Below are positions 1-64,000 of a DNA stretch of 64,000 nt, piece by piece. Position 1 is the first letter of the stretch; every line of letters starts with the position of its first letter. The position numbers were made by a program, and so were the translations under genes. The stretch lies in contig NZ_CP011254.1 of assembly GCF_001006005.1 (NCBI RefSeq), forward strand, positions 1,922,001 to 1,986,000, read 5' to 3'. Source of the stretch: Serratia fonticola (GTDB lineage Bacteria > Pseudomonadota > Gammaproteobacteria > Enterobacterales > Enterobacteriaceae). The notes under the pieces were generated by a model, which saw only the letters and a program-made list of their open reading frames with translations, was not told the origin of the DNA and did no database searches.

Positions 1-1
1 A

Positions 2-1552
2 TATGATGAAAGAATTAAAATATGTAACGTACTTGTTAGTAACAAGTTGGGGAATTTAGATAAACTTATAAACGAATCAAAGGCACTTTCTAAACGCAAA
101 GTTTTAGAGGTTGCTGAAAAACAAGTTAATAGCTCAAAAATTTATGCTGACAAGGATTATATTTTAAATAACTCATGGGATAGCCTTAGTTCGTGGTATA
201 ACGATTTCCTTAATCAACATACTGAAATGACCTCTTTTTTAGATAATCAAATTGAAGATGCTTTAACTAAAGTCGATTTGTCTGATAAAAAGAATACAAC
301 TGTATCTTCTCTTGGTTTGAAAATCGTACCTTCTCATATATTACAATATGCTTCATTAGGCAAAGACTATAGAAGTAAAGCTGTTTTCCAAATGTTAAAA
401 AATTACATTGAGGAATACTGTTTTGGTGTCAAAGGCTTGAATACTTACCTAAGCACAAGGATCAGACACGGCACGTTATATTCAACGGTTACAAGTAATT
501 TAGTTAGCAATGGATTTCTTCCCACAGACGATAGTGATAATGACCATGTATTCTACAATTTAGTTAAAGGTCTAGAGGATGAAGTAATAAATAAAATAAT
601 ATCTAAAAGACTTCACTTCAAGAAAGAGCTTAATTTGATTTTTAATGAAATAGTAAATGTATGGATTCAAATCACCAATGATCACAATGAAAAACAAGGG
701 AAAAGATTTGATTTTAGCATAACGTTGGATGATTTAAAGGAGGTAACGCGCAAAATTGAAGATGCTCAATCATTTTTAGAGTGCTGTTCAGTCCTAGACG
801 ATTATGTTGAGGATAAACTTCTCAAATCATGCGAGGAGATATCTAACTTGTTAGAAAGTAATACAAAAAAAAGATTGGAGCTTTTGTTTGATAATTTCGA
901 GAATGATGTTTTTTTACTTGAAACAGAGATGGGAGTGAAAATACCTTATGAGTTTTCAAGATTAATAACCAATTCAAAACAACATACTTTTAACCAATTG
1001 GATGTCATAATTGGTTGGTTTGCTTTGAAGCAGGATTTTCATGAAGAAAGTTATGATCTTGAAGTGGTTGTGGGTATAATTGAAAATATGGTGCAAATTG
1101 AAAATTTATCTTTAGATGATCAAGCAAATATTAAAATAAGCTATCATGTACTCTCATCAGTTGTTGATGTATTTTTTAATCTTGTTAATAATGCTATAAA
1201 ATATTCAAAACTTCATCTTAGTGAAGTTGATATAAAAATTGATTGTTATGTAAACAAAGAAAATGGCTCTTTAGTCTTGGAAGTTATAAACACTTGCCAA
1301 GTAGAAGAGGGTTTTTTATCTCATAATGAAGATTTAAAACGGTACAGTAAAAACCTTACCGCTGAACAATTAAAAGAACTTATCCAAAAGGAAGGGAATA
1401 CTGGAATAGCTAAAATTAAAAGCGCGATTAGATATGAATTGGAAACTAGAGAATTTGTTAATTTAAATTACTTATCTCAAGATAAATTTTCAGCATCTGT
1501 ATCTTTTAAAAATGCAAAAGGGATAACCTATAATGAAAATTCTTTTAATTGA
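2..1552 (+). CDS. dtcA: Sensor histidine kinase of a Detocs-like defence system (5' end outside window)
   Basis: The frame is open to the left edge, so the true start and N-terminal sensor region lie outside the window. The TTG at 47 is only the first possible start inside it. The visible 500 residues are mostly helical and end in a GHKL ATPase domain, with an N-box-like NLVNNAIKYS near residue 385 and a glycine-containing GNTGIAK near residue 460. A His in NSKQHTFNQ, just before the ATPase domain, is a candidate phospho-acceptor. The gene is AT-rich, overlaps the next gene by 20 nt and is followed by two receiver-domain proteins. In the Detocs family, a kinase of this type (DtcA) senses phage and phosphorylates DtcC, whose nucleosidase domain destroys ATP. 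The assignment rests on gene order and domain content, not on a search. Confidence 0.65.
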   Translation, partial: YDERIKICNVLVSNKLGNLDKLINESKALSKRKVLEVAEKQVNSSKIYADKDYILNNSWDSLSSWYNDFLNQHTEMTSFLDNQIEDALTKVDLSDKKNTTVSSLGLKIVPSHILQYASLGKDYRSKAVFQMLKNYIEEYCFGVKGLNTYLSTRIRHGTLYSTVTSNLVSNGFLPTDDSDNDHVFYNLVKGLEDEVINKIISKRLHFKKELNLIFNEIVNVWIQITNDHNEKQGKRFDFSITLDDLKEVTRKIEDAQSFLECCSVLDDYVEDKLLKSCEEISNLLESNTKKRLELLFDNFENDVFLLETEMGVKIPYEFSRLITNSKQHTFNQLDVIIGWFALKQDFHEESYDLEVVVGIIENMVQIENLSLDDQANIKISYHVLSSVVDVFFNLVNNAIKYSKLHLSEVDIKIDCYVNKENGSLVLEVINTCQVEEGFLSHNEDLKRYSKNLTAEQLKELIQKEGNTGIAKIKSAIRYELETREFVNLNYLSQDKFSASVSFKNAKGITYNENSFN

Positions 1553-1991
1553 AGATGATTCCTACAAGGCTAATGCAATTTGCAATTTCCTTTCTGAGGG
1601 ATTACACATAGCAAATGTGGTATGGAAAGAGTCACTATCGAGTGGTACCTTTGAGCTATTAGATAATACTGGATATAATCTCATTTTGTTAGATATGAGC
1701 ATGCCCAGTTATGATGTTTCTGATAAAGATCCTGCCGGAGGTATACCAGAAAGCTATGCTGGTGAAGATTTTTTAGCTCAAATGACGATACTTGATATTG
1801 ATGTGCCCGTTATTGTGGTAACGCAATTTGATAAGTTTGATGAAGGGGATGATTCTTTTTCATTAGAATCACTCGATAAAAGGCTTCTAGAAAAACATTC
1901 AGATATATATTTTGGAGCGATCTACTTCCGCTCTACCTCGAATGAATGGAAGACTAATCTTAAAATTAAAATTGAAGAGGTTTTGAAATGA
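1533..1991 (+). CDS. dtcB: Stand-alone receiver-domain protein, DtcB-like
   Basis: This is a 152-residue single receiver domain with no output domain. The acidic pair is Asp8-Asp9, the phospho-acceptor is Asp54 in LILLDMSMP, and the switch Thr lies in VVVTQFDKF. It overlaps the kinase gene upstream and shares an ATGA overlap with the next gene, so the three are translationally coupled. In Detocs, DtcB is a phosphate sink: it takes up stray phosphoryl groups so that leaky kinase activity does not fire the ATP-cleaving effector. A long insertion after the acceptor Asp (about residues 60-78) is unusual for CheY-like proteins but is partly matched in the following receiver. Confidence 0.7.
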   Translation: MKILLIEDDSYKANAICNFLSEGLHIANVVWKESLSSGTFELLDNTGYNLILLDMSMPSYDVSDKDPAGGIPESYAGEDFLAQMTILDIDVPVIVVTQFDKFDEGDDSFSLESLDKRLLEKHSDIYFGAIYFRSTSNEWKTNLKIKIEEVLK

Positions 1992-3169
1992 GAGCTTTAT
2001 TAGTGGAAGATAATTATGAAAAGTTGAATCTTATTCATAAGATAACTAGAGATTATGATAACTTTTCATTAAAAAAGGTTATTTCTGTTCAGAGCGCTAT
2101 TGAAGAATTGAATAAAAATACCTATGATTTAATTATTATTGATATTCAAATTCCAGATGTTGATGGTGGAGATATCAATACATCTGGAGGAGTTGAATTA
2201 TTACACCAAATTGAAAATTTCAGTGATATTATTGTCCCTAGGTATATATTTGGATTGACTTCTAATTCTTCCGATGCTTCTGAGCATCAATCTGCATTTG
2301 CTAAACATGGGTGGTATTTATTTGACCTAAACCGCGATACAAGCGCTTGGCAAACCATACTGATTAATAAAATCGAGTCAGCTAATGATAATAATAATTA
2401 TTATCACCCAGATGTCGCCATTATCACAGCCTTGGAAGATCCAGAGCTTGACGAACTACTTAAGTTGGTACAAGAACCAATAAAATTTGTTCTTGAAGGT
2501 CACTCCTATTATAGGTTTTCGATTAAAAATAAATCTAATAAAAAAATAAGCATAGTTTGTGCTTCTGCTGAACGAATGGGCCTCTCATGGTCGGCCTCAT
2601 TAACTACACGTATAATAAACAAGTTTAGCCCTAAATATATCCTCATGACTGGTATTTGTGCTGGAGTTGATGGGAGGACAGATTTGGGCGATATTATTGT
2701 AGGTGATCCAGTTTGGGATTGGGGGGCTGGAAAGCTGTCTGAAAAATCAGGTGAGAAAATATTTCTTCCTGATCCTCACCAGTTACCACTTAACAGAAAA
2801 TTGAAGGAAGGGTTTAAATTGATATCAAAAGATGTTCAGTTTATGAAATCTTTACCTTTAAACTGGTCAGGTAATGATATCACAAAAATTCCTTCTCTGA
2901 AAATTGCGCCAATGGCCTGCGGCTCGTCGGTAATATCTACTCAACTTGCTGTTGATGAAATAAATGAAGATCATAGAAAGCTTACTGCTATCGAAATGGA
3001 ATCGTATGGTGTGATGGCGGCATCACATGCTTATGATATTCCATGCGTAGTGATAAAATCAGTTTGTGATTTTGGTAATACTAAAAAATCTGATGATGTT
3101 CAAAAGTATTCTTCATACACCAGTGCATCTGTAGCAATTGATTTTATAAAAAATTATTTGAGTATTTGA
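1988..3169 (+). CDS. dtcC: Response regulator fused to a purine nucleoside phosphorylase/MTAN-type effector, DtcC-like
   Basis: The 393-residue protein has an N-terminal receiver (residues 1-130; Asp8, phospho-acceptor Asp52 in IIIDIQIPD) and a C-terminal nucleoside phosphorylase/MTA-SAH nucleosidase fold (from about 137). The fold is marked by AIITALEDPE, a glycine-rich GICAGVDG, the ribose-binding AIEMESYG and a late CDFGN where MTAN enzymes carry the catalytic Asp. In Detocs this PNP domain, once activated, cleaves adenine from ATP and kills or stalls the infected cell. The start is set by the ATGA overlap with dtcB. A stable hairpin with a T-run follows the stop. Alternative reading: an uncharacterised two-component nucleosidase; the gene trio favours Detocs. 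Confidence 0.72.
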   Translation: MRALLVEDNYEKLNLIHKITRDYDNFSLKKVISVQSAIEELNKNTYDLIIIDIQIPDVDGGDINTSGGVELLHQIENFSDIIVPRYIFGLTSNSSDASEHQSAFAKHGWYLFDLNRDTSAWQTILINKIESANDNNNYYHPDVAIITALEDPELDELLKLVQEPIKFVLEGHSYYRFSIKNKSNKKISIVCASAERMGLSWSASLTTRIINKFSPKYILMTGICAGVDGRTDLGDIIVGDPVWDWGAGKLSEKSGEKIFLPDPHQLPLNRKLKEGFKLISKDVQFMKSLPLNWSGNDITKIPSLKIAPMACGSSVISTQLAVDEINEDHRKLTAIEMESYGVMAASHAYDIPCVVIKSVCDFGNTKKSDDVQKYSSYTSASVAIDFIKNYLSI

Positions 3170-3190
3170 TTTATCGAATAAAATAAATAT

Positions 3191-3214
3191 CCTCCGGCAT
3201 AGCCGGAGGTTTTT
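3191..3214 (+). terminator. Rho-independent terminator/IS200 end hairpin
   Basis: A perfect 8-bp stem (CCTCCGGC/GCCGGAGG) with an ATA loop is followed by five Ts. It lies 22 nt after the dtcC stop and could end that transcript. Its shape (8-bp stem, 3-nt loop) mirrors the hairpin at 3740-3758 on the other side of the transposase remnant, so it may equally be the right-end hairpin of IS200. Confidence 0.65.
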
Positions 3215-3275
3215 CATATGCGCCTATAAGGCTCTCTTGCCAGGCGCATCGCGATCTGACATTTGCATCTATGGA

Positions 3276-3627
3276 TTACTTACGGCCCGTAAACGGGCTA
3301 CCCTCGACACCAAAACTCCCTGTTACGGTATTTGAACTTCAAATCGCCAAACTGCTCATAAAGCATCAGGCTGCTCTTCCCCTTCAGATATCCCATAAAA
3401 CCCGACACACTCATCTTGAGTGGGATTTCCAGAAGCATATGGATATGATCCACACAGCATTCCGCCTCCAGAATATTCACGTTCTTCCATTCGCACAGCT
3501 TTCTTGAGATACTGCCAATCGCTTTGCGCTTTTCCCCGTAGAACACCTGTCTTCGGTACTTCGGCGCAAATACTATGTGATATTTACAGTTCCATCTCGT
3601 GTGCGCTAAGCTCTTTTCGTCCCTCAT
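3276..3627 (-). pseudogene. tnpA: IS200 transposase TnpA, internally deleted
   Basis: From the ATG at 3627 (preceded by AGGGGG) the product follows IS200 TnpA (HUH/Y1 transposase): the KYHIVFAPKYRR strand, then the metal-binding HUH motif in DHIHMLLEIP. After NREFWCRG the frame runs into TAG at 3298. In the next frame the tail SPFTGRK and TAA at 3276-3278 match the C-terminus of the full protein. The piece between, which carries the catalytic tyrosine helix (YYVDTVG region), is gone. The protein therefore keeps the metal site but cannot form the covalent DNA link, so the copy should be immobile by itself. Confidence 0.8.
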
Positions 3628-3765
3628 AGGGACCCCCTTTTGATTTCTTGTTGAACGTTTGCAGTTGCCAGACCGCAAACTGTTTTAACAAATCAAAAGG
3701 GGTTTTTATAACTGGCTCAAAGCTGAAAGCTTTACGGAACCTCCAGCCTAGCTGGAGGTTTTCTC

Positions 3766-4132
3766 TTCACAAGTAGTGAAGAGGCATTCAGGGCCTCTTC
3801 ATTTTCCATGTAAGTGAGTATCTCATTGTTAGTTTATGACTTTCAGTAATTAGCATTTTTTATGGCTAGTAATTGTCAAAATGTAAGCTAGATGATTAAA
3901 ACCCCTATGATCTTTTGTGTCCTGCTCCCTGAGTCAAACAACATTAATGAGATAATGATAATGGTTGACAGTGTGGAGGGATTTTTAGCCTTGGTGAAGG
4001 TGCTGTCGCGGTGAATGCCCAGGGGCGAGCTTCACGGGCGGCGTGATAACACACCTGCTTGCAGGGCGACTCGATAAACTTAAGCATAAACGCGAAGAGG
4101 ATTTTGCAGAAAAGTGACCTGCTCCTCGCTGA
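3766..4132. other. Intergenic stretch without a supported gene
   Basis: I see no coding frame with a convincing start and ribosome site. A short inverted repeat (GAAGAGGC/GCCTCTTC) at about 3778-3801 lies beside the IS200 end. From 3985 the minus strand is open for 60 codons, but the composition is not protein-like. Confidence 0.4.
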
Positions 4133-4361
4133 TTAATACATGGCAATGGTAGTAATTTCTTCATCAACGGGGATAAGAATTGTGAACTTCCGCTCTTCGC
4201 TCATAGCCGCCAGTAGGTTGCTGTTGGCAGCTCCTGCCCCAGCAGCAGAACCTTCGGTTATACCAGGGAGGTTTTTTATTGAGCCCCTTCATAAGGAATC
4301 CCACTTTTTTAGTTGCTTCCTTCCTGACTTTTTCCATATCAATTTGGTTTTTAGTATCCAT
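4133..4361 (-). pseudogene. Small gene with an apparent frameshift, function unknown
   Basis: An ATG at 4361 preceded by AGAGG at good spacing starts MDTKNQIDMEKVRKEATKK and runs to LNKKPP. It then loses sense and stops at 4164. A one-base shift near 4260 restores a plausible frame, EGSAAGAGAA and then KFTILIPVDEE, ending at TAA 4133-4135. The restored product is about 75 residues with a charged N-terminus and an Ala/Gly linker. I do not recognise it. It could be a decayed small immunity or effector-associated protein. A sequencing error is a possible alternative to a real frameshift. Confidence 0.35.
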
Positions 4362-4413
4362 AAATAGCCTCTGTAAAATTTGTTGCTAGAGGATTAGCAT
4401 ATCAAGTTACACT

Positions 4414-4962
4414 TCAAACACCATAGCGTTTATTCCCACCAGATGTAATACAGTAACGTCCTCCTCTGGGTCCTATACATACGTTGCCTGATGAACAAGA
4501 ACAAGAGGGACTATAATGGATCTGCTGACTCCGAGGGGTTTTTGGCTGTTCAATTCGTTGTTGCTTTGGAATAGGCGTAGGTTGGTATGGAGCTCTTTTT
4601 ATGTAACATTCTGAGGTTTCACATAAATAACTAGTAGATACCCAACGCTCTTCCTTTTGATCTTTGCTTATCCTGCTCCATGAAGAAACCTGTTCATACA
4701 CTTTTACTTGGGCTCCTCGCTTTAGAGATTGAATCGTATTCCCGTTAGGAGCATTACGCACTTTCAAGGTGTCGGTATTAATGTAATATGTTTTCGATTT
4801 ATCATCAGTAAGTATATTTGATAATGAATTTTGGGTGGTAAGAGTTGACGGCGGATTAGGTTTTGAGAGTGGGGTGGCATTGCTTGTTTGTGTTTTATCA
4901 TTTTTCGCAAAAAGCCAAAAGAAAAAAAGAATAACCATGAATCCAACAGTTTTATTTTTCAT
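4414..4962 (-). CDS. Secreted or membrane-anchored bacterial SH3-domain protein
   Basis: I place the start at the ATG at 4962 (MKNKTVGFMV), because the hydrophobic stretch MVILFFFWLFA then forms an N-terminal signal or anchor. A longer frame reaches 5004. A Pro/Thr/Ser-rich linker is followed by a bacterial SH3 (SH3b) domain at about residues 55-120, with LKVRNAPNG, GAQVKVYEQVSSWSRI and WVSTSYL. The tail is Cys-rich and ends in GPRGGRYCITSGGNKRY, a motif I associate with small SH3b proteins of enterobacteria. SH3b domains usually bind cell-wall peptides, so a periplasmic or envelope role is likely. The gene points away from the eagR-rhs pair and probably has its own promoter near 4970-5100. 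Confidence 0.65.
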   Translation of the reverse strand: MKNKTVGFMVILFFFWLFAKNDKTQTSNATPLSKPNPPSTLTTQNSLSNILTDDKSKTYYINTDTLKVRNAPNGNTIQSLKRGAQVKVYEQVSSWSRISKDQKEERWVSTSYLCETSECYIKRAPYQPTPIPKQQRIEQPKTPRSQQIHYSPSCSCSSGNVCIGPRGGRYCITSGGNKRYGV

Positions 4963-5169
4963 TCCACACCTATCCCTCGTATGTGAAAAAACAATATACC
5001 GCAAACAGGTGTGCTAAAAATGTGTCGTTTGTCATACATTTTGTACATCGGACATCAAGTGAAACCTAAAGGTTTTCTTACGTTTTTTCCTCGTTTGACT
5101 ATCACTTACCACTCGCATTGTGATAAATGTATGGGTCATTAAATCAGGATTTAGCCATGGAGTACAAGG

Positions 5170-5604
5170 ATGACCCAGGTTTCAGAACCCCGCTGTGTTT
5201 TCACTGAAGGTAGCATTACCTTGCCTGCTGGATACCGTGAGCAGACCGTCAATATTCTGATCGCGCCATCCGGGCCATCGCTTAACATCTCCCGTGACCA
5301 ATTGCGCCCCGACGAAGACTTTACCGCCTACCTGGCCCGCCAGCGAGAGGTGTTGCAAAAAGGCTTGCGCAAGTACCAGGCTCTCGACGAACAGCCCGCC
5401 GTATTGGGTGATGACCTGTTCCACGGCATTACGCTGCTTTCCCGCTATCATCCGCAAAAGGGCCAGACCCTGCACCAACGTCAGGCGGTATTCCCTGTTA
5501 CGGCTTCTAACGTGTTGATTTTCACGCTGGCGAGCTCTCAGGCCTTGACCGAGCAGGATGAAGCTTTCTTCTCAGCCTGTCTTAGCAGTTACCAACACCC
5601 GTAA
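5170..5604 (+). CDS. eagR: EagR-type chaperone (DUF1795/DcrB-like) for a PAAR-Rhs effector
   Basis: The 144-residue protein reads like DUF1795/DcrB-fold Eag chaperones: CVFTEGSITLPAGY at the start, NISRDQL and a terminal FFSACLSSY. Such proteins bind the hydrophobic transmembrane helices near the N-terminus of prePAAR effectors and keep them soluble until loading on VgrG. The gene lies 36 nt upstream of rhs in the same direction, and that Rhs has long hydrophobic helices in its first 85 residues, which fits a chaperone-client pair. GGAG seven bases before the ATG supports the start. A TTGACT at 5095-5100 could be a -35 element, but no convincing -10 box follows. Confidence 0.8.
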   Translation: MTQVSEPRCVFTEGSITLPAGYREQTVNILIAPSGPSLNISRDQLRPDEDFTAYLARQREVLQKGLRKYQALDEQPAVLGDDLFHGITLLSRYHPQKGQTLHQRQAVFPVTASNVLIFTLASSQALTEQDEAFFSACLSSYQHP

Positions 5605-5640
5605 CACCCCACATTTCGACCAAGGACAGGAGCGAATACC

Positions 5641-8600
5641 ATGCTGGAAGCTGCACGCGTCGGTGATGCCATCGGCCATTCGGGGGCTCTCGCCGGGTTG
5701 ATTGGCGGCACGATCCTAGGTGGCCTGATCAACGTGGCTGGGGGTATCCTGGGCGGCATGTTGATTGGTGCAGGGTGTGCGTCTGCCTGTCTTGGCGTGG
5801 GCTTTTTGCTGATTGGTGCCGGGATCGCGGTTGGCATGGCTGCCAATGCCCTGGGGGAAAAGGCGCGGGATGCATGTATCGAGGCCGGAGCCAGCTCGAT
5901 GAGCCCCAGCGGGACGATTATCACCGGCTCGGGCAATGTTTTTATCAATGGCAAGGCTGCTGCCGTAGCTACCCTGAGCACCGTCGCTTGTGACAAGGAC
6001 AAGGTGCAGCAGGTGGCGCAGGGCTCTTCCTCGGTGTTCATCAACGGCCAGCCAGCCGCCCGCAAGGGCGATAAAACTACCTGCGATGCGACCATCCTGG
6101 CCGGTTCCTCCAACGTGTTTATCGGCGGTGGCACAACCACCACGGAAAACATCAGCCCGGAAATCCCTGAATGGGCCTACACCGTTTCAGACCTGACGAT
6201 GCTTATAGCCGGTCTGGTCAGTGCGAAAGGGGCTGCGGGGCGTGGGCCTGGTGCTGTAGAGCGTCTGATGAGCAAAATTCCGGGGGCCAGCAAGGTAGCC
6301 AAAGTGCTCTGTTGGCTGGGGCCGCTGGCGATAGTCGTTCCAGTGATCGGTATTCTGGCCAACCCGGTAGATGTGACTAGCGGGCAAAAATTCCTCAATG
6401 ACGACGATGACCTGGACTTCACCCTCGATGGTGAATTGCCGTTGTTCTGGCAACGTAGTTATCTCAGCAGCCATGCAGCGGAGAGCGTACTGGGGCTGGG
6501 CTGGAGCCTGTTCTGGGAAAGCGAACTGCGGCAGGTGGAAGAGGGCATCTTGTGGCGTAACACCTATGGGGATTTTATCCCGTTCCCTGAGGTACCCGTT
6601 GGCCATCGTACCTTCTGCCCCGATCAGCAGTGCTGGCTTACGCATAAGGAAGATGGCACGTGGTGTATCAGCGATGCCGGTGAACTGCGTTATCACTATC
6701 CGGCCTTCGACGCCGAGGGCCGAGCTCCCCTGAGTGCCATCAGCGACAACGTCGGCAACCAGCAGTCATTCCACTACAACGAACAACGGCAGATGGACAT
6801 CATCACCCGTACCGGTGGCCAGGCCCTGCGTTGTGAATATCACTCCGAACTCAACCGTCTGACTGCCGTGTGGCAGCAAACTCTGGCGGGTGAGGTGCAG
6901 CGTGTCCGTTATCAATATAACGAAGCGGGTCAACTGGTCGCGGTGCAACACCGGGGTGACGCAGTGATGCGTCGCTTTGGCTGGGATGAGCAGAATGGTT
7001 TGCTGCTATGGCATGAGAATGCCACCGGGTTTCGCTGCGATTACCAGTGGCAGGAAATGGAAGATATCTGGTGTGTCACCGAACACCACACCAGCGAGGG
7101 TGATGGCTATCGGCTGGCCTATGAAGAAGAACGCAATCTACGCACCGCGACCTACCAGGATGGCAGTCAGGCGGTGTGGGAACTGGACGAACACCGTCGC
7201 GTCAGCCGTTACACCGACCGTACCGGCAACCAGCATCAGATGCTGTGGGATGAAACCGGTCTCCCCGCCGGTTACCGCTCGCCGCTGGGCCATCTGCGCC
7301 AATGCCAGTGGGATGAACTGGGCAGGCTGGTGTCCGTCACCGATGCCAACGGAGCCACTACGCGTTGGCAGTACCAACGCAACAGCGATCGACAGACCTT
7401 TGTATTCTGGCCAGATGGCATTGCAGAACGTACCGTCTGGGATGAACAGGGCCGGGTGGTGCAGGAAACCGACCGGTTGTTGCAATCGACGCACTATCAC
7501 TATCCACACATCCATACGCTGCTGCCAGACCGCGTCACCGATGCGCGGGGTGGCGAAAGCCAGTTAAGCTGGAATAGCCAGGGGCAACTGACAGGCTACA
7601 CTGACTGTTCCGGCCAGCCCACTGCCTGGCGCTATGATACGCTGGGGCAGATGGTCTCCCGCCGCGATGCATTGCAGCAGGAAACTCACTACCAGTATAA
7701 CGACGCAGGCCAACTGGTCACACTGACCCTGCCGGATGGTTCAACGGAGCAGTTTGACTGGTCTGATGCGGGGCTGCTGCTCAGCCATCAGCAGGGGCAA
7801 AACCTGCCGCGCCACTGGCATTACAACGCACGCGGGCAAACCCTGAGCGCTACCGACCGCCTGAACCGCACCCTGCGTTACGATTATGACGTGGAAGGCC
7901 ACTTGCTCAGCCTGGATAACGCCAACGGCGGTATCTATCGCTTTACCCGTGATGCGGAAGGTCGCCTGCAAGAAGAGCACCGCCCGGACGATACCCGCTA
8001 CGGTTACCGTTTTAATGCCGATGGGCAGGTTGCCGAAGTCGTACAGCGTGGTACTGCAGACGACGAAGGGCACCACCCAGAGAAAGTCAGCCAACTAGCC
8101 TACGATGCGGCAGGCCAGGTTATTGCGCGCCAAACGCAGACCGAGCAGGTCATATACCAGTGGGATGTATTGGGCAGCCTGCTCAGTGCCAGCCGAATTC
8201 CGACCGAGCACGGTGAGAAGCTGGGTATCCAGCCCAATACCGTGAGTTTTGAACGGGATGCGTTAGGTCGGGTGACTCGAGAGCATAACGGCGTAGAAGC
8301 ACTGAGCTATCAGTATGATGCGCTGGGTAACCTGACTACACTCGGCCTGCCGAACGATGACCAGTTCCAGTGGCTGCATTACGGTTCTGGGCACGTCACT
8401 GCCATCCGTTTCAATGACCAGATCATCAGCGAGTTTGAACGTGATGCACTGCACCGTGAGACAAGCCGTACTCAGGGGGCTTTGACGCAGCACCGGCAAT
8501 ATGACCGCCTGGGTCGTCGCCAGTGGCAGAGCAGTATCAGCAATCGCCTCACCGACGCACTTACGTCCCCAGAGCAAGGGATTCTGTGGCGAGCTTATCA

Positions 8601-9870
8601 TTATGACGATCTGCATGAACTGGCTGCTGTGGAAGACAGTAATCGGGGCATGCTGAGCTATGGTTATGATGTTGAGGGTCGGTTACGTAGCGTCTATTCG
8701 GCACAAAGCGATCAGACCTCTGTGCATTATGACCAGGCTGATAACGCCTTGCTACTGCCATTATTGACTCCGGAAAGTTCACCGTATGTCCGTGGCAGCC
8801 AGCCTTATAGTGATAACCGGTTGACCCGCTGGGAAGAATGGCAGTATCAGTATGATGCCTTCGGCAATATGTCGGTCAGGCAGAAAGGTCCCGGCAGCCA
8901 GCACTATCGCTATGATGCAGATAACCGTCTGGTGGGGGCGAAAGGTGACGGGCCGAAGGGACTGTTTGAAGCGCAGTACCACTATGATGCGCTGGGTCGC
9001 CGGTCCAGTAAGGTGGTGACCCTCCGTCAGGAACGGCGTGAGACCCATTTCTTGTGGCAAGGATTGCGGTTGCTGCAAAGCCGTACTGACGATCACCAGC
9101 AAACCTACTGCTATGACCCGAACGAAGCCTACACGCCGCTAGCCTGCATTGAACGGCATTACAGTGGGGACAAGCTTTACTGGTATCACACCGACTTGAA
9201 TGGTTCACCACAGGAAGTGACCAACGCGCAGGGTGATATGGTTTGGTCGGGGCAGTATGGGGTTTTTGGTCAGGTGGCACGGCAGACCGATGCGATGTGG
9301 CGCAATTTCAGCCAGCCGTTGGGCCGATTCCGCCAACCACTGCGTTATGCCGGGCAATATCTGGATGAAGAGACCGGACTACACTATAATACTCACCGGT
9401 ATTATGCGCCGGAAGTAGGCAGATTCACGACGCCAGATCCTCTCGGTTTAGCGGGAGGGTTGAACCTTTATCAGTACGCACCAAATCCGCTAGGGTGGAT
9501 TGATCCCCTCGGGTTGAGTTGTGGGCCAAAATGGAAACAAAGACGGGTATTTAAAGATGGGGATTCTGGGCTTAAGGATCATGCTCGGAGACACTCAAAT
9601 TTGACGCCTGAACAATATTTAAAAAGAGGGCAGAAAAATATAGCGGATGGTATAGAACTGAAGGGAGGTGGAAGATCCCCAGATTCAAAATACTATGTCC
9701 GTAAAGTAGGGGATGATTCTTATAGCCTAACTATTACAGATAAAAAAGGGCAAATTGTTTCTATTGATACTTGGAAGGATGGGGCAAAGCCAATGACTAA
9801 ATCTCGTGTTATGAATGGATTGGAGTCTAGTGGCATATCGCCTCCAAAGGGTTTTTGGGAGAGTTTATAA
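5641..9870 (+). CDS. rhs: PrePAAR-PAAR-Rhs T6SS effector with a C-terminal toxin domain
   Basis: The 1409 residues fall into parts. A prePAAR motif (AARVGDAIGH, residues 4-13) comes first, then two hydrophobic helices (about 20-85). A PAAR domain (about 85-165) has repeated SSVFINGQPAARKGD-type turns, and another hydrophobic stretch lies near 180-245. A long Rhs shell of YD repeats runs from about 250 to 1290, ending at the self-cleavage signature DPLGL. The last 114 residues are the toxin: DHARRHSNLTPEQYLKRGQ, an Arg-rich middle and YSLTITDKKGQIV. This pattern recalls small BECR-fold RNase toxins, but I cannot assign a family. Codon use turns AT-rich exactly at the toxin boundary (from about 9520), a sign of tail replacement. 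The immunity gene overlaps its stop. Confidence 0.9.
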   Translation: MLEAARVGDAIGHSGALAGLIGGTILGGLINVAGGILGGMLIGAGCASACLGVGFLLIGAGIAVGMAANALGEKARDACIEAGASSMSPSGTIITGSGNVFINGKAAAVATLSTVACDKDKVQQVAQGSSSVFINGQPAARKGDKTTCDATILAGSSNVFIGGGTTTTENISPEIPEWAYTVSDLTMLIAGLVSAKGAAGRGPGAVERLMSKIPGASKVAKVLCWLGPLAIVVPVIGILANPVDVTSGQKFLNDDDDLDFTLDGELPLFWQRSYLSSHAAESVLGLGWSLFWESELRQVEEGILWRNTYGDFIPFPEVPVGHRTFCPDQQCWLTHKEDGTWCISDAGELRYHYPAFDAEGRAPLSAISDNVGNQQSFHYNEQRQMDIITRTGGQALRCEYHSELNRLTAVWQQTLAGEVQRVRYQYNEAGQLVAVQHRGDAVMRRFGWDEQNGLLLWHENATGFRCDYQWQEMEDIWCVTEHHTSEGDGYRLAYEEERNLRTATYQDGSQAVWELDEHRRVSRYTDRTGNQHQMLWDETGLPAGYRSPLGHLRQCQWDELGRLVSVTDANGATTRWQYQRNSDRQTFVFWPDGIAERTVWDEQGRVVQETDRLLQSTHYHYPHIHTLLPDRVTDARGGESQLSWNSQGQLTGYTDCSGQPTAWRYDTLGQMVSRRDALQQETHYQYNDAGQLVTLTLPDGSTEQFDWSDAGLLLSHQQGQNLPRHWHYNARGQTLSATDRLNRTLRYDYDVEGHLLSLDNANGGIYRFTRDAEGRLQEEHRPDDTRYGYRFNADGQVAEVVQRGTADDEGHHPEKVSQLAYDAAGQVIARQTQTEQVIYQWDVLGSLLSASRIPTEHGEKLGIQPNTVSFERDALGRVTREHNGVEALSYQYDALGNLTTLGLPNDDQFQWLHYGSGHVTAIRFNDQIISEFERDALHRETSRTQGALTQHRQYDRLGRRQWQSSISNRLTDALTSPEQGILWRAYHYDDLHELAAVEDSNRGMLSYGYDVEGRLRSVYSAQSDQTSVHYDQADNALLLPLLTPESSPYVRGSQPYSDNRLTRWEEWQYQYDAFGNMSVRQKGPGSQHYRYDADNRLVGAKGDGPKGLFEAQYHYDALGRRSSKVVTLRQERRETHFLWQGLRLLQSRTDDHQQTYCYDPNEAYTPLACIERHYSGDKLYWYHTDLNGSPQEVTNAQGDMVWSGQYGVFGQVARQTDAMWRNFSQPLGRFRQPLRYAGQYLDEETGLHYNTHRYYAPEVGRFTTPDPLGLAGGLNLYQYAPNPLGWIDPLGLSCGPKWKQRRVFKDGDSGLKDHARRHSNLTPEQYLKRGQKNIADGIELKGGGRSPDSKYYVRKVGDDSYSLTITDKKGQIVSIDTWKDGAKPMTKSRVMNGLESSGISPPKGFWESL

Positions 9871-10184
9871 TGACTAGAGCTAGAATGATTGAGTTAAAAG
9901 ATGCTCTTGAAGATGCTGGCTGGAAAGTTTCTACAGAAAATAGTAAAGGTGATTTTTTTTATGTGGAAGATGAAGCGGTTGAATGGACCTTGCTAAATGA
10001 AAATAAAGAGAAAAAGAGATTGTTAAGATTCTGCTTGTTTGATTATTTAGGAAGGCGAACAACAAATTTATCTGATATTCTTTATGTTGAAGAAGAAAGC
10101 TTGGGTCTTGAGCTGTATTTTAAAAAAATAAACACAAAAGAATGGAAGACCACTATGAAGGAGTTTGTAAGTGCATTGTCTTGA
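9870..10184 (+). CDS. rhsI: Cognate immunity protein of the Rhs toxin (putative)
   Basis: The ATG shares a base with the rhs stop (TAATG), so the 104-residue product is made in step with the toxin. It is small, soluble and acidic, and has no recognisable family motif; it begins MTRARMIELKDALEDAGWKV. Position and AT-rich composition matching the toxin tail are the grounds for calling it immunity. Rhs immunity proteins bind and block the tail in the producing cell. No signal peptide is visible, so it acts in the cytoplasm, which in turn suggests a cytoplasmic target for the toxin. Confidence 0.7.
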   Translation: MTRARMIELKDALEDAGWKVSTENSKGDFFYVEDEAVEWTLLNENKEKKRLLRFCLFDYLGRRTTNLSDILYVEEESLGLELYFKKINTKEWKTTMKEFVSALS

Positions 10185-10256
10185 TTTTTAAGTGAGTTGA
10201 GGTAAATAAAAATATAGGTTTTATCTTCACCTCTTTAAAAAGCCGATACGCGGTAA

Positions 10257-10475
10257 ATCGTGAAAACGGCGCTTATTTATAATGTAGTCGCTGTCGCTGT
10301 GTCACATAACTATCCCTCAGACGTGGCAAAGCCCAGCGTGGTTGGCCACCATATCACTAAGCATCTGCAGGATGCGTTGTTACTGCTAGAAGTGAGAACT
10401 CTTGGCCATATCGTTTTGGGCCATGGTGAATCCAAAGGGCCGGTTACAGTCTATCCTTATGTATTTGTTGATTAA
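10257..10475 (+). pseudogene. Decayed radC (JAB/MPN-type) fragment, copy 1
   Basis: The translation from GTG 10257 (VKTALIYNVVAVAVSHNYPS) matches the C-terminal half of RadC/YeeS proteins. It covers the REIVKTAL helix, the metal-binding HNHPSG (here HNYPSD, second His lost), PS-x2-D-x-IT (here PSVVGHHIT) and the DHxIVG strand (here LGHIVLGHG). The N-terminal half and the end of the gene are missing and the active-site His is replaced, so it should be non-functional. A second, differently decayed copy lies at 11627-11911. Confidence 0.7.
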
Positions 10476-10479
10476 AAAA

Positions 10480-10962
10480 ATGCAGATAAAGTTAACGGTA
10501 AATGAAAAAAATGTTGAGTTAGATGAGTTTTTGGATGAGGAGGAAATGGAATTGTCGCCGTTTCACTTTTCACTTATAGAGCTATCACAGTATGTCAATG
10601 GTTACATTGACATTGTATTCAATGATGACGATAAAATAACTTTAGACTTGTTTTCTGATTTCTCAGTGTGTTTGGATGACATCGTCGACTCTATAAATGC
10701 TGCAAAATTATCTTCTATAAAGAAAGAGACAATATGGTTTTGTGAGCAAGGTTCTGATTTTTACATAGATTATGAAGTGAAAGAAGATGTAATGGTGTTA
10801 TCTTTTAGGAAAGGAAAAGGAGTTGGAATGATAAATAAGAATGTATCTGACTTCACTGTGGAAATTTACAATTCAGAATATATCCAACACTGGATGAAAA
10901 TATTTGATGAGCTGGCTACATTATTCGAACGTAAGCTTAATAAAAAATGCGTTACCATTTAA
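10480..10962 (+). CDS. Immunity-like protein, family not recognised
   Basis: The start at the ATG at 10480 (MQIKLTVNEKNVEL) gives a 160-residue acidic, soluble protein. An upstream in-frame ATG at 10402 falls inside the radC remnant and is unlikely to be used. No motif is recognised. Aromatic and acidic residues alternate (LIELSQYVNGYIDIVFNDDD), as in many polymorphic-toxin immunity proteins. It lies downstream of an rhs tail and between two radC fragments without a cognate toxin, so an orphan immunity role is an inference from context. Confidence 0.55.
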   Translation: MQIKLTVNEKNVELDEFLDEEEMELSPFHFSLIELSQYVNGYIDIVFNDDDKITLDLFSDFSVCLDDIVDSINAAKLSSIKKETIWFCEQGSDFYIDYEVKEDVMVLSFRKGKGVGMINKNVSDFTVEIYNSEYIQHWMKIFDELATLFERKLNKKCVTI

Positions 10963-11014
10963 AAGAAATATCAAAAATAAATTCATTAAAGTTGATCGGA
11001 ACGATAGTATAGAT

Positions 11015-11086
11015 ATGAGCGTAAACCCTCGTGCCATAGATCATAAAAACGTACCTAAGTACGCAAGAAATATGAAGGAATGTTGA
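11015..11086 (+). other. Short leftover coding fragment
   Basis: An open stretch from the ATG at 11015 encodes 23 residues (MSVNPRAIDHKNVPKY and a few more) with no clear ribosome site. The composition resembles the end of an Rhs toxin tail, so this may be the last remnant of a displaced toxin that preceded the next immunity gene. Little more can be said. Confidence 0.25.
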
Positions 11087-11088
11087 GC

Positions 11089-11619
11089 ATGCCTAATATG
11101 ATAGGAACAAAATTGACAGTTGGAATTGAATATGATATTTCTGATTCAAGATTATTTATGGGGTATGCCAGATTATGGTTTGAGGGAAATAGTTTAGGTG
11201 CATTGTCAGAGTTGATATATTTTGATGGTTACCTAGTTGGTGGTCTTGTGGATATAATGAGAAAGGAAAAATTGCAGCCTATATTTTGGGGTGCTTCTCA
11301 AGAGGAAGCATTTTGTAAGTTAAATGAAGCGCTGTGTATATCCGATGATGATTTTTATGACGATGAAAAGAACGATTTAAGTGAGTTGGCGAGAAGTTAC
11401 TCTGTAAAGTTTGGTACTCTACTTGATGATTTTACTGTTTTTTCTTTCAAGGGGGAAACGGGTGAAGGTAATATCTTGTGGGAAATATCATCTTCAGTTG
11501 AGAGCGTGGCTCATGCAGAATTTAAAAATTATCCTAGAAGGATATTCTCTTCTAAATTCAGCTATGATGATATTGAATTACTAATTAATAAAATCGAGTC
11601 TTTGAAGGTTGGGCCATGA
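11089..11619 (+). CDS. Immunity protein resembling the Imm42 family
   Basis: The ATG at 11089 follows AAGGAA and gives 176 residues. The opening (VGIEYDISDSRLFMGYARLW), with an early aromatic-rich sheet followed by an acidic helix, resembles Imm42-type polymorphic-toxin immunity proteins. That likeness is from memory and is weak. The protein is acidic and soluble. No toxin gene precedes it, only a 23-codon fragment, so it is probably an orphan that still protects against a toxin carried by siblings. Its 3' end runs up to the second radC remnant. Confidence 0.55.
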   Translation: MPNMIGTKLTVGIEYDISDSRLFMGYARLWFEGNSLGALSELIYFDGYLVGGLVDIMRKEKLQPIFWGASQEEAFCKLNEALCISDDDFYDDEKNDLSELARSYSVKFGTLLDDFTVFSFKGETGEGNILWEISSSVESVAHAEFKNYPRRIFSSKFSYDDIELLINKIESLKVGP

Positions 11620-11626
11620 AGCGTTC

Positions 11627-11911
11627 ATGGTGCTGTTCCTAGATAACCAGTACAGGCTGATCGCTTGTGAGACGGTATCCATCGTTACGATAAATCAGGC
11701 TCCGGTATATACACGTGAAATCATGAAAACTGCGTTGAGTCATAATGGCGCGTCTGTTGCTTTGGAGAAAAACCACCCCTTACCCAGTATGGTGAACCGC
11801 ATCACTCAGTATCTGCAGGATGCTTTGTCGCTGGTCGAAGTGAGAACCAGCGATCTTATCGTGCTGGGCCGTAGCGAATCGATGTCATATGCCGAACGCG
11901 GCTGGCTTTGA
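11627..11911 (+). pseudogene. Decayed radC fragment, copy 2
   Basis: The frame reads MVLFLDNQYRLIACE, VYTREIMKTALSHNGASVAL, NHPLPSMVNRITQYLQDAL and SYAERGWL, following RadC/YeeS to its natural C-terminus. The HNHPSG metal motif is reduced to KNHP with the following residues deleted. The N-terminal helix-hairpin-helix half is missing. Copies 1 and 2 share the order and spacing of motifs, so they derive from two radC genes or one duplicated gene. Confidence 0.75.
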
Positions 11912-11923
11912 GATGGATTAACT

Positions 11924-11951
11924 ACATCGAGAGGCAAAAGCCTCTCGATGT
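11924..11951. terminator. Perfect 12-bp hairpin
   Basis: ACATCGAGAGGC and its exact complement flank an AAAA loop, 13 nt after the end of the radC fragment and 45 nt before the end of the convergent minus-strand gene. A stem this strong between converging genes fits a bidirectional terminator, although the T-run is short. Confidence 0.6.
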
Positions 11952-11996
11952 TAGTCATGAGTTACCCAATTGATAATCCTGAACTTTAGCAGGATG

Positions 11997-13232
11997 CTAG
12001 CCTCTGAGTAGTTTAAGATCGAATCTGTCTTTCATATGTTGGACTATTTGTATAACTCTTTTCGCCAAGCTATTCTCATCACTATTCAGCAAGAGAAGCC
12101 ATGCTTCTGGGTTCATTTCCCAATTACCCGGGACATCCATGCTTGACTCAGCCCAACACCACCATGGCCACGAATCTGTCCCCTCTTCACTGACATAAGA
12201 AAAGCACTGATTCATTGCATTGCGAATTTGTAAGTACCGTACAGGATCCTTACCCTGTTCTGCTTCATCATTTCTGGCAATACCAAAACACAAACCTTTA
12301 TGGTTTGAATACTCAAATTGCCATTTCAGGAAAAACTGGTCACTTGGGTGGAAGATAACATAAAATCCTGATTCTTTTTTACCATAAAGTAAACTAGTAT
12401 CGTACTCAATGCTAACTTCAAGTGGTATGAGTTGATTTAGTAAATTATCTGAAAAATCTTGCCACATCTGAGACTTGATATTTCTTAAACTGCGTGCAGC
12501 CAAGAAGGTGGCGCGGATATTTTCAGGGCTGCTGAGTATTAACTGAGTTAATTCATTCTGCTCATCCATATTACTTTCTCCATTTATATTCTCACGAATG
12601 AATTGGGCAAGCTCATTGATAAATATGCGTACTTGCAGGGCTGTGACATGCAGGGCACACTCCTCCAACCATTCGACAAAACGGTAGAAAGTGAAAGGAA
12701 ATACACCATCTTTTAGATTGGGATTACTGCCATTTGGTAGGGTTTTTTCACCTATTTCGTTATTGCATAGATAGATGAGTAACCAATGGTTTTGGATATA
12801 TCGCTCATTCATCCACTTGGCATAGTCGTAAAGTTGTAATAGTTGATCTTCAGCCCAGGGTTTGTTTTCGATGCCAATAGCACTGTTTGAACGGGTCAAC
12901 AACAGATCCAATCGCCGCGAATCAGGCATTGTGTATTCGGTAAAAATCGTTGCTTCCCCTGAGCTAGGAAATCTCAGGTTTTCAGGCAAGATTTGAAGAA
13001 ATTTTGAGAGAAATAATTCACCTTGGCCATGAGCTTCTTTTGGATCAAGCAAAAAGGCCAAACAGCGGGAGAGAGTCATTTCGTTACATCGAAATAAGTC
13101 AAACAGACGAAAATTTGGTGCAAGTCTGCTCTGATAGTGCTCTTTTGCTTGGCGATTAAGCGTATCCCATACTGAGATATGACTGAGAAACCTTGTCAAC
13201 TCACCCACCTGTTTATCCATTACGTGGTCCAA
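11997..13232 (-). CDS. PD-(D/E)XK nuclease-superfamily protein
   Basis: The 411-residue protein has a PD-(D/E)XK core near residues 95-150: Asp in RRLDLLLTR, then the E-x-K of GIENKPWAEDQLLQLYDYAKW. The ENK plus Gln/Tyr helix is typical of the PD-(D/E)XK groups found as stand-alone defence genes. A helical N-terminal region contains LSRCLAFLLDPKEAHGQG, a phrase I associate with this family. The C-terminal half (230-411) is a separate domain without recognised motifs. The start appears to be TTG at 13232: AGGAGG lies eight bases before it, while the next Met codon (13220) is too far from that site. It sits alone between the rhs region and the base-modification operon, consistent with a single-gene anti-phage function, which is inference. 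Confidence 0.7.
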   Translation of the reverse strand: MDHVMDKQVGELTRFLSHISVWDTLNRQAKEHYQSRLAPNFRLFDLFRCNEMTLSRCLAFLLDPKEAHGQGELFLSKFLQILPENLRFPSSGEATIFTEYTMPDSRRLDLLLTRSNSAIGIENKPWAEDQLLQLYDYAKWMNERYIQNHWLLIYLCNNEIGEKTLPNGSNPNLKDGVFPFTFYRFVEWLEECALHVTALQVRIFINELAQFIRENINGESNMDEQNELTQLILSSPENIRATFLAARSLRNIKSQMWQDFSDNLLNQLIPLEVSIEYDTSLLYGKKESGFYVIFHPSDQFFLKWQFEYSNHKGLCFGIARNDEAEQGKDPVRYLQIRNAMNQCFSYVSEEGTDSWPWWCWAESSMDVPGNWEMNPEAWLLLLNSDENSLAKRVIQIVQHMKDRFDLKLLRG

Positions 13233-13390
13233 TTCCTTTTCCTCCTAGGCTTTTGAGGCTCATTTTCATGTGAGCATTGTTGCTTAATCGACTTTTGGTC
13301 GTTGTCAGTATTCTTGAGAAAACCCCCGCATCTTTTGGCCAAATTCGTATTTTCGCCATATTACCCGCTGTTTAACTAAAGGAGTTAACG

Positions 13391-13507
13391 ATGCGCTCTG
13401 CTGAAATATTACCACCAATATTCCGTTACCTATTGTGCAGTAGCGCTCATATCACCGAAGACGGCAATACATTGCTCTATGCTTTGTCACATGACCGCAT
13501 GGAATGA
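13391..13507 (+). CDS. 38-codon open frame with a strong ribosome site
   Basis: AAAGGAG stands seven bases before an ATG that opens a 38-residue frame (MRSAEILPPIFRYLLCSSAH...). Downstream of its TGA the same frame stays open for some 40 more codons, so it may be a nonsense-truncated longer gene. No family is recognised. Confidence 0.3.
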   Translation: MRSAEILPPIFRYLLCSSAHITEDGNTLLYALSHDRME

Positions 13508-14312
13508 CGACCTGGGAAATGGATACATTTCACTGTCTCAGGCTACCTCACCAACCTGAGGACCTTGTTCCACCCGGTGCTGAGGCTTAAGTGCAGAGCA
13601 GCCAGGCTCCTCATCGTGGCTCAACTAAAATGGCATTGTATATAAATGATCCACATTGATGCTCTTGGTGATTAGCTGCCTAGCTTTCAGACATTCAATT
13701 TGTAACCTCTTCCTGATATTCCCCGTATCCCATTATTTTTTGAGCTCTTTCCCGATGAAAACCTACAATAATATTAAGAAAACTATAACTAACACAAACC
13801 CAGCTCAAGTCGAACAACCGAGGGGATATCACCAGCCGGTTATATGAGCATATCTGTGCAAATAGGCTGGTGGCTAAGGATAACCAAGATGACTACCTGA
13901 GTATCCGGTACTTCATGAAAGGGTCGGCGCATATCGTATTCAGCAAACTGTAATTCATTGGTGGGGTGAATGATATTGTCATGAAACATTAACCAAGGAT
14001 GGTAATCGCAAGATAGGCTGAGTAGCGCATATTTTCTACGATGAAAGCATAAACAAAGGAGGATGGCATGACGATAATGCTTGTATTCAGTCGAGGTTGA
14101 AACGGTTAGTGCTTCATGCTTTAACATGTGATGATTTCAAAGATCTTGCTGGTTTTTAACAGGTTGGCAGAGCACTGTGCGAACGACTGCTTTGCGATGG
14201 GGACGGTTCTTGAGCTGATCTGGCACTGACAGTGTGCTCAGTGGCAGAAACAGATGTAACGAATAGCGCTGTATGCTAATAAATAAGGAGTAGGTCACAG
14301 AAATGATATAAA
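13508..14312. other. Accessory intergenic region, probable gene debris
   Basis: No convincing gene is seen over about 800 bases. A minus-strand frame at 13840-14127 (95 codons, with YHPWLMFHDNIIHPTNELQF) looks somewhat protein-like and could be a fragment of a mobile-element gene, but I cannot name it and no ribosome site supports its start. Confidence 0.35.
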
Positions 14313-14384
14313 TTTTGATTTAATTAAACCTACGATGCTTTCATCCTTTTGATAATAATTTCAATTAATTATTTTAAATCAAAA
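14313..14384. promoter_or_regulatory. AT-rich control region with 11-bp inverted repeat
   Basis: TTTTGATTTAA (14313-14323) and TTAAATCAAAA (14374-14384) are exact inverted copies about 50 bases apart in a very AT-rich stretch that continues to the next gene at 14484. The arms could be operator half-sites or a bent, H-NS-bound upstream region of the following operon. No clear -35/-10 pair was found. Confidence 0.35.
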
Positions 14385-14483
14385 AATAAATAATATTGAT
14401 GCGATCCTGGCATTTATTTCTATACATCAGCAAAGTTAATTGATATACAAACAATATATTAATAACTGCAACGTGAGGTATCT

Positions 14484-14816
14484 ATGTCAGGCTCAGGTGG
14501 GGGTAGTTATGGCGGCCAGTTTGGTCAGGCTGATTTTGAAGTTAGCTGTGAAAAACTTAGGATTGATACTCAACTAAGTTCGCCTGTCCCACAGGTTGTG
14601 GCCCAGTTGACAGTCGGTGACATCCTGGGAATTGCTCAAATTAACTCTCAGGGTTCTCAGCTTACGGTTGCTATATATAACGGTATGCAAGTTGGTGGTC
14701 TTGCGTCACCCTATATTCAGCGTCTGCGCTACTGCATGAACAGCGGAACAACCTACGTTGCTAGAGTCACAGCCATCAATGGTGGCCAGGTTAGGGTCAG
14801 TGTGTACGCGATATGA
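14484..14816 (+). CDS. Small protein with Gly/Ser-rich N-terminus; candidate substrate of the QueC-like enzyme
   Basis: A 110-residue protein headed by a flexible MSGSGGGSYGGQFGQ segment, followed by a compact β-rich domain: LRIDTQLSSPVPQVVAQLTVGDIL, a central VAIYNGMQVGGLASPYIQRL and a final GGQVRVSVYAI. The N-terminus resembles Gly/Ser-headed partner proteins of QueC-like enzymes in defence loci, such as the MGTS-type start of QatB. In type IV CBASS a QueC-like enzyme attaches a 7-deazaguanine-type base to the N-terminus of its partner. GAGG before the ATG supports the start, and the stop overlaps the next gene (ATGA). A role as the modified or signalling component is inference from this arrangement. 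Confidence 0.6.
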   Translation: MSGSGGGSYGGQFGQADFEVSCEKLRIDTQLSSPVPQVVAQLTVGDILGIAQINSQGSQLTVAIYNGMQVGGLASPYIQRLRYCMNSGTTYVARVTAINGGQVRVSVYAI

Positions 14817-16054
14817 GTAACGATAAAATGCTAACTGAGAACTCCATTACGATTGTTGGGGGGGCTTATCATGAAGTCTGCCTTCATCCAGGAAATCACC
14901 AGGTTTACGGTTCTGCCGGAAGAGCCGCGTCAGCACTGGCAATGCTCAGTGTAAACGTCGATCTTCACACCTACGCTGATGATGTTGTTAGTTCGGTACT
15001 ACGGGATCGCGCTCATTTTGAAAAATTTAAGTTAAATGCACATCCGATACGAGAGTCCGTCATGTTTCACTACGAACATGGCTTGGCTGAACCACGCATA
15101 TTCAACTACCCGGACACTCCTTACCCGACAATGACAGTAACAGCTCCCTGCGTTCTACGTTATGGAATGCTTGAAGGCTCCTCCATCGTCGATGCTGACT
15201 ACGCAGTATATGACCCCCAGAATGTGACCAACCCAGAGCCATTCACAGCTAATGGATCCAAAGCAAAGCATCTGGCACTGATACTGAATCGTTATGAAGC
15301 AAGAATGCTCAGTTGCCAAAACGGATTATCCGACCGACAACAGGCGGAGTTTCTTTATAATAACGGTTATGCTGAAGTTATCATCATTAAACAGGGGCCA
15401 GCCGGAGCACTCATTTGTGATAAGGGTAACATCTCCTATGTTCCTGCATATGAGACTAACTTTGTGCACAAGATTGGCTCGGGTGATGCGTTCGTTGCTT
15501 ATTTTGCCTATGAGTGGATGCTGAATAAAAAAACGGCCCATGACGCTGCAAACCAGGCCTCACTTGCCACCGCCTGCTACTGCGAAAGTGGTCTTTTCCC
15601 GTCATCTGGGGGACTGGCTGCTTTCAATCCCAATCCCATCAGACTCTCACAAAAATTTATCGAAGGTGGCAACAGAAAGGTCTATTTGGCTGGCCCCTTT
15701 TTTACACTTGCACAACTGTGGCTTGTTGAGCAGGCACAACGCAATTTGAGCGATCTGGGACTGGACGTTTTTTCCCCCTATCATAAGATTGGACATGGAA
15801 CTGCGGAAGAAGTAGTTGAAAAGGATCTCGACGCGATAAGGCAGGCTGACATTGTTTTTGCAATAGGTGATGGGCTGGACTCTGGCACAATCTACGAGGT
15901 TGGTTATGCCCGGGCAAGGGACATTCCAGTGGTGTTTTATGCTGAGAACGAATCGGAAGAAGACCTGAAAATGATGGAGGGGTCGGGCTGTATTCTCAGC
16001 GCTGATTATGTCACGGCAATCTATAAAACACTTTGGGTGGCAGCTAAAGAATGA
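14813..16054 (+). CDS. PfkB-family kinase fused to nucleoside 2-deoxyribosyltransferase
   Basis: Residues 10 to about 275 form a ribokinase/PfkB-type domain: an opening ITIVGGAYHEV, glycine pair SAGRAAS, LNRYEARML, IIIKQGPAGALI, and the catalytic KIGSGDAFVAYFAYE with its general-base Asp. The N-terminal sugar-binding part is shorter than usual. Residues 288-413 are a nucleoside 2-deoxyribosyltransferase (NDT) domain: VYLAGPFF, then DAIRQADIVFAI, DSGTIYEVGYA with the catalytic Glu, and IPVVFYAEN. NDT enzymes move or hydrolyse the base-deoxyribose bond; PfkB kinases phosphorylate sugars or nucleosides. A single chain doing both would suit handling of an unusual nucleoside for the QueC-like partner. 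Overlaps of four bases at each end show tight coupling. Confidence 0.8.
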   Translation: MSNDKMLTENSITIVGGAYHEVCLHPGNHQVYGSAGRAASALAMLSVNVDLHTYADDVVSSVLRDRAHFEKFKLNAHPIRESVMFHYEHGLAEPRIFNYPDTPYPTMTVTAPCVLRYGMLEGSSIVDADYAVYDPQNVTNPEPFTANGSKAKHLALILNRYEARMLSCQNGLSDRQQAEFLYNNGYAEVIIIKQGPAGALICDKGNISYVPAYETNFVHKIGSGDAFVAYFAYEWMLNKKTAHDAANQASLATACYCESGLFPSSGGLAAFNPNPIRLSQKFIEGGNRKVYLAGPFFTLAQLWLVEQAQRNLSDLGLDVFSPYHKIGHGTAEEVVEKDLDAIRQADIVFAIGDGLDSGTIYEVGYARARDIPVVFYAENESEEDLKMMEGSGCILSADYVTAIYKTLWVAAKE

Positions 16055-16656
16055 AAACCGCACTCTTGCTTTCAGGTGGGATGGACTCCATTGCCATTGC
16101 ATGGTGGAAACGCCCGGATATCGCTCTGACACTTGACTATGGCCAGCATGCTGCTGAGGCTGAAATCAAAGCCGCTTCTATCACCTGCCAGACGCTAGGG
16201 ATTGAGCATCACATCATCCGTATTGACTGCCGTTCACTGGGGTCAGGAGATATGGCCGGTACCGAAGCGGATCCGAATGCGCCATCCAGCGACTGGTGGC
16301 CGTACCGTAACCAGATGCTTATCTCGCTGGCAGCCATGAAAGCTATAGCTCTTGGCGTCACCCATCTGTGGATAGGCACTGTAAAATCGGATGGAACTCA
16401 TCTGGACGGTACCTCGGGTTTTGTCAGCAGAATTAGCGATCTTATGGTATTCCAGGAAGGCGGCATGGTCATAGAAGCCCCTGCAATTGAGCTATCAACA
16501 TCTGAGCTGATCAGGATTTCAGATGTCACGCCGGGAGGCCTCGCCTGGGCGCACAGCTGTCATAAGGCAAACATCCCGTGCGGCAGTTGTCGGGGGTGCA
16601 ATAAATATTTTCAGGTTCTGGATGATGTCGGATATGATTTGGACCGATCCCGGTAG
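16051..16656 (+). CDS. QueC-like (7-cyano-7-deazaguanine synthase-type) PP-loop enzyme
   Basis: The 201-residue protein has an N-terminal PP-loop ATP site (LLLSGGMDSIAIAWW), QueC-type LDYGQHAAEAEIKAA, WPYRNQMLISLAA in the place of PGRN in true QueC, and the zinc site at the end (Cys in SCHKANIPCGSCRGCNKY, four Cys in all). True QueC turns carboxy-deazaguanine and ammonia into preQ0. Here no queD, queE or tgt gene accompanies it and the substrate loop differs, so the acceptor may be a protein amine instead of ammonia, as reported for Cap9 of type IV CBASS. It shares ATGA with the gene upstream and overlaps the nitroreductase gene downstream. Confidence 0.78.
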   Translation: MKTALLLSGGMDSIAIAWWKRPDIALTLDYGQHAAEAEIKAASITCQTLGIEHHIIRIDCRSLGSGDMAGTEADPNAPSSDWWPYRNQMLISLAAMKAIALGVTHLWIGTVKSDGTHLDGTSGFVSRISDLMVFQEGGMVIEAPAIELSTSELIRISDVTPGGLAWAHSCHKANIPCGSCRGCNKYFQVLDDVGYDLDRSR

Positions 16657-17308
16657 TCCCGTTCCCCGGGAGAAGGCGCATAGTTATCAGCCCTTCAATT
16701 GGCCTGCCGGAGAGCCGTTTTTCTTGACGCCCCCCCATGAGAATGCAGTGCTACCCGCATTGAGTGGCGTGATCGAAGGTCGCAGAACACAACGCAGTTT
16801 CGGCCATGTCAGCTTGACCCAACTTTCTCAATGGCTCTGGCTGACAGGTAGGGTCATGGCGGTGGGGCATTCAGAATATGGGTTTCCGCTTACGCAACGT
16901 CCTGTGCCTTCTGCGGGAGCTATACATCCGATTCATATAGTTCTTTCCCTGTCTGACCAAGATGGCTGGCAACTTTACCTACCTGACATGCACGCGTTGA
17001 CACCGTTGCTTATTTCGGAACAGACCCGGTCTGAGATTCGTGACGAGTTGTCACCGGTTATTGATATCCAGAACGGTATTGCTGTCAGGTTTATCGCCGA
17101 GCCTGGAAAAACGTCGGCGAAATATGTAAATGCTGATAGCTTGATCTGGCGTGATGCTGGTGCCTTGGTTGGCCAGATGGCACTTGTTGCCGAAGCTCTG
17201 GCCTGTAATTTCTGCCCTATGGGCATTACAGGACATGACTGGTGCGCCAGATTAAAACTGGAAGGTCGTCTGGCGGGTACCGGACTGGCGGTTTTTGGTT
17301 CGCGCTGA
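16622..17308 (+). CDS. SagB/McbC-type nitroreductase-fold oxidoreductase
   Basis: I set the start at ATG 16622 (AGG six bases upstream); 16625 and 16634 are alternatives. This makes a 35-nt overlap with the QueC-like gene and a 228-residue product. Motifs of SagB/ThcOx-type FMN oxidoreductases are visible: GRRTQRSFG near the start, PSAGAIHPIHIVL (FMN-binding), and CNFCPMGITGHDW near the end. These enzymes oxidise thiazoline/oxazoline rings in peptides or reduce nitro and nitrile-like groups. In this operon it may act on the conjugated deazapurine, for example reducing a nitrile or oxidising a linkage; that is speculation. Its last 57 bases overlap the convergent glycosylase gene. Confidence 0.75.
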   Translation: MMSDMIWTDPGSPVPREKAHSYQPFNWPAGEPFFLTPPHENAVLPALSGVIEGRRTQRSFGHVSLTQLSQWLWLTGRVMAVGHSEYGFPLTQRPVPSAGAIHPIHIVLSLSDQDGWQLYLPDMHALTPLLISEQTRSEIRDELSPVIDIQNGIAVRFIAEPGKTSAKYVNADSLIWRDAGALVGQMALVAEALACNFCPMGITGHDWCARLKLEGRLAGTGLAVFGSR

Positions 17309-18097
17309 ACGTGGGCGCAGTTTAGCAAGAGGCTGATTGCGCAGGTTTTCTATCAGACTGAACACTGTGCTGGAAGAGGCCTGCATTTCATACCAGATCA
17401 ACGCATCCAGCTCTGACGCTTTGACGCCCATTGCTTTACTGAACTCAAGGAATAGCTGCTCCAGCTTCAGGTAATCACGTTCAACAGTCAGGTCGCCTGG
17501 GAAGAATCCGGCCAGTAGTCCTGCTCGCAGTATATGGATGTCCAGAATGGCTACATCATCTGCGCTGAGCCAGTTGCGCGCCACCCATGAAGCCGTTTTA
17601 TGTCCGATGCCGGGTATTGAGAGCAACCAATCTCGAAGCACGCGCCCTGAATCCGTTGGAGGTACCTCCGCATTGAGTTTGTTCAGCGCTGCTGCGAGAT
17701 AGCGGGACTTCTGTCTGGCAAAGCGGTAATGCACTGATTTACTGCCGGTTTCAATTGGTTGTGAAAGCCATTCATAAATAAGGTCTTCTGGCGGCGGCTC
17801 AGCATTAAACGCGCCACAATCTTTTAGCTTATTGAACGCCGCTAGACCTACCGCTGCCGGTATGCCATGCCCACCTAGCAGACATGCACCCACTTCTTCT
17901 TTGAGCGTTCGTCCGAGTTTGTAATTGACAGCATTAACCTCTAGACGCCGGGCCAGCACCTGATAGGCCCAGTAGGCCGGGGATGGGAACGCCTCAATTT
18001 TGCCCCACGGAACGCCCGGCAGAATATTCTGCTCTGGAGCTGGAAAGTCCAGATTAATAACTGCTGGTCCAATGAAGACCGCTCCACTTTGTGTCAT
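17252..18097 (-). CDS. OGG-like HhH-GPD DNA glycosylase
   Basis: ATG at 18097 overlaps the dam-like stop (ATGA) and gives 281 residues. The helix-hairpin-helix is LLSIPGIGHKTASWVARNWL. It holds the Lys expected of bifunctional OGG enzymes, and the catalytic Asp follows in VAILDIHILRAGLLAGF. The N-terminal sheet and long helical middle fit 8-oxoguanine glycosylases of the family that appears as Cap11 beside QueC-like genes in type IV CBASS. It would excise a modified purine or nick DNA bearing it. It is co-transcribed with the methylase and runs head-on into the nitroreductase gene with a 57-nt overlap, which ties the two operons physically. Confidence 0.78.
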   Translation of the reverse strand: MTQSGAVFIGPAVINLDFPAPEQNILPGVPWGKIEAFPSPAYWAYQVLARRLEVNAVNYKLGRTLKEEVGACLLGGHGIPAAVGLAAFNKLKDCGAFNAEPPPEDLIYEWLSQPIETGSKSVHYRFARQKSRYLAAALNKLNAEVPPTDSGRVLRDWLLSIPGIGHKTASWVARNWLSADDVAILDIHILRAGLLAGFFPGDLTVERDYLKLEQLFLEFSKAMGVKASELDALIWYEMQASSSTVFSLIENLRNQPLAKLRPRSARTKNRQSGTRQTTFQF

Positions 18098-18765
18098 ACT
18101 GCCTCCAGGCCATATCTGGCATTCAGCCAATGGATCAGTTCGTTGCGCTCTGTGGGTTCCATCCGTTCGATGCGTTCATAAAGCCGGGTGCGGCGACGGA
18201 TACGGGTCTGCCTTTCTCGGTAATTGCTGCCCATGTAGCGGGTGTCATGCAACCTGTCAGGTACATAAAAATTCATCCAGACACACTCTTCGCGAACATC
18301 GGTATGTGTCTTCGCGTTGAACCGCTCGCAGCGCCAGCCGCTGAGCATTTCGTCATAGATTGGATTTCTGTAACCAGATACCATGACCATGCAGGGCAGC
18401 GTGAGAAGTACTTGCAGTAACTGGCGATGATCGTCATCTGTATATTCATGACGATAAATCTTGCTGCGTTTGCGTGTGCTTTGAACGTAGGGTGGATCGG
18501 CGTAAACCAGCTCATTGCCTTGGTAAGAGTATGTGCTGAGATAAGCGATTGCGTCACCCCGGACAAGTTCGCAGGAAACGTCATCAATGCCATGCCAGAG
18601 GTCAATAACCTGCTGGTCTAGATCTATGCCAATATTACGGTCTGCGGGCAGCTTGTTGCGCATTACTGCCCCCCCGCCAAGATGGGTTTCAATATATGTA
18701 TCGTGCTTTGGCATCAGATTGATGAGTCGCTGATAGCACTTGCCTTTACCTCCGGGATATCTCAT
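18094..18765 (-). CDS. Dam-like (D12 class) N6-adenine DNA methyltransferase
   Basis: The SAM-binding motif is RYPGGKGKCYQRL at the N-terminus, IGIDLDQQVIDLW follows, and the catalytic motif is LVYADPPYVQ at about residue 90, all of D12-class adenine methyltransferases. The product has about 223 residues, shorter than Dam (278), and its C-terminal 50 residues are Arg-rich. Start: ATG 18765 or GTG 18771; both lie at the edge of a 12-bp inverted repeat and neither has a good ribosome site. No restriction endonuclease gene is adjacent, so it is an orphan methylase. It may mark self-DNA that the coupled glycosylase then spares, which is inference. Confidence 0.8.
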   Translation of the reverse strand: MRYPGGKGKCYQRLINLMPKHDTYIETHLGGGAVMRNKLPADRNIGIDLDQQVIDLWHGIDDVSCELVRGDAIAYLSTYSYQGNELVYADPPYVQSTRKRSKIYRHEYTDDDHRQLLQVLLTLPCMVMVSGYRNPIYDEMLSGWRCERFNAKTHTDVREECVWMNFYVPDRLHDTRYMGSNYRERQTRIRRRTRLYERIERMEPTERNELIHWLNARYGLEAV

Positions 18766-18769
18766 ATAC

Positions 18770-18797
18770 ACATCATCGTCAGAAATGACGATGATGT
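18770..18797 (-). promoter_or_regulatory. 12-bp perfect inverted repeat at the start of the dam-ogg operon
   Basis: ACATCATCGTCA and its exact complement surround a GAAA loop (loop read on the plus strand). The stem covers the GTG start at 18771 and ends five bases before the ATG at 18765. It could be an operator for autoregulation or an RNA hairpin that hides the start codon. Confidence 0.5.
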
Positions 18798-19114
18798 CAA
18801 TTTAAATCGATGCCCGAATACACTAGAACTTATTTCAAATCACGTAAAAAATCGGCTGGTAGTTTGCGTTTAATAGCACAATTACAGCATATACGCTTTA
18901 CCTACATGGCAACATGATGACTTTCTAGAATAAAAAGGCTTGCCTCGTTATGGGAATGGATGCGATAGATAATGGATACACACCTTCATGATGCATGCGA
19001 GAATGCATAAATGTATTGAGCAGTTTTTCGGAGAGATGCTTGGTGAGATCATGGTGTTCAAGCGTCCGTCCGCAAGCGATATGAAAAAGCCATACTTGCC
19101 CACAAGGAGACACT
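18798..19114. promoter_or_regulatory. Divergent intergenic region between dam-like and dGTPase genes
   Basis: This region must hold the promoters of both operons. It contains a short TGCAT...ATGCA repeat near 18991-19009 and AT-rich DNA at 18835-18900. No gene is seen. Confidence 0.4.
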
Positions 19115-20482
19115 ATGAAGCACTGCACCAAAAGGATCTGGTCTGAACGCCAGGGCAACAATAACAGGCGCCCAGATGAAATAAGATCTGAATACGAACG
19201 CGACCTTTCTCGGCTGATCCATTCCTCTGCCTTCAGGCGTTTGCAGTCGAAGACGCAGGTATTGGGGCTTGGTGAGAGTGACTTCTACCGGACGCGGCTG
19301 ACTCATTCGATGGAGGTCGCCCAGATTGGTACCGGGATCTTGTCGCAGTTAAATAAACGCTATGAAAGTGGTAAATCAGATGAGGCCGAATTTCTGCCCG
19401 AACAGAGCCTGATGCAGGCTATCTGCCTTGCACACGATATCGGCCATCCGCCCTTCGGACACGGAGGTGAAGTTGCGCTGAACTACTGTATGAGGGCGCA
19501 TGGCGGATTCGAAGGTAACGGGCAGACGCTACGAATTCTCACCCGGCTTGATAAATATACTGAATCAAACGGGCTGGATCCCACCCGCAGACTGATATTG
19601 GGCGTGTTGAAATACCCGGGAAGCTACTCTGAGGTGGTTAACGAGAGTGCTTATGGCCAGCCACAGGCGGGAAGCCATGAATGGCTGTTCAAATCATCCC
19701 GGTTTAAGCCGCCCAAATGCTATCTCGACTCCGAAATTGACATCGTCGAATTTGCACTCTTGCCCTTTGATGACGAAGATACAGCGTTGTTTAAATCCGG
19801 TAATGAAAATGTGAGCCCGGACAAACACAGCAAAACGAAGTACAAGGCGCTGGATACTACGATCATGGACCTAGCAGATGAAATTTCGTATTCACTACAT
19901 GATCTTGAAGATGCGATTTCACTGAGAATGATTGACAGAAACATGTGGATGGACCATTTCAGGGACAAGGAATGTCTATTCGAGGCCTGTCATCGTAGCT
20001 CATTTGATCTGACTGCTGATGCTGTGGCTGACAGACTGTTCGGTAAGAGTTATCTTCGCAAGGAGTGTATCGGGACACTGGTCCACCTGATGATCACCAG
20101 TGTCACAATCCAGGTGCAGCACCATGATTTCAAATGTGGCATGCTTCGCTACAAAGCGGTACTGCCTGAAGAGGTAGATATCTTGCGCAAGGCGATCTTT
20201 GAACTGGTCGAGGATAAAGTCATTCGGCATGAAAATGTTCAACTACTGGAATTCAAAGGGCAAAAGCTGATTGTGGAGCTATTTAATGTGCTGGCAAGCG
20301 ATCCCGAGCGTTTTCTTCCGTTAGAGACCCGTAACACTTATATAAAAGAAGCTGAAAAAGGCGAGGATCAAAAAATGCGAGTCATCAGCGACTATGTTGC
20401 AGGTATGACTGACGATTATGCCACTCGTCTGTATGAAAAGATCTTCGTTCCGGGTAAAGGGTCCATTTTTGACAGGCTCTGA
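19115..20482 (+). CDS. dGTPase-like HD-domain dNTP triphosphohydrolase
   Basis: AAGGAG precedes the ATG. The 455-residue protein follows dGTP triphosphohydrolases: RDLSRLIHSSAFRRLQSKTQ, the first metal His in RLTHSMEVAQ, the HD pair in CLAHDIGHPPFGHGGE, and MDLADEISYSLHDLEDA with the later Asp. These enzymes cut dGTP (or other dNTPs) into deoxynucleoside and triphosphate. Stand-alone dGTPases defend bacteria by draining the dNTP pool during phage replication. Here it is the last gene before a putative attachment site, beside other nucleotide- and base-acting enzymes. The housekeeping dgt gene is usually about 500 residues, so this shorter, island-borne copy is likely the defence type. Confidence 0.85.
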   Translation: MKHCTKRIWSERQGNNNRRPDEIRSEYERDLSRLIHSSAFRRLQSKTQVLGLGESDFYRTRLTHSMEVAQIGTGILSQLNKRYESGKSDEAEFLPEQSLMQAICLAHDIGHPPFGHGGEVALNYCMRAHGGFEGNGQTLRILTRLDKYTESNGLDPTRRLILGVLKYPGSYSEVVNESAYGQPQAGSHEWLFKSSRFKPPKCYLDSEIDIVEFALLPFDDEDTALFKSGNENVSPDKHSKTKYKALDTTIMDLADEISYSLHDLEDAISLRMIDRNMWMDHFRDKECLFEACHRSSFDLTADAVADRLFGKSYLRKECIGTLVHLMITSVTIQVQHHDFKCGMLRYKAVLPEEVDILRKAIFELVEDKVIRHENVQLLEFKGQKLIVELFNVLASDPERFLPLETRNTYIKEAEKGEDQKMRVISDYVAGMTDDYATRLYEKIFVPGKGSIFDRL

Positions 20483-20786
20483 TTTTGATCTCTTAGATCC
20501 GGTTGCTTTAGCAGAGAGAATATTTTATCTCAGGAAAGCACAGTTAGTCCGGATGCAAATCAAGTTCAGATATCGCCAGTTTGCTACAGTGGAAAACTGA
20601 CACCAACAAGTGACCTTCATGCCCCCACTCCCCACAAGCAAAATCATTTGGGGGCACAATAGGGGGCACCAACCAAAATCCAACACGATAAAACTAAGTA
20701 AATTCAATAGCACTAGCTATCAAATGCGACTCCTGTGATCCGAAAAAGCACCTTAGGAAAAGATAACAACAATGGCAATGAGCGCA
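20483..20786. other. Non-coding segment with putative attachment site
   Basis: No gene is seen. G-rich repeats near 20640-20670 (GGGGGCAC occurs twice, at 20650 and 20662) precede the selC-like sequence at 20727-20740. Similar G-rich heptamer repeats are common beside attachment sites of P4-type integrases. Confidence 0.4.
20727..20740 (+). other. Putative attachment site: 14-nt match to the selC tRNA 3' end
   Basis: CGACTCCTGTGATC is identical to part of the 3' portion of enterobacterial selC (selenocysteine tRNA), as I recall it. That tRNA is a known integration hotspot. The tRNA body is absent, so this would be the distal att copy of an integrated element whose contents lie to the left. 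A match of this length could occur by chance about once per several tens of megabases; the position at the end of the island raises its credibility. Confidence 0.4.
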
Positions 20787-21413
20787 TCAGACGCCGCGGT
20801 ATACCGGTATGGGGCGGAGGGTCGCGGTGAGACTGTCCCATGCCTGAACCTCTGAGGTCGCAATACGCATCCCCTTTTTTCTGAGTACCGCCACGTCGGC
20901 TGCGATTCGCTGCATACCGAACCAAAATAGACCATCCAGTGCCGTTACCGCGAGTCCGTTCTCAAGCGCCTTTTTAAGCCGCTCGAGCGGCATTTTTATT
21001 TCCCTGGCAATTTCCCGGTAAGGCTCTGCGGTTTCGCCTGACGATACTTCCCGGCGAATGCGGGTTGACAGACGGTATTGAAATTCATCCGGTACCTTAC
21101 TCAAATCAGACTTCACGCTGTAAACACAGCCAAAACGCTTGCCGTTGAACACGGCGCTTTTCTGACTGAGTTGCAGTTCATCACGCAGCTCGGCAATCAG
21201 TTGTGGGGCACGCACCAACAGCAAACGAAAAGGCAGTTCAAAGCTGGTGACATAATCCACATTCAGCAATGCGATGCGCAGACGCTCGATACTTCCAGCC
21301 CGTACCTGACGGCATTCTTTGAGGACTTCAGCCCATTGCTGCGCAATACGCGGCGTTTCATTAACTTCCGCGAAGCTATATTTTTCAATCTGGTAATCAA
21401 TACGTTCGACCAT
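20787..21413 (-). CDS. Unknown protein with a possible helix-turn-helix
   Basis: A clear ribosome site (GAAGGGAAA) precedes the ATG of a 208-residue protein. I do not recognise it. Residues 1-110 mix helix and strand (RLRIALLNVDYVTSFELPFR). Residues 136-160 (AEPYREIAREIKMPLERLKK) could form a helix-turn-helix, and the remainder contains FWFGMQRIAADVAVLRKKG. It sits between the att-like site and an rhs fragment. It may be a mobile-element replication or regulatory protein; the evidence is context only. Confidence 0.5.
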   Translation of the reverse strand: MVERIDYQIEKYSFAEVNETPRIAQQWAEVLKECRQVRAGSIERLRIALLNVDYVTSFELPFRLLLVRAPQLIAELRDELQLSQKSAVFNGKRFGCVYSVKSDLSKVPDEFQYRLSTRIRREVSSGETAEPYREIAREIKMPLERLKKALENGLAVTALDGLFWFGMQRIAADVAVLRKKGMRIATSEVQAWDSLTATLRPIPVYRGV

Positions 21414-21589
21414 GCTGGTTTCCCTTCGCCTACCCGTCGGTCACTTTATCAACGGTCTACGATAATCGGAAGCCAATTTGTTGTTGGTATTGAGGTGGCG
21501 CACAGCGCCTGACACATTTCCGGGTTCCAGCCGAAACTAGCAGGAAGCAAAATCGGCATGTTCGGATTTAGTATCAGGCCCAGCCGCAA

Positions 21590-21835
21590 ATCGGTGCGGT
21601 GGAGCGCCCCGTCCAGGTTGACCTTTTTCACCCGGCAGCGGAAGTGGGTGTCATGTTGCCAGGTCTCCCGTGAACCGTCTTGATAGACCACGGTGACAGC
21701 CCGGGTCGCTCATCCCACAGAAAATGCTGGTCAAGGTTCGGCAGGTTGGTTCCTCCAGTGGCGCACCGTGCGGGCCTGTTTGCCTTCCTTCTGTCATTCC
21801 CCGTAAAACTCAGCCCCAAGCCCCCCATATTAGAA
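21590..21835 (-). pseudogene. rhs core fragment
   Basis: Two short frames read NLPNLDQHFLWDERPG and VYQDGSRETWQHDTHFR, nearly identical to the segment at 29330-29500 in the full-length Rhs (NLPNFDQRFLWDEQPG, VHQDGSRETWQHDTRFR). A frameshift separates them and neither end continues the Rhs frame. The last part, to 21449, encodes an unrelated tail (LILNPNMPILLPASFGWNPE). Confidence 0.75.
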
Positions 21836-21871
21836 TTAATAAGAACAGGGGAGAGGTAATTTAAAAATCAT

Positions 21872-22165
21872 TTACGGGAAAGTATCCCTGAAACGCTGCT
21901 CAATCTCAGGGTATTTTTCAAATTCTTGCAATGCAGCTTTAGGGGTACATTCCTCTCCCAGATCTTAATGTTATGCCGTACAAAGCTTTTTTGAGAAGCG
22001 GAACCTTTCTAATAACAAACAAACCCAATGACACCACGGTCGTCTTCGGTTAGCCCATGTAACATAGTTAACAACCTCCTCGCACTCATTTTTTCACCAC
22101 GAATATTTCCAGTCGCCAACAAATCATCCATTGATGATGATGGTATTTTAGGTATAGCCAAAAAT
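21872..22165 (-). pseudogene. Remnants of two small toxin/immunity genes
   Basis: Two protein-like scraps are visible. One ends at 21872 with TPKAALQEFEKYPEIEQRF and could be the end of a toxin tail. The other ends near 22009 and reads PSSSMDDLLATGNIRGEK, then LHGLTEDDRGVIGFVCY. Neither has a start and ribosome site. Confidence 0.4.
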
Positions 22166-22531
22166 CTACGTTCTTTTTAAATTATGCATTTCCCTTTCAA
22201 TCTCTTCTGGAGTTCTTTTACGTTTTTCAAATCCAACCACGCCAATAACATTATGATTTAGGTCCATAAAAACTTTTAATACATGATTTTCATTGTGGCA
22301 ATTTAGAATTAATATTCTCTCATCTGGGGTTTTCATCAGCATATCTATCAACTCATTAATTCCAGAGTATTTAACGCCAGCCTTATCAAGAGGTTTCTTG
22401 TGTATTTTAAATTCATTGGTAGCTATACTTTTATCATATTCGACCTCGATCAGTTTTATCGAGGTCGAAAGTAAATCAACTGTCTCTTTAGACAATGGTT
22501 TATTATCAAAACATCTGAGTCTGCTTATCAA
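22166..22531 (-). CDS. Orphan immunity-like protein
   Basis: A 121-residue basic/acidic soluble protein (MISRLRCFDNKPLSKETVDLL) with a central ILILNCHNENHVLKVFMDLN. No family is recognised. It follows, in transcription order, a decayed toxin tail (22546-22770) that resembles an ADP-ribosyltransferase, so it may have been that toxin's immunity protein. AT content is high, as in all small genes of this region. Confidence 0.5.
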   Translation of the reverse strand: MISRLRCFDNKPLSKETVDLLSTSIKLIEVEYDKSIATNEFKIHKKPLDKAGVKYSGINELIDMLMKTPDERILILNCHNENHVLKVFMDLNHNVIGVVGFEKRKRTPEEIEREMHNLKRT

Positions 22532-22545
22532 CTAATTAATGGTCA

Positions 22546-22770
22546 TCATGGTTTAAATACCTCAATGCCGCTATCACGAATCTCTTGCATAAGAACTTCT
22601 TGTTCAAAATACTTGTCATCAGAAAAATCCTGGCGCCATTTTCATTGCCCTTTTGCGCTTTAGCTTTAACCCTCAAAATTATACCATCAGTCTGAGTATA
22701 GGAACGAACTATAGCAGGGTCTAGCGGCCAAGAAGTATATGGACTAATACCAGAGACATTTCCTTCGTTA
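22546..22770 (-). pseudogene. Frameshifted toxin tail, possibly ADP-ribosyltransferase-like
   Basis: The minus strand reads NEGNVSGISPYTSWPLDP, IILRVKAKAQKGNENGARIF, then after a one-base shift SDDKYFEQEVLMQEIRDSG and a stop at 22546. SPYTSW followed by a strand and a late EQE-type pair resembles the STS and ExE motifs of R-S-E class ADP-ribosyltransferase toxins found at Rhs C-termini. The N-terminal part and any Rhs shell are missing. The family call is tentative. Confidence 0.45.
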
Positions 22771-22930
22771 TGAGATTATCCTCTAAGAGGAGGGGCTATC
22801 TCCTGCAAGCCAGTTTACCTTCTGGAAGCTGAATAACCCCTCACCTTCGTTCTATCATATACTCTTAATACAGCAGTTCATCCCTTGGTAGATCCTAATT
22901 GTTTATTAAAGGATAAACTATAAAATTAAG
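22771..22930. other. Short gap in the rhs graveyard
   Basis: No coding signal is seen. Confidence 0.3.
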
Positions 22931-23398
22931 TTATATTTTATAAGCAATGAAACCATTGGTATCATTCCAGTTCATTGCTTTCTCTATCTCTTCTATTAGT
23001 TTGTTAACATTATTGATGAAAATCACTTTCTTTATGTTGTCAATAATGTCTTCATCAAATGAAATAGCAACTATCCATGAGTCTACATTAGGTAACTCAT
23101 CGGTAATGAATTTTTTTAAACAGTTATTAGATACTTGATGTTTATTAACATCCTGCTCCCACTCATATATCGAATTATCGTCAATTGAATATATTGAGTA
23201 ATTATCTAGCTCTACATTTTGAGGTAATAAAATTTCGTATGATGGAAAGTGGTCGGGGGAGGCTAATTTCAGTGTATCCATCCAAGAATATTTTTTGGGG
23301 AATTGGGAGAAACTCTCCTCTCCCCATGATATTAGGTCTTCTTTCAAATTACAAACATCATTACCCTTCGGTAAAAATAAATCTATATAGATATCCAT
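22931..23398 (-). CDS. Immunity-like protein next to an Rhs toxin-tail remnant
   Basis: A 155-residue acidic protein (MDIYIDLFLPKGNDVCNLKE) starting one base after the stop of the preceding rhs tail at 23400, the usual toxin-immunity spacing. Its central part has WEQDVNKHQVSNNC and a late IEEIEKAMNWND helix. No family is recognised. The frame is intact even though its toxin gene is broken upstream, suggesting it was retained for protection. Confidence 0.6.
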   Translation of the reverse strand: MDIYIDLFLPKGNDVCNLKEDLISWGEESFSQFPKKYSWMDTLKLASPDHFPSYEILLPQNVELDNYSIYSIDDNSIYEWEQDVNKHQVSNNCLKKFITDELPNVDSWIVAISFDEDIIDNIKKVIFINNVNKLIEEIEKAMNWNDTNGFIAYKI

Positions 23399-23399
23399 A

Positions 23400-24245
23400 C
23401 TATTTCCCTTGCGCTGCTGTGTTAAATGGAAGCATTTGGTTGCCTTTCGTTCTTAACCAAATTTTCCCGTCAAATATAAAAGGGTGCTGGTGAGGGTTTG
23501 GATGATGATGAGGTTTATCATGATCCCCCCAGTGAACTTCGCTTCTAGGTACGGGTTGCCCATTAGCTAAAGGCCATGTATTTTCTGGGAATTCAGCTGA
23601 CTGTCCATACACTCCACCACCCTCCGAGCTTACCTTACCTCCTAGAACCGTGTGCGCTCTTCCTTCAGAATCGGGATGAGGGAGAGGTATATCCTGACCG
23701 TTAACACGTTGCTTAGCTAATTCAATAGGGTTTCCATTTTGGTCTCTGTATATAAATATTTTCTTGTGGCCTAAGTATTTCAGGTTCTGGGCTTCTATTT
23801 CCTGTAGGCTGATTATCAGCCCCAGGCATCCCTTTAAGCCCCAACGGATCTACCCAGCCAACCGGGTTCCCATCAACATATTGATAAGAGTTCAACCCGC
23901 CATCGAGTTTTACCGGATCCGCCGTCAAATACCGCCCAACACCCGGGTCATAATACCGGTTCAGGTTGTAATACAGCCCGCTTTCCGCATCTTCGTACTG
24001 CCCCTGAAAACGCAGTGGGTTGTTCACCTTCGGTTGTGGGTGTTCGTCCCGTGCATCTGGCGGTGTCCATTCATCCGTCAGTTGCCCATAGGCGCTGTAC
24101 TATCTCCGCCATACGGTGTTGCCCTGGCTGTCCGTCAGGCTGTGCGGTGTGCCAAGGTGGTCATTCTGGTAGTAGTAAATCTCCGACTTGCGTCCTTTGC
24201 CCAGCAACTACGCCAACGGCACGAAGCTGCCGGGGCTGAAGACCC
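23400..24245 (-). pseudogene. Broken rhs 3' end with a His-rich toxin tail
   Basis: From 24245 the minus strand encodes the late Rhs shell: FSPGSFVPLA, a stop, KSEIYYYQNDHLGTPHSLTD, another stop, then NNPLRFQGQYEDAESGLYYN and the cleavage signature DPLGLKGMPGADNQ. A frameshift follows near 23780. The toxin tail continues as KKIFIYRDQNGNPIELAKQ and ends in HWGDHDKPHHHPNPHQHPF with TAA-type stop at 23400. The six or more clustered His residues suggest a metal-dependent nuclease or hydrolase domain. Two stops and a frameshift make expression as an Rhs effector impossible. Confidence 0.8.
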
Positions 24246-24427
24246 ATAGGTATGTGATTCCAATAAAACAGTTAAATTAGCCATTTTTTCTTTCTGTCTG
24301 AGTTCACTCAGGCTAACCACACCCCGAAGAAAATCCCTACCGAAGTGCCACTGATAGTTGCCCCGCGTTAACTATCAGCTCAAACGACATCTACTTACAT
24401 GTAGGGCCATCATTTAATGACATTTAG

Positions 24428-24685
24428 TTACCAATTTGATAGCTCACCATCCTCGTCTAGTATAAGGATATTCACCGTCCCCCTTATAGCAGAAAATAAC
24501 CCCATCAGGTCATCCTCAATGCTTTTTGGATGGGAGCTAATTTCTAAGGATATTGATTCCGGTTCAATAAAAAGCCTAACATCGTAATTCCAATGCTCCG
24601 CCTGCGCTTTACTTTCCAATCCTAGCAACCAATACTCGCAGTTTGACTTATCATCAACAAATGTCCTTAGCGAAGTAATCATCAT
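24428..24685 (-). CDS. Small immunity-like protein
   Basis: 85 residues (MMITSLRTFVDDKSNCEYWL), acidic and soluble, with a terminal LILDEDGELSNW. No family is recognised. It lies between two rhs scraps, so an orphan immunity protein is the best reading. An alternative is a fragment of a longer gene. Confidence 0.45.
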   Translation of the reverse strand: MMITSLRTFVDDKSNCEYWLLGLESKAQAEHWNYDVRLFIEPESISLEISSHPKSIEDDLMGLFSAIRGTVNILILDEDGELSNW

Positions 24686-24769
24686 TCTTATTTCATCAAT
24701 ATTGCTAATGAACCAATATGTGTCTTAGAAGTGTATTCTAAACTCAGCTGACATTATTGAAATCCTCTT

Positions 24770-24880
24770 ATCGACCTTGCCGCAGGATCGGTATTCCGGG
24801 GCCCAGGCAATCTGTCCTTTGCCGTTGACCAGTTCTTGCGGGGGGCCTAGGTAGTCATTCAGATTGTTCAGGTCGATATT
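24770..24880 (-). pseudogene. rhs core scrap
   Basis: The minus strand reads NDYLGPPQELVNGKGQIAWA, nearly the same as NDHLGTPQELVNGKGQIAWS in the full-length Rhs at about 27240-27310. Only some 35 codons survive. Confidence 0.7.
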
Positions 24881-24893
24881 TTCATATCGACCT
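24870..24893. terminator. 10-bp hairpin
   Basis: AGGTCGATAT and its complement flank a TTTC loop between the rhs scrap and the end of the next immunity gene upstream. It could terminate the minus-strand immunity transcript, although no T-run follows in that direction. Confidence 0.4.
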
Positions 24894-24906
24894 TTCTGAG
24901 CTACCT

Positions 24907-25314
24907 TTACAGCATTTCATTCACTTTATAATTATAAATTCCTTTTTTATTATCATCTATTTTTTGATTGATTGAGATTTCAATTGCATACTCAAGAAGT
25001 AATTTCATAAAATGGTGGGGATCTTCTAAGATGTCACCAAATACTAACTCATGCAAAGCATCCGCAAAAGACTCGTCAGCATTTAAAAGATACCTCTCAA
25101 GCACGGCAATAGTTAAAAAACATCCGAGTGGGGATGATGTGAGATCACCCTTTATATATTTATCAAATAATTTAAAAACACTCAGCTTATCGGATAAATT
25201 GTATTTAAATATATCCTCGACCTCCTCTACAGTAGTGACATTTGAGTTGAAGGGGCTTAACACCCCCCCTAAAAACCCCATCGCTTTCAGCCTTTTCTTT
25301 TTATTTAACTTCAC
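24907..25314 (-). CDS. Orphan immunity-like protein
   Basis: 135 residues starting MKLNKKKRLKAMGFLGGVLS. After a basic start the protein is acidic and helical (DKYIKGDLTSSPLGCFLTIA, ADALHELVFGDILEDPHHF). No membrane span or family motif is recognised. There is no toxin upstream in the transcription direction within 360 bases, so it is an orphan in the rhs downstream array. Confidence 0.5.
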   Translation of the reverse strand: MKLNKKKRLKAMGFLGGVLSPFNSNVTTVEEVEDIFKYNLSDKLSVFKLFDKYIKGDLTSSPLGCFLTIAVLERYLLNADESFADALHELVFGDILEDPHHFMKLLLEYAIEISINQKIDDNKKGIYNYKVNEML

Positions 25315-25319
25315 TTTTA

Positions 25320-25677
25320 TTGTCCCCGTTTAGGATGGCTGGTTAATGGACTGTCATTATCATCAATATCTTTCCCCATATGTTGAGGCCTTTTTGAAAG
25401 ACTGTTGTCACCTCTTTATTTCAATATCAATTTGGCGTGATAAATAGAGTTAAGCTGATCTCGTTGGCTTAAATATCGTTTCGGAGCTCTAGGGGACTTT
25501 AGCTTGCCCAGCTTTCGCGGCACTTTTTATGTATTACTGCTTGATAAACCGGACTGTATCCGGTGACTGGAAAGATAAGTGATGTAAAAAGCCGGAACTA
25601 TCAGAAGTTCCAGCATTATCATCTACAACATAACTAATGAATTACATCAAGTTATCATGAGAGCAGTGGGATAGCAT
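25320..25677. other. Gene-free stretch in the rhs array
   Basis: I see no coding frame. A sequence with AGCCGG...CCGG pairs near 25545-25605 may fold. It is probably degenerate rhs-linked DNA. Confidence 0.35.
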
Positions 25678-26058
25678 TTATCTAATATTGTTTTTTATTT
25701 CCCTTGCTTTATAAGTCAAAGCAAAACAATCCTCCAGTGGTTCTCCATCTAACGCCCAGTATTCAATTAACTGAAAATGCTTCTGGTGATTATTTGAAAG
25801 CAAATCTAATGCTTTAACGATAACTTCATTATTAGTATCCATTCCCATACTTAAACAATCATTAGTAACATCGAGTATCAATTGCATCAGCAAATCTCTC
25901 TCTGATTCTGAATAATTATCATTTGAGTAAGTTAAGATATATTTGTTCAGATATTCCTCAGTACGAAATTCCTCAGGTAATTCATATGTCCAATCTTGAG
26001 TAAACTCATCCCCGCAAGGTAAGCCAAGATCTCTGCATATCCGTTCTATTGAGGTCAT
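25678..26058 (-). CDS. Orphan immunity-like protein
   Basis: I choose ATG 26058 (MTSIERICRDLGLPCGDEF), giving 126 residues; a longer frame starts at 26106. The protein is acidic and helical, with SESERDLLMQLILDVTNDC and a final YWALDGEPLEDCFALTYKA. HFQLIEYWALDGEPL-like wording is common in small Rhs/CDI immunity proteins, but no family was assigned. It stands about 200 bases downstream of the cognate immunity gene of the full-length Rhs. Confidence 0.5.
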   Translation of the reverse strand: MTSIERICRDLGLPCGDEFTQDWTYELPEEFRTEEYLNKYILTYSNDNYSESERDLLMQLILDVTNDCLSMGMDTNNEVIVKALDLLSNNHQKHFQLIEYWALDGEPLEDCFALTYKAREIKNNIR

Positions 26059-26253
26059 TTTTTGCAACTTTATAATTTTTTTGAGATGTGTTAAGTTATA
26101 TAGCAATGACGTTATGGCAGAGCCAGAATATCAATCTGGTGGGACTGCAAGCATGATGTCCGACAAGGTGATTCGGTGTGGCAAAGGAATATACTTATAT
26201 AACAAAAAAGATATAAGGCCGAAACAATCATAACCTCCGGCCTTTCTAATCAC

Positions 26254-26601
26254 TTAAGCATATACAACTTCGCACTGACCTATCACATCAAAGACATGAT
26301 CATAAGTACTTAAAATGTAATTGTTATTTCCTCCTGAAACAATCAAATCAAAACAAGACTTCTTTATCAACTGATAGTCTGATTCATCAATCATTGTTAT
26401 TTTTAAGCTCTTTATGTTTTTGAATTTAAAACAAACTAGAGCTTCAATATTACTTTCTGTGGGCGGCTGACAAAAAGACAGATCAAGTAAAGCATTCACC
26501 TCAATGCTCATGGGGTACATATCTAACTTGACATTCTTTAATATTAGCGCATCTCTTCCATGTATTGTCCCGTACTGAGTTTTAATTGCTCTGTTTTCCA
26601 T
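26254..26601 (-). CDS. Putative cognate immunity protein of the full-length Rhs
   Basis: ATG 26601 lies two bases after the rhs stop at 26604, typical toxin-immunity spacing. The 115-residue product (MENRAIKTQYGTIHGRDALI) is a soluble β-rich protein: LKNVKLDMYPMSIEV, FKFKNIKSLKITMID, then SGGNNNYILSTYDHVF. The segment resembles small immunity proteins that pair with an Rhs toxin, but no family is recognised. Confidence 0.65.
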   Translation of the reverse strand: MENRAIKTQYGTIHGRDALILKNVKLDMYPMSIEVNALLDLSFCQPPTESNIEALVCFKFKNIKSLKITMIDESDYQLIKKSCFDLIVSGGNNNYILSTYDHVFDVIGQCEVVYA

Positions 26602-26603
26602 TT

Positions 26604-29600
26604 TTAATTCCTCACCCTTATATTTTTCCCACCTGTTTTAGTGGAGAACCTGTCAACTAAATTAATCCCTTTCAAATCATCCGGTGTTGCCCATCGTGTT
26701 GGAATTTGGGATATTCCAGCCTCCTTAGCTGCATATAACCTTCTATTGTCTAAAGAAAATACTGAATGTTTGTGCGCTCCTTGTGACAATAGTTTTTCTT
26801 GGACTTCAACAGGGAGATCCACCATCCTCACTCTTCTTATTGGCTCAACTTGATTGATATATGAAGGATCATTTTTCAATCTAAATATTAAATCATTAAT
26901 TTTATTACCGTCACTAAAATGTGGATTAATACTATCTTGAGAGTACTGGATAGTTTTAGGATTTATGAATTTAATTGATGGCGGACAATCTCCCAACGCA
27001 TTCGCTAACCCCAGCGGATCCACCCACCCAGTAGGGTTAGGTACATACTGCGTCTGGTTTAGGCCACCGGCCAGCCCAATAGGGTCAGGGGTGATAAACC
27101 TTGCGGTCTCCGGCGAGTAATAACGATACCGGTTATAGTGTAATCCGCTTTCAGCATCGAAGTACTGCCCTTGAAAACGCAGTGGTTGCGGCACAGATTC
27201 AACGAACGCTACCGCCAGATTGCCGTAGGCGCGGTACGCCGCGCTCCAGGCAATCTGTCCTTTGCCGTTGACCAGTTCCTGCGGGGTGCCCAGATGGTCA
27301 TTCAGGTAGTAGTAAATCTCCGACTTGCGTCCTTTGCCCAGTAACTGCGCCAACGGCACAAAGCTGCCGGGGCTGTACAGGTAGCTTTTATAGGTCGCCA
27401 GGTGCGCCGGTTTTGGGTCATCCGCTGTGAAGATATTATCATCGTCGGCGCATTCTGCCACCATCCGCTCACCCTGCCAGAAGAACCGGGTTAGGGCATT
27501 AGGCCGTTGGGCTAGCAGGTCCTGCTTTTGGATGCGTCGACCAAAGGCATCATAGGTATAGGCAAAATGGGTTTTCTGCCCCTGGCGTTGTTCAATAAAT
27601 TCCACCAGCCGATGCTGGCAGTCATAACGGAACTCCCGCACCCACAGTGGCTTGGTGCTGCGCACTTCACGTGTCAGGTTGCCAAACTCGTCATACTCGA
27701 ACCGCACATCGCCTTTCTGCTTCAGCAGGTTGCCACGCACTTGTGTTCCACGGGAGGCAGCATCGTTCCCCAATACGTTACCCGCTGCATCGTGCGTAAA
27801 CTGTTCACTGATACCCCTCCAGCGCAGCGCCTGCGGCAAGGCTTCGGGGTAGGCTATCGGGTGGTGCAGCGCTTCGGTCAGGCGATGTTGCTTATCGTAG
27901 CGGTATTCCCGGTTGCCTTTGTGCGGGTCGAGGATCTGCGTCAGGTTGCCTGCCGGGTCGTACTCGTAACGGCGCTGCATCACCGGTGTTACGTCTGGGG
28001 CGTCACCCTCCAGTTCTGCCTGTACCAGGGCAGTAGCACGTTGATGGCGCAGGCGTTGCTGCGCGTCATAATCAAACTCGCTTACCACCTCACCGGTGAT
28101 GCGCCGGGTTTCCCGCTCGCCGCGATACTGGTGTTCACTCAGTATGCGGCCATTCAGGTCAATGCGTGAGACTTGCCCCTGTTGGTAGTGGTAAGCCAGC
28201 AGGTTGCCATCGGGCAGGCGTTGGCGCGTCAGGTTGCCCGCGTTGTCATAGCCGTAAAACAGGCTGGCAAAGCCCTGATACTCCTCCGTCAGGCGACCAA
28301 CCTCATCATAGCCGTACGCCAATGGCCAATGCCCGTCATCCACCAGGCGCAGGCGGTTAAAACTATCGTAGGCGTAACAGACTTCCTTGCCGTCCGGCAA
28401 CACTTTGCGAACTAGCCTCCCGGCAGCATCCCGCTCGTAGCGGGTCACCAGCGCGGTCTGTTCACTCTGGCTAGTGCCGTACTCGGTGCGCTGGGTCAGG
28501 TGCCCGTTCAGGTCGTAGTCATAGAGGAAGTGGCGTCCGTCAACGGTGTGTTCTTCACTCACCAACCCGTTAGGGTAATAGGCCAGCCGATGATGTTCGC
28601 CGTTCTGGTTGATGATGTCGCTGACGAAGTTCTTCGGGTTGTCATAGCGGTATTCCACCTGGCTGAGGTCGGGGTAAATGACTCGGCTCACCAAATGGGA
28701 GTTTGGATGGTATTCGTATTGGGTGGTCAGCCCTTTTTCATCACGTTCGCTGGTCACCTTGCCGTAGGCGTTGTACCGGTAGTGGCGTACTGTGCCGTCA
28801 GGCGCGTGAATAGCCTCCAGCCGGTTGGCGGCATTCCAGGTATAACGGGTACCGTTGACCCCTGCCTCGTCCAGTGGGCTATCGCTGTGCCGGATCACCT
28901 GCCCCAGCAGGTTGTAACGATAATAGTGGGTCAGCCCGTTGCGCTGATGGTGTTCCAGCACCTGGCCAAAGGCATCGCGGACAAAGCGCTCGCGGCTGCC
29001 ATCCGGGTATTGCACCTCGTTGAGTGCCCCTTGCGCAGACCACAGGTAGTGGCAGGTATTGCCCAACGCATCGGTTTCTTCCGTCAGGTTGCCCTGCGTG
29101 TCGTAGCGATACCGTTCACGGATCTTGTCCTCCTGATCGAGGCTCCAGGTGGTTTTCTCTACGACCCGGCCCCGCGAATAACGGTATTGGGTCTCTTGTC
29201 CGTCAGGAGTGCGCACCCAGGTGCACTGCAGTTCACCGTTATAACCATATTCGGTGCGGTTGCCCAATGGATCGGTTTCACTCAGCAGCTCACCGCGTTC
29301 ACCGTATTCATTGAGGTGGGTCGCGCCGTCCGGGTCGACCTTCTTTATCAGGCGACGAAAGCGGGTGTCATGTTGCCAGGTCTCCCGTGAGCCGTCCTGA
29401 TGGACCAGGGTGACGGCCCCGGGTTGCTCATCCCACAGAAAACGTTGGTCAAAGTTCGGCAGGTTGCTCCAGTGGTGCACCGCACGGGCCTGTTTGCCTT
29501 CCCCTTGCCACTCCCAGTAAAACTCAGCTCCGCCAGCCAACTGCCGCAGGCTGAACACATAGTCATCACGGTACTGATAGCGCTCGGCTTCCCCGGCCGC

Positions 29601-31478
29601 ATTGATAGCGGCACTCAGTTGCCCCCGCTCATCGTACTCATAGGTCATCAGCGGATGGAGAGCCTCTTCCCGACCCGATTCAGGGGTCAGGCTCAGCTGC
29701 GTCAGGCGCCAGCCTTGAGGTAGCTCCTGATAGCTGAACTGCAAGGCTGCACCAGCCGGATGTTCCAGCCGAACAGGTAAGCCATCGTGATAATGCAGGG
29801 TCAACCGCAACTGGCGGTGTGAAAGGCCGGTGATGCGCCCGGTCGTTTGCCCCGTAACCCGATGCACATGCAACACCCAGCCTTCCATGCTACCGGCCAT
29901 CAGGCAGTAGCTATTGGGCTCCTCGTCCAGATAGGCGGCGGCCCCGGCTACATAGTTAAGCCCACTTGGGGAAACTTCGGTAGGTAACGGCAGAATGGTG
30001 GTGAGGGTCTGGTGATCGGTCCAGTGCAGTTCATCACCGATAAACTCCACCTGATGTTGCAGGCTGTGGCTCCAGCCAAAACCAAACACCGATGTGCGTT
30101 CGACCGCGGTGGTGCGGTACTGACGCTGGAAGATAAAGGGCGTCAGGCCAATCAGTTGCCCATCGTCCAGAGTAAGCAACTCTTCGCCGTTGATCAGCGA
30201 GACCGGGCAGCCGGTGCCGGGGGTGCACTGCGAGTTCACCGTGGGCTGGTCAGCCGCATTTGTCGCAGGGCTGTTTTTCACCGTGCCTGAGTTATCCACC
30301 AGACCAGTTTGGTTTGACGAACCCAGCTGGTTTTTCCGATCCTGTTTCAACTTGGCATTGGCCTGGCGCTTGAGGTTCATTTGGCGAGTCTTCTCAAAGA
30401 ACCGTTTGACCAGTTCCAGGGTGGCAAACAGAATCGTCTTCAGTCCCTGCCAGACAGACTGCAATGCGCTGCCCAGTTTCTTGAGCAAGCTGCCTACCTT
30501 ATAGATCAGAAACGCCACGCCCAACCCGGCGGTCACCAGGGTCAGCAGCGCCCCGAAGACAATGCCGACCAACGCATCGCTGATAATGGAACCCCCTATT
30601 TTTACCATCGGTTCCAGTAGTGCACCCCAGGGGTACATACGCACTTGCAGTTCCACCGAACGCATAAACAGGTACAACGCAGCTTCATCATTGAACAGCG
30701 CCAACAGCTCGCGGGCCATCTGCTTGCTGCCTTCCAGCAGGGACTTCAGTTTCTGTTCATCTAACTGGGTGATGAGATCCTTATACTTACCCGCTTCCGC
30801 ATAGATTTTCTGCCCGTACTTTGCGGGGTCGGTGATCACGTCGTAGGCCAGTTTTACGTCGTCCCACAGCCCGAACATGCCGTCGTACAGCCCAGCGCCC
30901 AGCGCGGTCAACAGGCCTGCATTGATTGGGCTCAGCTGCCACTGAGGCCTGTAGGTCTGCCATTGCGTTGACAAGGTGTCGTACATCTCTAGCATCAGGC
31001 CGTCATAGGCTTGCAGCATCTGGACATTGTGCTGCTCAAGCTGGGGATCGGTGGCTTTAACGTAATATTTCTTGCCCGCAGTCAGACCAGGGAAACGGGC
31101 TATGCCTTGCTCATCGGTCTGCTGGGTAGCCACCTTCGAGTCAAAACCAAAACTGACATCTTCATAGATCTCAATGGTCACATCGGGGATGGGGAGTTCG
31201 AGCGTAGACTCGTAGGCGAGGGCAACCTTGATCTCGCCACTCTTCGGGCAGGTCACTACGCTACTCTCAAAGCTGCGATCGTTTTCCGAGACCACGGTCT
31301 TGCTGTCGTTGAGCCGCAGGGTTTTTTCCATCTCCAGCGTCGGCCCACCTAATCGCCCTGAAATGCTGCTGGCCGTGGCCCACTCCTTGACGATCTGCCG
31401 ATACTCTTGGGTGATCAGGGTCTTGTTTTTGAAGCCCAGCAAGGCATTGTCAATACTCGCAATATATTCGGTCGTCAT
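26604..31478 (-). CDS. rhs: Full-length Rhs T6SS effector without PAAR, with a distinct toxin tail
   Basis: The 1624 residues begin with a non-PAAR region. Residues 60-165 have a transthyretin/CnaB-like β domain (IPDVTIEIYEDVSF, GIARFPGLTAGKKYYVKA), then helices and a hydrophobic pair near 300-330 (DALVGIVFGALLTLVTAGLG). The Rhs shell starts about residue 405 (CPVSLINGEELL) and runs through YD repeats to the cleavage motif DPLGLANALG. The last 120 residues are the toxin: PKTIQYSQDSINPHF, IRRVRMVDLP and SVFSLDNRRLYAAKEAG. The SLDNRRLYA element recalls ParB/sulfiredoxin-like toxin domains, tentatively. DUF4123 and VgrG genes directly upstream suggest loading through the adaptor in place of a PAAR tip. 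Confidence 0.88.
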   Translation of the reverse strand: MTTEYIASIDNALLGFKNKTLITQEYRQIVKEWATASSISGRLGGPTLEMEKTLRLNDSKTVVSENDRSFESSVVTCPKSGEIKVALAYESTLELPIPDVTIEIYEDVSFGFDSKVATQQTDEQGIARFPGLTAGKKYYVKATDPQLEQHNVQMLQAYDGLMLEMYDTLSTQWQTYRPQWQLSPINAGLLTALGAGLYDGMFGLWDDVKLAYDVITDPAKYGQKIYAEAGKYKDLITQLDEQKLKSLLEGSKQMARELLALFNDEAALYLFMRSVELQVRMYPWGALLEPMVKIGGSIISDALVGIVFGALLTLVTAGLGVAFLIYKVGSLLKKLGSALQSVWQGLKTILFATLELVKRFFEKTRQMNLKRQANAKLKQDRKNQLGSSNQTGLVDNSGTVKNSPATNAADQPTVNSQCTPGTGCPVSLINGEELLTLDDGQLIGLTPFIFQRQYRTTAVERTSVFGFGWSHSLQHQVEFIGDELHWTDHQTLTTILPLPTEVSPSGLNYVAGAAAYLDEEPNSYCLMAGSMEGWVLHVHRVTGQTTGRITGLSHRQLRLTLHYHDGLPVRLEHPAGAALQFSYQELPQGWRLTQLSLTPESGREEALHPLMTYEYDERGQLSAAINAAGEAERYQYRDDYVFSLRQLAGGAEFYWEWQGEGKQARAVHHWSNLPNFDQRFLWDEQPGAVTLVHQDGSRETWQHDTRFRRLIKKVDPDGATHLNEYGERGELLSETDPLGNRTEYGYNGELQCTWVRTPDGQETQYRYSRGRVVEKTTWSLDQEDKIRERYRYDTQGNLTEETDALGNTCHYLWSAQGALNEVQYPDGSRERFVRDAFGQVLEHHQRNGLTHYYRYNLLGQVIRHSDSPLDEAGVNGTRYTWNAANRLEAIHAPDGTVRHYRYNAYGKVTSERDEKGLTTQYEYHPNSHLVSRVIYPDLSQVEYRYDNPKNFVSDIINQNGEHHRLAYYPNGLVSEEHTVDGRHFLYDYDLNGHLTQRTEYGTSQSEQTALVTRYERDAAGRLVRKVLPDGKEVCYAYDSFNRLRLVDDGHWPLAYGYDEVGRLTEEYQGFASLFYGYDNAGNLTRQRLPDGNLLAYHYQQGQVSRIDLNGRILSEHQYRGERETRRITGEVVSEFDYDAQQRLRHQRATALVQAELEGDAPDVTPVMQRRYEYDPAGNLTQILDPHKGNREYRYDKQHRLTEALHHPIAYPEALPQALRWRGISEQFTHDAAGNVLGNDAASRGTQVRGNLLKQKGDVRFEYDEFGNLTREVRSTKPLWVREFRYDCQHRLVEFIEQRQGQKTHFAYTYDAFGRRIQKQDLLAQRPNALTRFFWQGERMVAECADDDNIFTADDPKPAHLATYKSYLYSPGSFVPLAQLLGKGRKSEIYYYLNDHLGTPQELVNGKGQIAWSAAYRAYGNLAVAFVESVPQPLRFQGQYFDAESGLHYNRYRYYSPETARFITPDPIGLAGGLNQTQYVPNPTGWVDPLGLANALGDCPPSIKFINPKTIQYSQDSINPHFSDGNKINDLIFRLKNDPSYINQVEPIRRVRMVDLPVEVQEKLLSQGAHKHSVFSLDNRRLYAAKEAGISQIPTRWATPDDLKGINLVDRFSTKTGGKNIRVRN

Positions 31479-31488
31479 AGTCCATTAC

Positions 31489-32280
31489 TCACGGTCGAAA
31501 AGAGGAAACGTTGAAGGTGATCACCTCAAACGGATTGGTACGGCAGCTCAGCGCATCTACCAGGGCCTGGGATAGCCGTGCGGTTCGCTTCTTCGGATCT
31601 GGCGTCTGTTGCCAGACCTGCGGGTAAAGCCGCAGCGCTATCTGGCGCAGTACCGGTTCTGGCACGGCTTGATAGAGTTCAAACTCATTCTCGCGCAGCC
31701 AGGTCAGCTGGTTGGCGATCAGCGGTTCTGGATCTTCATCCAGCAATGCATCTACCATCCCTTGGGGCACCAGCCACCAGGGGCTAATCTGGGCCTGCGC
31801 AGAAGGATCCACTGGGCAGGTAAAACCCTCGCCGTTCACCCAGTAATCGGAGAACACCGGCAGGATAGTGCGCCACTCATCGCCAAAGTAGCGCAGGTAA
31901 GCTGGCAGATAACGCCCATCCCAATAGCGGAAAAACACCGCTTTGCCGCTGGGCATGATCACCTGCGTCAAACCGGCAAGGTGGGTCGCCAGGGCAGCCT
32001 GCGGCAACGGCGAACGTGCCAGCCAGCCCCAGTTGCGTAAAGGGGTTTCTGCCACCCAGCGTAAGAATGGGCTGCCTTCGTTAAGTTGCACCAGCACCGG
32101 CATCACTTCAAACCAGTTGGCATAGGGCGTATTGGCGTAAAGCCCGTGCGGCGTGCGGCTACCGTCCTCACGGTAATAGGCTTTGATGCCTTGCGCACCA
32201 TGGGTATTGGCCAGGATGGCATACAGCGGTGTACCCGCCGTGTTTCTTACCCAGTCCTGTACACGATTTGACATGGTCAT
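31489..32280 (-). CDS. DUF4123 adaptor/chaperone for T6SS effector loading
   Basis: The 263-residue protein reads as DUF4123 (Tap/TEC): an N-terminal LYAILANTHGAQGIK, the middle LARSPLPQAALATHLAGLTQV and FFRYWDGRYLPAYLRYFG, typical of the domain, and a helical C-terminus. Adaptors of this family bind a specific effector and hand it to its VgrG. Gene order vgrG, DUF4123, rhs on one strand fits that role. AAGGAG lies three bases before the first ATG and nine before a second at 32274, so the second may be the real start. Confidence 0.85.
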   Translation of the reverse strand: MTMSNRVQDWVRNTAGTPLYAILANTHGAQGIKAYYREDGSRTPHGLYANTPYANWFEVMPVLVQLNEGSPFLRWVAETPLRNWGWLARSPLPQAALATHLAGLTQVIMPSGKAVFFRYWDGRYLPAYLRYFGDEWRTILPVFSDYWVNGEGFTCPVDPSAQAQISPWWLVPQGMVDALLDEDPEPLIANQLTWLRENEFELYQAVPEPVLRQIALRLYPQVWQQTPDPKKRTARLSQALVDALSCRTNPFEVITFNVSSFRP

Positions 32281-32387
32281 CTTCTCCTTGATTAAAGAAC
32301 GGCCTTAAACTGGCTGCGCCAGGTCAGCTAGCGTGCCGAAGAGGACGATATCCATTCCTCCCGAGAACAAAAAAACGGATCTTTTGC

Positions 32388-34682
32388 TCATGACTTTTTG
32401 CCCATCTTTTTGAATAGCTCTTCTACATCAGCAGATTGCGAACTTTTGAGCCGATCGCCGAGCATATTCAAATAGTCTTTACCCGTGGCACCGGACAGGT
32501 TGCCTGCGTTAACCATTGAGGTCAGCCCGCTGATAGGCAGCGAGCCAACGTTAGGCAACGCTTGAGAAACACCGCCTGCCGAGGCCCAGCCACTGCCGGG
32601 CATCCCTTGAGAGACACTGGCCGTTGCCGGCATCGCTCCACCGGATTGCTGTACAAAGCCGCTGCTTGCACCTTGGGCACTCGGCTTGGCAGGGGCCTCA
32701 TCTATCGGGCAACCTCCGGCTTTACATTTCTCACACTCTTCGCAATAAGGGGCATCACTACTAAGCACACCCTGCTGGATCAGCGTGGGTGCGGCCAACA
32801 ACGGCACCACACCCGGCATTTTCAGGTTGACGCCTTGTCCGCTGCCCGCAGAGCCACTACCCACCTGCAATGACGACGACGTGAAAATGGCCCCCGGTGC
32901 CAGTTTGATAAAGCTGCCCCCGGCCTTGAGCGTTAGCTCACTGCCCGCCGAGAGGGTGATTTTGGCCCCGGCTTCTACCGACACTTCCTGCCCAGCCTTC
33001 ACCACATAGGCGCTGCCAACCTGCAAATGGGATTCGCCGTCGGCCAGTTCAGACTTTTTGCCGCTGGTGTGGAGCGTGAGTTCGCCCTTGATGCGGCTTT
33101 CCCGGTTACCCTCGATTTCGCTCAGGCTGTTGCCGCCAATCTTGCTGCTCTGGTTGGCGCGAATGTCCCAGTGCGCATCGTTGTTGACCAGGGCCTTGAG
33201 GTCTTTCTGCGCATGCAGGTAAATCTCCTCGCTGCCCGCCTCATCCTCAAACGACAGTTCGTTAAAGCCCTCGGCCTTGTGCGATTTGGTGCGCCAGACC
33301 GATTTGGTCTTGTTGGCGGGCAGCGGGTAGGGCGGTTTGTTCAGGCCGTTGTAGTAACGCCCGCTCACCACCGGCCGATCGATATCGCCGTTCAGGTAGC
33401 TGATCAGCACTTCCTGGCCAATCCTTGGCAGCGTCACCGAGCCAAAACCGTCCCCCGCCCACTGGTTGGAGACCGGCACCCAGCAGGAGGCTTTTTCATC
33501 CGCCGGATCGTAACGGTTCCAGTGGAAATGCACCCGCACCCAGCCCAGTTCGTTGACGTACAGCTCTTCGCCCTTTGGCCCGACGATCGTGGCCACCTCG
33601 TCCCCGTCGGCCAACGGTTTGTAACGGTAGCTTGGCCGCCAGTCGATATTCCCCGGCGCAAAGGTCAGCGAGTTGGTGAAGGTGGTGCCGCTGCCGTTAC
33701 TTTCTTCTTCCAGCGCGGCAGGCTGCTCCCCACGGTGGCTGACGGTGATCACCTGCCAGCGATCGTTACGCGCCTGCACCGGGTGGCCCTGCAAGGTAAA
33801 AATTGTGCCCGGCATCAGCCGGATGCTGTTGGTTTCTGCTGCGCCCTGTTGGGTGCCCGCTTGCATGGCCTCCAGTCGCACGGCGCTGAGCTGCGGCCCG
33901 GTCTGGTCATCCTGATAACGGCCATAGCTCTCAAATACCGAGTACTGGGTGGCTTCACCGCCCAATGCAGGGTCGCTCTGCTTAAACTGCAGAGGATGGT
34001 CTGGCCGCCGGTGTTCGCGATCTTTCAGCACGCTTTCCCGTGACTGCATGAACGCTCCCAGGGTCAGCCGATGGGCGATGTCGCCCTGAGTTGGCGATTG
34101 GATATGCGGGTTGAAGGTCAGCGGGATACCTTCCGTCATGCTCAGATGCGAATCGCCATACACAAGTTCGTTATCTTCAAACCAGAAGCTGATCCCCACC
34201 TCGGCCATCAGCCGCAGGATGAAGTCCAGGTCGCTTTCGCGCTTCTGGGTCACGTACTCACGCGGTGGATAGGTCTGCTGGATATGGCTCTGGTAAGGGA
34301 TGCGGTGTTCGTCCAATACCTGATTGACGATGTCCGGCACCGACAGGAAATGGAAGATCCGGCTGTCCTGTTTCAGGCTCAGTACCCAGACATCCGGGCG
34401 GATCACCGCCTGATAGTAGGTGCGGCGAAAACCGCTTTCTCCCTGAGTCAGGCTGGCGATCAGCCCTGGGATCGTGCGCTGTTCCTTGCCACTGACGGTG
34501 ACGGTCAACGCCCCCGGCTGCAGCAACTGTGCTTCCAGTTCGATGTCTGACCGGGTGCTGACCAGGTTCACCGTCAGGGTAAACAGGGTTGACAACCCTT
34601 CTTCCAGGGTAAAACCGGCCACGTCAAAGGTGCCCGGAGGCAGTTCACCGAGTTGGCTGCTGAAAAATAATCCGCTGTCCAT
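32388..34682 (-). CDS. vgrG: T6SS spike protein VgrG
   Basis: The 764 residues follow TssI/VgrG. A gp27-like hub fills about 1-380 (LFFSSQLGELPPGTFDVAGF, FWFEDNELVYGD). The gp5-like OB domain contains VHFHWNRYDPADEKASCWVP and the β-helix needle runs to about 600. A C-terminal extension of about 150 residues is not part of the standard spike: a Cys-rich patch (CEECEKCKAGGCP), then a Gly/Ser/Ala-rich low-complexity stretch and a helix. The extension may bind the effector or adaptor. AAGGAG before the ATG supports the start. It is the first gene of the vgrG-adaptor-rhs module. Confidence 0.93.
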   Translation of the reverse strand: MDSGLFFSSQLGELPPGTFDVAGFTLEEGLSTLFTLTVNLVSTRSDIELEAQLLQPGALTVTVSGKEQRTIPGLIASLTQGESGFRRTYYQAVIRPDVWVLSLKQDSRIFHFLSVPDIVNQVLDEHRIPYQSHIQQTYPPREYVTQKRESDLDFILRLMAEVGISFWFEDNELVYGDSHLSMTEGIPLTFNPHIQSPTQGDIAHRLTLGAFMQSRESVLKDREHRRPDHPLQFKQSDPALGGEATQYSVFESYGRYQDDQTGPQLSAVRLEAMQAGTQQGAAETNSIRLMPGTIFTLQGHPVQARNDRWQVITVSHRGEQPAALEEESNGSGTTFTNSLTFAPGNIDWRPSYRYKPLADGDEVATIVGPKGEELYVNELGWVRVHFHWNRYDPADEKASCWVPVSNQWAGDGFGSVTLPRIGQEVLISYLNGDIDRPVVSGRYYNGLNKPPYPLPANKTKSVWRTKSHKAEGFNELSFEDEAGSEEIYLHAQKDLKALVNNDAHWDIRANQSSKIGGNSLSEIEGNRESRIKGELTLHTSGKKSELADGESHLQVGSAYVVKAGQEVSVEAGAKITLSAGSELTLKAGGSFIKLAPGAIFTSSSLQVGSGSAGSGQGVNLKMPGVVPLLAAPTLIQQGVLSSDAPYCEECEKCKAGGCPIDEAPAKPSAQGASSGFVQQSGGAMPATASVSQGMPGSGWASAGGVSQALPNVGSLPISGLTSMVNAGNLSGATGKDYLNMLGDRLKSSQSADVEELFKKMGKKS

Positions 34683-34702
34683 CGTTCACTCCTTGTGGTG
34701 TC

Positions 34703-36448
34703 TCACATCATGGCTCGTTGGCCGCGCGTCAGGGGCAATGCCCAGCGCCGCTGTGAAGGTTCGGTTATCACATCCAGCAGCAGGAAGCTGTTGGTGGTCA
34801 GGCAATGGGTAAAGAAGACGCTCAGCGCCGCCGCAAAGGTGTAGGCTTCGCCGGGGCTGTCGAACGCCTGGTCATCGAGCGTCAGGGTCATCTGCAAACC
34901 GCGCCGCAGCCGTTCCCCCATCAGGGTATTCACCGGTTCGGTCTTGACGGCGGTGATGCCCTCCACCGCCCGGCGAATGTGCCGGACCTGGGGTAGGTTA
35001 TGTCGGGCGTGCAGGCAAAAATCGTCGATCGCCCGCTGCACCGTTTCCCGGTGGTTGAGGAGCGCGGGGCTGAACGACAGGCAGGCCATCAGCCGCCAAT
35101 GGTGATGGCTGTCCACCACCGCCGGGTACGGGGTCGAAAAGCGGGTGACGGTAGTGACGTCCAAGGTGTCGGTCACCGCCATGCCAAGCAGGAAAGGGGA
35201 GCCAAGCGGTAACGTGGGCGAGTGCGCCGAGGTGGTGAGCAAATCGCAGACCACGGCCCGGCAAGGGGGCTCGGTCAGCGGCTCCCCGGCACTGTTGCAC
35301 AGCACCAGTTCATGCTGCATCCGCCCCAGGACATCACCGCTGACCCGGACGGTGTAAAACAGCGCCAACCCGGCGTCGGGTGCATAACGCGATTCCGGCG
35401 TCAGTTCGCTGTCGGGCTGGAATTGCACCCGTCGGCCCCGCCGCAGGGTATCCGGCTCTTCCAGCATGCTGACGCCGGTGATGGCATACACCCAGCGATC
35501 GTCGGCATACGGCAGCGGGTAAACGCTCTGCCCGGGTAGCAGCCGTATGGGGGCGCTTTTCTGTGCCGCCAGGCTGATCACCGGGACGCAGTGCAGCATA
35601 AAAGCCGACGCCAGTTGGGCCTGGGTGAGCGGGATCTCCCCGTTGAACGTAAGAATGACGGTAAAGGTGCGGCTGTTCCCCAACGTCAGCCCTGAGTGCA
35701 TCGGGCCAAAATCCAGCGTCAGGAAATCATTCACATGGGGCAGGTACAGGTATTCGGCCAGGCTCTGCAGCGCCCAGGTGGTTTCCCCCTCGTGGGGCAG
35801 AATGCGGTTATCCGCAGTGGGTCGTGGGGAGGAAAACACCGTCTCCAGCACCCATTGTCGTCCTTCCACCTGTAGCACGGGCCGGTCCTGATGTTGTTCA
35901 CACCACAGGGTCAGCGTCGCAGCCACTTGTGGATCGTCGCCCAGAAACAGCGACAGCGGCTGGGTTGGCCAAGTGTCACCCGGCCCCTGGTACTGAAACG
36001 TCAGGCGGATCTCGCTGTGGGAGTTGGTGACCAGCAACTGCCGGTCAATCAGGGCCAGCGGTTGCAGCGTCAAGGCATGGCAGGTCTGGAACACCTGCGT
36101 ACGTCCGTCGGACAACAGGGAGAGCGATTCTCCGGCGGGCAAGGTTAACGGCGCATCCAGCGTGCTGGCTTTGGCGCTGACGTTCACCACGCCACAGGCC
36201 GGAATAGGCCGCAGGGGGAAGGGCCAGGTACGCGCAAGATGCCCCTGCGTGACTTCGGGGAAGCCGTCCTCCAGGCGTTGACGCAGCCCGGCATTCAGCA
36301 TTGCCGCCCCCTGGATCAGGCATTCCACATCCGGATCGCCCGCATGGCGGCCCAGTTGCGCGGCCAGTGAAGGCGTTTCCTGCCCCACCTTGTCCGCCAG
36401 CGCACGCAGGTAGGCATGTTCCTCTCTGAGATGATCGGTAAAGTTCAT
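34703..36448 (-). CDS. tssF: T6SS baseplate protein TssF
   Basis: The 581-residue protein has the TssF/VasA signature: LREEHAYLRALADKVG at the start, DPDVECLIQGAAML, then TWPFPLRPIPA and the mid-region LPHVNDFLTLDFGP. It is part of the TssEFGK wedge that builds the baseplate around VgrG. AAGGA before the ATG supports the start, and the stop lies 20 nt from vgrG. This is the second TssF-type gene of the cluster; the other lies upstream at 37492-39234. Confidence 0.88.
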   Translation of the reverse strand: MNFTDHLREEHAYLRALADKVGQETPSLAAQLGRHAGDPDVECLIQGAAMLNAGLRQRLEDGFPEVTQGHLARTWPFPLRPIPACGVVNVSAKASTLDAPLTLPAGESLSLLSDGRTQVFQTCHALTLQPLALIDRQLLVTNSHSEIRLTFQYQGPGDTWPTQPLSLFLGDDPQVAATLTLWCEQHQDRPVLQVEGRQWVLETVFSSPRPTADNRILPHEGETTWALQSLAEYLYLPHVNDFLTLDFGPMHSGLTLGNSRTFTVILTFNGEIPLTQAQLASAFMLHCVPVISLAAQKSAPIRLLPGQSVYPLPYADDRWVYAITGVSMLEEPDTLRRGRRVQFQPDSELTPESRYAPDAGLALFYTVRVSGDVLGRMQHELVLCNSAGEPLTEPPCRAVVCDLLTTSAHSPTLPLGSPFLLGMAVTDTLDVTTVTRFSTPYPAVVDSHHHWRLMACLSFSPALLNHRETVQRAIDDFCLHARHNLPQVRHIRRAVEGITAVKTEPVNTLMGERLRRGLQMTLTLDDQAFDSPGEAYTFAAALSVFFTHCLTTNSFLLLDVITEPSQRRWALPLTRGQRAMM

Positions 36449-36466
36449 ATCAATCCTTGACGTTGG

Positions 36467-37495
36467 CTACCTGCGCACAGGCAACAGGGTGTAGGGTTTC
36501 TCTTCGGGTTGCCCCACAAAGGTGGTCCACCCCAACTGGGTCCGTTGTGCGTCGCCGAGCTTCAGCCCCCCGGCCTGATGCCGTGCCAGCGTCAGGCGCA
36601 GATCCCAGACCAGCGGTTCGCGCAGGATGTACTCGACAAAATTGACCAGCAGGCGGTGCTGCTTACCGTCAGGCAAAAACGACAGGTACTGTTCTTGCGT
36701 GAGCTCATTGATCGACAGCTGAAATTTGACGCTGCGATCGCGCATCCGGCTACCGATCACAAAGTTGCCCCCCAGTAGCGAACGGGGTTGATGGCGTTGC
36801 CCGCGTACGGCGGTGACCTGCCCCAGGCGATTTTGCTGCTCGTCACTCAACGTCATGACGTGGGGCATGCAAGACTGCACCGTCACGTCCGGGAGTGAAA
36901 AGAAGTGGCCGACCAGGCGAGCGATCACCTCCGGCGAACGGCCCGGTGAGGCCAGCAGACCGGCGTAGGCCAGCATGGCTTCGGCGTTGATACCCAACTG
37001 CTCTCGCGTCTGCGGATGGCCCAGGCCTATCAGGGCAAAAATACGCCCCGAGGTGGCATCGCGGCCCCCCGGTTTAAAGGTGATCTCATAGCGGTATTTG
37101 CGCCAAATCTGGTGCGCCAACGATAGGGGCCGATGGTTGAACACCGCCAGAAAATCGTTGAGCCGCGTTTCTCCCTGCGCCGTGCTCCCGGCAATGTCAT
37201 CCAGATAGTAATAGGGCAAGGGCGACTGGCTGCCTTGCAGGCCCAGAAAGCTCACCTCCAGGCGCAGCGGCCCACCTGGTTCATGTTGTAACGCCACCAC
37301 ATCACTGGCGGCAAAGCCCAATCCGGCAGCGGCGGTAAAGCGCAACGCTTCCCGGTTCGGCGGCAGGCCGAGCGTGCGGGCCGGATCGATGCCCGCCAGA
37401 CGGTTCAGCCCTTCCACCAGGCGGTAGAAGTCATACTGGCTAACGTTATCGGCGATAACCTGGAGCTGCTGCTCCTGCTCTGCACTAGGGATCAT
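36467..37495 (-). CDS. tssG: T6SS baseplate protein TssG
   Basis: 342 residues: FYRLVEGLNRL, RTLGLPPNREALRF, FLGLQGSQSPLPYYYLDDI (the conserved GLxGxxxPLPxxY of TssG/ImpH), FNHRPLSLAHQIWRKYRYEI and a late VRGQRHQPRSLLGGNFVIG. TssG pairs with TssF in the wedge complex. ATG overlaps the upstream gene's TGA by four bases, so the two are coupled. Confidence 0.9.
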   Translation of the reverse strand: MIPSAEQEQQLQVIADNVSQYDFYRLVEGLNRLAGIDPARTLGLPPNREALRFTAAAGLGFAASDVVALQHEPGGPLRLEVSFLGLQGSQSPLPYYYLDDIAGSTAQGETRLNDFLAVFNHRPLSLAHQIWRKYRYEITFKPGGRDATSGRIFALIGLGHPQTREQLGINAEAMLAYAGLLASPGRSPEVIARLVGHFFSLPDVTVQSCMPHVMTLSDEQQNRLGQVTAVRGQRHQPRSLLGGNFVIGSRMRDRSVKFQLSINELTQEQYLSFLPDGKQHRLLVNFVEYILREPLVWDLRLTLARHQAGGLKLGDAQRTQLGWTTFVGQPEEKPYTLLPVRR

Positions 37496-39234
37496 AGAAA
37501 GCGGTAAGACTCCTGATTATCTTGGTTAACCACGGTAAGGGTATGGAAATGGTTGACGCTGGCACGCTGGGCCAGGAACCGTGCCAGTACCCGGCCATAC
37601 AGATAGAGCTCGCCTTCCGAGTCAAACGCCCCTTGGAGCCGCACCGTAAGCACCGAGGCCAGGCCATCGATCGGCACTCCGTCGATATGGCGTTCAGCCG
37701 GGCGTACGGTCAGGCTGAGTAACCCCGCCATGCGCCGCCGGGAGACGCCTGCCGCCAGTTCACTGTGCCAGGCGGGCAGATCGCAGGCGCTCAACACCTG
37801 CCGCAGCGCCGTCAGCGTCAGCAACGAGCGGCTGTTCAATGAGAGATTGCGCAGCAGGGCCGCCTGCAAGGTGGCATCCAACCTCGGACTAAGGGGGACC
37901 GACGGGCGGGTGATATTGTGCACACGAACCCCCGGTGGGCAGCCGGTGGCCGGTTGACGGAGTTCTCCTACTTTCAGGTGCAACGGCAAGCGGCGGTGGC
38001 TGCACGTCAGCCGTACGGACACCGATTCCAGCGGTAGGTTGTCCAGGTTTTCACCGTGGCGGATCAACGCCAGGTGATGGTTCAAGCCCCCCACGGGCGA
38101 CGATGTGACCCGCACGTGGTAATACCCCGCGTCTTGTTGCTGGCTGAAACGCTCAAACGGCGCATAGTGGCGGGGGGTATCACTCAGGGCTGATACGCCG
38201 GTCACTTCATCTACCGAGAACACGTCGTAATCCTCGGGATGGCGCACGCTGGGGAATAACGGCAGCTCTGACTGCGTGCCATCGAGGCTGACCCCGTCAG
38301 CGTAGTGGCTAAACAGGTTGATGGCGGGCGTGCAATGCAGGCGCACCGTCTGGCGGTTGATAACCAGGGCGGACGGTAAAGGCCGGGAGAAGGTGAACCG
38401 CAGGGTAAAGCCGTGAGAGGCCGATAGCGGAGGTAGGCTAGGGAAGCCCGTCACGTCCATAAATAAAAAGGCGTTGGGGAAACAGGCGTGCTCCTGCAGC
38501 AGGCGATAGCCGGGGTCGGCATTCTGTGGCCACGGCAACAGCGCCTCTTCGTCGTTGAAACCGACCGGGGTGAGCGCCAGCTCAGGCAGCGGCCATGTCT
38601 TTCCCCCCACTTCCAGCGTGGCGTGGCTCAGGTATTCACTCAGCCACAAATGCAGCTGTTGCCCGGTGTGCAGGTCTTCCCCCAGATACAGCCGCAGGCC
38701 GTTCAGGCTAGTGAGATCCAGCGGCGGATCCGCCGTGGTGACCAGTTGCAGGCACAGGCTATCATGGCCGTGCCGTTGCTCGCGGCTTACCGCCTGCACC
38801 TGTAACGGCCACAGCCGGGTATCACGGCAGGTGCGAAAATGGCACCGCAGCGTTTCCTTACCGGTTGTCACCGGCAGCGGGATACTGACCACCGTGGCCC
38901 CCTTGGCGATCTGGGGGCAAGCCTGCGCGGGATCCGACAGGTAATCCTGCTGCCATTCCAGCACGGTCATGCTCGGGGTGGGCCGCAGAAAATAGGGCCA
39001 CAGCAGGGCCAGCATATGGTGGGTGAGGTTCGGTAGCTGGTCTGCCAACTGCCCCTCTAACTGCCCGGTCATCCAGGCCATGCCCTCCAATTGCCGCTCC
39101 ACATCGGGGTCGTGGTTGGGTGCGGTCAGGAAGGAAACCAGCGGGGCATGTGTTTGTTGCAGCACCTCGGCAGCCTGGTGTAGCGCTTTGCGCCGACGGG
39201 CTGGAGGGAATGGCCGATGTTTATCCCGGTTCAT
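37492..39234 (-). CDS. Second TssF-like baseplate protein
   Basis: 580 residues beginning MNRDKHRPFPPARRRKALHQ. TssF landmarks are present: DPDVERQLEGMAWMTGQLEG, LLWPYFLRPTPSMTVLEW, LFLYLGEDLHTGQQLH-type strand LNGLRLYLGEDLH and RLHCTPAINLFSHYADGVSL. It is more divergent than the copy at 34703-36448 and is coupled to tssG by an ATGA overlap. Two TssF-type genes flanking one TssG suggests either a heteromeric baseplate wedge, as TssG-TssF2 complexes already contain two TssF subunits, or the remnant of a fused cluster. Confidence 0.8.
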   Translation of the reverse strand: MNRDKHRPFPPARRRKALHQAAEVLQQTHAPLVSFLTAPNHDPDVERQLEGMAWMTGQLEGQLADQLPNLTHHMLALLWPYFLRPTPSMTVLEWQQDYLSDPAQACPQIAKGATVVSIPLPVTTGKETLRCHFRTCRDTRLWPLQVQAVSREQRHGHDSLCLQLVTTADPPLDLTSLNGLRLYLGEDLHTGQQLHLWLSEYLSHATLEVGGKTWPLPELALTPVGFNDEEALLPWPQNADPGYRLLQEHACFPNAFLFMDVTGFPSLPPLSASHGFTLRFTFSRPLPSALVINRQTVRLHCTPAINLFSHYADGVSLDGTQSELPLFPSVRHPEDYDVFSVDEVTGVSALSDTPRHYAPFERFSQQQDAGYYHVRVTSSPVGGLNHHLALIRHGENLDNLPLESVSVRLTCSHRRLPLHLKVGELRQPATGCPPGVRVHNITRPSVPLSPRLDATLQAALLRNLSLNSRSLLTLTALRQVLSACDLPAWHSELAAGVSRRRMAGLLSLTVRPAERHIDGVPIDGLASVLTVRLQGAFDSEGELYLYGRVLARFLAQRASVNHFHTLTVVNQDNQESYRFL

Positions 39235-39258
39235 GCTGAAGACATCCTGTCTTGGAGA

Positions 39259-40719
39259 TTATTTATCCAGGCGCCCGGTCAAGGCGAGGACGAAGTTGGA
39301 GCCCATGTGTTTGAAATGCGGCTGCACATGCAGCTGTGTCAGATACCAGCCGGGATCATTCGCGACTTCCTGCACCTCAATGCGTGCAGCGCGTAACGGG
39401 CGGCGGCTGCGTACGCTGGCTGGTGGGTTCTCCTGATCGGAGACAAAGCGTTTTAACCAGTTGTTGAGCTGATGCTGCAGGTCTCCCCGATTGCGCCAGC
39501 TACCCAGCCGTTCACGCTGCAGCACTTTGATGGTGTGCGCCAGCCGGGTGATGATAAACAGGTAAGGCAGTTGCGCCCCCAGTTGGTCATTGACTCGGGC
39601 GTTCATCCCTTCAGGCGTAAGGTCGGTATATTGCGGCGACTGGATTGAGTTGGCCGAATAAAACACCACGTCCTGCCCTTGCTTGCGCACCCCAAGCGGA
39701 ATAAACCCGGCCATCGACAAGCGGTACTGCCACTGGTCCGATAGCAGCGTCTCGGTTGGGATCTTCTCTTGCCAACGCCCCAGCGCCGCATAGTAGCGAG
39801 CGGGCAGGTTACGGAACGCTCCGCCGCTCTCCGCCCCGATAATATTCGGGCACCAGCGATAACGGGCAAAGCTGCCCGCCAGGCAGAGCGCCAGTAAAAA
39901 GGCGCTGTTGCCCCACAGCAGGTGCTGATGTGTTGCAATCTGTTCCTGATAGACAAATTGCCGGACCTGCTGTGACGCCGGGGTATAAGGCTCACGCTGC
40001 AAGAAACGGCACACGGTCAGCCCCAAATAGCGGGCATCCGGAGTAGCTCTGAGTGCCTGCCAGCGCAGATGTGTCGGTGCAGCCATGACCGCATCCAAAT
40101 CAAGAATGGCGGGCAGGTCGGCCAATGAATCAACGCCGAAGAAGGTGGCGTCTGCCGCCGAAAGAAACGGCGCGTGCGCCATGGCGCTGACCACGCTGAG
40201 GTAGTGCAGCAGTTTGATATCGGCGGCACCGGGGGTGAAATCATAGCAGCCAATCACCGCTGCTACCGGCACCCCACCAAACTGGCCGTAGCCTGCCGAA
40301 TAGACATGCTGGTAATAGCCCGAGGAAGTAATGTCTGGGGAGAATTCGAAATCCGCCAGCAGCTCTTCCTGAGTGGCATGGAGCAGCGTCAGCTGAATGT
40401 TCTCGTGAAACGGAATGTTATCGACCAGCAGGGCCAGCCCGCGCCAGGTCGATTCCAGGCGCTGAAACGCCGGAGCATGCAGGATGGCATCCATCTGGGC
40501 ACTCAGGCGCCGATCCAGTTCCCGCAGCAGGCGATCAATCAGCAGAATGTTGAGGGTGACGCCACGGCCTTGTTCCGGCAGGGCGCGCAGCAACAATGCG
40601 ATATCCGCGTGGCTCACCGCATATTCACTGCCATGCAGCGTTGCAAGTAGCCCAGCGGCGAGTGAGGTGCGCGGTGGGGAAATGTCTGAATCGGTCTGTA
40701 GCGTATCTAACGTAGCCAC
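39259..40719 (-). CDS. tssC: T6SS sheath large subunit TssC-like
   Basis: 486 residues starting at GTG 40719 (AAGGA upstream). TssC/VipB landmarks: LLIDRLLRELDRRLSAQMDA, the WRGLALLVDNIPFHENIQL segment, DEE-like LLADFEF, FGGVPVAAVIGCYDF, a HLLWGNSAFLLALCLA helix and the C-terminal FKHMGSNFVLALTGRL. TssC normally forms the sheath with TssB, which is encoded directly upstream in most clusters. Here the upstream gene is PAAR, and no tssB, hcp, tssE or tssH lies in the window. It must borrow these from another locus, or serve another purpose. Confidence 0.85.
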   Translation of the reverse strand: MATLDTLQTDSDISPPRTSLAAGLLATLHGSEYAVSHADIALLLRALPEQGRGVTLNILLIDRLLRELDRRLSAQMDAILHAPAFQRLESTWRGLALLVDNIPFHENIQLTLLHATQEELLADFEFSPDITSSGYYQHVYSAGYGQFGGVPVAAVIGCYDFTPGAADIKLLHYLSVVSAMAHAPFLSAADATFFGVDSLADLPAILDLDAVMAAPTHLRWQALRATPDARYLGLTVCRFLQREPYTPASQQVRQFVYQEQIATHQHLLWGNSAFLLALCLAGSFARYRWCPNIIGAESGGAFRNLPARYYAALGRWQEKIPTETLLSDQWQYRLSMAGFIPLGVRKQGQDVVFYSANSIQSPQYTDLTPEGMNARVNDQLGAQLPYLFIITRLAHTIKVLQRERLGSWRNRGDLQHQLNNWLKRFVSDQENPPASVRSRRPLRAARIEVQEVANDPGWYLTQLHVQPHFKHMGSNFVLALTGRLDK

Positions 40720-40809
40720 GGCATCCTTGCTCCCTGGTAAAGAGTCTTGTCCATTATTTTGCGACTCTGCCGCTTCTGGCGGAGTGATTAGCGCTGAACG
40801 ACGTTGCCG

Positions 40810-41073
40810 TCAGGCATTACATTCATGTTGTGAAGCAATAAGGGCGGCCCCGCAGGCGGTTTTCATGCCTTCCAGCGCCACAGGCACCCCACCGACCAGT
40901 GCGGTTTCTGCGCCAGTGACAATGGGAAAAACCCCTTTGCATAGCGGGCAGGAAACCAAGTGTCCCACCAGCGCTACGTTTGTTCCGCAGAACTGCATCA
41001 CTGACGATCCCTGTAACACGACTCCACCATGAGAGGTTTTGTCGCCTTGTAAAATCACGGCTTTCCCTGCCAT
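40810..41073 (-). CDS. PAAR-domain spike-tip protein
   Basis: 87 residues, a stand-alone PAAR domain: GDKTSHGGVVLQGSS, VALVGHLVSCPLCKG, VTGAETALVGGVPVALEG. The Cys/His set (HGG, C-x2-C, final Cys) fits zinc binding at the cone tip. It is the first gene of the minus-strand T6SS block and separate from any effector. A stand-alone PAAR can top the VgrG, which in turn carries the PAAR-less Rhs through its adaptor. Confidence 0.85.
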   Translation of the reverse strand: MAGKAVILQGDKTSHGGVVLQGSSVMQFCGTNVALVGHLVSCPLCKGVFPIVTGAETALVGGVPVALEGMKTACGAALIASQHECNA

Positions 41074-41373
41074 ACGCCCACCATAGTTAGTATTTTCTTA
41101 ATAGATTACAGGATGTATACATTTGAAAGAAGTCGAAATATAACGGCGAGTAATGAATCTGTGAGCCGCATAGGGATAAAGGGAGATCTTTTAGCATCAA
41201 TCTGGAGGCATTGATAAAGCGACCATTGCATGACCTTAGCCAGGACGAGGTCAGCAGTTGTTTCTGCGTGGCTGCATGCAAAATAAACGCCATTCGTGTA
41301 ATGAGCTCTAACAGCTATCTCTGGCATACTAAGCGAATGGCCGTAATGTCAGTCAGATAAAAACGGAGGCTGC
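41074..41373. promoter_or_regulatory. Divergent intergenic region between PAAR/T6SS block and rhuM
   Basis: No gene is supported in these 300 bases. Because both flanking genes start here, promoters for both directions should lie within it. No confident -35/-10 pair was identified. Confidence 0.35.
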
Positions 41374-42036
41374 ATGACAAATGAATATTTACCTCAGGCT
41401 CCTGCCGGGGAATTTCTGCTGTTTAAAAGCGCAGATGGGAGTACCCGGGTTGAATGTCGGTTTGAAGCGGAAACGCTCTGGCTATCCCAAGCGTCGATGG
41501 CCGAGCTGTATGACAAAGACGTTCGAACCATCAATGAACACCTCATCAATATCTACAAAGAAGGCGAGTTTGAGCAAAATGCAACCATCCGGAAATTCCG
41601 GATAGTTCGTCAGGAGGGAACTCTCCAGGTCTCCAGGGAGATCGAACACTACAACCTTGAGGCCATACTCGCTGTTGGCTACCGCGTCCGATCAGCCAGA
41701 GGCACCCAATTCCGCCAGTGGGCCACCCAAACCCTCCAGGAATACCTGATCAAAGGCTTCGTGATGGATGACGAGCGGCTGAAAAATCCGCCCGTTGGCA
41801 CATCGGCTGTACCTGACTATTTCGACGAGATGCTGGAACGCATCCGCGATATCCGCGCCAGCGAGCGCCGGGTTTATTTGCGGGTGCGGGAGATCTTTGC
41901 GCTAGCCGCCGACTACCAGCCCTCACTCAAAGAGACCTCGCAGTTTTTTCAAACTATCCAGAACAAGCTACATTTTGTCTGTACCTCAACACAATGCAGG
42001 ACGGCTCCCTCTCCTTTTGGGAGAGGGTTGGGGTGA
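41374..42036 (+). pseudogene. rhuM: RhuM-family protein, C-terminus lost at a REP-like repeat
   Basis: The N-terminal 190 residues match RhuM (virulence RhuM/YfjI-like): GSTRVECRFEAETLWLSQ, LYDKDVRTINEHLINIY, HYNLEAILAVGYRVRSARGT, FRQWATQTLQEYLIKGFVMD. The intact protein is about 330 residues. Here it follows the family to ETSQFFQTIQNKLHF and then reads into a REP-like palindrome (42007-42040) and stops. The missing third includes the C-terminal helical region, so it is probably non-functional. Confidence 0.75.
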
Positions 42037-42040
42037 GGGG
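42007..42040 (+). repeat. REP-like palindromic repeat, copy 1
   Basis: CCCTCTCC-TTTT-GGGAGAGGGTTGGGGTGAGGGG: a stem of 7-8 bp followed by a GGGTGAGGGG tail. Similar copies occur at 55370, 61883 (inverted) and, split by an IS, at 62028 and 63177. Confidence 0.75.
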
Positions 42041-42080
42041 AAGTACTTATTGCGCAACCAATTGATTTAAAATTGATAAG

Positions 42081-43340
42081 TTACGCAGATGGCAACGCTT
42101 CAGGCTGGCGTTTTTGACGAATATTCTTGATCAGCAGGGCCGAAACGCAAATCCCGGCACAGGCAAACACCGCCATTAAACCAAAGACAATCTGGTAGCC
42201 CACGATCCCCGGGTTGGCGTCCAACACGTGGCCATACAGGCTGTAGCAAAACATGGCTGGCGCGTAACCAATGAAGCTACCCAGCGCCATCGCTGCACCG
42301 GTGTTTTTCTCACTGATCCCTGCTTCACCAATGGGGGCAAAGAACACCGCCCGCTGAGTAAATATCACTGCACCGAACACCAAGGTACACATCATGCCTA
42401 AATAAACTGGCATCTGCTCATGGGGCAGGACAATCAGCACCAGCAGGAAAATCGCGCTGATAATAAAGGTATAAAACAGATATTTACTCGGCGATTGCAA
42501 AACCTTGTCGGCAATTAAACCGCCGATCGGCCCACCCACCATTTTCAGGCAGTATTGATTAATGATCCCATAAGCGCCAACCAGCGCGATAGGCAATGCA
42601 TAGATATTACTTAAGAACGGAATAAAGAAGGTGAGGCCACAATACACGGCGTAAACACAGAACACGCTAAAGGCGATGAGCCACACCGTTTTATTCTTTA
42701 ATATACTGCCGAAGCCGGCTTTTTCCGTTTTGTCCTGCTCATCTTTTGTCACGGGTTCCTCCGCGTTGCCTTTCATTGCAAAGAAAAGGATAACGCCTAC
42801 CAGAATGGCAATGGAGGAGTAAAACAGAATACCCGCCTTAAATCCTAAGTAGCCGCCACCGAACCAGGCGAAAACGGCCAGCGCACTGAAGGCAATCACC
42901 GTATCGACAATGCCGCGCCCGGTTTCGAAGAAGCCAAACAGCCTCCCTTGCTGAGTATTGTCACCCAGCAAACTGACCGACTTCAACAACACCGGCCAGT
43001 TGAGCATATCGCAGGTGACACCAAACAGCGCCCAGACAAACAGTATGCCCCAGTAGCCCGGCATGGTAGATAAATAAACGCCCAATAACCCTGTCGCAAT
43101 CAATGAGAAAGACATGGTAAACCGGCGGGGTAAACGATCGGAAATATAGATAGATAAAAAGAAACCTATGGTAGTGACGATGGAGTTAACCGACATCGCA
43201 TTACCAATTTCACCATTGGTAAGATGGAAGTACTCTTGCATCGGAACATAAAAGGCATCTTTTAATGAAGGCAGTTTATAAATGGTCCCACCGCATAGAA
43301 CTAACAGACTAAATATAGTCCACTTCTTTTTTGTTAGCAT
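42081..43340 (-). CDS. MFS transporter, YihN-like
   Basis: 419 residues with about 12 membrane spans. MFS loop 2-3 signature is ISDRLPRRFTMSFSLIATG, with a central cytoplasmic loop of charged residues (EEPVTKDEQDKTEKA). The overall phrasing (MQEYFHLTNGEIGNAMSVNS) resembles YihN-type transporters. It is the last gene of a GntR-TIM barrel-MFS operon, so it should import the substrate that the TIM-barrel enzyme acts on. GAGGTGG before the ATG supports the start. The substrate is unknown. Confidence 0.8.
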   Translation of the reverse strand: MLTKKKWTIFSLLVLCGGTIYKLPSLKDAFYVPMQEYFHLTNGEIGNAMSVNSIVTTIGFFLSIYISDRLPRRFTMSFSLIATGLLGVYLSTMPGYWGILFVWALFGVTCDMLNWPVLLKSVSLLGDNTQQGRLFGFFETGRGIVDTVIAFSALAVFAWFGGGYLGFKAGILFYSSIAILVGVILFFAMKGNAEEPVTKDEQDKTEKAGFGSILKNKTVWLIAFSVFCVYAVYCGLTFFIPFLSNIYALPIALVGAYGIINQYCLKMVGGPIGGLIADKVLQSPSKYLFYTFIISAIFLLVLIVLPHEQMPVYLGMMCTLVFGAVIFTQRAVFFAPIGEAGISEKNTGAAMALGSFIGYAPAMFCYSLYGHVLDANPGIVGYQIVFGLMAVFACAGICVSALLIKNIRQKRQPEALPSA

Positions 43341-43398
43341 AGTTCCACCTCACCACTGGATATCGTGGTGTTATTGACAGTTGTAGATAGCGTCATCC

Positions 43399-43414
43399 CA
43401 TCTCAAATGAGATG
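43399..43414. promoter_or_regulatory. Palindrome upstream of the MFS gene
   Basis: CATCTCA-AA-TGAGATG is a perfect 7-bp inverted repeat in the 101-nt gap between the TIM-barrel gene and the transporter. It may be an internal operator or an attenuating hairpin. Confidence 0.35.
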
Positions 43415-43441
43415 CTTCGCCCTGGGTTGGTAAAATTAAAA

Positions 43442-44413
43442 TTATTTCAATACGGCTAATGCATCCTGTTTTAATTCACTGAGGATTTCACGGACGTAAT
43501 TTATTTGCTGTAATGCGTCGCTTAGCTCTTTATCCAGTCTTAGGTCTATATCTTGCTCGGGAAGCGGGGTTTCGCTCATTTCTCGCCAAGGTATCCACGG
43601 ATTGTGATCTTCACCGTCAAAGCGGAACGGTGGCGCATAGTAGTCCACTTCTTCCTCCAGGCCATAAGCCATAACCTGCGGTTGGTTTTCACCCAGGCAA
43701 ATAAGCTGCAACAGCAACTCCTTGAATGGCAAATCCCCTTGCCCTGAGATACAGGCTTTATGGCCTAACCCGTTAACTTCGTGGGTGATCACCGCATCTT
43801 TAATATGCACCTGCGTGATTTGGCTGGCCATCGCGGCTAAGGCAGGGAGAGGCTCTTCGTTGGCGTTGATCATATTGGCGAAATCAAACAGTAACGAAAG
43901 CTGGGGGAAGTCCGCTTTGGCCAGCAGGCTCATCAACTCGTGGCTTTTCAAATCTTCATGCTGTTCGAGCGTAAAGCTGAGGCCGCTATGCTGGTAGTTT
44001 TGTTTAATATACTGAATATCTTGTGCAATTTTCACCATCACGTCATCCAGATGCCCTTCATAACGTGGATAGAATCGGACGGATGAAGCGCCGGATTTGA
44101 GGGCAATAGCCACCGCCTGATCGAGGGTTTTGGCATCGGAGGCGCTGGTTTCGATATGCACATCCAGCCCTAGCTGGCGTGCCTTGTCACCAAAACGGCT
44201 CAACTGCTCATCGCTCGCGCAGCCTAAAGATTGGCTCTCACCGTCAAGCACGTGGATCTTCACGCCCTTCAACCGTTGCTGGCTGGCAATATCCAACAGA
44301 TCCTCAGGTAATATCTTTTCCATTCTCATATTCAGATGGAATGCGTAGGCATGCAGATACAGTGGAATATCCGCTACACGCTGCAAAATCTTGTTCGCTT
44401 GTAAACGATCCAT
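43442..44413 (-). CDS. Sugar phosphate isomerase/epimerase (xylose isomerase-like TIM barrel)
   Basis: 323 residues with TIM-barrel features of the AP-endonuclease 2 group: LKGVKIHVLDGE, SSVRFYPRYEGHL, LSFTLEQHEDLKSHEL with a metal-ligand Glu, LSLLFDFANMI, and ITQVHIKDAVI with a metal-ligand His. These enzymes isomerise or epimerise keto sugars using a divalent metal. The start (ATG 44413) lies eight bases after the GntR gene, indicating co-transcription. The sugar is unknown; context with GntR/UTRA and MFS suggests a catabolic pathway induced by its substrate. Confidence 0.8.
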   Translation of the reverse strand: MDRLQANKILQRVADIPLYLHAYAFHLNMRMEKILPEDLLDIASQQRLKGVKIHVLDGESQSLGCASDEQLSRFGDKARQLGLDVHIETSASDAKTLDQAVAIALKSGASSVRFYPRYEGHLDDVMVKIAQDIQYIKQNYQHSGLSFTLEQHEDLKSHELMSLLAKADFPQLSLLFDFANMINANEEPLPALAAMASQITQVHIKDAVITHEVNGLGHKACISGQGDLPFKELLLQLICLGENQPQVMAYGLEEEVDYYAPPFRFDGEDHNPWIPWREMSETPLPEQDIDLRLDKELSDALQQINYVREILSELKQDALAVLK

Positions 44414-44421
44414 GATGTTCC

Positions 44422-45129
44422 CTATAGGTCGATAAAAAATTCCACGGACTCAAAACGCCAATGCTCGATATCGATCTGCACGATGCGGTTTTGTTCATCG
44501 GCGCGATATTTTTTAACCCGTATGGAAGGGGTACCCACAGTACCGCCCATCCCTTGGCTGGCTCCGCCCGAAAGGCGGGTAGGTTTAAATTCCAGATGCC
44601 GGGTGTGCGTTTTTTTGGCAAAGGTTGTCGCCCAGACTTCCGCAAACGAGCGCTCACCCAGTTCATCGATAAAACCAGGTGCAACCTGCGTATTGATATA
44701 GGTTTCGTGGTAGAACACCTTGTGGCTATCCAATGCTCCCCAGCCGCAGATCTTGTAAAGCTCAGCGCCTTCTTCAACTTCAAGCAGGGACAAAATCTCC
44801 GCTGGCGCAGTGCGAACGCACTCTTTTGCCAGATAGCCCCAGGAAGGCAAACGCCCTTGTTCCATTGCGGCCTGTTTGAAGCTGGTGGAGCTATTAGGGC
44901 TGTAATTAAAGCGCGGCAACGCAACAAACCAGCCGCGACGATCCTTACGAAAGATCTTCGATTCGCCTTCCAGAAACAGTAGCGCCTGGCGCAACGTCAT
45001 GCGCTTAATCCCCAGCAGCTCTTCCAGTTCGCGCTCAGAAGGCAGCTTGCTCCCTGGGGCGACAACCCCTTGGCTCAGCCACTCATTGAGCCGGTGCTTC
45101 GCCAGTTCTACGGTTGAGGTGTTTTCCAT
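44422..45129 (-). CDS. GntR-family (HutC/UTRA) transcriptional regulator
   Basis: 235 residues: a winged helix-turn-helix at about 1-70 with GSKLPSERELEELLGIKRMTLRQAL, the GntR signature, then a UTRA ligand-binding domain (VEEGAELYKICGWG, VFYHETYINTQVAPGFI, and the closing IVQIDIEHWRF). Such regulators repress a neighbouring catabolic operon until a sugar phosphate or amine ligand binds. It is the first gene of the operon and faces the perfect palindrome at 45143-45154, consistent with autoregulation. Confidence 0.88.
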   Translation of the reverse strand: MENTSTVELAKHRLNEWLSQGVVAPGSKLPSERELEELLGIKRMTLRQALLFLEGESKIFRKDRRGWFVALPRFNYSPNSSTSFKQAAMEQGRLPSWGYLAKECVRTAPAEILSLLEVEEGAELYKICGWGALDSHKVFYHETYINTQVAPGFIDELGERSFAEVWATTFAKKTHTRHLEFKPTRLSGGASQGMGGTVGTPSIRVKKYRADEQNRIVQIDIEHWRFESVEFFIDL

Positions 45130-45142
45130 GAATTAACCCATT

Positions 45143-45154
45143 TGGTTTAAACCA
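45143..45154. promoter_or_regulatory. Candidate GntR operator
   Basis: TGGTTTAAACCA is a perfect 12-bp palindrome 14 bases upstream of the GntR-gene ATG. GntR/HutC operators are often palindromes of this size. It overlaps the likely ribosome-site leader. Confidence 0.55.
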
Positions 45155-45584
45155 GATTGCAGGCAACGTTACTCTCAGTCCGCAATGATGACAATGGGCG
45201 CGCTGTGGGCTAGCGATTGAATTGTGAACTCTCTCGCAGAATCCAGGGGATTTGTCGTTATAAACGTTATTGGTGTCATGAGGCTTCGGCATGGAAGGCG
45301 GGCTGGACCAACATTCAACTAGCCGGAAAAAAGAGGCAGGTTATTACGCTATCCATATGGGAGAACGGAATCCTGAACTTATCAATATTTTCAAGGTGTT
45401 AAAATACGATAACATCAAATTGAAAATCAGCAGAGTGAATACCTGGGACTATCTCCTTTCTTTGCCCAATCAAACGCTGATGATCTGCACAGAGGATTGA
45501 GCAAGGTGCAGGGTAGGTAGACGTCAGCCTCAATACGCTGGACGGCTGGAAAACTACCCAACCGTCTGCAGCGCCAAATGCGGC
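45155..45584. other. Intergenic stretch between the GntR gene and the fimbrial operon
   Basis: A plus-strand frame at 45291-45500 (69 codons, LINIFKVLKYDNIKLKISRV) has a somewhat protein-like second half, but no ribosome site and no recognised family; it could be a fragment of a lost gene. A CAGC...GCTG pair near 45540-45575 may be a terminator for the fimbrial transcript. Confidence 0.35.
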
Positions 45585-46691
45585 TCAGTTAAACGTCACC
45601 AGCATTTCCGTAGAGGCCGTGACCGCACCGATTGGCACGTTACTGCCTCCCGAGCACAGTCGCCAGGTGAGCTGATTGGTCAAGGTTTTGCTGCTTTCCG
45701 CACTGGTGATACTGCCCAGTTTTATGAGGGCGTTATCAAAGCGTAGGCCGGTTGTGGCCTTGCAGTCGCCACTGCCTGTCACCCCGTTATCAATTTCCCC
45801 GGTGATATAGCCTCCCCCCTGGTTTAATGCCAGCCGTGAGGGTGCACTGTTGTACAGGCCGCTGATGGCGCGGAACTGCAGATTGATATTGGCATTTATC
45901 TGGTCAGTAGGCTGCCCGCAGGTGGCAACCAGTTGTACTGGCTTCACCGCCAGTTCTGCATTGGCCTGGGTATTGCGAATGACCGATCCAAAGTTAATGG
46001 CTGTCGGGGTATTCACGCTACATTCCAGCGTAGAGATGCGCAGGGAAATATTGGTGGGCAGTATAGAGACGGTTCTATCCCCCGAGGGAGTGGTAGAAAA
46101 GCTGCCAAAATACATCGGTGGAATCGAGCCCTCACCAGCTCGTTGGGTACCGTCCGCCACCAGTACCCAGGAACCTGAGAGCGTTGCCGTACGAGAGCCC
46201 GAACTCGAGTAAAATGCCGTATTTATCGACATGGCAGGGGGCAGGCACCATGTATAGTTTGGTGGCGAGGTAATATTCCCTTGTGACGTTGAGGAGCCTC
46301 TGGTTTCCGGCTGGCCAATGGTGCCAGTCAACTTCCCCTGAGAATTGTTACTTAGGGTATAAGTGGCGCTACCCGAGGCCCGAGGCATCAATCCGACTCC
46401 AGGTACCCCGGTCAGTGGGAAGGCCAAATAGCCACCAATGTTTTTCAATTCATTTGAGGCCATACACCGGGTCGATGACCTAGAGACTGACAAGAGTCCG
46501 TATATGGGATTCAGTTGTGGATGATCGAGAGGGCCACTCAATGTCGCGTTAAACGGCATGCCCTCCCATAGGATCCCCGTACCCTTGCCGATGGTGATGG
46601 TTTCCGCCAGAACGGGGGCCGCAAGGGGCATGATTAAGGCTATGCTGGCGATACCGCATGATGCGGTCTTTATTAAACGTTGTTTTATCAC
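45585..46691 (-). CDS. Fimbrial tip adhesin (two-domain)
   Basis: 368 residues with a signal peptide (IALIMPLAAPVLAET). An N-terminal lectin-like region (about 30-220) contains MPFNATLSGPLDHPQL and paired Cys (TRCMAS, YTWCLPP). The C-terminal pilin domain (about 225-368) has LECSVNTPTAINFGSV and the β-zipper end WRLCSG...MLVTFN. Two domains and position after the usher indicate the tip adhesin that recognises the host receptor. It is the last gene of the operon, overlapping the usher stop by four bases. Confidence 0.8.
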   Translation of the reverse strand: MIKQRLIKTASCGIASIALIMPLAAPVLAETITIGKGTGILWEGMPFNATLSGPLDHPQLNPIYGLLSVSRSSTRCMASNELKNIGGYLAFPLTGVPGVGLMPRASGSATYTLSNNSQGKLTGTIGQPETRGSSTSQGNITSPPNYTWCLPPAMSINTAFYSSSGSRTATLSGSWVLVADGTQRAGEGSIPPMYFGSFSTTPSGDRTVSILPTNISLRISTLECSVNTPTAINFGSVIRNTQANAELAVKPVQLVATCGQPTDQINANINLQFRAISGLYNSAPSRLALNQGGGYITGEIDNGVTGSGDCKATTGLRFDNALIKLGSITSAESSKTLTNQLTWRLCSGGSNVPIGAVTASTEMLVTFN

Positions 46692-49279
46692 TGTCCTTCC
46701 TCACATTGCACATTCAGCATGCGCACCGGATTGTTTGCTGATACTGCTGCCTTGCTCAGGTTGAAGTGGGCCAGGCACTGCTGTGCAGCCCCACGGCCCC
46801 ACACCGCGCGCAATTTTCCCTGTTCCGGCAACCCGCTCAGGTACACCTGGCCGGCATCACCCACGATGCCGCTGTTGATCTCCGCTCCTTCTCCGTCCAG
46901 TGTCACCAGCGTGCCGAAGGGTGCCGGTATGCCAGCCTGGGTCAGGGTTATCAGCGCCTGATAGCCGGTGCGAGGCGTAAACGTGGCCGCTACCACCGCC
47001 CCTTTGGTGGGGTAGACATTGGTGCTGCTCTGCGGCAGGTCGACATCTTCCGGCAGCGTCGACGGGTTCAGGCTCACCGTGTTGTTCTGGTAAGGCGACA
47101 GGTACGGCACCACCGCATACCCGCGGCTGTCGGTACGGACGCCGCCGTTCATTACGCTCACCCCGGCAGCGCCCGGTGCGCGAACCACTGCCACCGAGGT
47201 GCCCAGTTGCTGGCTCAGCGTCACCCCGTTGGGGTGGACTACCAGCCCCCCGTTACCACTCACATTCAGCGAGTTATAGCGGCTGCTGTGGCTGTACCCG
47301 GCGCTGACCATGCCCTGGCTCCCCTGCCAACCCAGATTCAGGTTGCTGGTGCTACCCCCGTTGCCACTCTGGTTGTTGTTACTCCACCCCTGCATCAGGC
47401 TGTAGGAAAGGCGGTCTTCCGCCGCCGAGCCGCTCACCCCCACCTGTTGCCGCACACGGCCTTCACTGTCATGCGTCATCTGGTAGCTGGCGTAGCTGCG
47501 ATTGAGGGCAGGCTGCGCGCTGAACAGGCTGAACGGTACCTGCATATTGAACGCCAACTGGCGGTTCTGTGGCCAATCCCCGTCGGATTTTATCCGGTCA
47601 ACGCTGTAGGCCAGGCCATAGCTCACGCCGTGCCAACTGCCGGTGTAACCCGCCGACAGGGTGTTGTTCACCTGCTCATCGCCCCAGTAATCACTGCGCG
47701 CCCCCGACAGGTACAGCGATCCAAAATCCCCCAGTTGCTGGGTTACCCGCACCTGGAAATCCGAACGCTGTCGGGCCAGTGCCCAGGGCACCTGGCCTTC
47801 ACTGAGCTGATAACCGCTGTTGTTGAAGTCGGCAAAGTTGTAATAGTACCGGGTGGAGTAACGATAAGCCGTCAGATCCACTGAGGTGCCCGTGCTGAGC
47901 AGGCTTTTGGCATAACGTACCCGGTATGACTGGCCGCTCTGTCTTTCGTCATACATGCGGGCCGATGAGAGGGTCACGTCTGCCGACATGGCGCCGAAAT
48001 CCCCCAGCGAAATCCCGCTGCCCGCCACCGCCGAGGCGTATTTCTCCGCTATCAGCCCGCCGCCGTACAACGTGATGTCATGGGGCAGCCCGTAAATCAG
48101 GGTACCCAACGCAAAATGGGCCTCTCTGGAGCCGGTGGTGATGCCGCCGTTGTAGCGCCCGGCGGTCAGTTCATACTTCAACCCACCCGGACGTTGCATC
48201 ACCGGCAGAGCAGAGAAGGCCTGGGTCCAGGTACGTACGCTGCCATCCGCTTCGGTCACCGTGACCGTCAGGTCTCCCCCTTGCCCGGTCTGGTACAGGT
48301 CATTAATCCGAAACGGCCCCGGGGCGACATACGCCTGGTACACCACGTTACCGTTCTGGCTGACGGTAACCCGTGCGTTGCTCTGCGCAATGCCGCTGAT
48401 CACCGGGGCAAATCCCCGCAGGCTGAGCGGCAGCATGTCTTCGCTGGAGCTCAATTTCACTCCGCGAAACGGAATACTGTCGAAAACGTCATTGCCGGTG
48501 TTGTTCTCCCCAGCCAGCACATCCGAACGCCAGGCCTGGATATCGCGTTGCAGATAGGTATTTGAGAAACGGGTTTGCTGGTTGCGTTGCGTGTCGCCAT
48601 AGCCAGTGCGGCTGTTATTGTAGGTGTAGGTCATGTCACTGCGCAGGCGCCAGGCCTGCCAGTTCAATCCGCTGTGCAGCCCAAGGAACAAGTTGGACTG
48701 TTCGCTGGTGGATTGGCCCGATTGTCCGTCTTGGCGGCTGCGCCCGCCGTTGAGGGTATAGTTGAGTAAAAACGCGCTCATGCCCTGGTCCCATAGCGCA
48801 GGGTTAACCACGCTGCTGGCGTCCGGCTTCATCGCTACCTGGGGAATGCTGAGTTCCAGGCGCTGTTGCTGAAAATCAAAGTGCACCCGGGCATCAGGGA
48901 TCAGGGTGGTCAGGTCACTGACTGGCTTGTCGACCGGCAACCCGCCAAAAGCGGGCAATGCGGAGGTATTGATCCCCATCTCCGCCAGAAAGGCCGGAGT
49001 CAATTCCGGGCTGACCTGGCCCTTGTCACCCGGGGTGAACACGACGCGGTATTGGCCACGTTCGCTACGGTTGACCAGCACCGTTACCAGATAAGTTCCC
49101 GGAGGGGTCTGTCCGGCGCTTTCAAACGCACTCAGGTCGGTGACGGCTTCCAGGCCACCACCCAGCGACAACAGCGCTGGGTCAAAGTAGTCGCGGCCCC
49201 AGGCTGGAGACGTGCCTGCAATCAATGCGCTGCCCACCAGGAGTGGGGAAAGAGCAAGGGCAAGAGGGTGAATTTTCAT
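46688..49279 (-). CDS. Fimbrial outer-membrane usher
   Basis: Start set at ATG 49279, where a clean signal peptide begins (MKIHPLALALSPLLVGSALI); the frame extends upstream to 49384 into the chaperone gene. The 863-residue protein has the N-terminal periplasmic domain (about 30-140), the 24-strand barrel (about 150-650) with the plug (VNVVYQAYVAPGPFRINDLY-type segment, GNVVYQAYVAPGPFRINDL) and C-terminal domains (CEEG-type Cys at the end). It secretes and assembles the fimbrial subunits. Three chaperones and one usher suggest separate chaperone-subunit pairs feeding one pore. Confidence 0.9.
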   Translation of the reverse strand: MKIHPLALALSPLLVGSALIAGTSPAWGRDYFDPALLSLGGGLEAVTDLSAFESAGQTPPGTYLVTVLVNRSERGQYRVVFTPGDKGQVSPELTPAFLAEMGINTSALPAFGGLPVDKPVSDLTTLIPDARVHFDFQQQRLELSIPQVAMKPDASSVVNPALWDQGMSAFLLNYTLNGGRSRQDGQSGQSTSEQSNLFLGLHSGLNWQAWRLRSDMTYTYNNSRTGYGDTQRNQQTRFSNTYLQRDIQAWRSDVLAGENNTGNDVFDSIPFRGVKLSSSEDMLPLSLRGFAPVISGIAQSNARVTVSQNGNVVYQAYVAPGPFRINDLYQTGQGGDLTVTVTEADGSVRTWTQAFSALPVMQRPGGLKYELTAGRYNGGITTGSREAHFALGTLIYGLPHDITLYGGGLIAEKYASAVAGSGISLGDFGAMSADVTLSSARMYDERQSGQSYRVRYAKSLLSTGTSVDLTAYRYSTRYYYNFADFNNSGYQLSEGQVPWALARQRSDFQVRVTQQLGDFGSLYLSGARSDYWGDEQVNNTLSAGYTGSWHGVSYGLAYSVDRIKSDGDWPQNRQLAFNMQVPFSLFSAQPALNRSYASYQMTHDSEGRVRQQVGVSGSAAEDRLSYSLMQGWSNNNQSGNGGSTSNLNLGWQGSQGMVSAGYSHSSRYNSLNVSGNGGLVVHPNGVTLSQQLGTSVAVVRAPGAAGVSVMNGGVRTDSRGYAVVPYLSPYQNNTVSLNPSTLPEDVDLPQSSTNVYPTKGAVVAATFTPRTGYQALITLTQAGIPAPFGTLVTLDGEGAEINSGIVGDAGQVYLSGLPEQGKLRAVWGRGAAQQCLAHFNLSKAAVSANNPVRMLNVQCEEGQ

Positions 49280-49340
49280 GGTTATCCTATCCGTCTGAAA
49301 GAACGTGGCTCCCCGTAACGCGCCAGGAAGGGAGAAATCG

Positions 49341-50075
49341 TCAATCCTGTTGGGCAACCGGGGTATCCCAGCCATCTTCATCAATCAGCTGCCAGCTGAC
49401 TTTCCCGCTCGCGGTGGCGGGCAGGGTGTAAGACTGCTTGCCGAAAGGCGGCACCATCAGGCGCAGAGCCGGTTTGTCCAACGCCACATTCCCCACCGCC
49501 AGGCGGGAGAAGGTGAGCCAGTAGGGGGTCGGGTTGGTTGCTGTCAATTGGTCGCCTGCCCGGCTGAAGGTCAGCTTCGGGGCCATGTCTGCCACGGCGC
49601 GTTTCACCAATCCCGCCGGGCGGTAAAACAGTTTGATATTGCTCACGACCGTCATCACCATCTGCTCAGCGTCGGGCTGTTGGGTGGGCAGCGCCTTCAT
49701 GGAGATAAAAAACACCGATTCGCGGTCGTTAGGCAGCGGCATATCGTTGCGCCGGATACGCAGCGCCAGTTCACCGTTCGCTTCCAGGCGAGCCAGCGGC
49801 GGCGTGACAATAAACGGCATCACCGGGGTGCCATGCCAGTTCAGATCGACGTCTCCGGTGGCCGGATCGACCGGCCGGATCCATGACTGCATCAGGTACG
49901 GCGCCGGGCTTTTGTTGTAGGCGGTCAACGTTACGCCCTGCTTTTCGCCCGCCGGGTAAATCACCCGCAGTACGTAAAAAGAAATCCCCGGCGAGGCGTT
50001 GTCCTGAGCCTGTGCCAGGCCCATTTTGTTGACCAACAGGCATAGGCCCATCAGAAGATAAATCGGGTATTTCAT
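49341..50075 (-). CDS. PapD-like periplasmic fimbrial chaperone (3)
   Basis: 244 residues: signal peptide, then the PapD landmarks RVIYPAGEKQGVTLTAYNK, ILRVRRNDMPLP-type ALRIRRNDMPLPNDRESVFF, and the G1 strand region NIKLFYRPAGL, whose Lys anchors the subunit C-terminus. The C-terminal domain carries TNPTPYWLTFSRLAVG. It lies immediately upstream of the usher gene and overlaps the preceding chaperone by four bases. Confidence 0.88.
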   Translation of the reverse strand: MKYPIYLLMGLCLLVNKMGLAQAQDNASPGISFYVLRVIYPAGEKQGVTLTAYNKSPAPYLMQSWIRPVDPATGDVDLNWHGTPVMPFIVTPPLARLEANGELALRIRRNDMPLPNDRESVFFISMKALPTQQPDAEQMVMTVVSNIKLFYRPAGLVKRAVADMAPKLTFSRAGDQLTATNPTPYWLTFSRLAVGNVALDKPALRLMVPPFGKQSYTLPATASGKVSWQLIDEDGWDTPVAQQD

Positions 50076-50791
50076 GGTGTGGTCTCCGTGGAGGCTGAGC
50101 CTGTCTGCTGGCAGGACTGGGAGAGTCCGCCATAGTCGGTGAGCGTCTGCCAGGCCACCTTATTCAGCGGCCCGTCAACGGCCAGGGTGATACTGCTGTG
50201 CGGAGGCACCATCGCCGGTTGTTGGTCTAACGCCACGGTATGCCCGTCAACGGCCAGCATCCCCAGGGTCTGAAAATAGCCGGTGGGATTGATGGCCCGC
50301 ACGCCGTGCGCTTCACGCTTGAACGTCAGTCGGCAAGGGGTGTTGTCCGCGGGTAACGCCAACCCTTGCGGGCGATAAAACAGCTTGATCACGAAACGTA
50401 CCCCTACCGACAGCCGATCGGCCGCCGTTACGGGCTCAGCCTGTGCAGGCATGGCCGAGATAGAGAGATAAAACAGGGATTCCTGGTCGGTGGGCAGCGT
50501 GGCACCCTGCGGCAATAGCCGTAGCAGTTGGCGGCTATCGCCTTGCAGCGAGAACAGCGGTGGCGTAACGATAAACGGCGCGGGGGTTGTATCGTCCAGG
50601 CCGTTTTGCACTCGGGCCTGGACCAGATAAGCCTGTTGCCCGCTATTGCTGACGGTGAGGGTTTGCGCTTTATCCGCTGAAGAAAAAATAACGCGTGTCT
50701 GCCCCAGGCTGATGCCGCCGCTCCCGGCCTGTGTAGACAGGCTGAAAGTGAGCAGCAGGCTTGCTAGCACCTGATGAAATCGCTGTGTCAT
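50072..50791 (-). CDS. PapD-like periplasmic fimbrial chaperone (2)
   Basis: 239 residues with signal peptide (VLASLLLTFSLSTQAG), TRVIFSSADKAQTLTVSNSG, GATLPTDQESLFYLSISAMP and RFVIKLFYRPQGL. It is a second chaperone of the same operon, with two Cys residues (PCRLTF, SQSCQQ) that the other two lack, perhaps giving a disulphide. It overlaps the next gene by four bases. Confidence 0.88.
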   Translation of the reverse strand: MTQRFHQVLASLLLTFSLSTQAGSGGISLGQTRVIFSSADKAQTLTVSNSGQQAYLVQARVQNGLDDTTPAPFIVTPPLFSLQGDSRQLLRLLPQGATLPTDQESLFYLSISAMPAQAEPVTAADRLSVGVRFVIKLFYRPQGLALPADNTPCRLTFKREAHGVRAINPTGYFQTLGMLAVDGHTVALDQQPAMVPPHSSITLAVDGPLNKVAWQTLTDYGGLSQSCQQTGSASTETTP

Positions 50792-50798
50792 CGGGCCC

Positions 50799-51359
50799 TC
50801 ACTGATAGAGAAACGTAAACATCAGCGTGGCCGTCACGTCACCGGTCGCGACCGTGGCACACCCGGTGCTGCCGCCACAACTGGCACCGGCATAAAAGGT
50901 GAACGTCTGGTTGACGGGTATCTGTCCGGGGTTCGCCAGTGAAATCACGCTGTTGTTTTTGACTTCGGGCTGGCTGTAGTCCGGCACGGTGGCACTCTGG
51001 ATGACCAAGATCCCGGTATTCGCCGCCGATCCGGCATTGCGAAACAGCCATTTGCTGTCTTGGGTGGTGCCGGTGCCGGCGATAGTCACTACAGGCTTGA
51101 GGCTGCCGCCTGCAGAGCCGGTGCAATCCTGCACGGACAGGGTAAAGGGCTGTGGAGCAACCAGCTGGTTTGGGCGCAGCTGGGATTTAGCGATGACACC
51201 CAAAGGCAGTGTGCTTTTATCCAGGCTGAGCGTGCAGGTGCCATTGGTCAGCACGGCGGAGAAATCCAGCGTCACGGCCTGCACCGGGGCGGATACCGCT
51301 CCACCACCGGCCAGCATTACAGCCAGCGCGGCCTTAAGGTAACGTTGCGCTGAACGCAT
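50799..51359 (-). CDS. Minor fimbrial subunit
   Basis: Start at ATG 51359 (MRSAQRYLKAALAVMLAGGG), giving a signal peptide and about 186 residues. Pilin-like: TLDFSAVLTNGTCTLSLDKS, LGVIAKSQLRPNQLV, FTLSVQDCTGSAGG with the disulphide pair, and the terminal TLMFTFLYQ β-zipper with Tyr next to last. It carries a Cys-Gly-Gly-Ser loop (GASCGGSTGCAT). It may be an adaptor subunit between the major pilin and the adhesin. Confidence 0.8.
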   Translation of the reverse strand: MRSAQRYLKAALAVMLAGGGAVSAPVQAVTLDFSAVLTNGTCTLSLDKSTLPLGVIAKSQLRPNQLVAPQPFTLSVQDCTGSAGGSLKPVVTIAGTGTTQDSKWLFRNAGSAANTGILVIQSATVPDYSQPEVKNNSVISLANPGQIPVNQTFTFYAGASCGGSTGCATVATGDVTATLMFTFLYQ

Positions 51360-52059
51360 CGGTGCCCCCGGTATCATTAATGGTCTGCCACTGCACCCGT
51401 TTGCCGGTTGCTAACGGAGTTTTAACCGGCCAGATATGGTTGCCGAAAGGGGGGAGCATTAGTGCAGCCGGCGTGTCCAAGGCCAGTTGTTGCCCCCCCA
51501 CCTTCAAGTCGGCCAGGCTGACAAAATAGGGAGAGGGATTGGTCACCTTCAGCCCGCCAGCCACGCGGGAGAACTGCAACTCTTTTTGGGCGGCGGCAGA
51601 GGAGCCGCTCAGGCTCGCAGGCCGGTAGAACAGCTTGATAATGTTGCCCACGCCGAAACGCAGCTGGGCCTGCACGTCATTACGTTGTTGAGCCGGATCC
51701 CTTTGCGTACTGGCCGGGATCGCTGTGGCATGCAAATAAAACACCGACTCTCGATCGTCAGGTAGCGGCTGGCCGGTAAAGGCGATACGTAACTGATTGG
51801 TGCTTTGAGGTTCCAGACGGAACAGCGGCGGCGTCACGGTGAACGGGGCCGTGGTCTGTGCATCCTGTTTACCGCTGATAGCCGTTTGTACCAGATACGG
51901 TTCGTGGTTAAGGGTGTTGCGTACCGCGACGTTGATACTGCTGGCCCCTTCAGGATAAATCAGACGGGTGGCATTAATGCCAAACCCGGCGGACCAGCCT
52001 GCCAACGGTGCACCCAGCAGGGCCACTAGCAGCGAAAACAGGGAGATAAAGCGCGTCAT
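51334..52059 (-). CDS. PapD-like periplasmic fimbrial chaperone (1)
   Basis: 241 residues from ATG 52059 (MTRFISLFSLLVALLGAPLA, signal peptide). NATRLIYPEGASSINVAVRN, FTGQPLPDDRESVFYLHATA and NIIKLFYRPASL are classic PapD motifs, and TNPSPYFVSLADLKVGGQQL lies in domain 2. It follows the major subunit and overlaps the start of the minor subunit gene by 26 nt. Confidence 0.88.
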   Translation of the reverse strand: MTRFISLFSLLVALLGAPLAGWSAGFGINATRLIYPEGASSINVAVRNTLNHEPYLVQTAISGKQDAQTTAPFTVTPPLFRLEPQSTNQLRIAFTGQPLPDDRESVFYLHATAIPASTQRDPAQQRNDVQAQLRFGVGNIIKLFYRPASLSGSSAAAQKELQFSRVAGGLKVTNPSPYFVSLADLKVGGQQLALDTPAALMLPPFGNHIWPVKTPLATGKRVQWQTINDTGGTDAFSATLP

Positions 52060-52103
52060 ATTGCGGATCCTGAAAAGGCGGGCCATCGGCCCGCTGGAAC
52101 ACA

Positions 52104-52652
52104 TCAGTTGTAGGCAAAGCTGAACAGGATTGGGGCGCTAACCATACCGATATCTGGCGTGAGAGACGAAGAGGCCAAACCAGCCTGCAGGCTCAAGGAT
52201 TTCGTGTTGAAATCGCCCGCTTCCGGGGTCTCACCTGCTTTGGCTACCGATAATTTTTGGCCGGCGGTAATGTAGGTGGTTGGTGAAGTCACTTCACTTA
52301 ACATGATGCCGGTATTGGTGCCGGTGCTGTTAAAGATGTTCGGGTTGCCCCCTAGTGTCTGGCCGGTGACGATCAGGCTTGCCTGATCGCCTGCTGCCGC
52401 CGGGGTTTCACAGTTGCTCAGGCCTACGGTGAAGGTTTTTATACTCTGGGTCACCGGGGTGGCGACTGCGGTGATTGCGGTTTTGGAGTAGTTACCCAGG
52501 TCCAGGCTAGCGTTGGAGAGAGAAACGTCACAGGTCGCTGCGACAACGTTGGCGGTAATGGTCATCTGGGCGTTAGATGCGGCCTGAGCCACGCCAGATC
52601 CAGCCAACAAAGCTGCAACAACCGGGGCCAGAGTAAAAATAGACTTACGCAT
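52104..52652 (-). CDS. Major fimbrial subunit
   Basis: 182 residues: signal peptide (LAPVVAALLAGSGVAQAAS), then MTITANVVAATCDVSLSN with Cys paired to GLSNCETP, and the C-terminal strand ILFSFAYN that completes neighbouring subunits. It is the first gene of the operon, followed by its chaperone, which fits the high expression needed for a shaft protein. The AT-rich leader upstream (52653-53423) is the control region. Confidence 0.85.
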   Translation of the reverse strand: MRKSIFTLAPVVAALLAGSGVAQAASNAQMTITANVVAATCDVSLSNASLDLGNYSKTAITAVATPVTQSIKTFTVGLSNCETPAAAGDQASLIVTGQTLGGNPNIFNSTGTNTGIMLSEVTSPTTYITAGQKLSVAKAGETPEAGDFNTKSLSLQAGLASSSLTPDIGMVSAPILFSFAYN

Positions 52653-53423
52653 AATGAATTCCTTATTTACGTATTAAAAAAGTGAATAAAATCATTTCGT
52701 AGCGGATTATTAGCCACGAGCCATCATTTATCTGAACAGTCCGAGCAGACAAAGCACCTTCAATAAGATCATCACTACTGATACCGTCAGTTTTTTAAGA
52801 AGTGAGCAAAGCATCCTGATGCTATTTCCATGCGTTTTTTAAGCCAAGACTATGCCCTAATGGATTGAGAGAGGTTGGCTATCCATCAAGAATGAAAGAC
52901 TTGTTGTGCTGCTGTCTTTCCATCACGGGATACACAGTTTGGCTGAGCTGGAAATGGAGGGTTTTCCGCACTCTATAATTATCTAAATCGAAAACAAAAT
53001 CTTTCATATTGATTTTTCATTCAGATTAATCCCTCAGTAGTAATGCTATATTTTTAGGATGATTCCCGGCCGCTCATTGAAGCCGGAATTATTACGGTCA
53101 ACCTTATTTTTTAAAAGTTTTTTTTGATGAATAAAGAGATTTTGCAATAATTGCCTTGGCAGGTGGTTTTTATGGCTAAATTGCGAGTTATTATCGTATG
53201 TATCATTATGTTTCCGGTGTATTATATCGCAAATTTAATTTAGTCAGATTTAAAACTCGTTATTGTGCCGTTTATGAATGATTTCATCCGATGTGGTATT
53301 AAATACACTCAGAAAGCCAAGCAAACAGGACCTGCATGCCGTTTGCCGCTTTGATCAGTGGGCTTTGGCCTGTAACACGGGCTTATTCATCACGAAAGCT
53401 CGTAAGAGAAAAGGTTTAACCTA
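52653..53423. promoter_or_regulatory. Large divergent control region of the fimbrial operon
   Basis: No gene is seen in these 770 bases. The stretch is AT-rich, separates the minus-strand subunit gene from the plus-strand regulators and includes hairpin-like GGCCGCTCATTGAAGCCGG near 53069-53087. Only two GATC sites occur (about 52770 and 53356), far apart, so the classic pap-type pair of Dam sites about 100 bases apart is not present. Confidence 0.5.
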
Positions 53424-53705
53424 ATGAAATATAAGAAACATAATGCAGCCTTCGACAAGGTTATGACGGCGTTGCAGGTGTTGAGCCGTGTTGATTGCTG
53501 CCCTCCCGATACATTGCCACCTAGAGATAAATGGCCCAAGACCCGGGATATTGCCGATTACTGTGATACCAACATTTATGTGTCCCGCTACTACCTGATG
53601 AAACTGGTAAAGAAAAAGAAGGCGCATGTCTCATCGGTGCCAGACCAAAAGAGCTTACGCTGGTGTATTGCAACACCTACCCGGGGTGGGGATATATCCC
53701 AATGA
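53424..53705 (+). CDS. FaeA/PapI-like fimbrial regulator
   Basis: 93 residues. The middle (TRDIADYCDTNIYVSRYYLMKL) fits the winged-helix core of FaeA/PapI-type regulators, which help Lrp switch fimbrial promoters on and off. It stands upstream of a LuxR-type regulator and divergent from the fimbrial genes. The sequence is longer than PapI (about 77) at both ends. Regulation is inferred from family and position. Confidence 0.6.
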   Translation: MKYKKHNAAFDKVMTALQVLSRVDCCPPDTLPPRDKWPKTRDIADYCDTNIYVSRYYLMKLVKKKKAHVSSVPDQKSLRWCIATPTRGGDISQ

Positions 53706-53761
53706 TGTATCACATCATCAACGGTGTCATTTAAAAAGAATCAGGCAGTTAAGGTGTCAAT

Positions 53762-54340
53762 ATGAACTCACGCATCGTTATTGCCCTGTGGGGCAAAAAT
53801 CTCTATTTCTTACAAGGTATTCGCCACCTTTTTGAACGGTATTTTTATCTCCGGGGAGTATCCCCTCTATTTGTTCATGCAAATTGCAATGATATTATTC
53901 ATCTGAAAGTTGCGGATCTGATTGTCAGGAGCAATGCCAGCTGGAGGGGAGATGGGTATCAACGCTACCAAATCTTCCTAATACGGAAAAAAAATACAGA
54001 AGGGGTCACCTATCAACAGGGAGAAATCGGCCTGAATGATAAACCCGAGGCGGTGATGCAACTGCTGGATAGGCTGTTCGACGTGCAGCTCAATAATAAT
54101 GCCCCCTGCGTACCTGACTACGAAAAGATCACTCGGCGAGAGCGAGAAGTCTTGCAGGCGATAGCAGCAGGCTTATCGCCTACACAGATCGCCAGAAAGT
54201 TGCAGATTAGCACCAAGACCGTCAGCGCCCATAAGCAGGCATCCATGCGAAAATTGGGATTCCAGCGCAGTCACGATCTGTACCATTGGCTGTGGCAAGG
54301 CAGCCCGGACATATCGAGGAGCACAGTGGGAGAGGGATGA
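53762..54340 (+). CDS. LuxR-type regulator, fimbria-associated
   Basis: 192 residues. Residues 125-185 form a LuxR/FixJ helix-turn-helix: ITRREREVLQAIAAGLSPTQ, ISTKTVSAHKQASMRKLGFQ. The N-terminal part lacks the phospho-acceptor of typical receivers and shows no ligand-binding motif that I know. MatA/EcpR-like regulators of fimbriae have this layout. It sits 56 bases after the FaeA-like gene, likely in one transcript, and probably acts on the divergent fimbrial operon. Confidence 0.75.
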   Translation: MNSRIVIALWGKNLYFLQGIRHLFERYFYLRGVSPLFVHANCNDIIHLKVADLIVRSNASWRGDGYQRYQIFLIRKKNTEGVTYQQGEIGLNDKPEAVMQLLDRLFDVQLNNNAPCVPDYEKITRREREVLQAIAAGLSPTQIARKLQISTKTVSAHKQASMRKLGFQRSHDLYHWLWQGSPDISRSTVGEG

Positions 54341-54420
54341 TGCTACCTAAGGGTGAGAAAGCACTAATGGTTGTTTTTTTAAGGGGTACAGGTGTGGGCC
54401 TTCCTTTCCCCTATAACTTA

Positions 54421-54444
54421 GTGCGGGGGCACCACACCCCGCAC
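54421..54444. terminator. Hairpin downstream of the LuxR gene
   Basis: GTGCGGGG and CCCCGCAC enclose an 8-base loop 80 bases after the LuxR gene and 50 bases before the convergent isochorismatase gene. It is a likely terminator for the converging transcripts, without a long T-run. Confidence 0.5.
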
Positions 54445-54491
54445 TCACCAAAGCTTGATTGGTACTCATAAACAAGCCCTGGCAGAGGCAG

Positions 54492-55142
54492 CTAACGTGT
54501 ACCCTCTTTCAGGCCGAGCAATTGCCATTCCCAACGTAATCCTTGGCCAAAACCGCCGCCAAGTTCCGCAAACAGGTTAGCCACATCAGCCGCTGTTTCT
54601 TCTCTTGACCAATCTCGTTGAAGCTCGCTTAGGTACACTGCTGCGGTGATCGGTTTGGCACCGGATTGGATCATACGCTGCACGCCACGCTCATGGCCTT
54701 CTTCACTACCGCCGCCGGAAGCATCGGTAACAATGTAGACGTCGTATCCGGCAGCCAAAGTGCTCTGCACGGCGAGATTCAGACAGACCTCTGTCCATAG
54801 GCCGGCAATGACCAGTTTGGTTTTACCCGTATTTTGTACCCAGTGACGCACCCGTTCATCATCCCAGGCGTTTAATCCCGTACGATCGATGGGCTTTTGT
54901 TCGGGATAGACAGCCTGAACCTCCTGAAATAATGCCTGGCGTTCTGCAAAGGCAGTTGTCAGTAAGGTTGGCACTTTGAAGATTTTTGCGGATTTTGCCA
55001 ACAAGACAGCATTGTTGACCACCGTGTCGGCAGGATGGGAGCGAACAGCAAGAAGCTGCAGATATTGATGGTCAATCAGTAACAGGGCATGGTTATCAGG
55101 AGTCAACAAAGTGTCGTCCTCACGCGCCTTGAGTTCAGCCAT
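54492..55142 (-). CDS. Isochorismatase-family (YcaC-like) hydrolase
   Basis: 216 residues: LLLIDHQYLQL with catalytic Asp24, the cis-peptide region GLNAWDDE, and the nucleophile Cys in LVIAGLWTEVCLNLAVQS, followed by YIVTDASGGGSEEGHERG. Cysteine hydrolases of this group (YcaC) act on small amides or related compounds; the substrate is unknown. It is a single-gene unit between the fimbrial regulators and the ter cluster and faces both, so it is likely ordinary chromosomal content. Confidence 0.85.
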   Translation of the reverse strand: MAELKAREDDTLLTPDNHALLLIDHQYLQLLAVRSHPADTVVNNAVLLAKSAKIFKVPTLLTTAFAERQALFQEVQAVYPEQKPIDRTGLNAWDDERVRHWVQNTGKTKLVIAGLWTEVCLNLAVQSTLAAGYDVYIVTDASGGGSEEGHERGVQRMIQSGAKPITAAVYLSELQRDWSREETAADVANLFAELGGGFGQGLRWEWQLLGLKEGTR

Positions 55143-55422
55143 GATCGTTCTCCAGTAGGTTGTGGAATAAGTGAAATTATTACTGTCGGTGAAGAGATTT
55201 GAATTTAGCAGGGGGCTATCTTTACCACTAGATTGGAAGATGGGTTTGACTGTCCCAATGGCGAGACGATGTGAGGGAGCTACCCGGAGTTTTTGATGAG
55301 TTCTCGCGGCTTCGGAATGTAGTGAGGAGGAACAAAAAGATAAGGTATTACGCAGACTGATCAGCGAACTCGATCGGTTCCCTCTCCCTGTGGGAGAGGG
55401 TTAGGGTGAGGGGCCTGTGCAG
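55143..55422. other. Intergenic stretch with REP-like repeat at its end
   Basis: No gene is seen; the REP-like copy at 55370-55413 lies within. Confidence 0.4.
55370..55413 (+). repeat. REP-like palindromic repeat, copy 2
   Basis: TCGATCGGTT, then CCCTCTCCC-TGT-GGGAGAGGG and the tail TTAGGGTGAGGGG. It lies next to the end of the kinase gene and could act as a stabilising 3' hairpin. Confidence 0.8.
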
Positions 55423-56922
55423 CTAGTTCTCCACCAACTGCACCACCACCAGCCTGCCGCCTTCTTCGGTGGAAAGCACAAACTGAACCCCATCGTTCAG
55501 TGCCAGCTTGTCACCGATCGCCACCGGGGTCTTATCCGGCAAGGAGAGCAGCCCGCTGATGCCTTCATTCACCAGCCACCACTGATCGTTATGGAACACG
55601 AAATAGCCCACGCGTTTTTTCTGCGCGTCTGGCGTACGTTCGTTGGGGGCGATCAGGCGGTTAACGTGCCAGGCATAAATCGACTGGCCGCTCCATACCA
55701 TCAGGCGATGATCGTCGGGGCGGAAGCTCCCGGCTTTACGCGAGGAGTAAAGGTTCAGGATCGGCAGCTTACCCTTGAACGGTGTACCGCAATACGGGCA
55801 GGCCGGGCGATTTTTACCGGAGAACACATACCATTTCTGCTCGCAGGCAGTGTTTTGACACGGCTGGATCAGATCGACCGTTTTCACCAGCGCCGTTTCC
55901 CACTCGTCGGCAGTTGGCCGTCTTGTGGGCTCGTGCAGGCCTTCAATAAACGCCCTTTCAAACAGCGGCGTCAGGTAGGGGCCCATAATGGTGTAGGGCA
56001 CTTTCTGCGGATCGGCCCAAGGTAGCGAAGAAGGGCTGACCTGGTTGAGTTTGACCGCGTTGCTGTGATCGGTCGGGTGTTCAATAAACAGCGCCCGTTC
56101 ACCCATGGCCAACGATTCATCGCGCATCTCGTCGTCCATGTCATGGATCTTGCCGCCGCGCAGCGGGTGGCGGAAGAACAGGTACATGTAGATCAGCACG
56201 GATAATGCGTGCCTGTCGGTGGCAATGCTTGGTAGTATGCGCTGCGGATCTTCTTTCGGCAGATGGCTGGTTTTCACCACTTCCGGGGCAATAAAGTCCG
56301 GCGTGCCGACCACGTCTGGGGGGTATTTACCTGGTACCACCAGCCCGTCGACGTCGATGATACAGGCGTGGCCCTGCTCGGGGTCGATCAGCACGTTTTT
56401 ATAGCTCAGATCGCTGTGGCACAGGCCCGCGGCGTGCATACGCCGGACTGCCCGGGTCAGCAGCAAGCAGACCTTCAGGTAATTCAGGGTGTTGCCGCGT
56501 TCGCGCGGATCCAGGAACTTGTTCTGGTTATTGGCGCTGGCAAACCATTTACCTTCCTTCTCGCGGCCTTTAATCCCCAGGAAGTCGTTATTCTTGGAGC
56601 CGTACTTAAAGAAGAAGTGGCTCTGGTAGGTGGGCACCACGATGCCGATCTTGCCGTCGTGTTCCACTATGCTGGTGGGCCAACAAAACAGCCCTTGCCA
56701 GTAATCGCCACCGGCTTGCTCAAAGATGTTCTGCCGGTAGCGGCCAGTGATCATCTCGATGCGTTCTTTCGCCTGCTCGTTCTGCGGCTTTTTATAGAAC
56801 GCCACTACGTATGACTTATCCGGCGAAAAGTAGACGTCCTTCATGGAGCCGGAGCCGATGATCTCATCGACATACTGGATGGTTTCGCCATCCCTGGTGG
56901 TACAGGTAACGATATTTGCCAT
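55423..56922 (-). CDS. Ter-associated Ser/Thr protein kinase with zinc ribbon and FHA-like tail
   Basis: About 499 residues from ATG 56922 (GTG at 56931 is the first possible start). Kinase landmarks are IGSGSMKDVYFSPDKSYVV (glycine loop), a catalytic LCHSDLSYKNVLID, DVDGLVVPG in the DFG position and GTPDFIAPEVV. After the kinase a zinc ribbon (CQNTACEQKW, RPACPYCGTPF) lies near 350-380. The C-terminal ~110 residues (WWLVNEGISGLLSL, LALNDGVQFVLST) look FHA-like, a phosphothreonine-reading fold. With the PP2C and TerY genes upstream it forms the TerY-phosphorylation triad that links vWA proteins to phosphorylation signalling. Confidence 0.85.
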   Translation of the reverse strand: MANIVTCTTRDGETIQYVDEIIGSGSMKDVYFSPDKSYVVAFYKKPQNEQAKERIEMITGRYRQNIFEQAGGDYWQGLFCWPTSIVEHDGKIGIVVPTYQSHFFFKYGSKNNDFLGIKGREKEGKWFASANNQNKFLDPRERGNTLNYLKVCLLLTRAVRRMHAAGLCHSDLSYKNVLIDPEQGHACIIDVDGLVVPGKYPPDVVGTPDFIAPEVVKTSHLPKEDPQRILPSIATDRHALSVLIYMYLFFRHPLRGGKIHDMDDEMRDESLAMGERALFIEHPTDHSNAVKLNQVSPSSLPWADPQKVPYTIMGPYLTPLFERAFIEGLHEPTRRPTADEWETALVKTVDLIQPCQNTACEQKWYVFSGKNRPACPYCGTPFKGKLPILNLYSSRKAGSFRPDDHRLMVWSGQSIYAWHVNRLIAPNERTPDAQKKRVGYFVFHNDQWWLVNEGISGLLSLPDKTPVAIGDKLALNDGVQFVLSTEEGGRLVVVQLVEN

Positions 56923-56952
56923 TTTACTCACCCGCTATGTAGTCCAATCCAT

Positions 56953-58554
56953 TCACCACGCCACGATAAGGGTCCGATCGTCGTGATTGCCCGGGGAGAA
57001 GAAGTTCAGCCATTCGGCCAGCCGCTCTGCGGGTTGCGAGGGATCGCTCAGGCAGGGCGTCAGCTCCGCGATCAGGTCATCCCACTTCTGGCTATTTTGC
57101 AGGCCGTTATCTGTTTCAAACCGGGGATCGGAGACGCCGTCGGTCATCAGCACCAGATGAGAGACCTCGGTCCATTTACCGATGCTGATGCGCTTACTGA
57201 AGTTCGTATCGTTCACCGCATCGGCATCCAGGAAACGCGTTTGGCCCGCATACTCACCGCTGTCTGGCGTGCCCAGTACGCGCACTTTGCCCACTGGCCC
57301 GTAGGCCGCAATGGCACCGTCGCCCAACCAGAATGAGGCGGCGAACAGCTCGGCCCCGGTACGGAAGGAAACGGTGACCAGCAGCGTGGTGGAATAGGAT
57401 TTGGCGCTCTCTTCGGCCCGGATGGATTCATTGCTGATATTGTTGACGGCCATGATCGCGGCCTGGCGGAACAGGCGATTAAACGCTTCCCAGACTATCC
57501 GTTGATCGTCAGTTCCCCAGTTTTCAACGCAGGCTTTGAGTTCCAGCCCTTTGTCGCTATTCAACAGGGTAGTCAGGTAGTCGCCCACGGTTTGAGTCGC
57601 GATACGCGAGCCCTCGCGCGAGTTTTTAGCGCTACCGGCTCCGTCGGCTACCAGCAGTATATTCCAACCGGTGTTGCTATTGCTGGCGATGTAAAAGTCA
57701 TCATCCCGGAAGGTGCCCGCATGCTCATGGGAACGCCCCCTGCGGCTGGCTGCCACGATGTTCACGCCAGGCTCCAGGATCTGCTGATGGGCGACATGCG
57801 GTTTGAAATAGCGTGAATCGGCAGGCGGCTCGAGGATTTTCCACAGGCTGCGCGGGTCGGGGTTAACGATAAAGGGGACTTGGGTGGAGCATTGCGGTGC
57901 AGTGGGGCAAGACCAGGTGACCGTGATGTCAAAATCGCCGCTTTCGGTGGCAGTTCCTGCCAGTGAAGAGGTCGCCGGATCAAAGGTGATGCCGATATCT
58001 TTGGAGAACGCGACGGCCAGCACTTCGGCAGTCGTACCATCATCCAGCACGATATCGATTTCAGAGTGGAAGGGGACGCCGGTACGGGCATTGGCCACGT
58101 TGATTTTTGCCTGCGGCTGAATGTTCTGCGGCGTGCTAATCGGGGTAGCGGTGCCGGACGGGATCTGGCCTGGCTTCAGGTTTTCTTTGGCGGTTTCTTC
58201 AGGCAATGTGGCATCTCCTTGCACTTCCAGCGGCTCAAACGGTGCTTTCTGCCAGTCGACTGGTGTTGGCAGATCTGCGGTTTCTGGGGCGGCAACGGGG
58301 ATGTCATCGCTCTTGGTGAGGACCACTTTAGGTTCGTCGGCCAAGGTATCGTCATTGGCAACCAACGGCGGAGCTTCTGTTGTCTCAACCGTTGCGGGGG
58401 TCTTGGCCGTCACTTTGGTGATGAGGTTGGTCAGCAAGGTGCCGATCTCATCATCGGCTTGCAGGCTGGCAAGCTGGGCGTCATCCGTCGTTGCGCCCGT
58501 TTCTGCCAGGATCAGCATGAGTACGTTCTGGCGCAGTTTCTCCACGTCTTGCAT
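56953..58554 (-). CDS. PP2C-type protein phosphatase with Ig-like domain
   Basis: 533 residues. The first ~150 are low-complexity Pro/Thr/Ala-rich. An Ig-like (He_PIG-type) domain of about 90 residues follows (NARTGVPFHSEIDIVL, FDPATSSLAGTATESGDFDI). The rest is PP2C: ASRRGRSHEHAGTFRDDDFY, LLVADGAGSAKNSREGSRIA, FWLGDGAIAAYGPVG, LMTDGVSDPRFETD, and NHDDRTLIVAW at the end. The Ig-like insertion is unusual in bacterial PP2Cs and may recruit partners. It begins by sharing TGATG with the TerY-C gene and ends 31 nt from the kinase gene, so the three form one operon. Confidence 0.88.
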   Translation of the reverse strand: MQDVEKLRQNVLMLILAETGATTDDAQLASLQADDEIGTLLTNLITKVTAKTPATVETTEAPPLVANDDTLADEPKVVLTKSDDIPVAAPETADLPTPVDWQKAPFEPLEVQGDATLPEETAKENLKPGQIPSGTATPISTPQNIQPQAKINVANARTGVPFHSEIDIVLDDGTTAEVLAVAFSKDIGITFDPATSSLAGTATESGDFDITVTWSCPTAPQCSTQVPFIVNPDPRSLWKILEPPADSRYFKPHVAHQQILEPGVNIVAASRRGRSHEHAGTFRDDDFYIASNSNTGWNILLVADGAGSAKNSREGSRIATQTVGDYLTTLLNSDKGLELKACVENWGTDDQRIVWEAFNRLFRQAAIMAVNNISNESIRAEESAKSYSTTLLVTVSFRTGAELFAASFWLGDGAIAAYGPVGKVRVLGTPDSGEYAGQTRFLDADAVNDTNFSKRISIGKWTEVSHLVLMTDGVSDPRFETDNGLQNSQKWDDLIAELTPCLSDPSQPAERLAEWLNFFSPGNHDDRTLIVAW

Positions 58555-59594
58555 CAGCCTTTCCCTCGCGTCACGTCAAAATCAGAGTCGCCGCCGTTTT
58601 CCCTGAACGTCAGCCCCTTATCGCACCACGGGCAGATAACGTCATCGGGCCCGTTGACGCACAACAGCTTGCCGCAGGTACACATTGCAAAGGCGCTGGC
58701 ATTGCCGCAGTACGGGCAACCCGGCACGCCGTGCAGTTCGCTGGTATTGACCTGAATGGCGGATGCCGATTCGTCGCTCCAGGCAAAATAATCCTCATCG
58801 ATCGGGAAGCAGCCGTTGAGGTTGAAGCCGTTGATATTGAGCTTGAAATCCAGCGAGGAGAGGTTGATGGCCGGGCGTTCGTATTTCATCAGATAAGGGC
58901 GGCGTGATTTGCTGCAACGGCCCGTCAGGGTGACGCAGTTTTCGTCGTAGGCTCTGGCAATATCGTCTTTGGCCAGCCGCACAATGTGGTCGGTGTGGGT
59001 GAGCAGCGGAGGTGCATCTTCCCCCACGCTGCGGCTGTGCGCAGAGACAGACGCGGTGATCCACTTAATGAACTGGGCGAAATCCCCTTCCTGACTGTCG
59101 GTGAACAGTAGGACGTTGTCGGTCAGTTGCCGCAGGATGTTCATATCCGCCGAAGGGCCAAGGCCGATGGCGATCAGGTTGACCTTATTGGCGTAGTTTT
59201 CTTTCCAGCGCCTGATTTCGGGGGCGGTATCGTCCGTTGGGCGACCATCGGTGAGTAAGTACACCACCGGTTTCCAGTCGCCTTTGCGTTCCTGGGTGGT
59301 TTTTCTGACCTGTTGATCCAACTGACGGGTGAGTTCCCGCAATGCCGCGCCCAGGTTGGTACCGCCGCCGATCGGCAGGCGAGGGGGATAAAACGACACC
59401 ACCTCCACCAGCGGTACGATGGTTTTTGCCACCCCGGCGAAGGCAATCACCGATATCCAGGCGGTCTCAAGCGCGTGGGGATCCTTTTTCAGGTCGCTGA
59501 CGATCCTTTGCAGGCCATCATTCATTTTCTTCAGGCTTTCCCCGATCATGGACTCTGAGCAGTCCAAGACCAGGAAGATGGGCAGTCTTCTCAT
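58554..59594 (-). CDS. terY: TerY-type vWA protein with C-terminal zinc ribbon
   Basis: Start at ATG 59594 (MRRLPIFLVLDCSESMIGES), consistent with the other TerY genes. The vWA domain (residues 1-200) has the MIDAS metal motif DCSES, then VYLLTDGRPTDDTAPEIRRW. The C-terminal ~130 residues end in a double zinc ribbon (PGCPYCGNASAFAMCTCGKL and ICPWCDKG), absent from the other TerY copies here. vWA proteins assemble complexes through metal ions. This TerY-C form is the one usually coupled to the PP2C and kinase. Confidence 0.9.
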   Translation of the reverse strand: MRRLPIFLVLDCSESMIGESLKKMNDGLQRIVSDLKKDPHALETAWISVIAFAGVAKTIVPLVEVVSFYPPRLPIGGGTNLGAALRELTRQLDQQVRKTTQERKGDWKPVVYLLTDGRPTDDTAPEIRRWKENYANKVNLIAIGLGPSADMNILRQLTDNVLLFTDSQEGDFAQFIKWITASVSAHSRSVGEDAPPLLTHTDHIVRLAKDDIARAYDENCVTLTGRCSKSRRPYLMKYERPAINLSSLDFKLNINGFNLNGCFPIDEDYFAWSDESASAIQVNTSELHGVPGCPYCGNASAFAMCTCGKLLCVNGPDDVICPWCDKGLTFRENGGDSDFDVTRGKG

Positions 59595-59833
59595 GGTTAA
59601 AAACCTCGTCAGGCGGATGCGTCTTGCAATGCGCGTCATGGGGCAATGAAAAAACAGGCAAAGCTCCGGGTAGAGGCTTTGTCTCAGATTGATGACAAAC
59701 TGGCAACGTTGCTGAATTTGTAGGAGTTGCGCTGTGTGACCTTTGCTAACTCATTGATTATCCAAACGGGCGCAGCATGCAGCGCCCCTACGTTGTGAGT
59801 CCAGTGACCGCAGTCTCAAGCTTTGCCTGTTGG

Positions 59834-60472
59834 CTACAGAACCAGCTGTATTTCCGGTGGTGGTGGTGGGAGGTTATCCTGCCCGGCGTTAACACCCGCA
59901 CTGGAACTGCCTGACGCGACGCTGGCCGACACCCATTTGAAGAAGCCGGAAAATGCCGTTGAATCCAGAGTTTCGAGAGCCACAACCTGAGAGGTCAGTT
60001 GCTTGAGGTGTTCATGTTTGGCCTTCGGCCCGACCGCACAGGCGATAATGGAGCCGAAGGAACGTTTTTTGACTTCTTTGATCGCCTCGCCATAGGCATA
60101 GCTGTCTGACGGGGTGCCATCGGTCATCAGGAAGACCAGTGGCCGCCAGTCGCCTTTCTGGTCGCCATCGGAGCGGTGGATATCCCGATCGACACATTTG
60201 ATCAGGCACTCAAGCGCGGCCCCGGTGAAGGTGCCACCCGCGCTGGGGACGACAATGTCGCTGAACTGGAACTCTTCCAATGAGGTTAGCGGGATAAACT
60301 CCCGGGCTTCGTTATCAAAGGTGATGATGGAGATATGCACGCTTTCCAGCGCATACGGATCCTGGCGCAGCGCGCTCATCATTGACTGAATGCCCACGTT
60401 AACGGCATGGATAGATTCCCCGCGCATCGACCCGGAGGTATCAATCAACAGGTAAACGGGTAATCTTCTCAT
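59834..60472 (-). CDS. terY: TerY-type vWA protein (second copy)
   Basis: 212 residues: MIDAS motif DTSGSMRGES, then ISIITFDNEAREFIPLTSL, GGTFTGAALECLIKCVDRDI and VFLMTDGTPSDSYAYG. It ends with the Pro-rich PPPPPEIQLVL that also closes the third copy (PPPPPEVNVVL), probably a docking tail. ATG overlaps the terX stop by four bases. Two near-paralogues (this gene and 61134-61772) flank terX. Confidence 0.9.
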   Translation of the reverse strand: MRRLPVYLLIDTSGSMRGESIHAVNVGIQSMMSALRQDPYALESVHISIITFDNEAREFIPLTSLEEFQFSDIVVPSAGGTFTGAALECLIKCVDRDIHRSDGDQKGDWRPLVFLMTDGTPSDSYAYGEAIKEVKKRSFGSIIACAVGPKAKHEHLKQLTSQVVALETLDSTAFSGFFKWVSASVASGSSSAGVNAGQDNLPPPPPEIQLVL

Positions 60473-61113
60473 TGCAGGTAGTTCTTCAAGTGGGACACGA
60501 AGGAGTCGGACTCGGAAGGTTCGCCAATGGCGTTCAACTTCCAGCCCGTGCTTTCACGCACCAGCTCGGCAAACAGCATGGAACGCTGGCCATCAAAGGC
60601 GGCCCCGCCCGAAAGATCGAAACGCGCCATTTCCACGTTTTTGGCATCCACCGCACGGATAAAGGCGTTTTGCACCTTGCCGAAGTGCTGCTTCAGCTCC
60701 TGGCCGTTATAAATCTGCACGATGAAAACGATTTTTTCGTACTTGGGATCGAGGGAGTTCAACTGGGCGATAATCTGCTCGTCATCACCATCGCCCGCAC
60801 CGGTACGGTTATCGCCGGTCAGCCAGATGTGGCCAGACTTATGGCGCAGGCTGTTGAAGAAAATGATGTCCCCGTTAACCAGTGAAGGTCGGCCGTTCTC
60901 CACATCACCCAGATCGGCGACTTTGCCTTGGGCATTACACAGGAAGGCGATGACGTCGAGATCATACTCCGGCTCTTTCTTGCCAAACAGACCACCCAGC
61001 AAACCTTTCTTCTCTTCATTGATATCCCAGCCGAGCCCAATGGTGACTGAGGAAAGGTCGTGTTCGTTTTTACGCAGGCTGACGCTTTGTCCTTTACGCA
61101 AACTGACTGACAT
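60469..61113 (-). CDS. terX: TerD-family protein, TerX-like
   Basis: 214 residues: MSVSLRKGQSVSLRKNEHDL, then VTIGLGWDI, DLDVIAFLC and DNRTGAGDGDDEQI, the acidic calcium-binding loops of TerD-type β-sandwich proteins. The C-terminal ~90 residues (YNGQELKQHFGKVQNAFIRA) follow the TerX version of the family. TerD-family proteins bind Ca2+ and function in membrane-associated stress complexes linked to tellurite, phage and colicin resistance. It lies between two TerY genes, its established context. Confidence 0.92.
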   Translation of the reverse strand: MSVSLRKGQSVSLRKNEHDLSSVTIGLGWDINEEKKGLLGGLFGKKEPEYDLDVIAFLCNAQGKVADLGDVENGRPSLVNGDIIFFNSLRHKSGHIWLTGDNRTGAGDGDDEQIIAQLNSLDPKYEKIVFIVQIYNGQELKQHFGKVQNAFIRAVDAKNVEMARFDLSGGAAFDGQRSMLFAELVRESTGWKLNAIGEPSESDSFVSHLKNYLQ

Positions 61114-61133
61114 AAAATCTCCTTGAAAATGTT

Positions 61134-61772
61134 TTATAGAACAACGTTAACTTCGGGTGGTGGTGGCGGTAAATCGTCCAGGCCAATAACTTCCTTTTTA
61201 CCTGACTCGACTTTCTGGCTGCCGACGGAAATGCTGGCCGACACCCATTTAAAGAAGGCTTTGATCGAGGTGGAGTCCGCCGTATCCAGCTGGAGCACGA
61301 TCTCGGTGATTTCTTGTAGTACTTTGGTTTCGGCACTGTGGCCAGCGGCACAGGCAACGACCACGCCGGTTCTGGCGGCTTTAAAGTCGCTGACGCCTTT
61401 GCGCCAGTCATCCGTTGGCGAGCCATCGGTCATGATGAACACCAGCGGGCGCCAATCACCTTTGGTCTCGGCGGTGGTTTTCTGCACTTCGTTGCTGATG
61501 CTGGTGGCGACCAGTGAGAGGGCCTCACCCAGCGCAGTGGTGCCGCTGGCCACCAGTTCTGGCAGCTTGAAGCTCAGCAGATCGGTGAGGGGCACTGCCT
61601 GGCGTGCGGAAGAATCGAAGGTGATCACGGAAACATAGGCGGTTTCAAGGGCGTAGGGATCTTGTCGCAGGGTGGAGAGCAGCGTTTGCACCCCATTTTT
61701 GACCGCTTCAATGGGTTCGCCCGTCATGGAGCCCGAAGTATCAAGTAACAGATAGACCGGAAGTCTTCTCAT
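61134..61772 (-). CDS. terY: TerY-type vWA protein (first copy)
   Basis: 212 residues: MIDAS motif DTSGSMTGEP, GTTALGEALSLVATSISNEV, FIMTDGSPTDDWRKGVSDF and terminal PPPPPEVNVVL. It is about as long as the copy at 59834 and clearly a paralogue. It is the first gene of the terY-terX-terY block; its promoter should lie in 61773-61880. It is separated from terW by the IS110-family insertion. Confidence 0.92.
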   Translation of the reverse strand: MRRLPVYLLLDTSGSMTGEPIEAVKNGVQTLLSTLRQDPYALETAYVSVITFDSSARQAVPLTDLLSFKLPELVASGTTALGEALSLVATSISNEVQKTTAETKGDWRPLVFIMTDGSPTDDWRKGVSDFKAARTGVVVACAAGHSAETKVLQEITEIVLQLDTADSTSIKAFFKWVSASISVGSQKVESGKKEVIGLDDLPPPPPEVNVVL

Positions 61773-62056
61773 CGTATTCCCTTATTGAGTGCCGAGTTTA
61801 CATAATAAGTGTTCTGGTCGTTATCTCAACAGAAATACCCACGTTTGCAGGAGTGGATTTGTTGATTTTGCGATCGCTTTATCCCCTCACCCCGACCCTC
61901 TCCCATAGGGAGAGGGAGCCCGCGCGGAGTTGTGGTCGGGGGCGGGAGTTGATCTTTAACTTGGAAGTAAAGAGGAAATTCGATCGGTCCCCTTATCCAA
62001 GGTGCGTTACCGAGCTTTCAGATCTACTCGATCGGTCCCCTCTCCCTGTGGGAGAG
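61773..62056. promoter_or_regulatory. Leader of the terY-terX-terY block, carrying REP-like repeats
   Basis: Contains the inverted REP-like copy at 61883-61916, a partial copy (CGATCGGTCCCC) at 61981 and a full left part at 62028-62056. No gene is seen. The promoter of the ter block is expected between 61773 and 61880 but was not identified. Confidence 0.4.
61883..61916 (-). repeat. REP-like palindromic repeat, copy 3 (inverted)
   Basis: CCCCTCACCCCGACCCTCTCCC, then AT and AGGGAGAGGG, is the reverse orientation of the copies at 42007 and 55370. Written in pieces to avoid a long run: CCCCTCACCCC / GACCCTCTCCC / ATAGGGAGAGGG. Confidence 0.75.
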
Positions 62057-62071
62057 ATACCGTCTTGTCGG

Positions 62072-63031
62072 CTATCCGGCAAGCGGTATTTCCGCATTAA
62101 ATGTCTTTCCTGATTTCACCACACCATAGGCCAGTTGCAGCAGTTTTCGCATCGCCGCACACACTCTCTCTTTGCCCGATTTCCCACGCAACTTCAGCCT
62201 TTCTGTTAAGTCTTTAACCACAACATTGTATTGGCTTGCCACCACCGCGGGCATGTATAACGCGCTTCGTAGCTCACCGTGTCCCACTTTCGATAACCGG
62301 CTTTTCCCTTTAAACATCCCCGACTCACATCGCTGTGGATTCAGTCCTGCGTACGCTACCAGGGCCTTGCTGCTGGTGAACCGACGCAGGTTTCCTGCGA
62401 AGGCCAGCAGGCTGGAGCTCAGCATCTCTCCCACTCCAGGGATACTTTTTAGCAACTCGCTGTCCCGTTTCAGGTCAGGGTTATCATCGATGTGCTGACT
62501 GATTTTCTTCTTCGTTTCTCGTATCAGTTCATCCAACGTGGCGATGTGCTCATTGAGTGAAGGGACGATGACTGCTTCGGCCACCTCCAGGCGATTTTCT
62601 TCCATCTGACGCATCTCTTCCAGGTTCTTAAGATGCCTGACCAACGCGGTCAACTGGCGTTCGCTCAACGGGGCTGGGAACCACGGGTCAGGCTGATGCA
62701 GTGCGCAGTAGCGGGCTATCATCGCTGCATCGCTTTTGTCCGTTTTGTTCCGGGCCAGTTCTGTATTGCCGAAGGAATGGATACACGCCGGGTTCATCAG
62801 ACTGACGTGGTAGTTGTTGTCTGCCAGATAAGTGGCCAGTTCCGTACTGTAGCTCCCGGTGGCTTCCATACAGACATGACAGTCGCCAAAGCGGCTCAAC
62901 CAGGCTGCGAACTCGCGGCATCCAGAAGGGGTATTGGCAAACTTTTTGGTTTTATACTTCTGATTGTCCAGCAGTACGGCGACATCAAATTTGTGTTTGG
63001 CGATATCAACGCCGACAGGGGTTCTACGCAT
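62072..63031 (-). CDS. IS110-family transposase (DEDD, serine at C-terminal domain)
   Basis: 319 residues: N-terminal RuvC-like DEDD domain with VGVDIAKHKFDVAVL (first Asp), VCMEATGSYSTELATYL (Glu) and TDKSDAAMIARYCALH (Asp pair), then a coiled helical middle and the C-terminal Tnp domain: LLKSIPGVGEMLSSSLLAF, AYAGLNPQRCESGMFKGKS and GHGELRSALYMPAVVASQ. Family members recombine DNA with the guidance of a bridge RNA made from the element's own non-coding end. Start at ATG 63031. No frameshift or stop is seen, so it may be active. Confidence 0.9.
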   Translation of the reverse strand: MRRTPVGVDIAKHKFDVAVLLDNQKYKTKKFANTPSGCREFAAWLSRFGDCHVCMEATGSYSTELATYLADNNYHVSLMNPACIHSFGNTELARNKTDKSDAAMIARYCALHQPDPWFPAPLSERQLTALVRHLKNLEEMRQMEENRLEVAEAVIVPSLNEHIATLDELIRETKKKISQHIDDNPDLKRDSELLKSIPGVGEMLSSSLLAFAGNLRRFTSSKALVAYAGLNPQRCESGMFKGKSRLSKVGHGELRSALYMPAVVASQYNVVVKDLTERLKLRGKSGKERVCAAMRKLLQLAYGVVKSGKTFNAEIPLAG

Positions 63032-63178
63032 TATGGCACTCCATAACCATGTCTGAAATTTATCGCCGGACCATCCTTATATGTGGGTGCTCATAGGCAC
63101 AGGATACCGTTCGGTCTAGAAGGCGACAGGGAAATAGACAGCCGGGGCACAATCTCTCCCACGGGCTCATAGGCACTA
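63032..63178 (-). ncRNA. Candidate bridge RNA of the IS110-family element
   Basis: The non-coding 5' end of the element holds two guide-like matches. GCTCATAGGCAC at 63089-63100 repeats the element's own terminus (63165-63176), and ATCTCTCCCAC at 63152-63162 is the exact complement of GTGGGAGAGAT across the left junction (62048-62058). In transcription order (63178 to 63032) the target match comes before the donor match, as in the IS621 bridge RNA. No transcript or structure was computed. The right-hand match could instead be leftover REP sequence. Confidence 0.45.
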
Positions 63179-63222
63179 GGGTTAGGGGGAGCTCACCGGC
63201 TATCTCCCGATGATCAGTCGGG

Positions 63223-63250
63223 GATCTTCTCCGCTAAGGCGGAGAAGATC
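63223..63250. terminator. 12-bp perfect hairpin after terW
   Basis: GATCTTCTCCGC and its complement enclose TAAG. It lies 31 bases beyond the terW stop (minus strand), and a partial REP-like tail (63257-63275, GGGTTAGGGTGAGGGG) stands between them. A likely terminator or mRNA-end stabiliser, although no T-run follows. Confidence 0.55.
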
Positions 63251-63281
63251 AAGACATAAGGGTTAGGGTGAGGGGACGGTA

Positions 63282-63755
63282 TTACGGCTTCTGCTTGCTG
63301 GCCTGAATGCTGCGCACCAGGTCATCGATACAGCGCTCAACAACCATATCCACCGCTTCGCTGCGGGTCGTTTCCGTCACTCTGGATAAGCGATCGATTT
63401 TGCGTAGCACCGACATTTTCAATGACAGCGACACGGCTTTCTTCTTCTCTTTATCCAGATAGACCCGGCTGACGGTTTCGCTGGTCTTCAGCTCCGAGTT
63501 AGCCGCCAGCGCATCTTGCATACGGCGAAACGTCTTCTTGTCTAAATGCCCAGATGCAGTCAACTGATAGGAGTGAGTGGCCTTGCGGTATTTGATCTCC
63601 GCCTCGTAGGATTCCCTCAATTCCTTAAGCACGCGTGTCAGGGTTGGCCCCGAGCAGTCTAACTCAGTGATGATCTTGTCTGCGGATACGGGTTTACCCG
63701 CACTGAGTAAAATGGCCAGCTTATAGATCCGTGCCTGTCGCGTATTGAGTTGCAT
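63282..63755 (-). CDS. terW: TerW-like regulator
   Basis: 157 residues. The first ~70 form a winged helix-turn-helix: TRQARIYKLAILLSAGKPVS, TELDCSGPTLTRVLKELRES. The C-terminal half has LKMSVLRKIDRLSRVTETTR, a ribbon-helix-type region, and a helix near the end. It follows the TerW sequence closely as I recall it. TerW is required for tellurite resistance and acts on transcription of the ter genes. It is two bases from the end of the upstream gene. Normally it precedes terY directly; here an IS110-family element separates them. Confidence 0.8.
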   Translation of the reverse strand: MQLNTRQARIYKLAILLSAGKPVSADKIITELDCSGPTLTRVLKELRESYEAEIKYRKATHSYQLTASGHLDKKTFRRMQDALAANSELKTSETVSRVYLDKEKKKAVSLSLKMSVLRKIDRLSRVTETTRSEAVDMVVERCIDDLVRSIQASKQKP

Positions 63756-63757
63756 GA

Positions 63758-64000
63758 TTAATGACTGCCTGCGTTGATGCTAAACCGGTGGCTTTCCTGA
63801 GATGACTCGTTGGCAATTCCATATACCTGAGCGCGCGCCAGGATTTCTGACGCCCAGCGGCGATGGGTTGCGGGCTCGCACATGGTTCCCTGCGATTTAA
63901 ACACCGCCTGTGAGGAGTTAAGGATCCTCAGCGCATCGGTATGATCGTTGGCCTGCACCATCAACGCCTTTTCGATCTTGCCGATCTGATTCGGATGGAT
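63758..64000 (-). CDS. C-terminal part of an unidentified ter-region gene (starts outside window)
   Basis: The minus-strand frame is open to the window edge. The last 80 codons read GKIEKALMVQANDHTDALRI, THRRWASEILARAQVYGIAN and a final ESSQESHRFSINAGSH. No family is recognised from this tail. It ends two bases before terW starts, so the two are likely co-transcribed. Confidence 0.6.
   Translation of the reverse strand: MHPNQIGKIEKALMVQANDHTDALRILNSSQAVFKSQGTMCEPATHRRWASEILARAQVYGIANESSQESHRFSINAGSH

Follow-up and report, generated by a model that had tools for sequence, protein, structure and literature searches.

The locus analyzed here raises the question of what a QueC-like enzyme acts upon when its gene stands between a PfkB kinase fused to a nucleoside 2-deoxyribosyltransferase (PfkB-NDT) and a SagB-like dehydrogenase, in an operon headed by a small protein. 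The genes lie in a stretch of 64,000 nucleotides of Serratia fonticola (contig NZ_CP011254.1, positions 1,922,001 to 1,986,000), hereafter called the window. Protein-nucleobase conjugation has recently been found in type IV CBASS, of which OGG is also a part, and is suspected in Qat. A preliminary description had proposed that the QueC-like enzyme tags the small protein; as far as sequence comparison goes this core idea appears strengthened, with corrections. We hold it to be probable that the operon is an anti-phage module working by protein-nucleobase conjugation, which would add a third kind to type IV CBASS and Qat; in it a QueC-like enzyme of PF06508 Cluster 4 (QueC4) would tag the N-terminus of a HIRAN-like protein.

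All four open reading frames described earlier are present in the window (Table 1) and recur elsewhere as a conserved unit. The two ATGA overlaps between them are exact, but the overlap of 35 nt is obtained only from the ATG at 16622, while relatives favour the ATG at 16634, which gives 23 nt: the equivalent of the latter is the annotated start in L004, L006, L007, and L008, and in L005 the dehydrogenase is annotated 9 nt further upstream. A unit ending with the fourth gene also proved too short, as it is extended by the convergent OGG gene, which overlaps the fourth gene tail-to-tail by 57 nt, and then by the gene for a Dam-like methyltransferase, which overlaps that of OGG by 4 nt. The dGTPase is a neighbour in eight of 42 loci and also in L086.

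Table 1. Features of the S. fonticola locus; positions are those of the window.
Feature	Position	Strand	Remarks
Small acceptor protein (predicted)	14484..14816	+	110 aa; Gly/Ser-rich disordered tail (~1-20) and HIRAN-like domain (22-110)
Predicted acceptor N-terminus Met-Ser-Gly	14484..14492	+	Met removal would expose Ser
PfkB kinase fused to nucleoside 2-deoxyribosyltransferase (NDT)	14813..16054	+	413 aa; PF00294, PF05014
QueC-like enzyme, PF06508 Cluster 4 (QueC4), predicted base-protein ligase	16051..16656	+	201 aa; PF06508 7.5e-23
SagB-like dehydrogenase (nitroreductase family)	16634..17308	+	TIGR03605 1.1e-15, below cut-off
HhH-GPD 8-oxoguanine glycosylase/lyase (OGG)	17252..18097	-	PF22175 9.9e-14; start set as in annotated relatives
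Dam-like adenine methyltransferase, optional partner	18094..18771	-	PF02086 8.1e-11
dGTPase, recurrent neighbour, non-core	19115..20482	+	PADLOC dGTPase 3e-146

The operon is mobile and occurs in bacteria and some archaea. Small protein, PfkB-NDT, and QueC follow one another in this order in Pseudomonadota, Cyanobacteriota, Bacteroidota, Verrucomicrobiota, Planctomycetota, Campylobacterota, Actinomycetota, and one haloarchaeon; the preliminary description had made its proposal depend on co-occurrence of the genes elsewhere, and this was found, with gene order kept across phyla. In Pseudomonadota, the phylum of the window, the small protein and QueC4 were present in the identical six of 398 genomes, and the small protein was found in 44 of 47 QueC4 loci, the exceptions (L022, L032, and L049) being loci where the contig begins too near upstream. 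From this co-occurrence we find that the small protein is the partner of QueC4. In the phylum of Phytohabitans QueC4 was present in one of 396 genomes, which was the query genome itself. The genome scan gave at least 35 loci, 25 of those listed being classed as QueC4, as were seven of 20 viral loci; the locus set contains near-copies (L004/L005/L006/L014, L008/L015, L050/L051, and L030/L031). With the sensitivity of megablast, 10 of 5426 E. coli genomes gave a match; 54 plasmid records also matched, and the neighbourhoods of two of the former, eight of the latter and one further plasmid were inspected. Plasmids carry the operon, and it is also cargo of P2-like prophage contigs, which hold the smallest natural unit seen (one acceptor, one QueC, and one PfkB-NDT). 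The idea that QueC4 is a DNA-modification gene of lytic phages was rejected, the phage matches being distant: 87 of 50,697 phage records match QueC4, all below 60% identity, and the best among the 30 listed of these 87, annotated as QueC-like, shares 31.5% identity.

The neighbours of QueC4 are rich in anti-phage genes and those of canonical queC are not; a location among defence genes, for which the preliminary description had proposed a check, is supported. PADLOC matched 130 families among the neighbours of QueC4 and five among those of canonical queC when 110 of 161 and 110 of 173 neighbours, respectively, were compared; the 130, the first 25 of which are listed, are families and not distinct defence proteins, since several families can match one protein. 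Matches to the SMALL, PfkB-NDT, QueC, SagB-like, and OGG profiles had been purged from the target set, while the control kept its QueC proteins, which account for eight control matches; the target matches include three apparent methyltransferases of the operon, one OGG (L028), and two of a transposition protein.

The small protein was modelled by AF2 with a mean pLDDT of 85.5, and the 17 residues below 50 all fall within positions 1-18. Foldseek gave as best matches 3k2y and the HIRAN domains of HLTF (best E 3.8e-3 with probability 1.00, none below 1e-3), the HLTF HIRAN match having a TM of ~0.6 and the best HIRAN-labelled E value being only 1e-2. No Pfam match was found for the window copy, and no HIRAN match in Pfam among 34 members. 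The part behind the tail looks like a HIRAN fold, with weak E values, and this putative HIRAN-like domain had been missed when the protein was characterized by its Gly/Ser-rich head. The N-terminus reads M-[S/G/T]-G in all 42 unique proteins (Ser2 in 38, Gly2 in three, and Thr2 in one, with Gly3 in 42), the true start having been chosen internally for 18 of 45 small proteins and the first possible start yielding the motif in 27 of 45; all five small proteins found later fit the motif as well. Ser2 is encoded by both TCN and AGY codons and Gly3 by all four of its codons, and in a control residues 2 and 3 vary among 44 PfkB-NDT starts. Judged by this invariant start, the small protein seems to serve as an acceptor dedicated to modification at its N-terminus, in agreement with the role as modification target first proposed for it. 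In protein deazaguanylation systems the partner has a disordered tail and a conserved N-terminus of small residue-Gly type, and both traits are found here. The mature N-terminus would mostly be Ser and not Gly, which is the acceptor residue for Cap9 and, by proposal, for QatC.

The window enzyme belongs to the same family as PF06508 Cluster 4, sharing with it, according to the accessible text of the published description, the SGGxDS loop, YGQ...E, CH(x)5CxxCxGCxK, and an adjacent PfkB-NDT gene, and CHKANIPCGSCRGCNK in QueC4 matches the Cluster 4 signature (PMC13329287); in that text the signature is printed as YGQ(x)6E, while the window enzyme has YGQ(x)5E. The pairing of the QueC-like enzyme with PfkB-NDT is already published (Libby 2026, PMC13329287). 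For Cluster 4 the accessible text mentions neither a small protein nor OGG, and the words "nitroreductase" and "HIRAN" are absent from the main text. In Foldseek the top match of QueC4 was Cap9-CdnD (9nto_B, with NDG; E 1.6e-10), narrowly ahead of QueC, and against NCBIfam TIGR00364 it scored 68.7 bits, the cut-off being 150.3. QueC4 retains the ATP loop, Tyr30, Arg86, Asp119, and the zinc Cys; Asp119, invariant in 27 of 27, lines up with Asp117, the residue that reads guanine in Cap9, and GSG[DE]LxG is common to QueC4 and Cap9 and missing from two canonical QueC. His117 (at least 90% of 27) and His171 (27 of 27) replace Tyr131 and Tyr189 of E. coli QueC, both reported to be essential, and His117 also takes the place of the base-stacking Tyr of Cap9. 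Ordinary queuosine synthesis by QueC4 was set aside because both of these Tyr are replaced and because a separate canonical queC is present elsewhere in the S. fonticola genome (E 4.9e-80). QueC4 as an offshoot of Cap9 was also rejected, as in the tree 35 QueC4 rows form one group (100/100) with Cap9 outside it; a joint clade of QueC4 and Cap9 was neither supported nor rejected (p-AU 0.424).

As to the base, two actinobacterial operons (L037 and L038) include queD and a queE-like gene, and their genomes hold one PF06508 and one QueE match each, both within the operon; the system is therefore linked to 7-carboxy-7-deazaguanine (CDG). Alternatively, these genes could be there for QueC4 to make preQ0. 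L010 has a gene resembling queuosine-precursor transporters downstream (TIGR00697 4.4e-8, below cut-off). A QueE match at E <= 1e-8, own or in the operon, is present in 20 of 25 host genomes; at this threshold none was found in the other five, which are four MAGs and one isolate draft, Blastococcus. For 11 of the 25, no canonical queC was found. The absence of queD and queE from the window, which had been used as an argument, says nothing against deazaguanine use, because most hosts have a QueE match and two relatives carry both genes. It is conceivable, and in our view unlikely, that the same module uses a tag other than CDG, i.e., another carboxylate base, perhaps from PfkB-NDT, as suspected for QatC: the replacement of the stacking Tyr by His117, the five hosts where QueE was not found, and the presence of PfkB-NDT in 45 of 47 loci (the other two are truncated) would suit such a tag, whereas the invariant Asp119, the queD and queE-like genes in two operons, and the transporter-like gene beside a third speak against it.

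In PfkB-NDT the kinase Asp225 and the NDT Glu362 are each conserved in 43 of 44 unique rows, the substitution occurring only in a second copy in L054; that this enzyme and the dehydrogenase supply or finish the base, as first suggested, is conjecture. Conservation of the key PfkB and NDT residues would also be expected in purine or nucleoside salvage, with the QueC-like enzyme amidating a small-molecule nucleobase, PfkB-NDT exchanging and phosphorylating it, and the small protein as carrier or regulator, which is near the purine salvage proposed for Cluster 4, adjoining PfkB-NDT, in the accessible text of Libby 2026 (PMC13329287). This published annotation seems to us improbable for the present operon: its small protein bears an invariant start and has no evident metabolic role, its spread is patchy and mobile, and its defence neighbours contrast with a near-empty control.

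The fourth protein shows a weak match to PF00881 (0.0011, below cut-off) and is labelled a SagB-family peptide dehydrogenase by NCBIfam (TIGR03605; 57.5 bits, below the cut-off of 78.4). A SagB-like profile match was obtained in 33 of 47 loci and not in the other 14, some of which are truncated; for OGG the figures are 37 and 10, again with some truncated. Residue 2 of the small protein is Ser or Thr in all 33 loci with a SagB-like gene and Gly in three of 10 loci without it, the truncated L055 being left out (Fisher p 0.0097; 0.011 with near-copies collapsed), an association which is a lead only because independent pairs on the tree lend it no support. The OGG glycosylase belongs to the system, often together with the SagB-like dehydrogenase. 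It matches N-glycosylase/DNA lyases of the PDB (1.1e-12), with Lys178 and Asp197 (numbering of the mechanical 292-aa ORF) in 35 of 35. The Dam-like methyltransferase profile matched in 17 of 47 loci, always with a convergent OGG. These DNA enzymes, and the queD and queE-like genes of L037 and L038, would also fit DNA-base modification or restriction, where DNA would receive a 7-deazaguanine derivative made by QueC4, with OGG and the Dam-like enzyme to restrict and protect; this we regard as highly unlikely, as a scan of nine gene products of the window found no TGT/DpdA-type transglycosylase, the methyltransferase was found in the 17 of 47 loci just given, and OGG is profile-negative in 10, some truncated. 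That the small protein is a RiPP-like precursor, modified by QueC4 and the SagB-type peptide dehydrogenase (below cut-off) and exported, is scarcely credible, with the protein modelled, unlike a leader peptide, as a domain that folds with confidence and the dehydrogenase not found in 14 loci, some truncated.

In the conjugation module that we favour, CDG would normally be supplied by the queuosine pathway of the host; QueC4 would activate it with ATP and couple it through an amide bond to the freed N-terminus of the HIRAN-tail protein, where the residue is Ser or, in some cases, Gly or Thr. More speculatively, the HIRAN-like domain might guide the protein, once tagged, to the ends of DNA or to stalled replication, where OGG might read the guanine-like tag, or be brought to the DNA by it, and cut; PfkB-NDT might make, trim or elaborate the base, and the SagB-like dehydrogenase, where present, might finish the linkage. 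If true, a third conjugation system with an acceptor of DNA-binding type would suggest that this trick is a general immune tool and would give a new assignment to an enzyme family whose present, guessed role is metabolic, and its single 110-residue acceptor, single QueC, and single PfkB-NDT would be a simple system for tests. A more elaborate scheme, which we think rather unlikely, is a base-tagged sensor of DNA ends: the Ser-CDG amide would be converted to an oxazoline in a second ATP-dependent step of QueC4 and to an oxazole by the SagB-like enzyme, NDT and PfkB would turn the linked base into a nucleoside and then a nucleotide, and this nucleotide mimic at DNA ends would be recognised by OGG or license it, with cutting of phage DNA during its replication as the outcome; the class would be modular, with related taggers serving HIRAN, TIR, and CD-NTase proteins.

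Type IV CBASS has in common with this system a QueC-family enzyme with the guanine-reading Asp, an HhH-GPD/OGG protein and a Gly/Ser-rich acceptor start of the form M-small-G. Its acceptors start MGGS and those of Qat MGTS, similar to the small protein of the window; the type IV CBASS CD-NTase of Pseudanabaena (L069) starts MGGSGGG, a beginning that L028 and L035 also have in their small proteins, and in L028 the glycosylase after QueC4 is the OGG of PADLOC (6e-74). Type IV CBASS differs in that the acceptor here is HIRAN-like and mostly Ser-headed, with PfkB-NDT and SagB-like enzymes in addition. A CD-NTase, described as absent, was indeed found neither in the scan of nine gene products from the window nor by name among the neighbours annotated in the inspected relatives, many of these neighbours being hypothetical; a TGT-like Cap10 was not found among the same nine products with a library that detects TGT in L069 and L013. 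Qat likewise has no CD-NTase, and shares a QueC-family enzyme and a partner, QatB, with a disordered tail and the conserved N-terminal motif MGTS (PMC13279940). QatC, however, has ~400 aa with long extensions and Thr/Thr replacing Tyr/Asp, against 201 aa for QueC4, QatB is all-helical where the partner here is HIRAN-like, and the nine scanned products of the window included neither a QatA ATPase nor a QatD nuclease. A TIR variant is present on a plasmid of Rhizobium sophoriradicis (L013), where a PfkB of the same family (7.5e-86), an HhH-GPD protein (1.7e-21), and a QueC-like enzyme (6.8e-19) are encoded in one operon, together with a small protein starting MGGGSSGS and, in addition, a TIR-TGT fusion; the NDT part retains its Glu and has lost conserved residues around it, and the likely acceptor is a ThsB-like TIR protein.

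The preliminary description of this region had reported a four-gene operon in which a QueC-like enzyme, here called QueC4, was proposed to attach a base to SMALL, the Gly/Ser-headed protein of 110 residues encoded by the first gene. This observation stands and grows. All four open reading frames were found as described, and the two ATGA overlaps which chain SMALL, the PfkB-NDT fusion and QueC4 are exact. The overlap before the gene of the SagB-like nitroreductase-family dehydrogenase, given as 35 nt, is instead 23 nt from the most likely start of that gene, selected because the annotated starts of four related loci match it; in a fifth locus (L005) the start is annotated 9 nt upstream of the matching position. 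A dGTPase gene adjoins the operon repeatedly in several unrelated lineages (the window and loci L004, L005, L006, L019, L020, L023, L029, and L086).

Features of the operon and its surroundings in the window
Feature	Position	Strand	Remark
SMALL	14484-14816	+	ORF confirmed
PfkB-NDT	14813-16054	+	ORF confirmed
QueC-like (QueC4)	16051-16656	+	ORF confirmed
SagB-like gene	most likely start 16634	+	start matches annotated starts in L004, L006, L007, L008
OGG gene	17252-18097	-	57-nt tail-to-tail overlap with SagB-like gene
Dam-like methyltransferase	18094-18771	-	4-nt overlap with OGG
dGTPase	19115-20482		after Dam-like methyltransferase
PDDEXK nuclease	11997-13232	-	upstream of operon; matches PADLOC candidate PDC-S26 (9.5e-38)
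Type VI secretion region	26604-40719		by eye
Fimbrial region	45585-52652		by eye

The closest companion of QueC4 is SMALL. Independent searches (E <= 1e-25 for QueC4, E <= 1e-5 for SMALL) found both in the same six of 398 genomes of the window's phylum, which we infer to be Pseudomonadota, the window's own genome included, and in each of the six SMALL lies directly upstream of QueC4. Across 47 QueC4 loci (the window, two from E. coli, seven plasmids, 25 genome contigs, seven viral contigs, and five further genomes) SMALL is present in 44, as 45 proteins, and in the other three the contig begins too near upstream; PfkB-NDT is present in 45/47, OGG in 37/47, and the SagB-like gene in 33/47. In the set of 42 unique SMALL proteins, Gly always occupies position 3, and position 2 holds Ser (38), Gly (3), or Thr (1), ahead of any of which the initiator Met is generally removed. 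Since Ser2 is encoded by TCN in 30 cases and by AGY in eight, and Gly by all four of its codons, the constraint on this N-terminus acts at the protein level; residues 2 and 3 of 44 PfkB-NDT starts, used as a control, are variable. The motif follows the first possible start in 27 of the 45 proteins and an internal start was chosen in 18, and five SMALL proteins found later start with MTGT, MSGS, MSGG, MSGS, and MSGD.

In the AF2 model of SMALL, built with 30 sequences, pLDDT is below 50 throughout residues 1-18 except at residue 4, whereas from residue 21 onward the block means are at least 90. Foldseek matched it with probability 1.00 to 3k2y and to the HIRAN domain of HLTF (6kcs, 4xzg, 4xzf, 4s0n), which binds 3' DNA ends, with TM of 0.57-0.64 and rmsd of 2.3-3.9 Å, but at E values of 3.8e-3 to 1e-1; phage and viral HIRAN proteins are also among the structure matches. 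By sequence, Pfam HIRAN matched none of 34 SMALL members, in all of which (34/34) Cys22, Gly71, and Cys84 are invariant. On a Haloarcula plasmid (L012:4152-4787) SMALL, inspected by eye, apparently has its core domain twice in tandem, preceded by a tail reading MGGGGSSR.

QueC4 matches PF06508 (Pfam, 7.5e-23), and its NCBIfam QueC score of 68.7 bits is far under the 150.3-bit cut-off. Its C-terminal CHKANIPCGSCRGCNK is an exact fit to CH(x)5CxxCxGCxK, the signature given for Cluster 4 by Libby et al. (2026; PMC13329287), where a PF00294-PF05014 neighbor is given for about 89% of cases and a role in purine salvage is suggested. Across 27 relatives there is little or no variation in the ATP loop or at Tyr30, Trp82-Trp83-Pro84, Arg86-Asn87, Asp119, Cys170, Cys177, Cys180, and Cys183. 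In HMMER alignments His117 and His171 correspond to the E. coli QueC residues Tyr131 and Tyr189, described as essential in the same paper (PMC13329287), and Asp119 aligns with Asp117 of Cap9, which according to Gao et al. (2026; PMC13279940) recognizes the base by its Watson-Crick edge; QatC has Thr at this position. Alignments also showed a GSG[DE]LxG stretch common to Cap9 and QueC4 which is absent from two QueC structures. The best PDB match of the QueC4 model (AF2, mean pLDDT 93.1) is Cap9-CdnD with NDG (9nto_B, E 1.6e-10), with canonical QueC narrowly behind (2pg3, E 6.9e-10). In the tree QueC4 forms one group of 35 rows (support 100/100) with Cap9 outside, and a joint clade of Cap9 and QueC4 is not rejected (p-AU 0.424).

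The best reading, which we consider reasonably probable, is that QueC4 tags SMALL, and 7-carboxy-7-deazaguanine (CDG) is the likeliest base; any role given to the HIRAN-like domain, OGG, PfkB-NDT, or the SagB-like enzyme is a proposal. Among the open-licence PMC papers listed by literature searches (in one search 25 of 1,007), none was about this system, judged by title and opening of the abstract, except that Libby et al. (2026; PMC13329287) devote a paragraph to Cluster 4; passages of PMC12948488 and PMC10952713 contributed nothing further. In Microbacteriaceae VKM Ac-2854 (L037) and Phytohabitans suffuscus (L038, a record titled as chromosome) the operon is extended by two genes, queD, whose TIGR03367 match exceeds the cut-off, and one resembling QueE (best match TIGR03963, 5e-27 and 5e-23, under cut-off), and each genome has one PF06508 match (E <= 1e-3) and one QueE match (E <= 1e-8), both inside the operon. 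A QueE gene is usual beside canonical queC in the control loci, and beside QueC4 it was seen solely in these two. A queuosine-precursor-transporter-like gene, annotated as VUT family (TIGR00697 4.4e-8, under cut-off), follows the operon on the Roseivivax plasmid L010 and was found at no other QueC4 locus. Canonical queC is present in 14 of 25 hosts, a PTPS/QueD match in 18, and a QueE match in 20; since some hosts, Blastococcus included, are without matches, a strict need for CDG is counted against.

Judged by sequence, the PfkB-NDT and OGG enzymes look active, since residues which we take by family to be catalytic are conserved: PfkB Asp225 and NDT Glu362 in 43/44 each, and OGG Lys178 and Asp197 in 35/35. 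The sole exception is the second PfkB-NDT copy of viral contig L054, with Asn and Ala instead; on this contig (5670-10143) two SMALL and two PfkB-NDT copies flank one QueC4. OGG is convergent downstream in 22 loci and co-directional upstream in 15, and in the planctomycete locus L028 an OGG that matches the PADLOC family of this name (6e-74), a family belonging to type IV CBASS, directly follows QueC4. The smallest unit seen is SMALL-PfkB-NDT-QueC4, since viral contigs L050 and L051 carry these three genes, beside a repressor and a replication gene. From PHROG matches both contigs and L049, which begins at QueC4, look like P2-like prophages. ThiF-type (ubiquitin-like) genes and a WYL-type regulator adjoin the operon on the cyanobacterial plasmid L009, as annotated, and in the Sulfuricurvum MAG L020, by eye.

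In a type IV CBASS locus (L069) Cap9 (PADLOC QueC, 2.6e-69) and Cap10 (TGT, 6.5e-110) accompany a CD-NTase that starts with MGGSGGG. An operon on a Rhizobium sophoriradicis plasmid (L013:2700-7062) combines a same-family PfkB (7.5e-86) and an HhH-GPD protein (1.7e-21) with a QueC-like one (6.8e-19), a fusion of TIR to TGT (TGT match 1.8e-22), and a small ThsB-like TIR protein starting with MGGGSSGS, and is likely a TIR-based base-conjugation system; its QueC and HhH-GPD match is common to at least 10 Rhizobium records. Because L069, L013, and the QueC4 loci differ in this way, there appear to be three kinds of likely acceptor beside related tagging genes, namely CD-NTase, TIR, and HIRAN-like proteins.

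At E <= 1e-10, neighbors of QueC4 (110 of 161 used) gave matches to 130 PADLOC families, among the 25 listed being GajB, ThsB, JetB, JetD, DrmD, AbiEi, HEC-05, PDC-M70, PDC-S19, and two dGTPases, whereas those of canonical queC (110 of 173 used), drawn from 14 of these 25 host genomes, gave matches to five, QueC itself being one. A search of 50,697 phage records yielded no close relative of QueC4. The operon occurs in 10/5426 E. coli genomes at megablast sensitivity, and also on plasmids typed as conjugative and in viral contigs.
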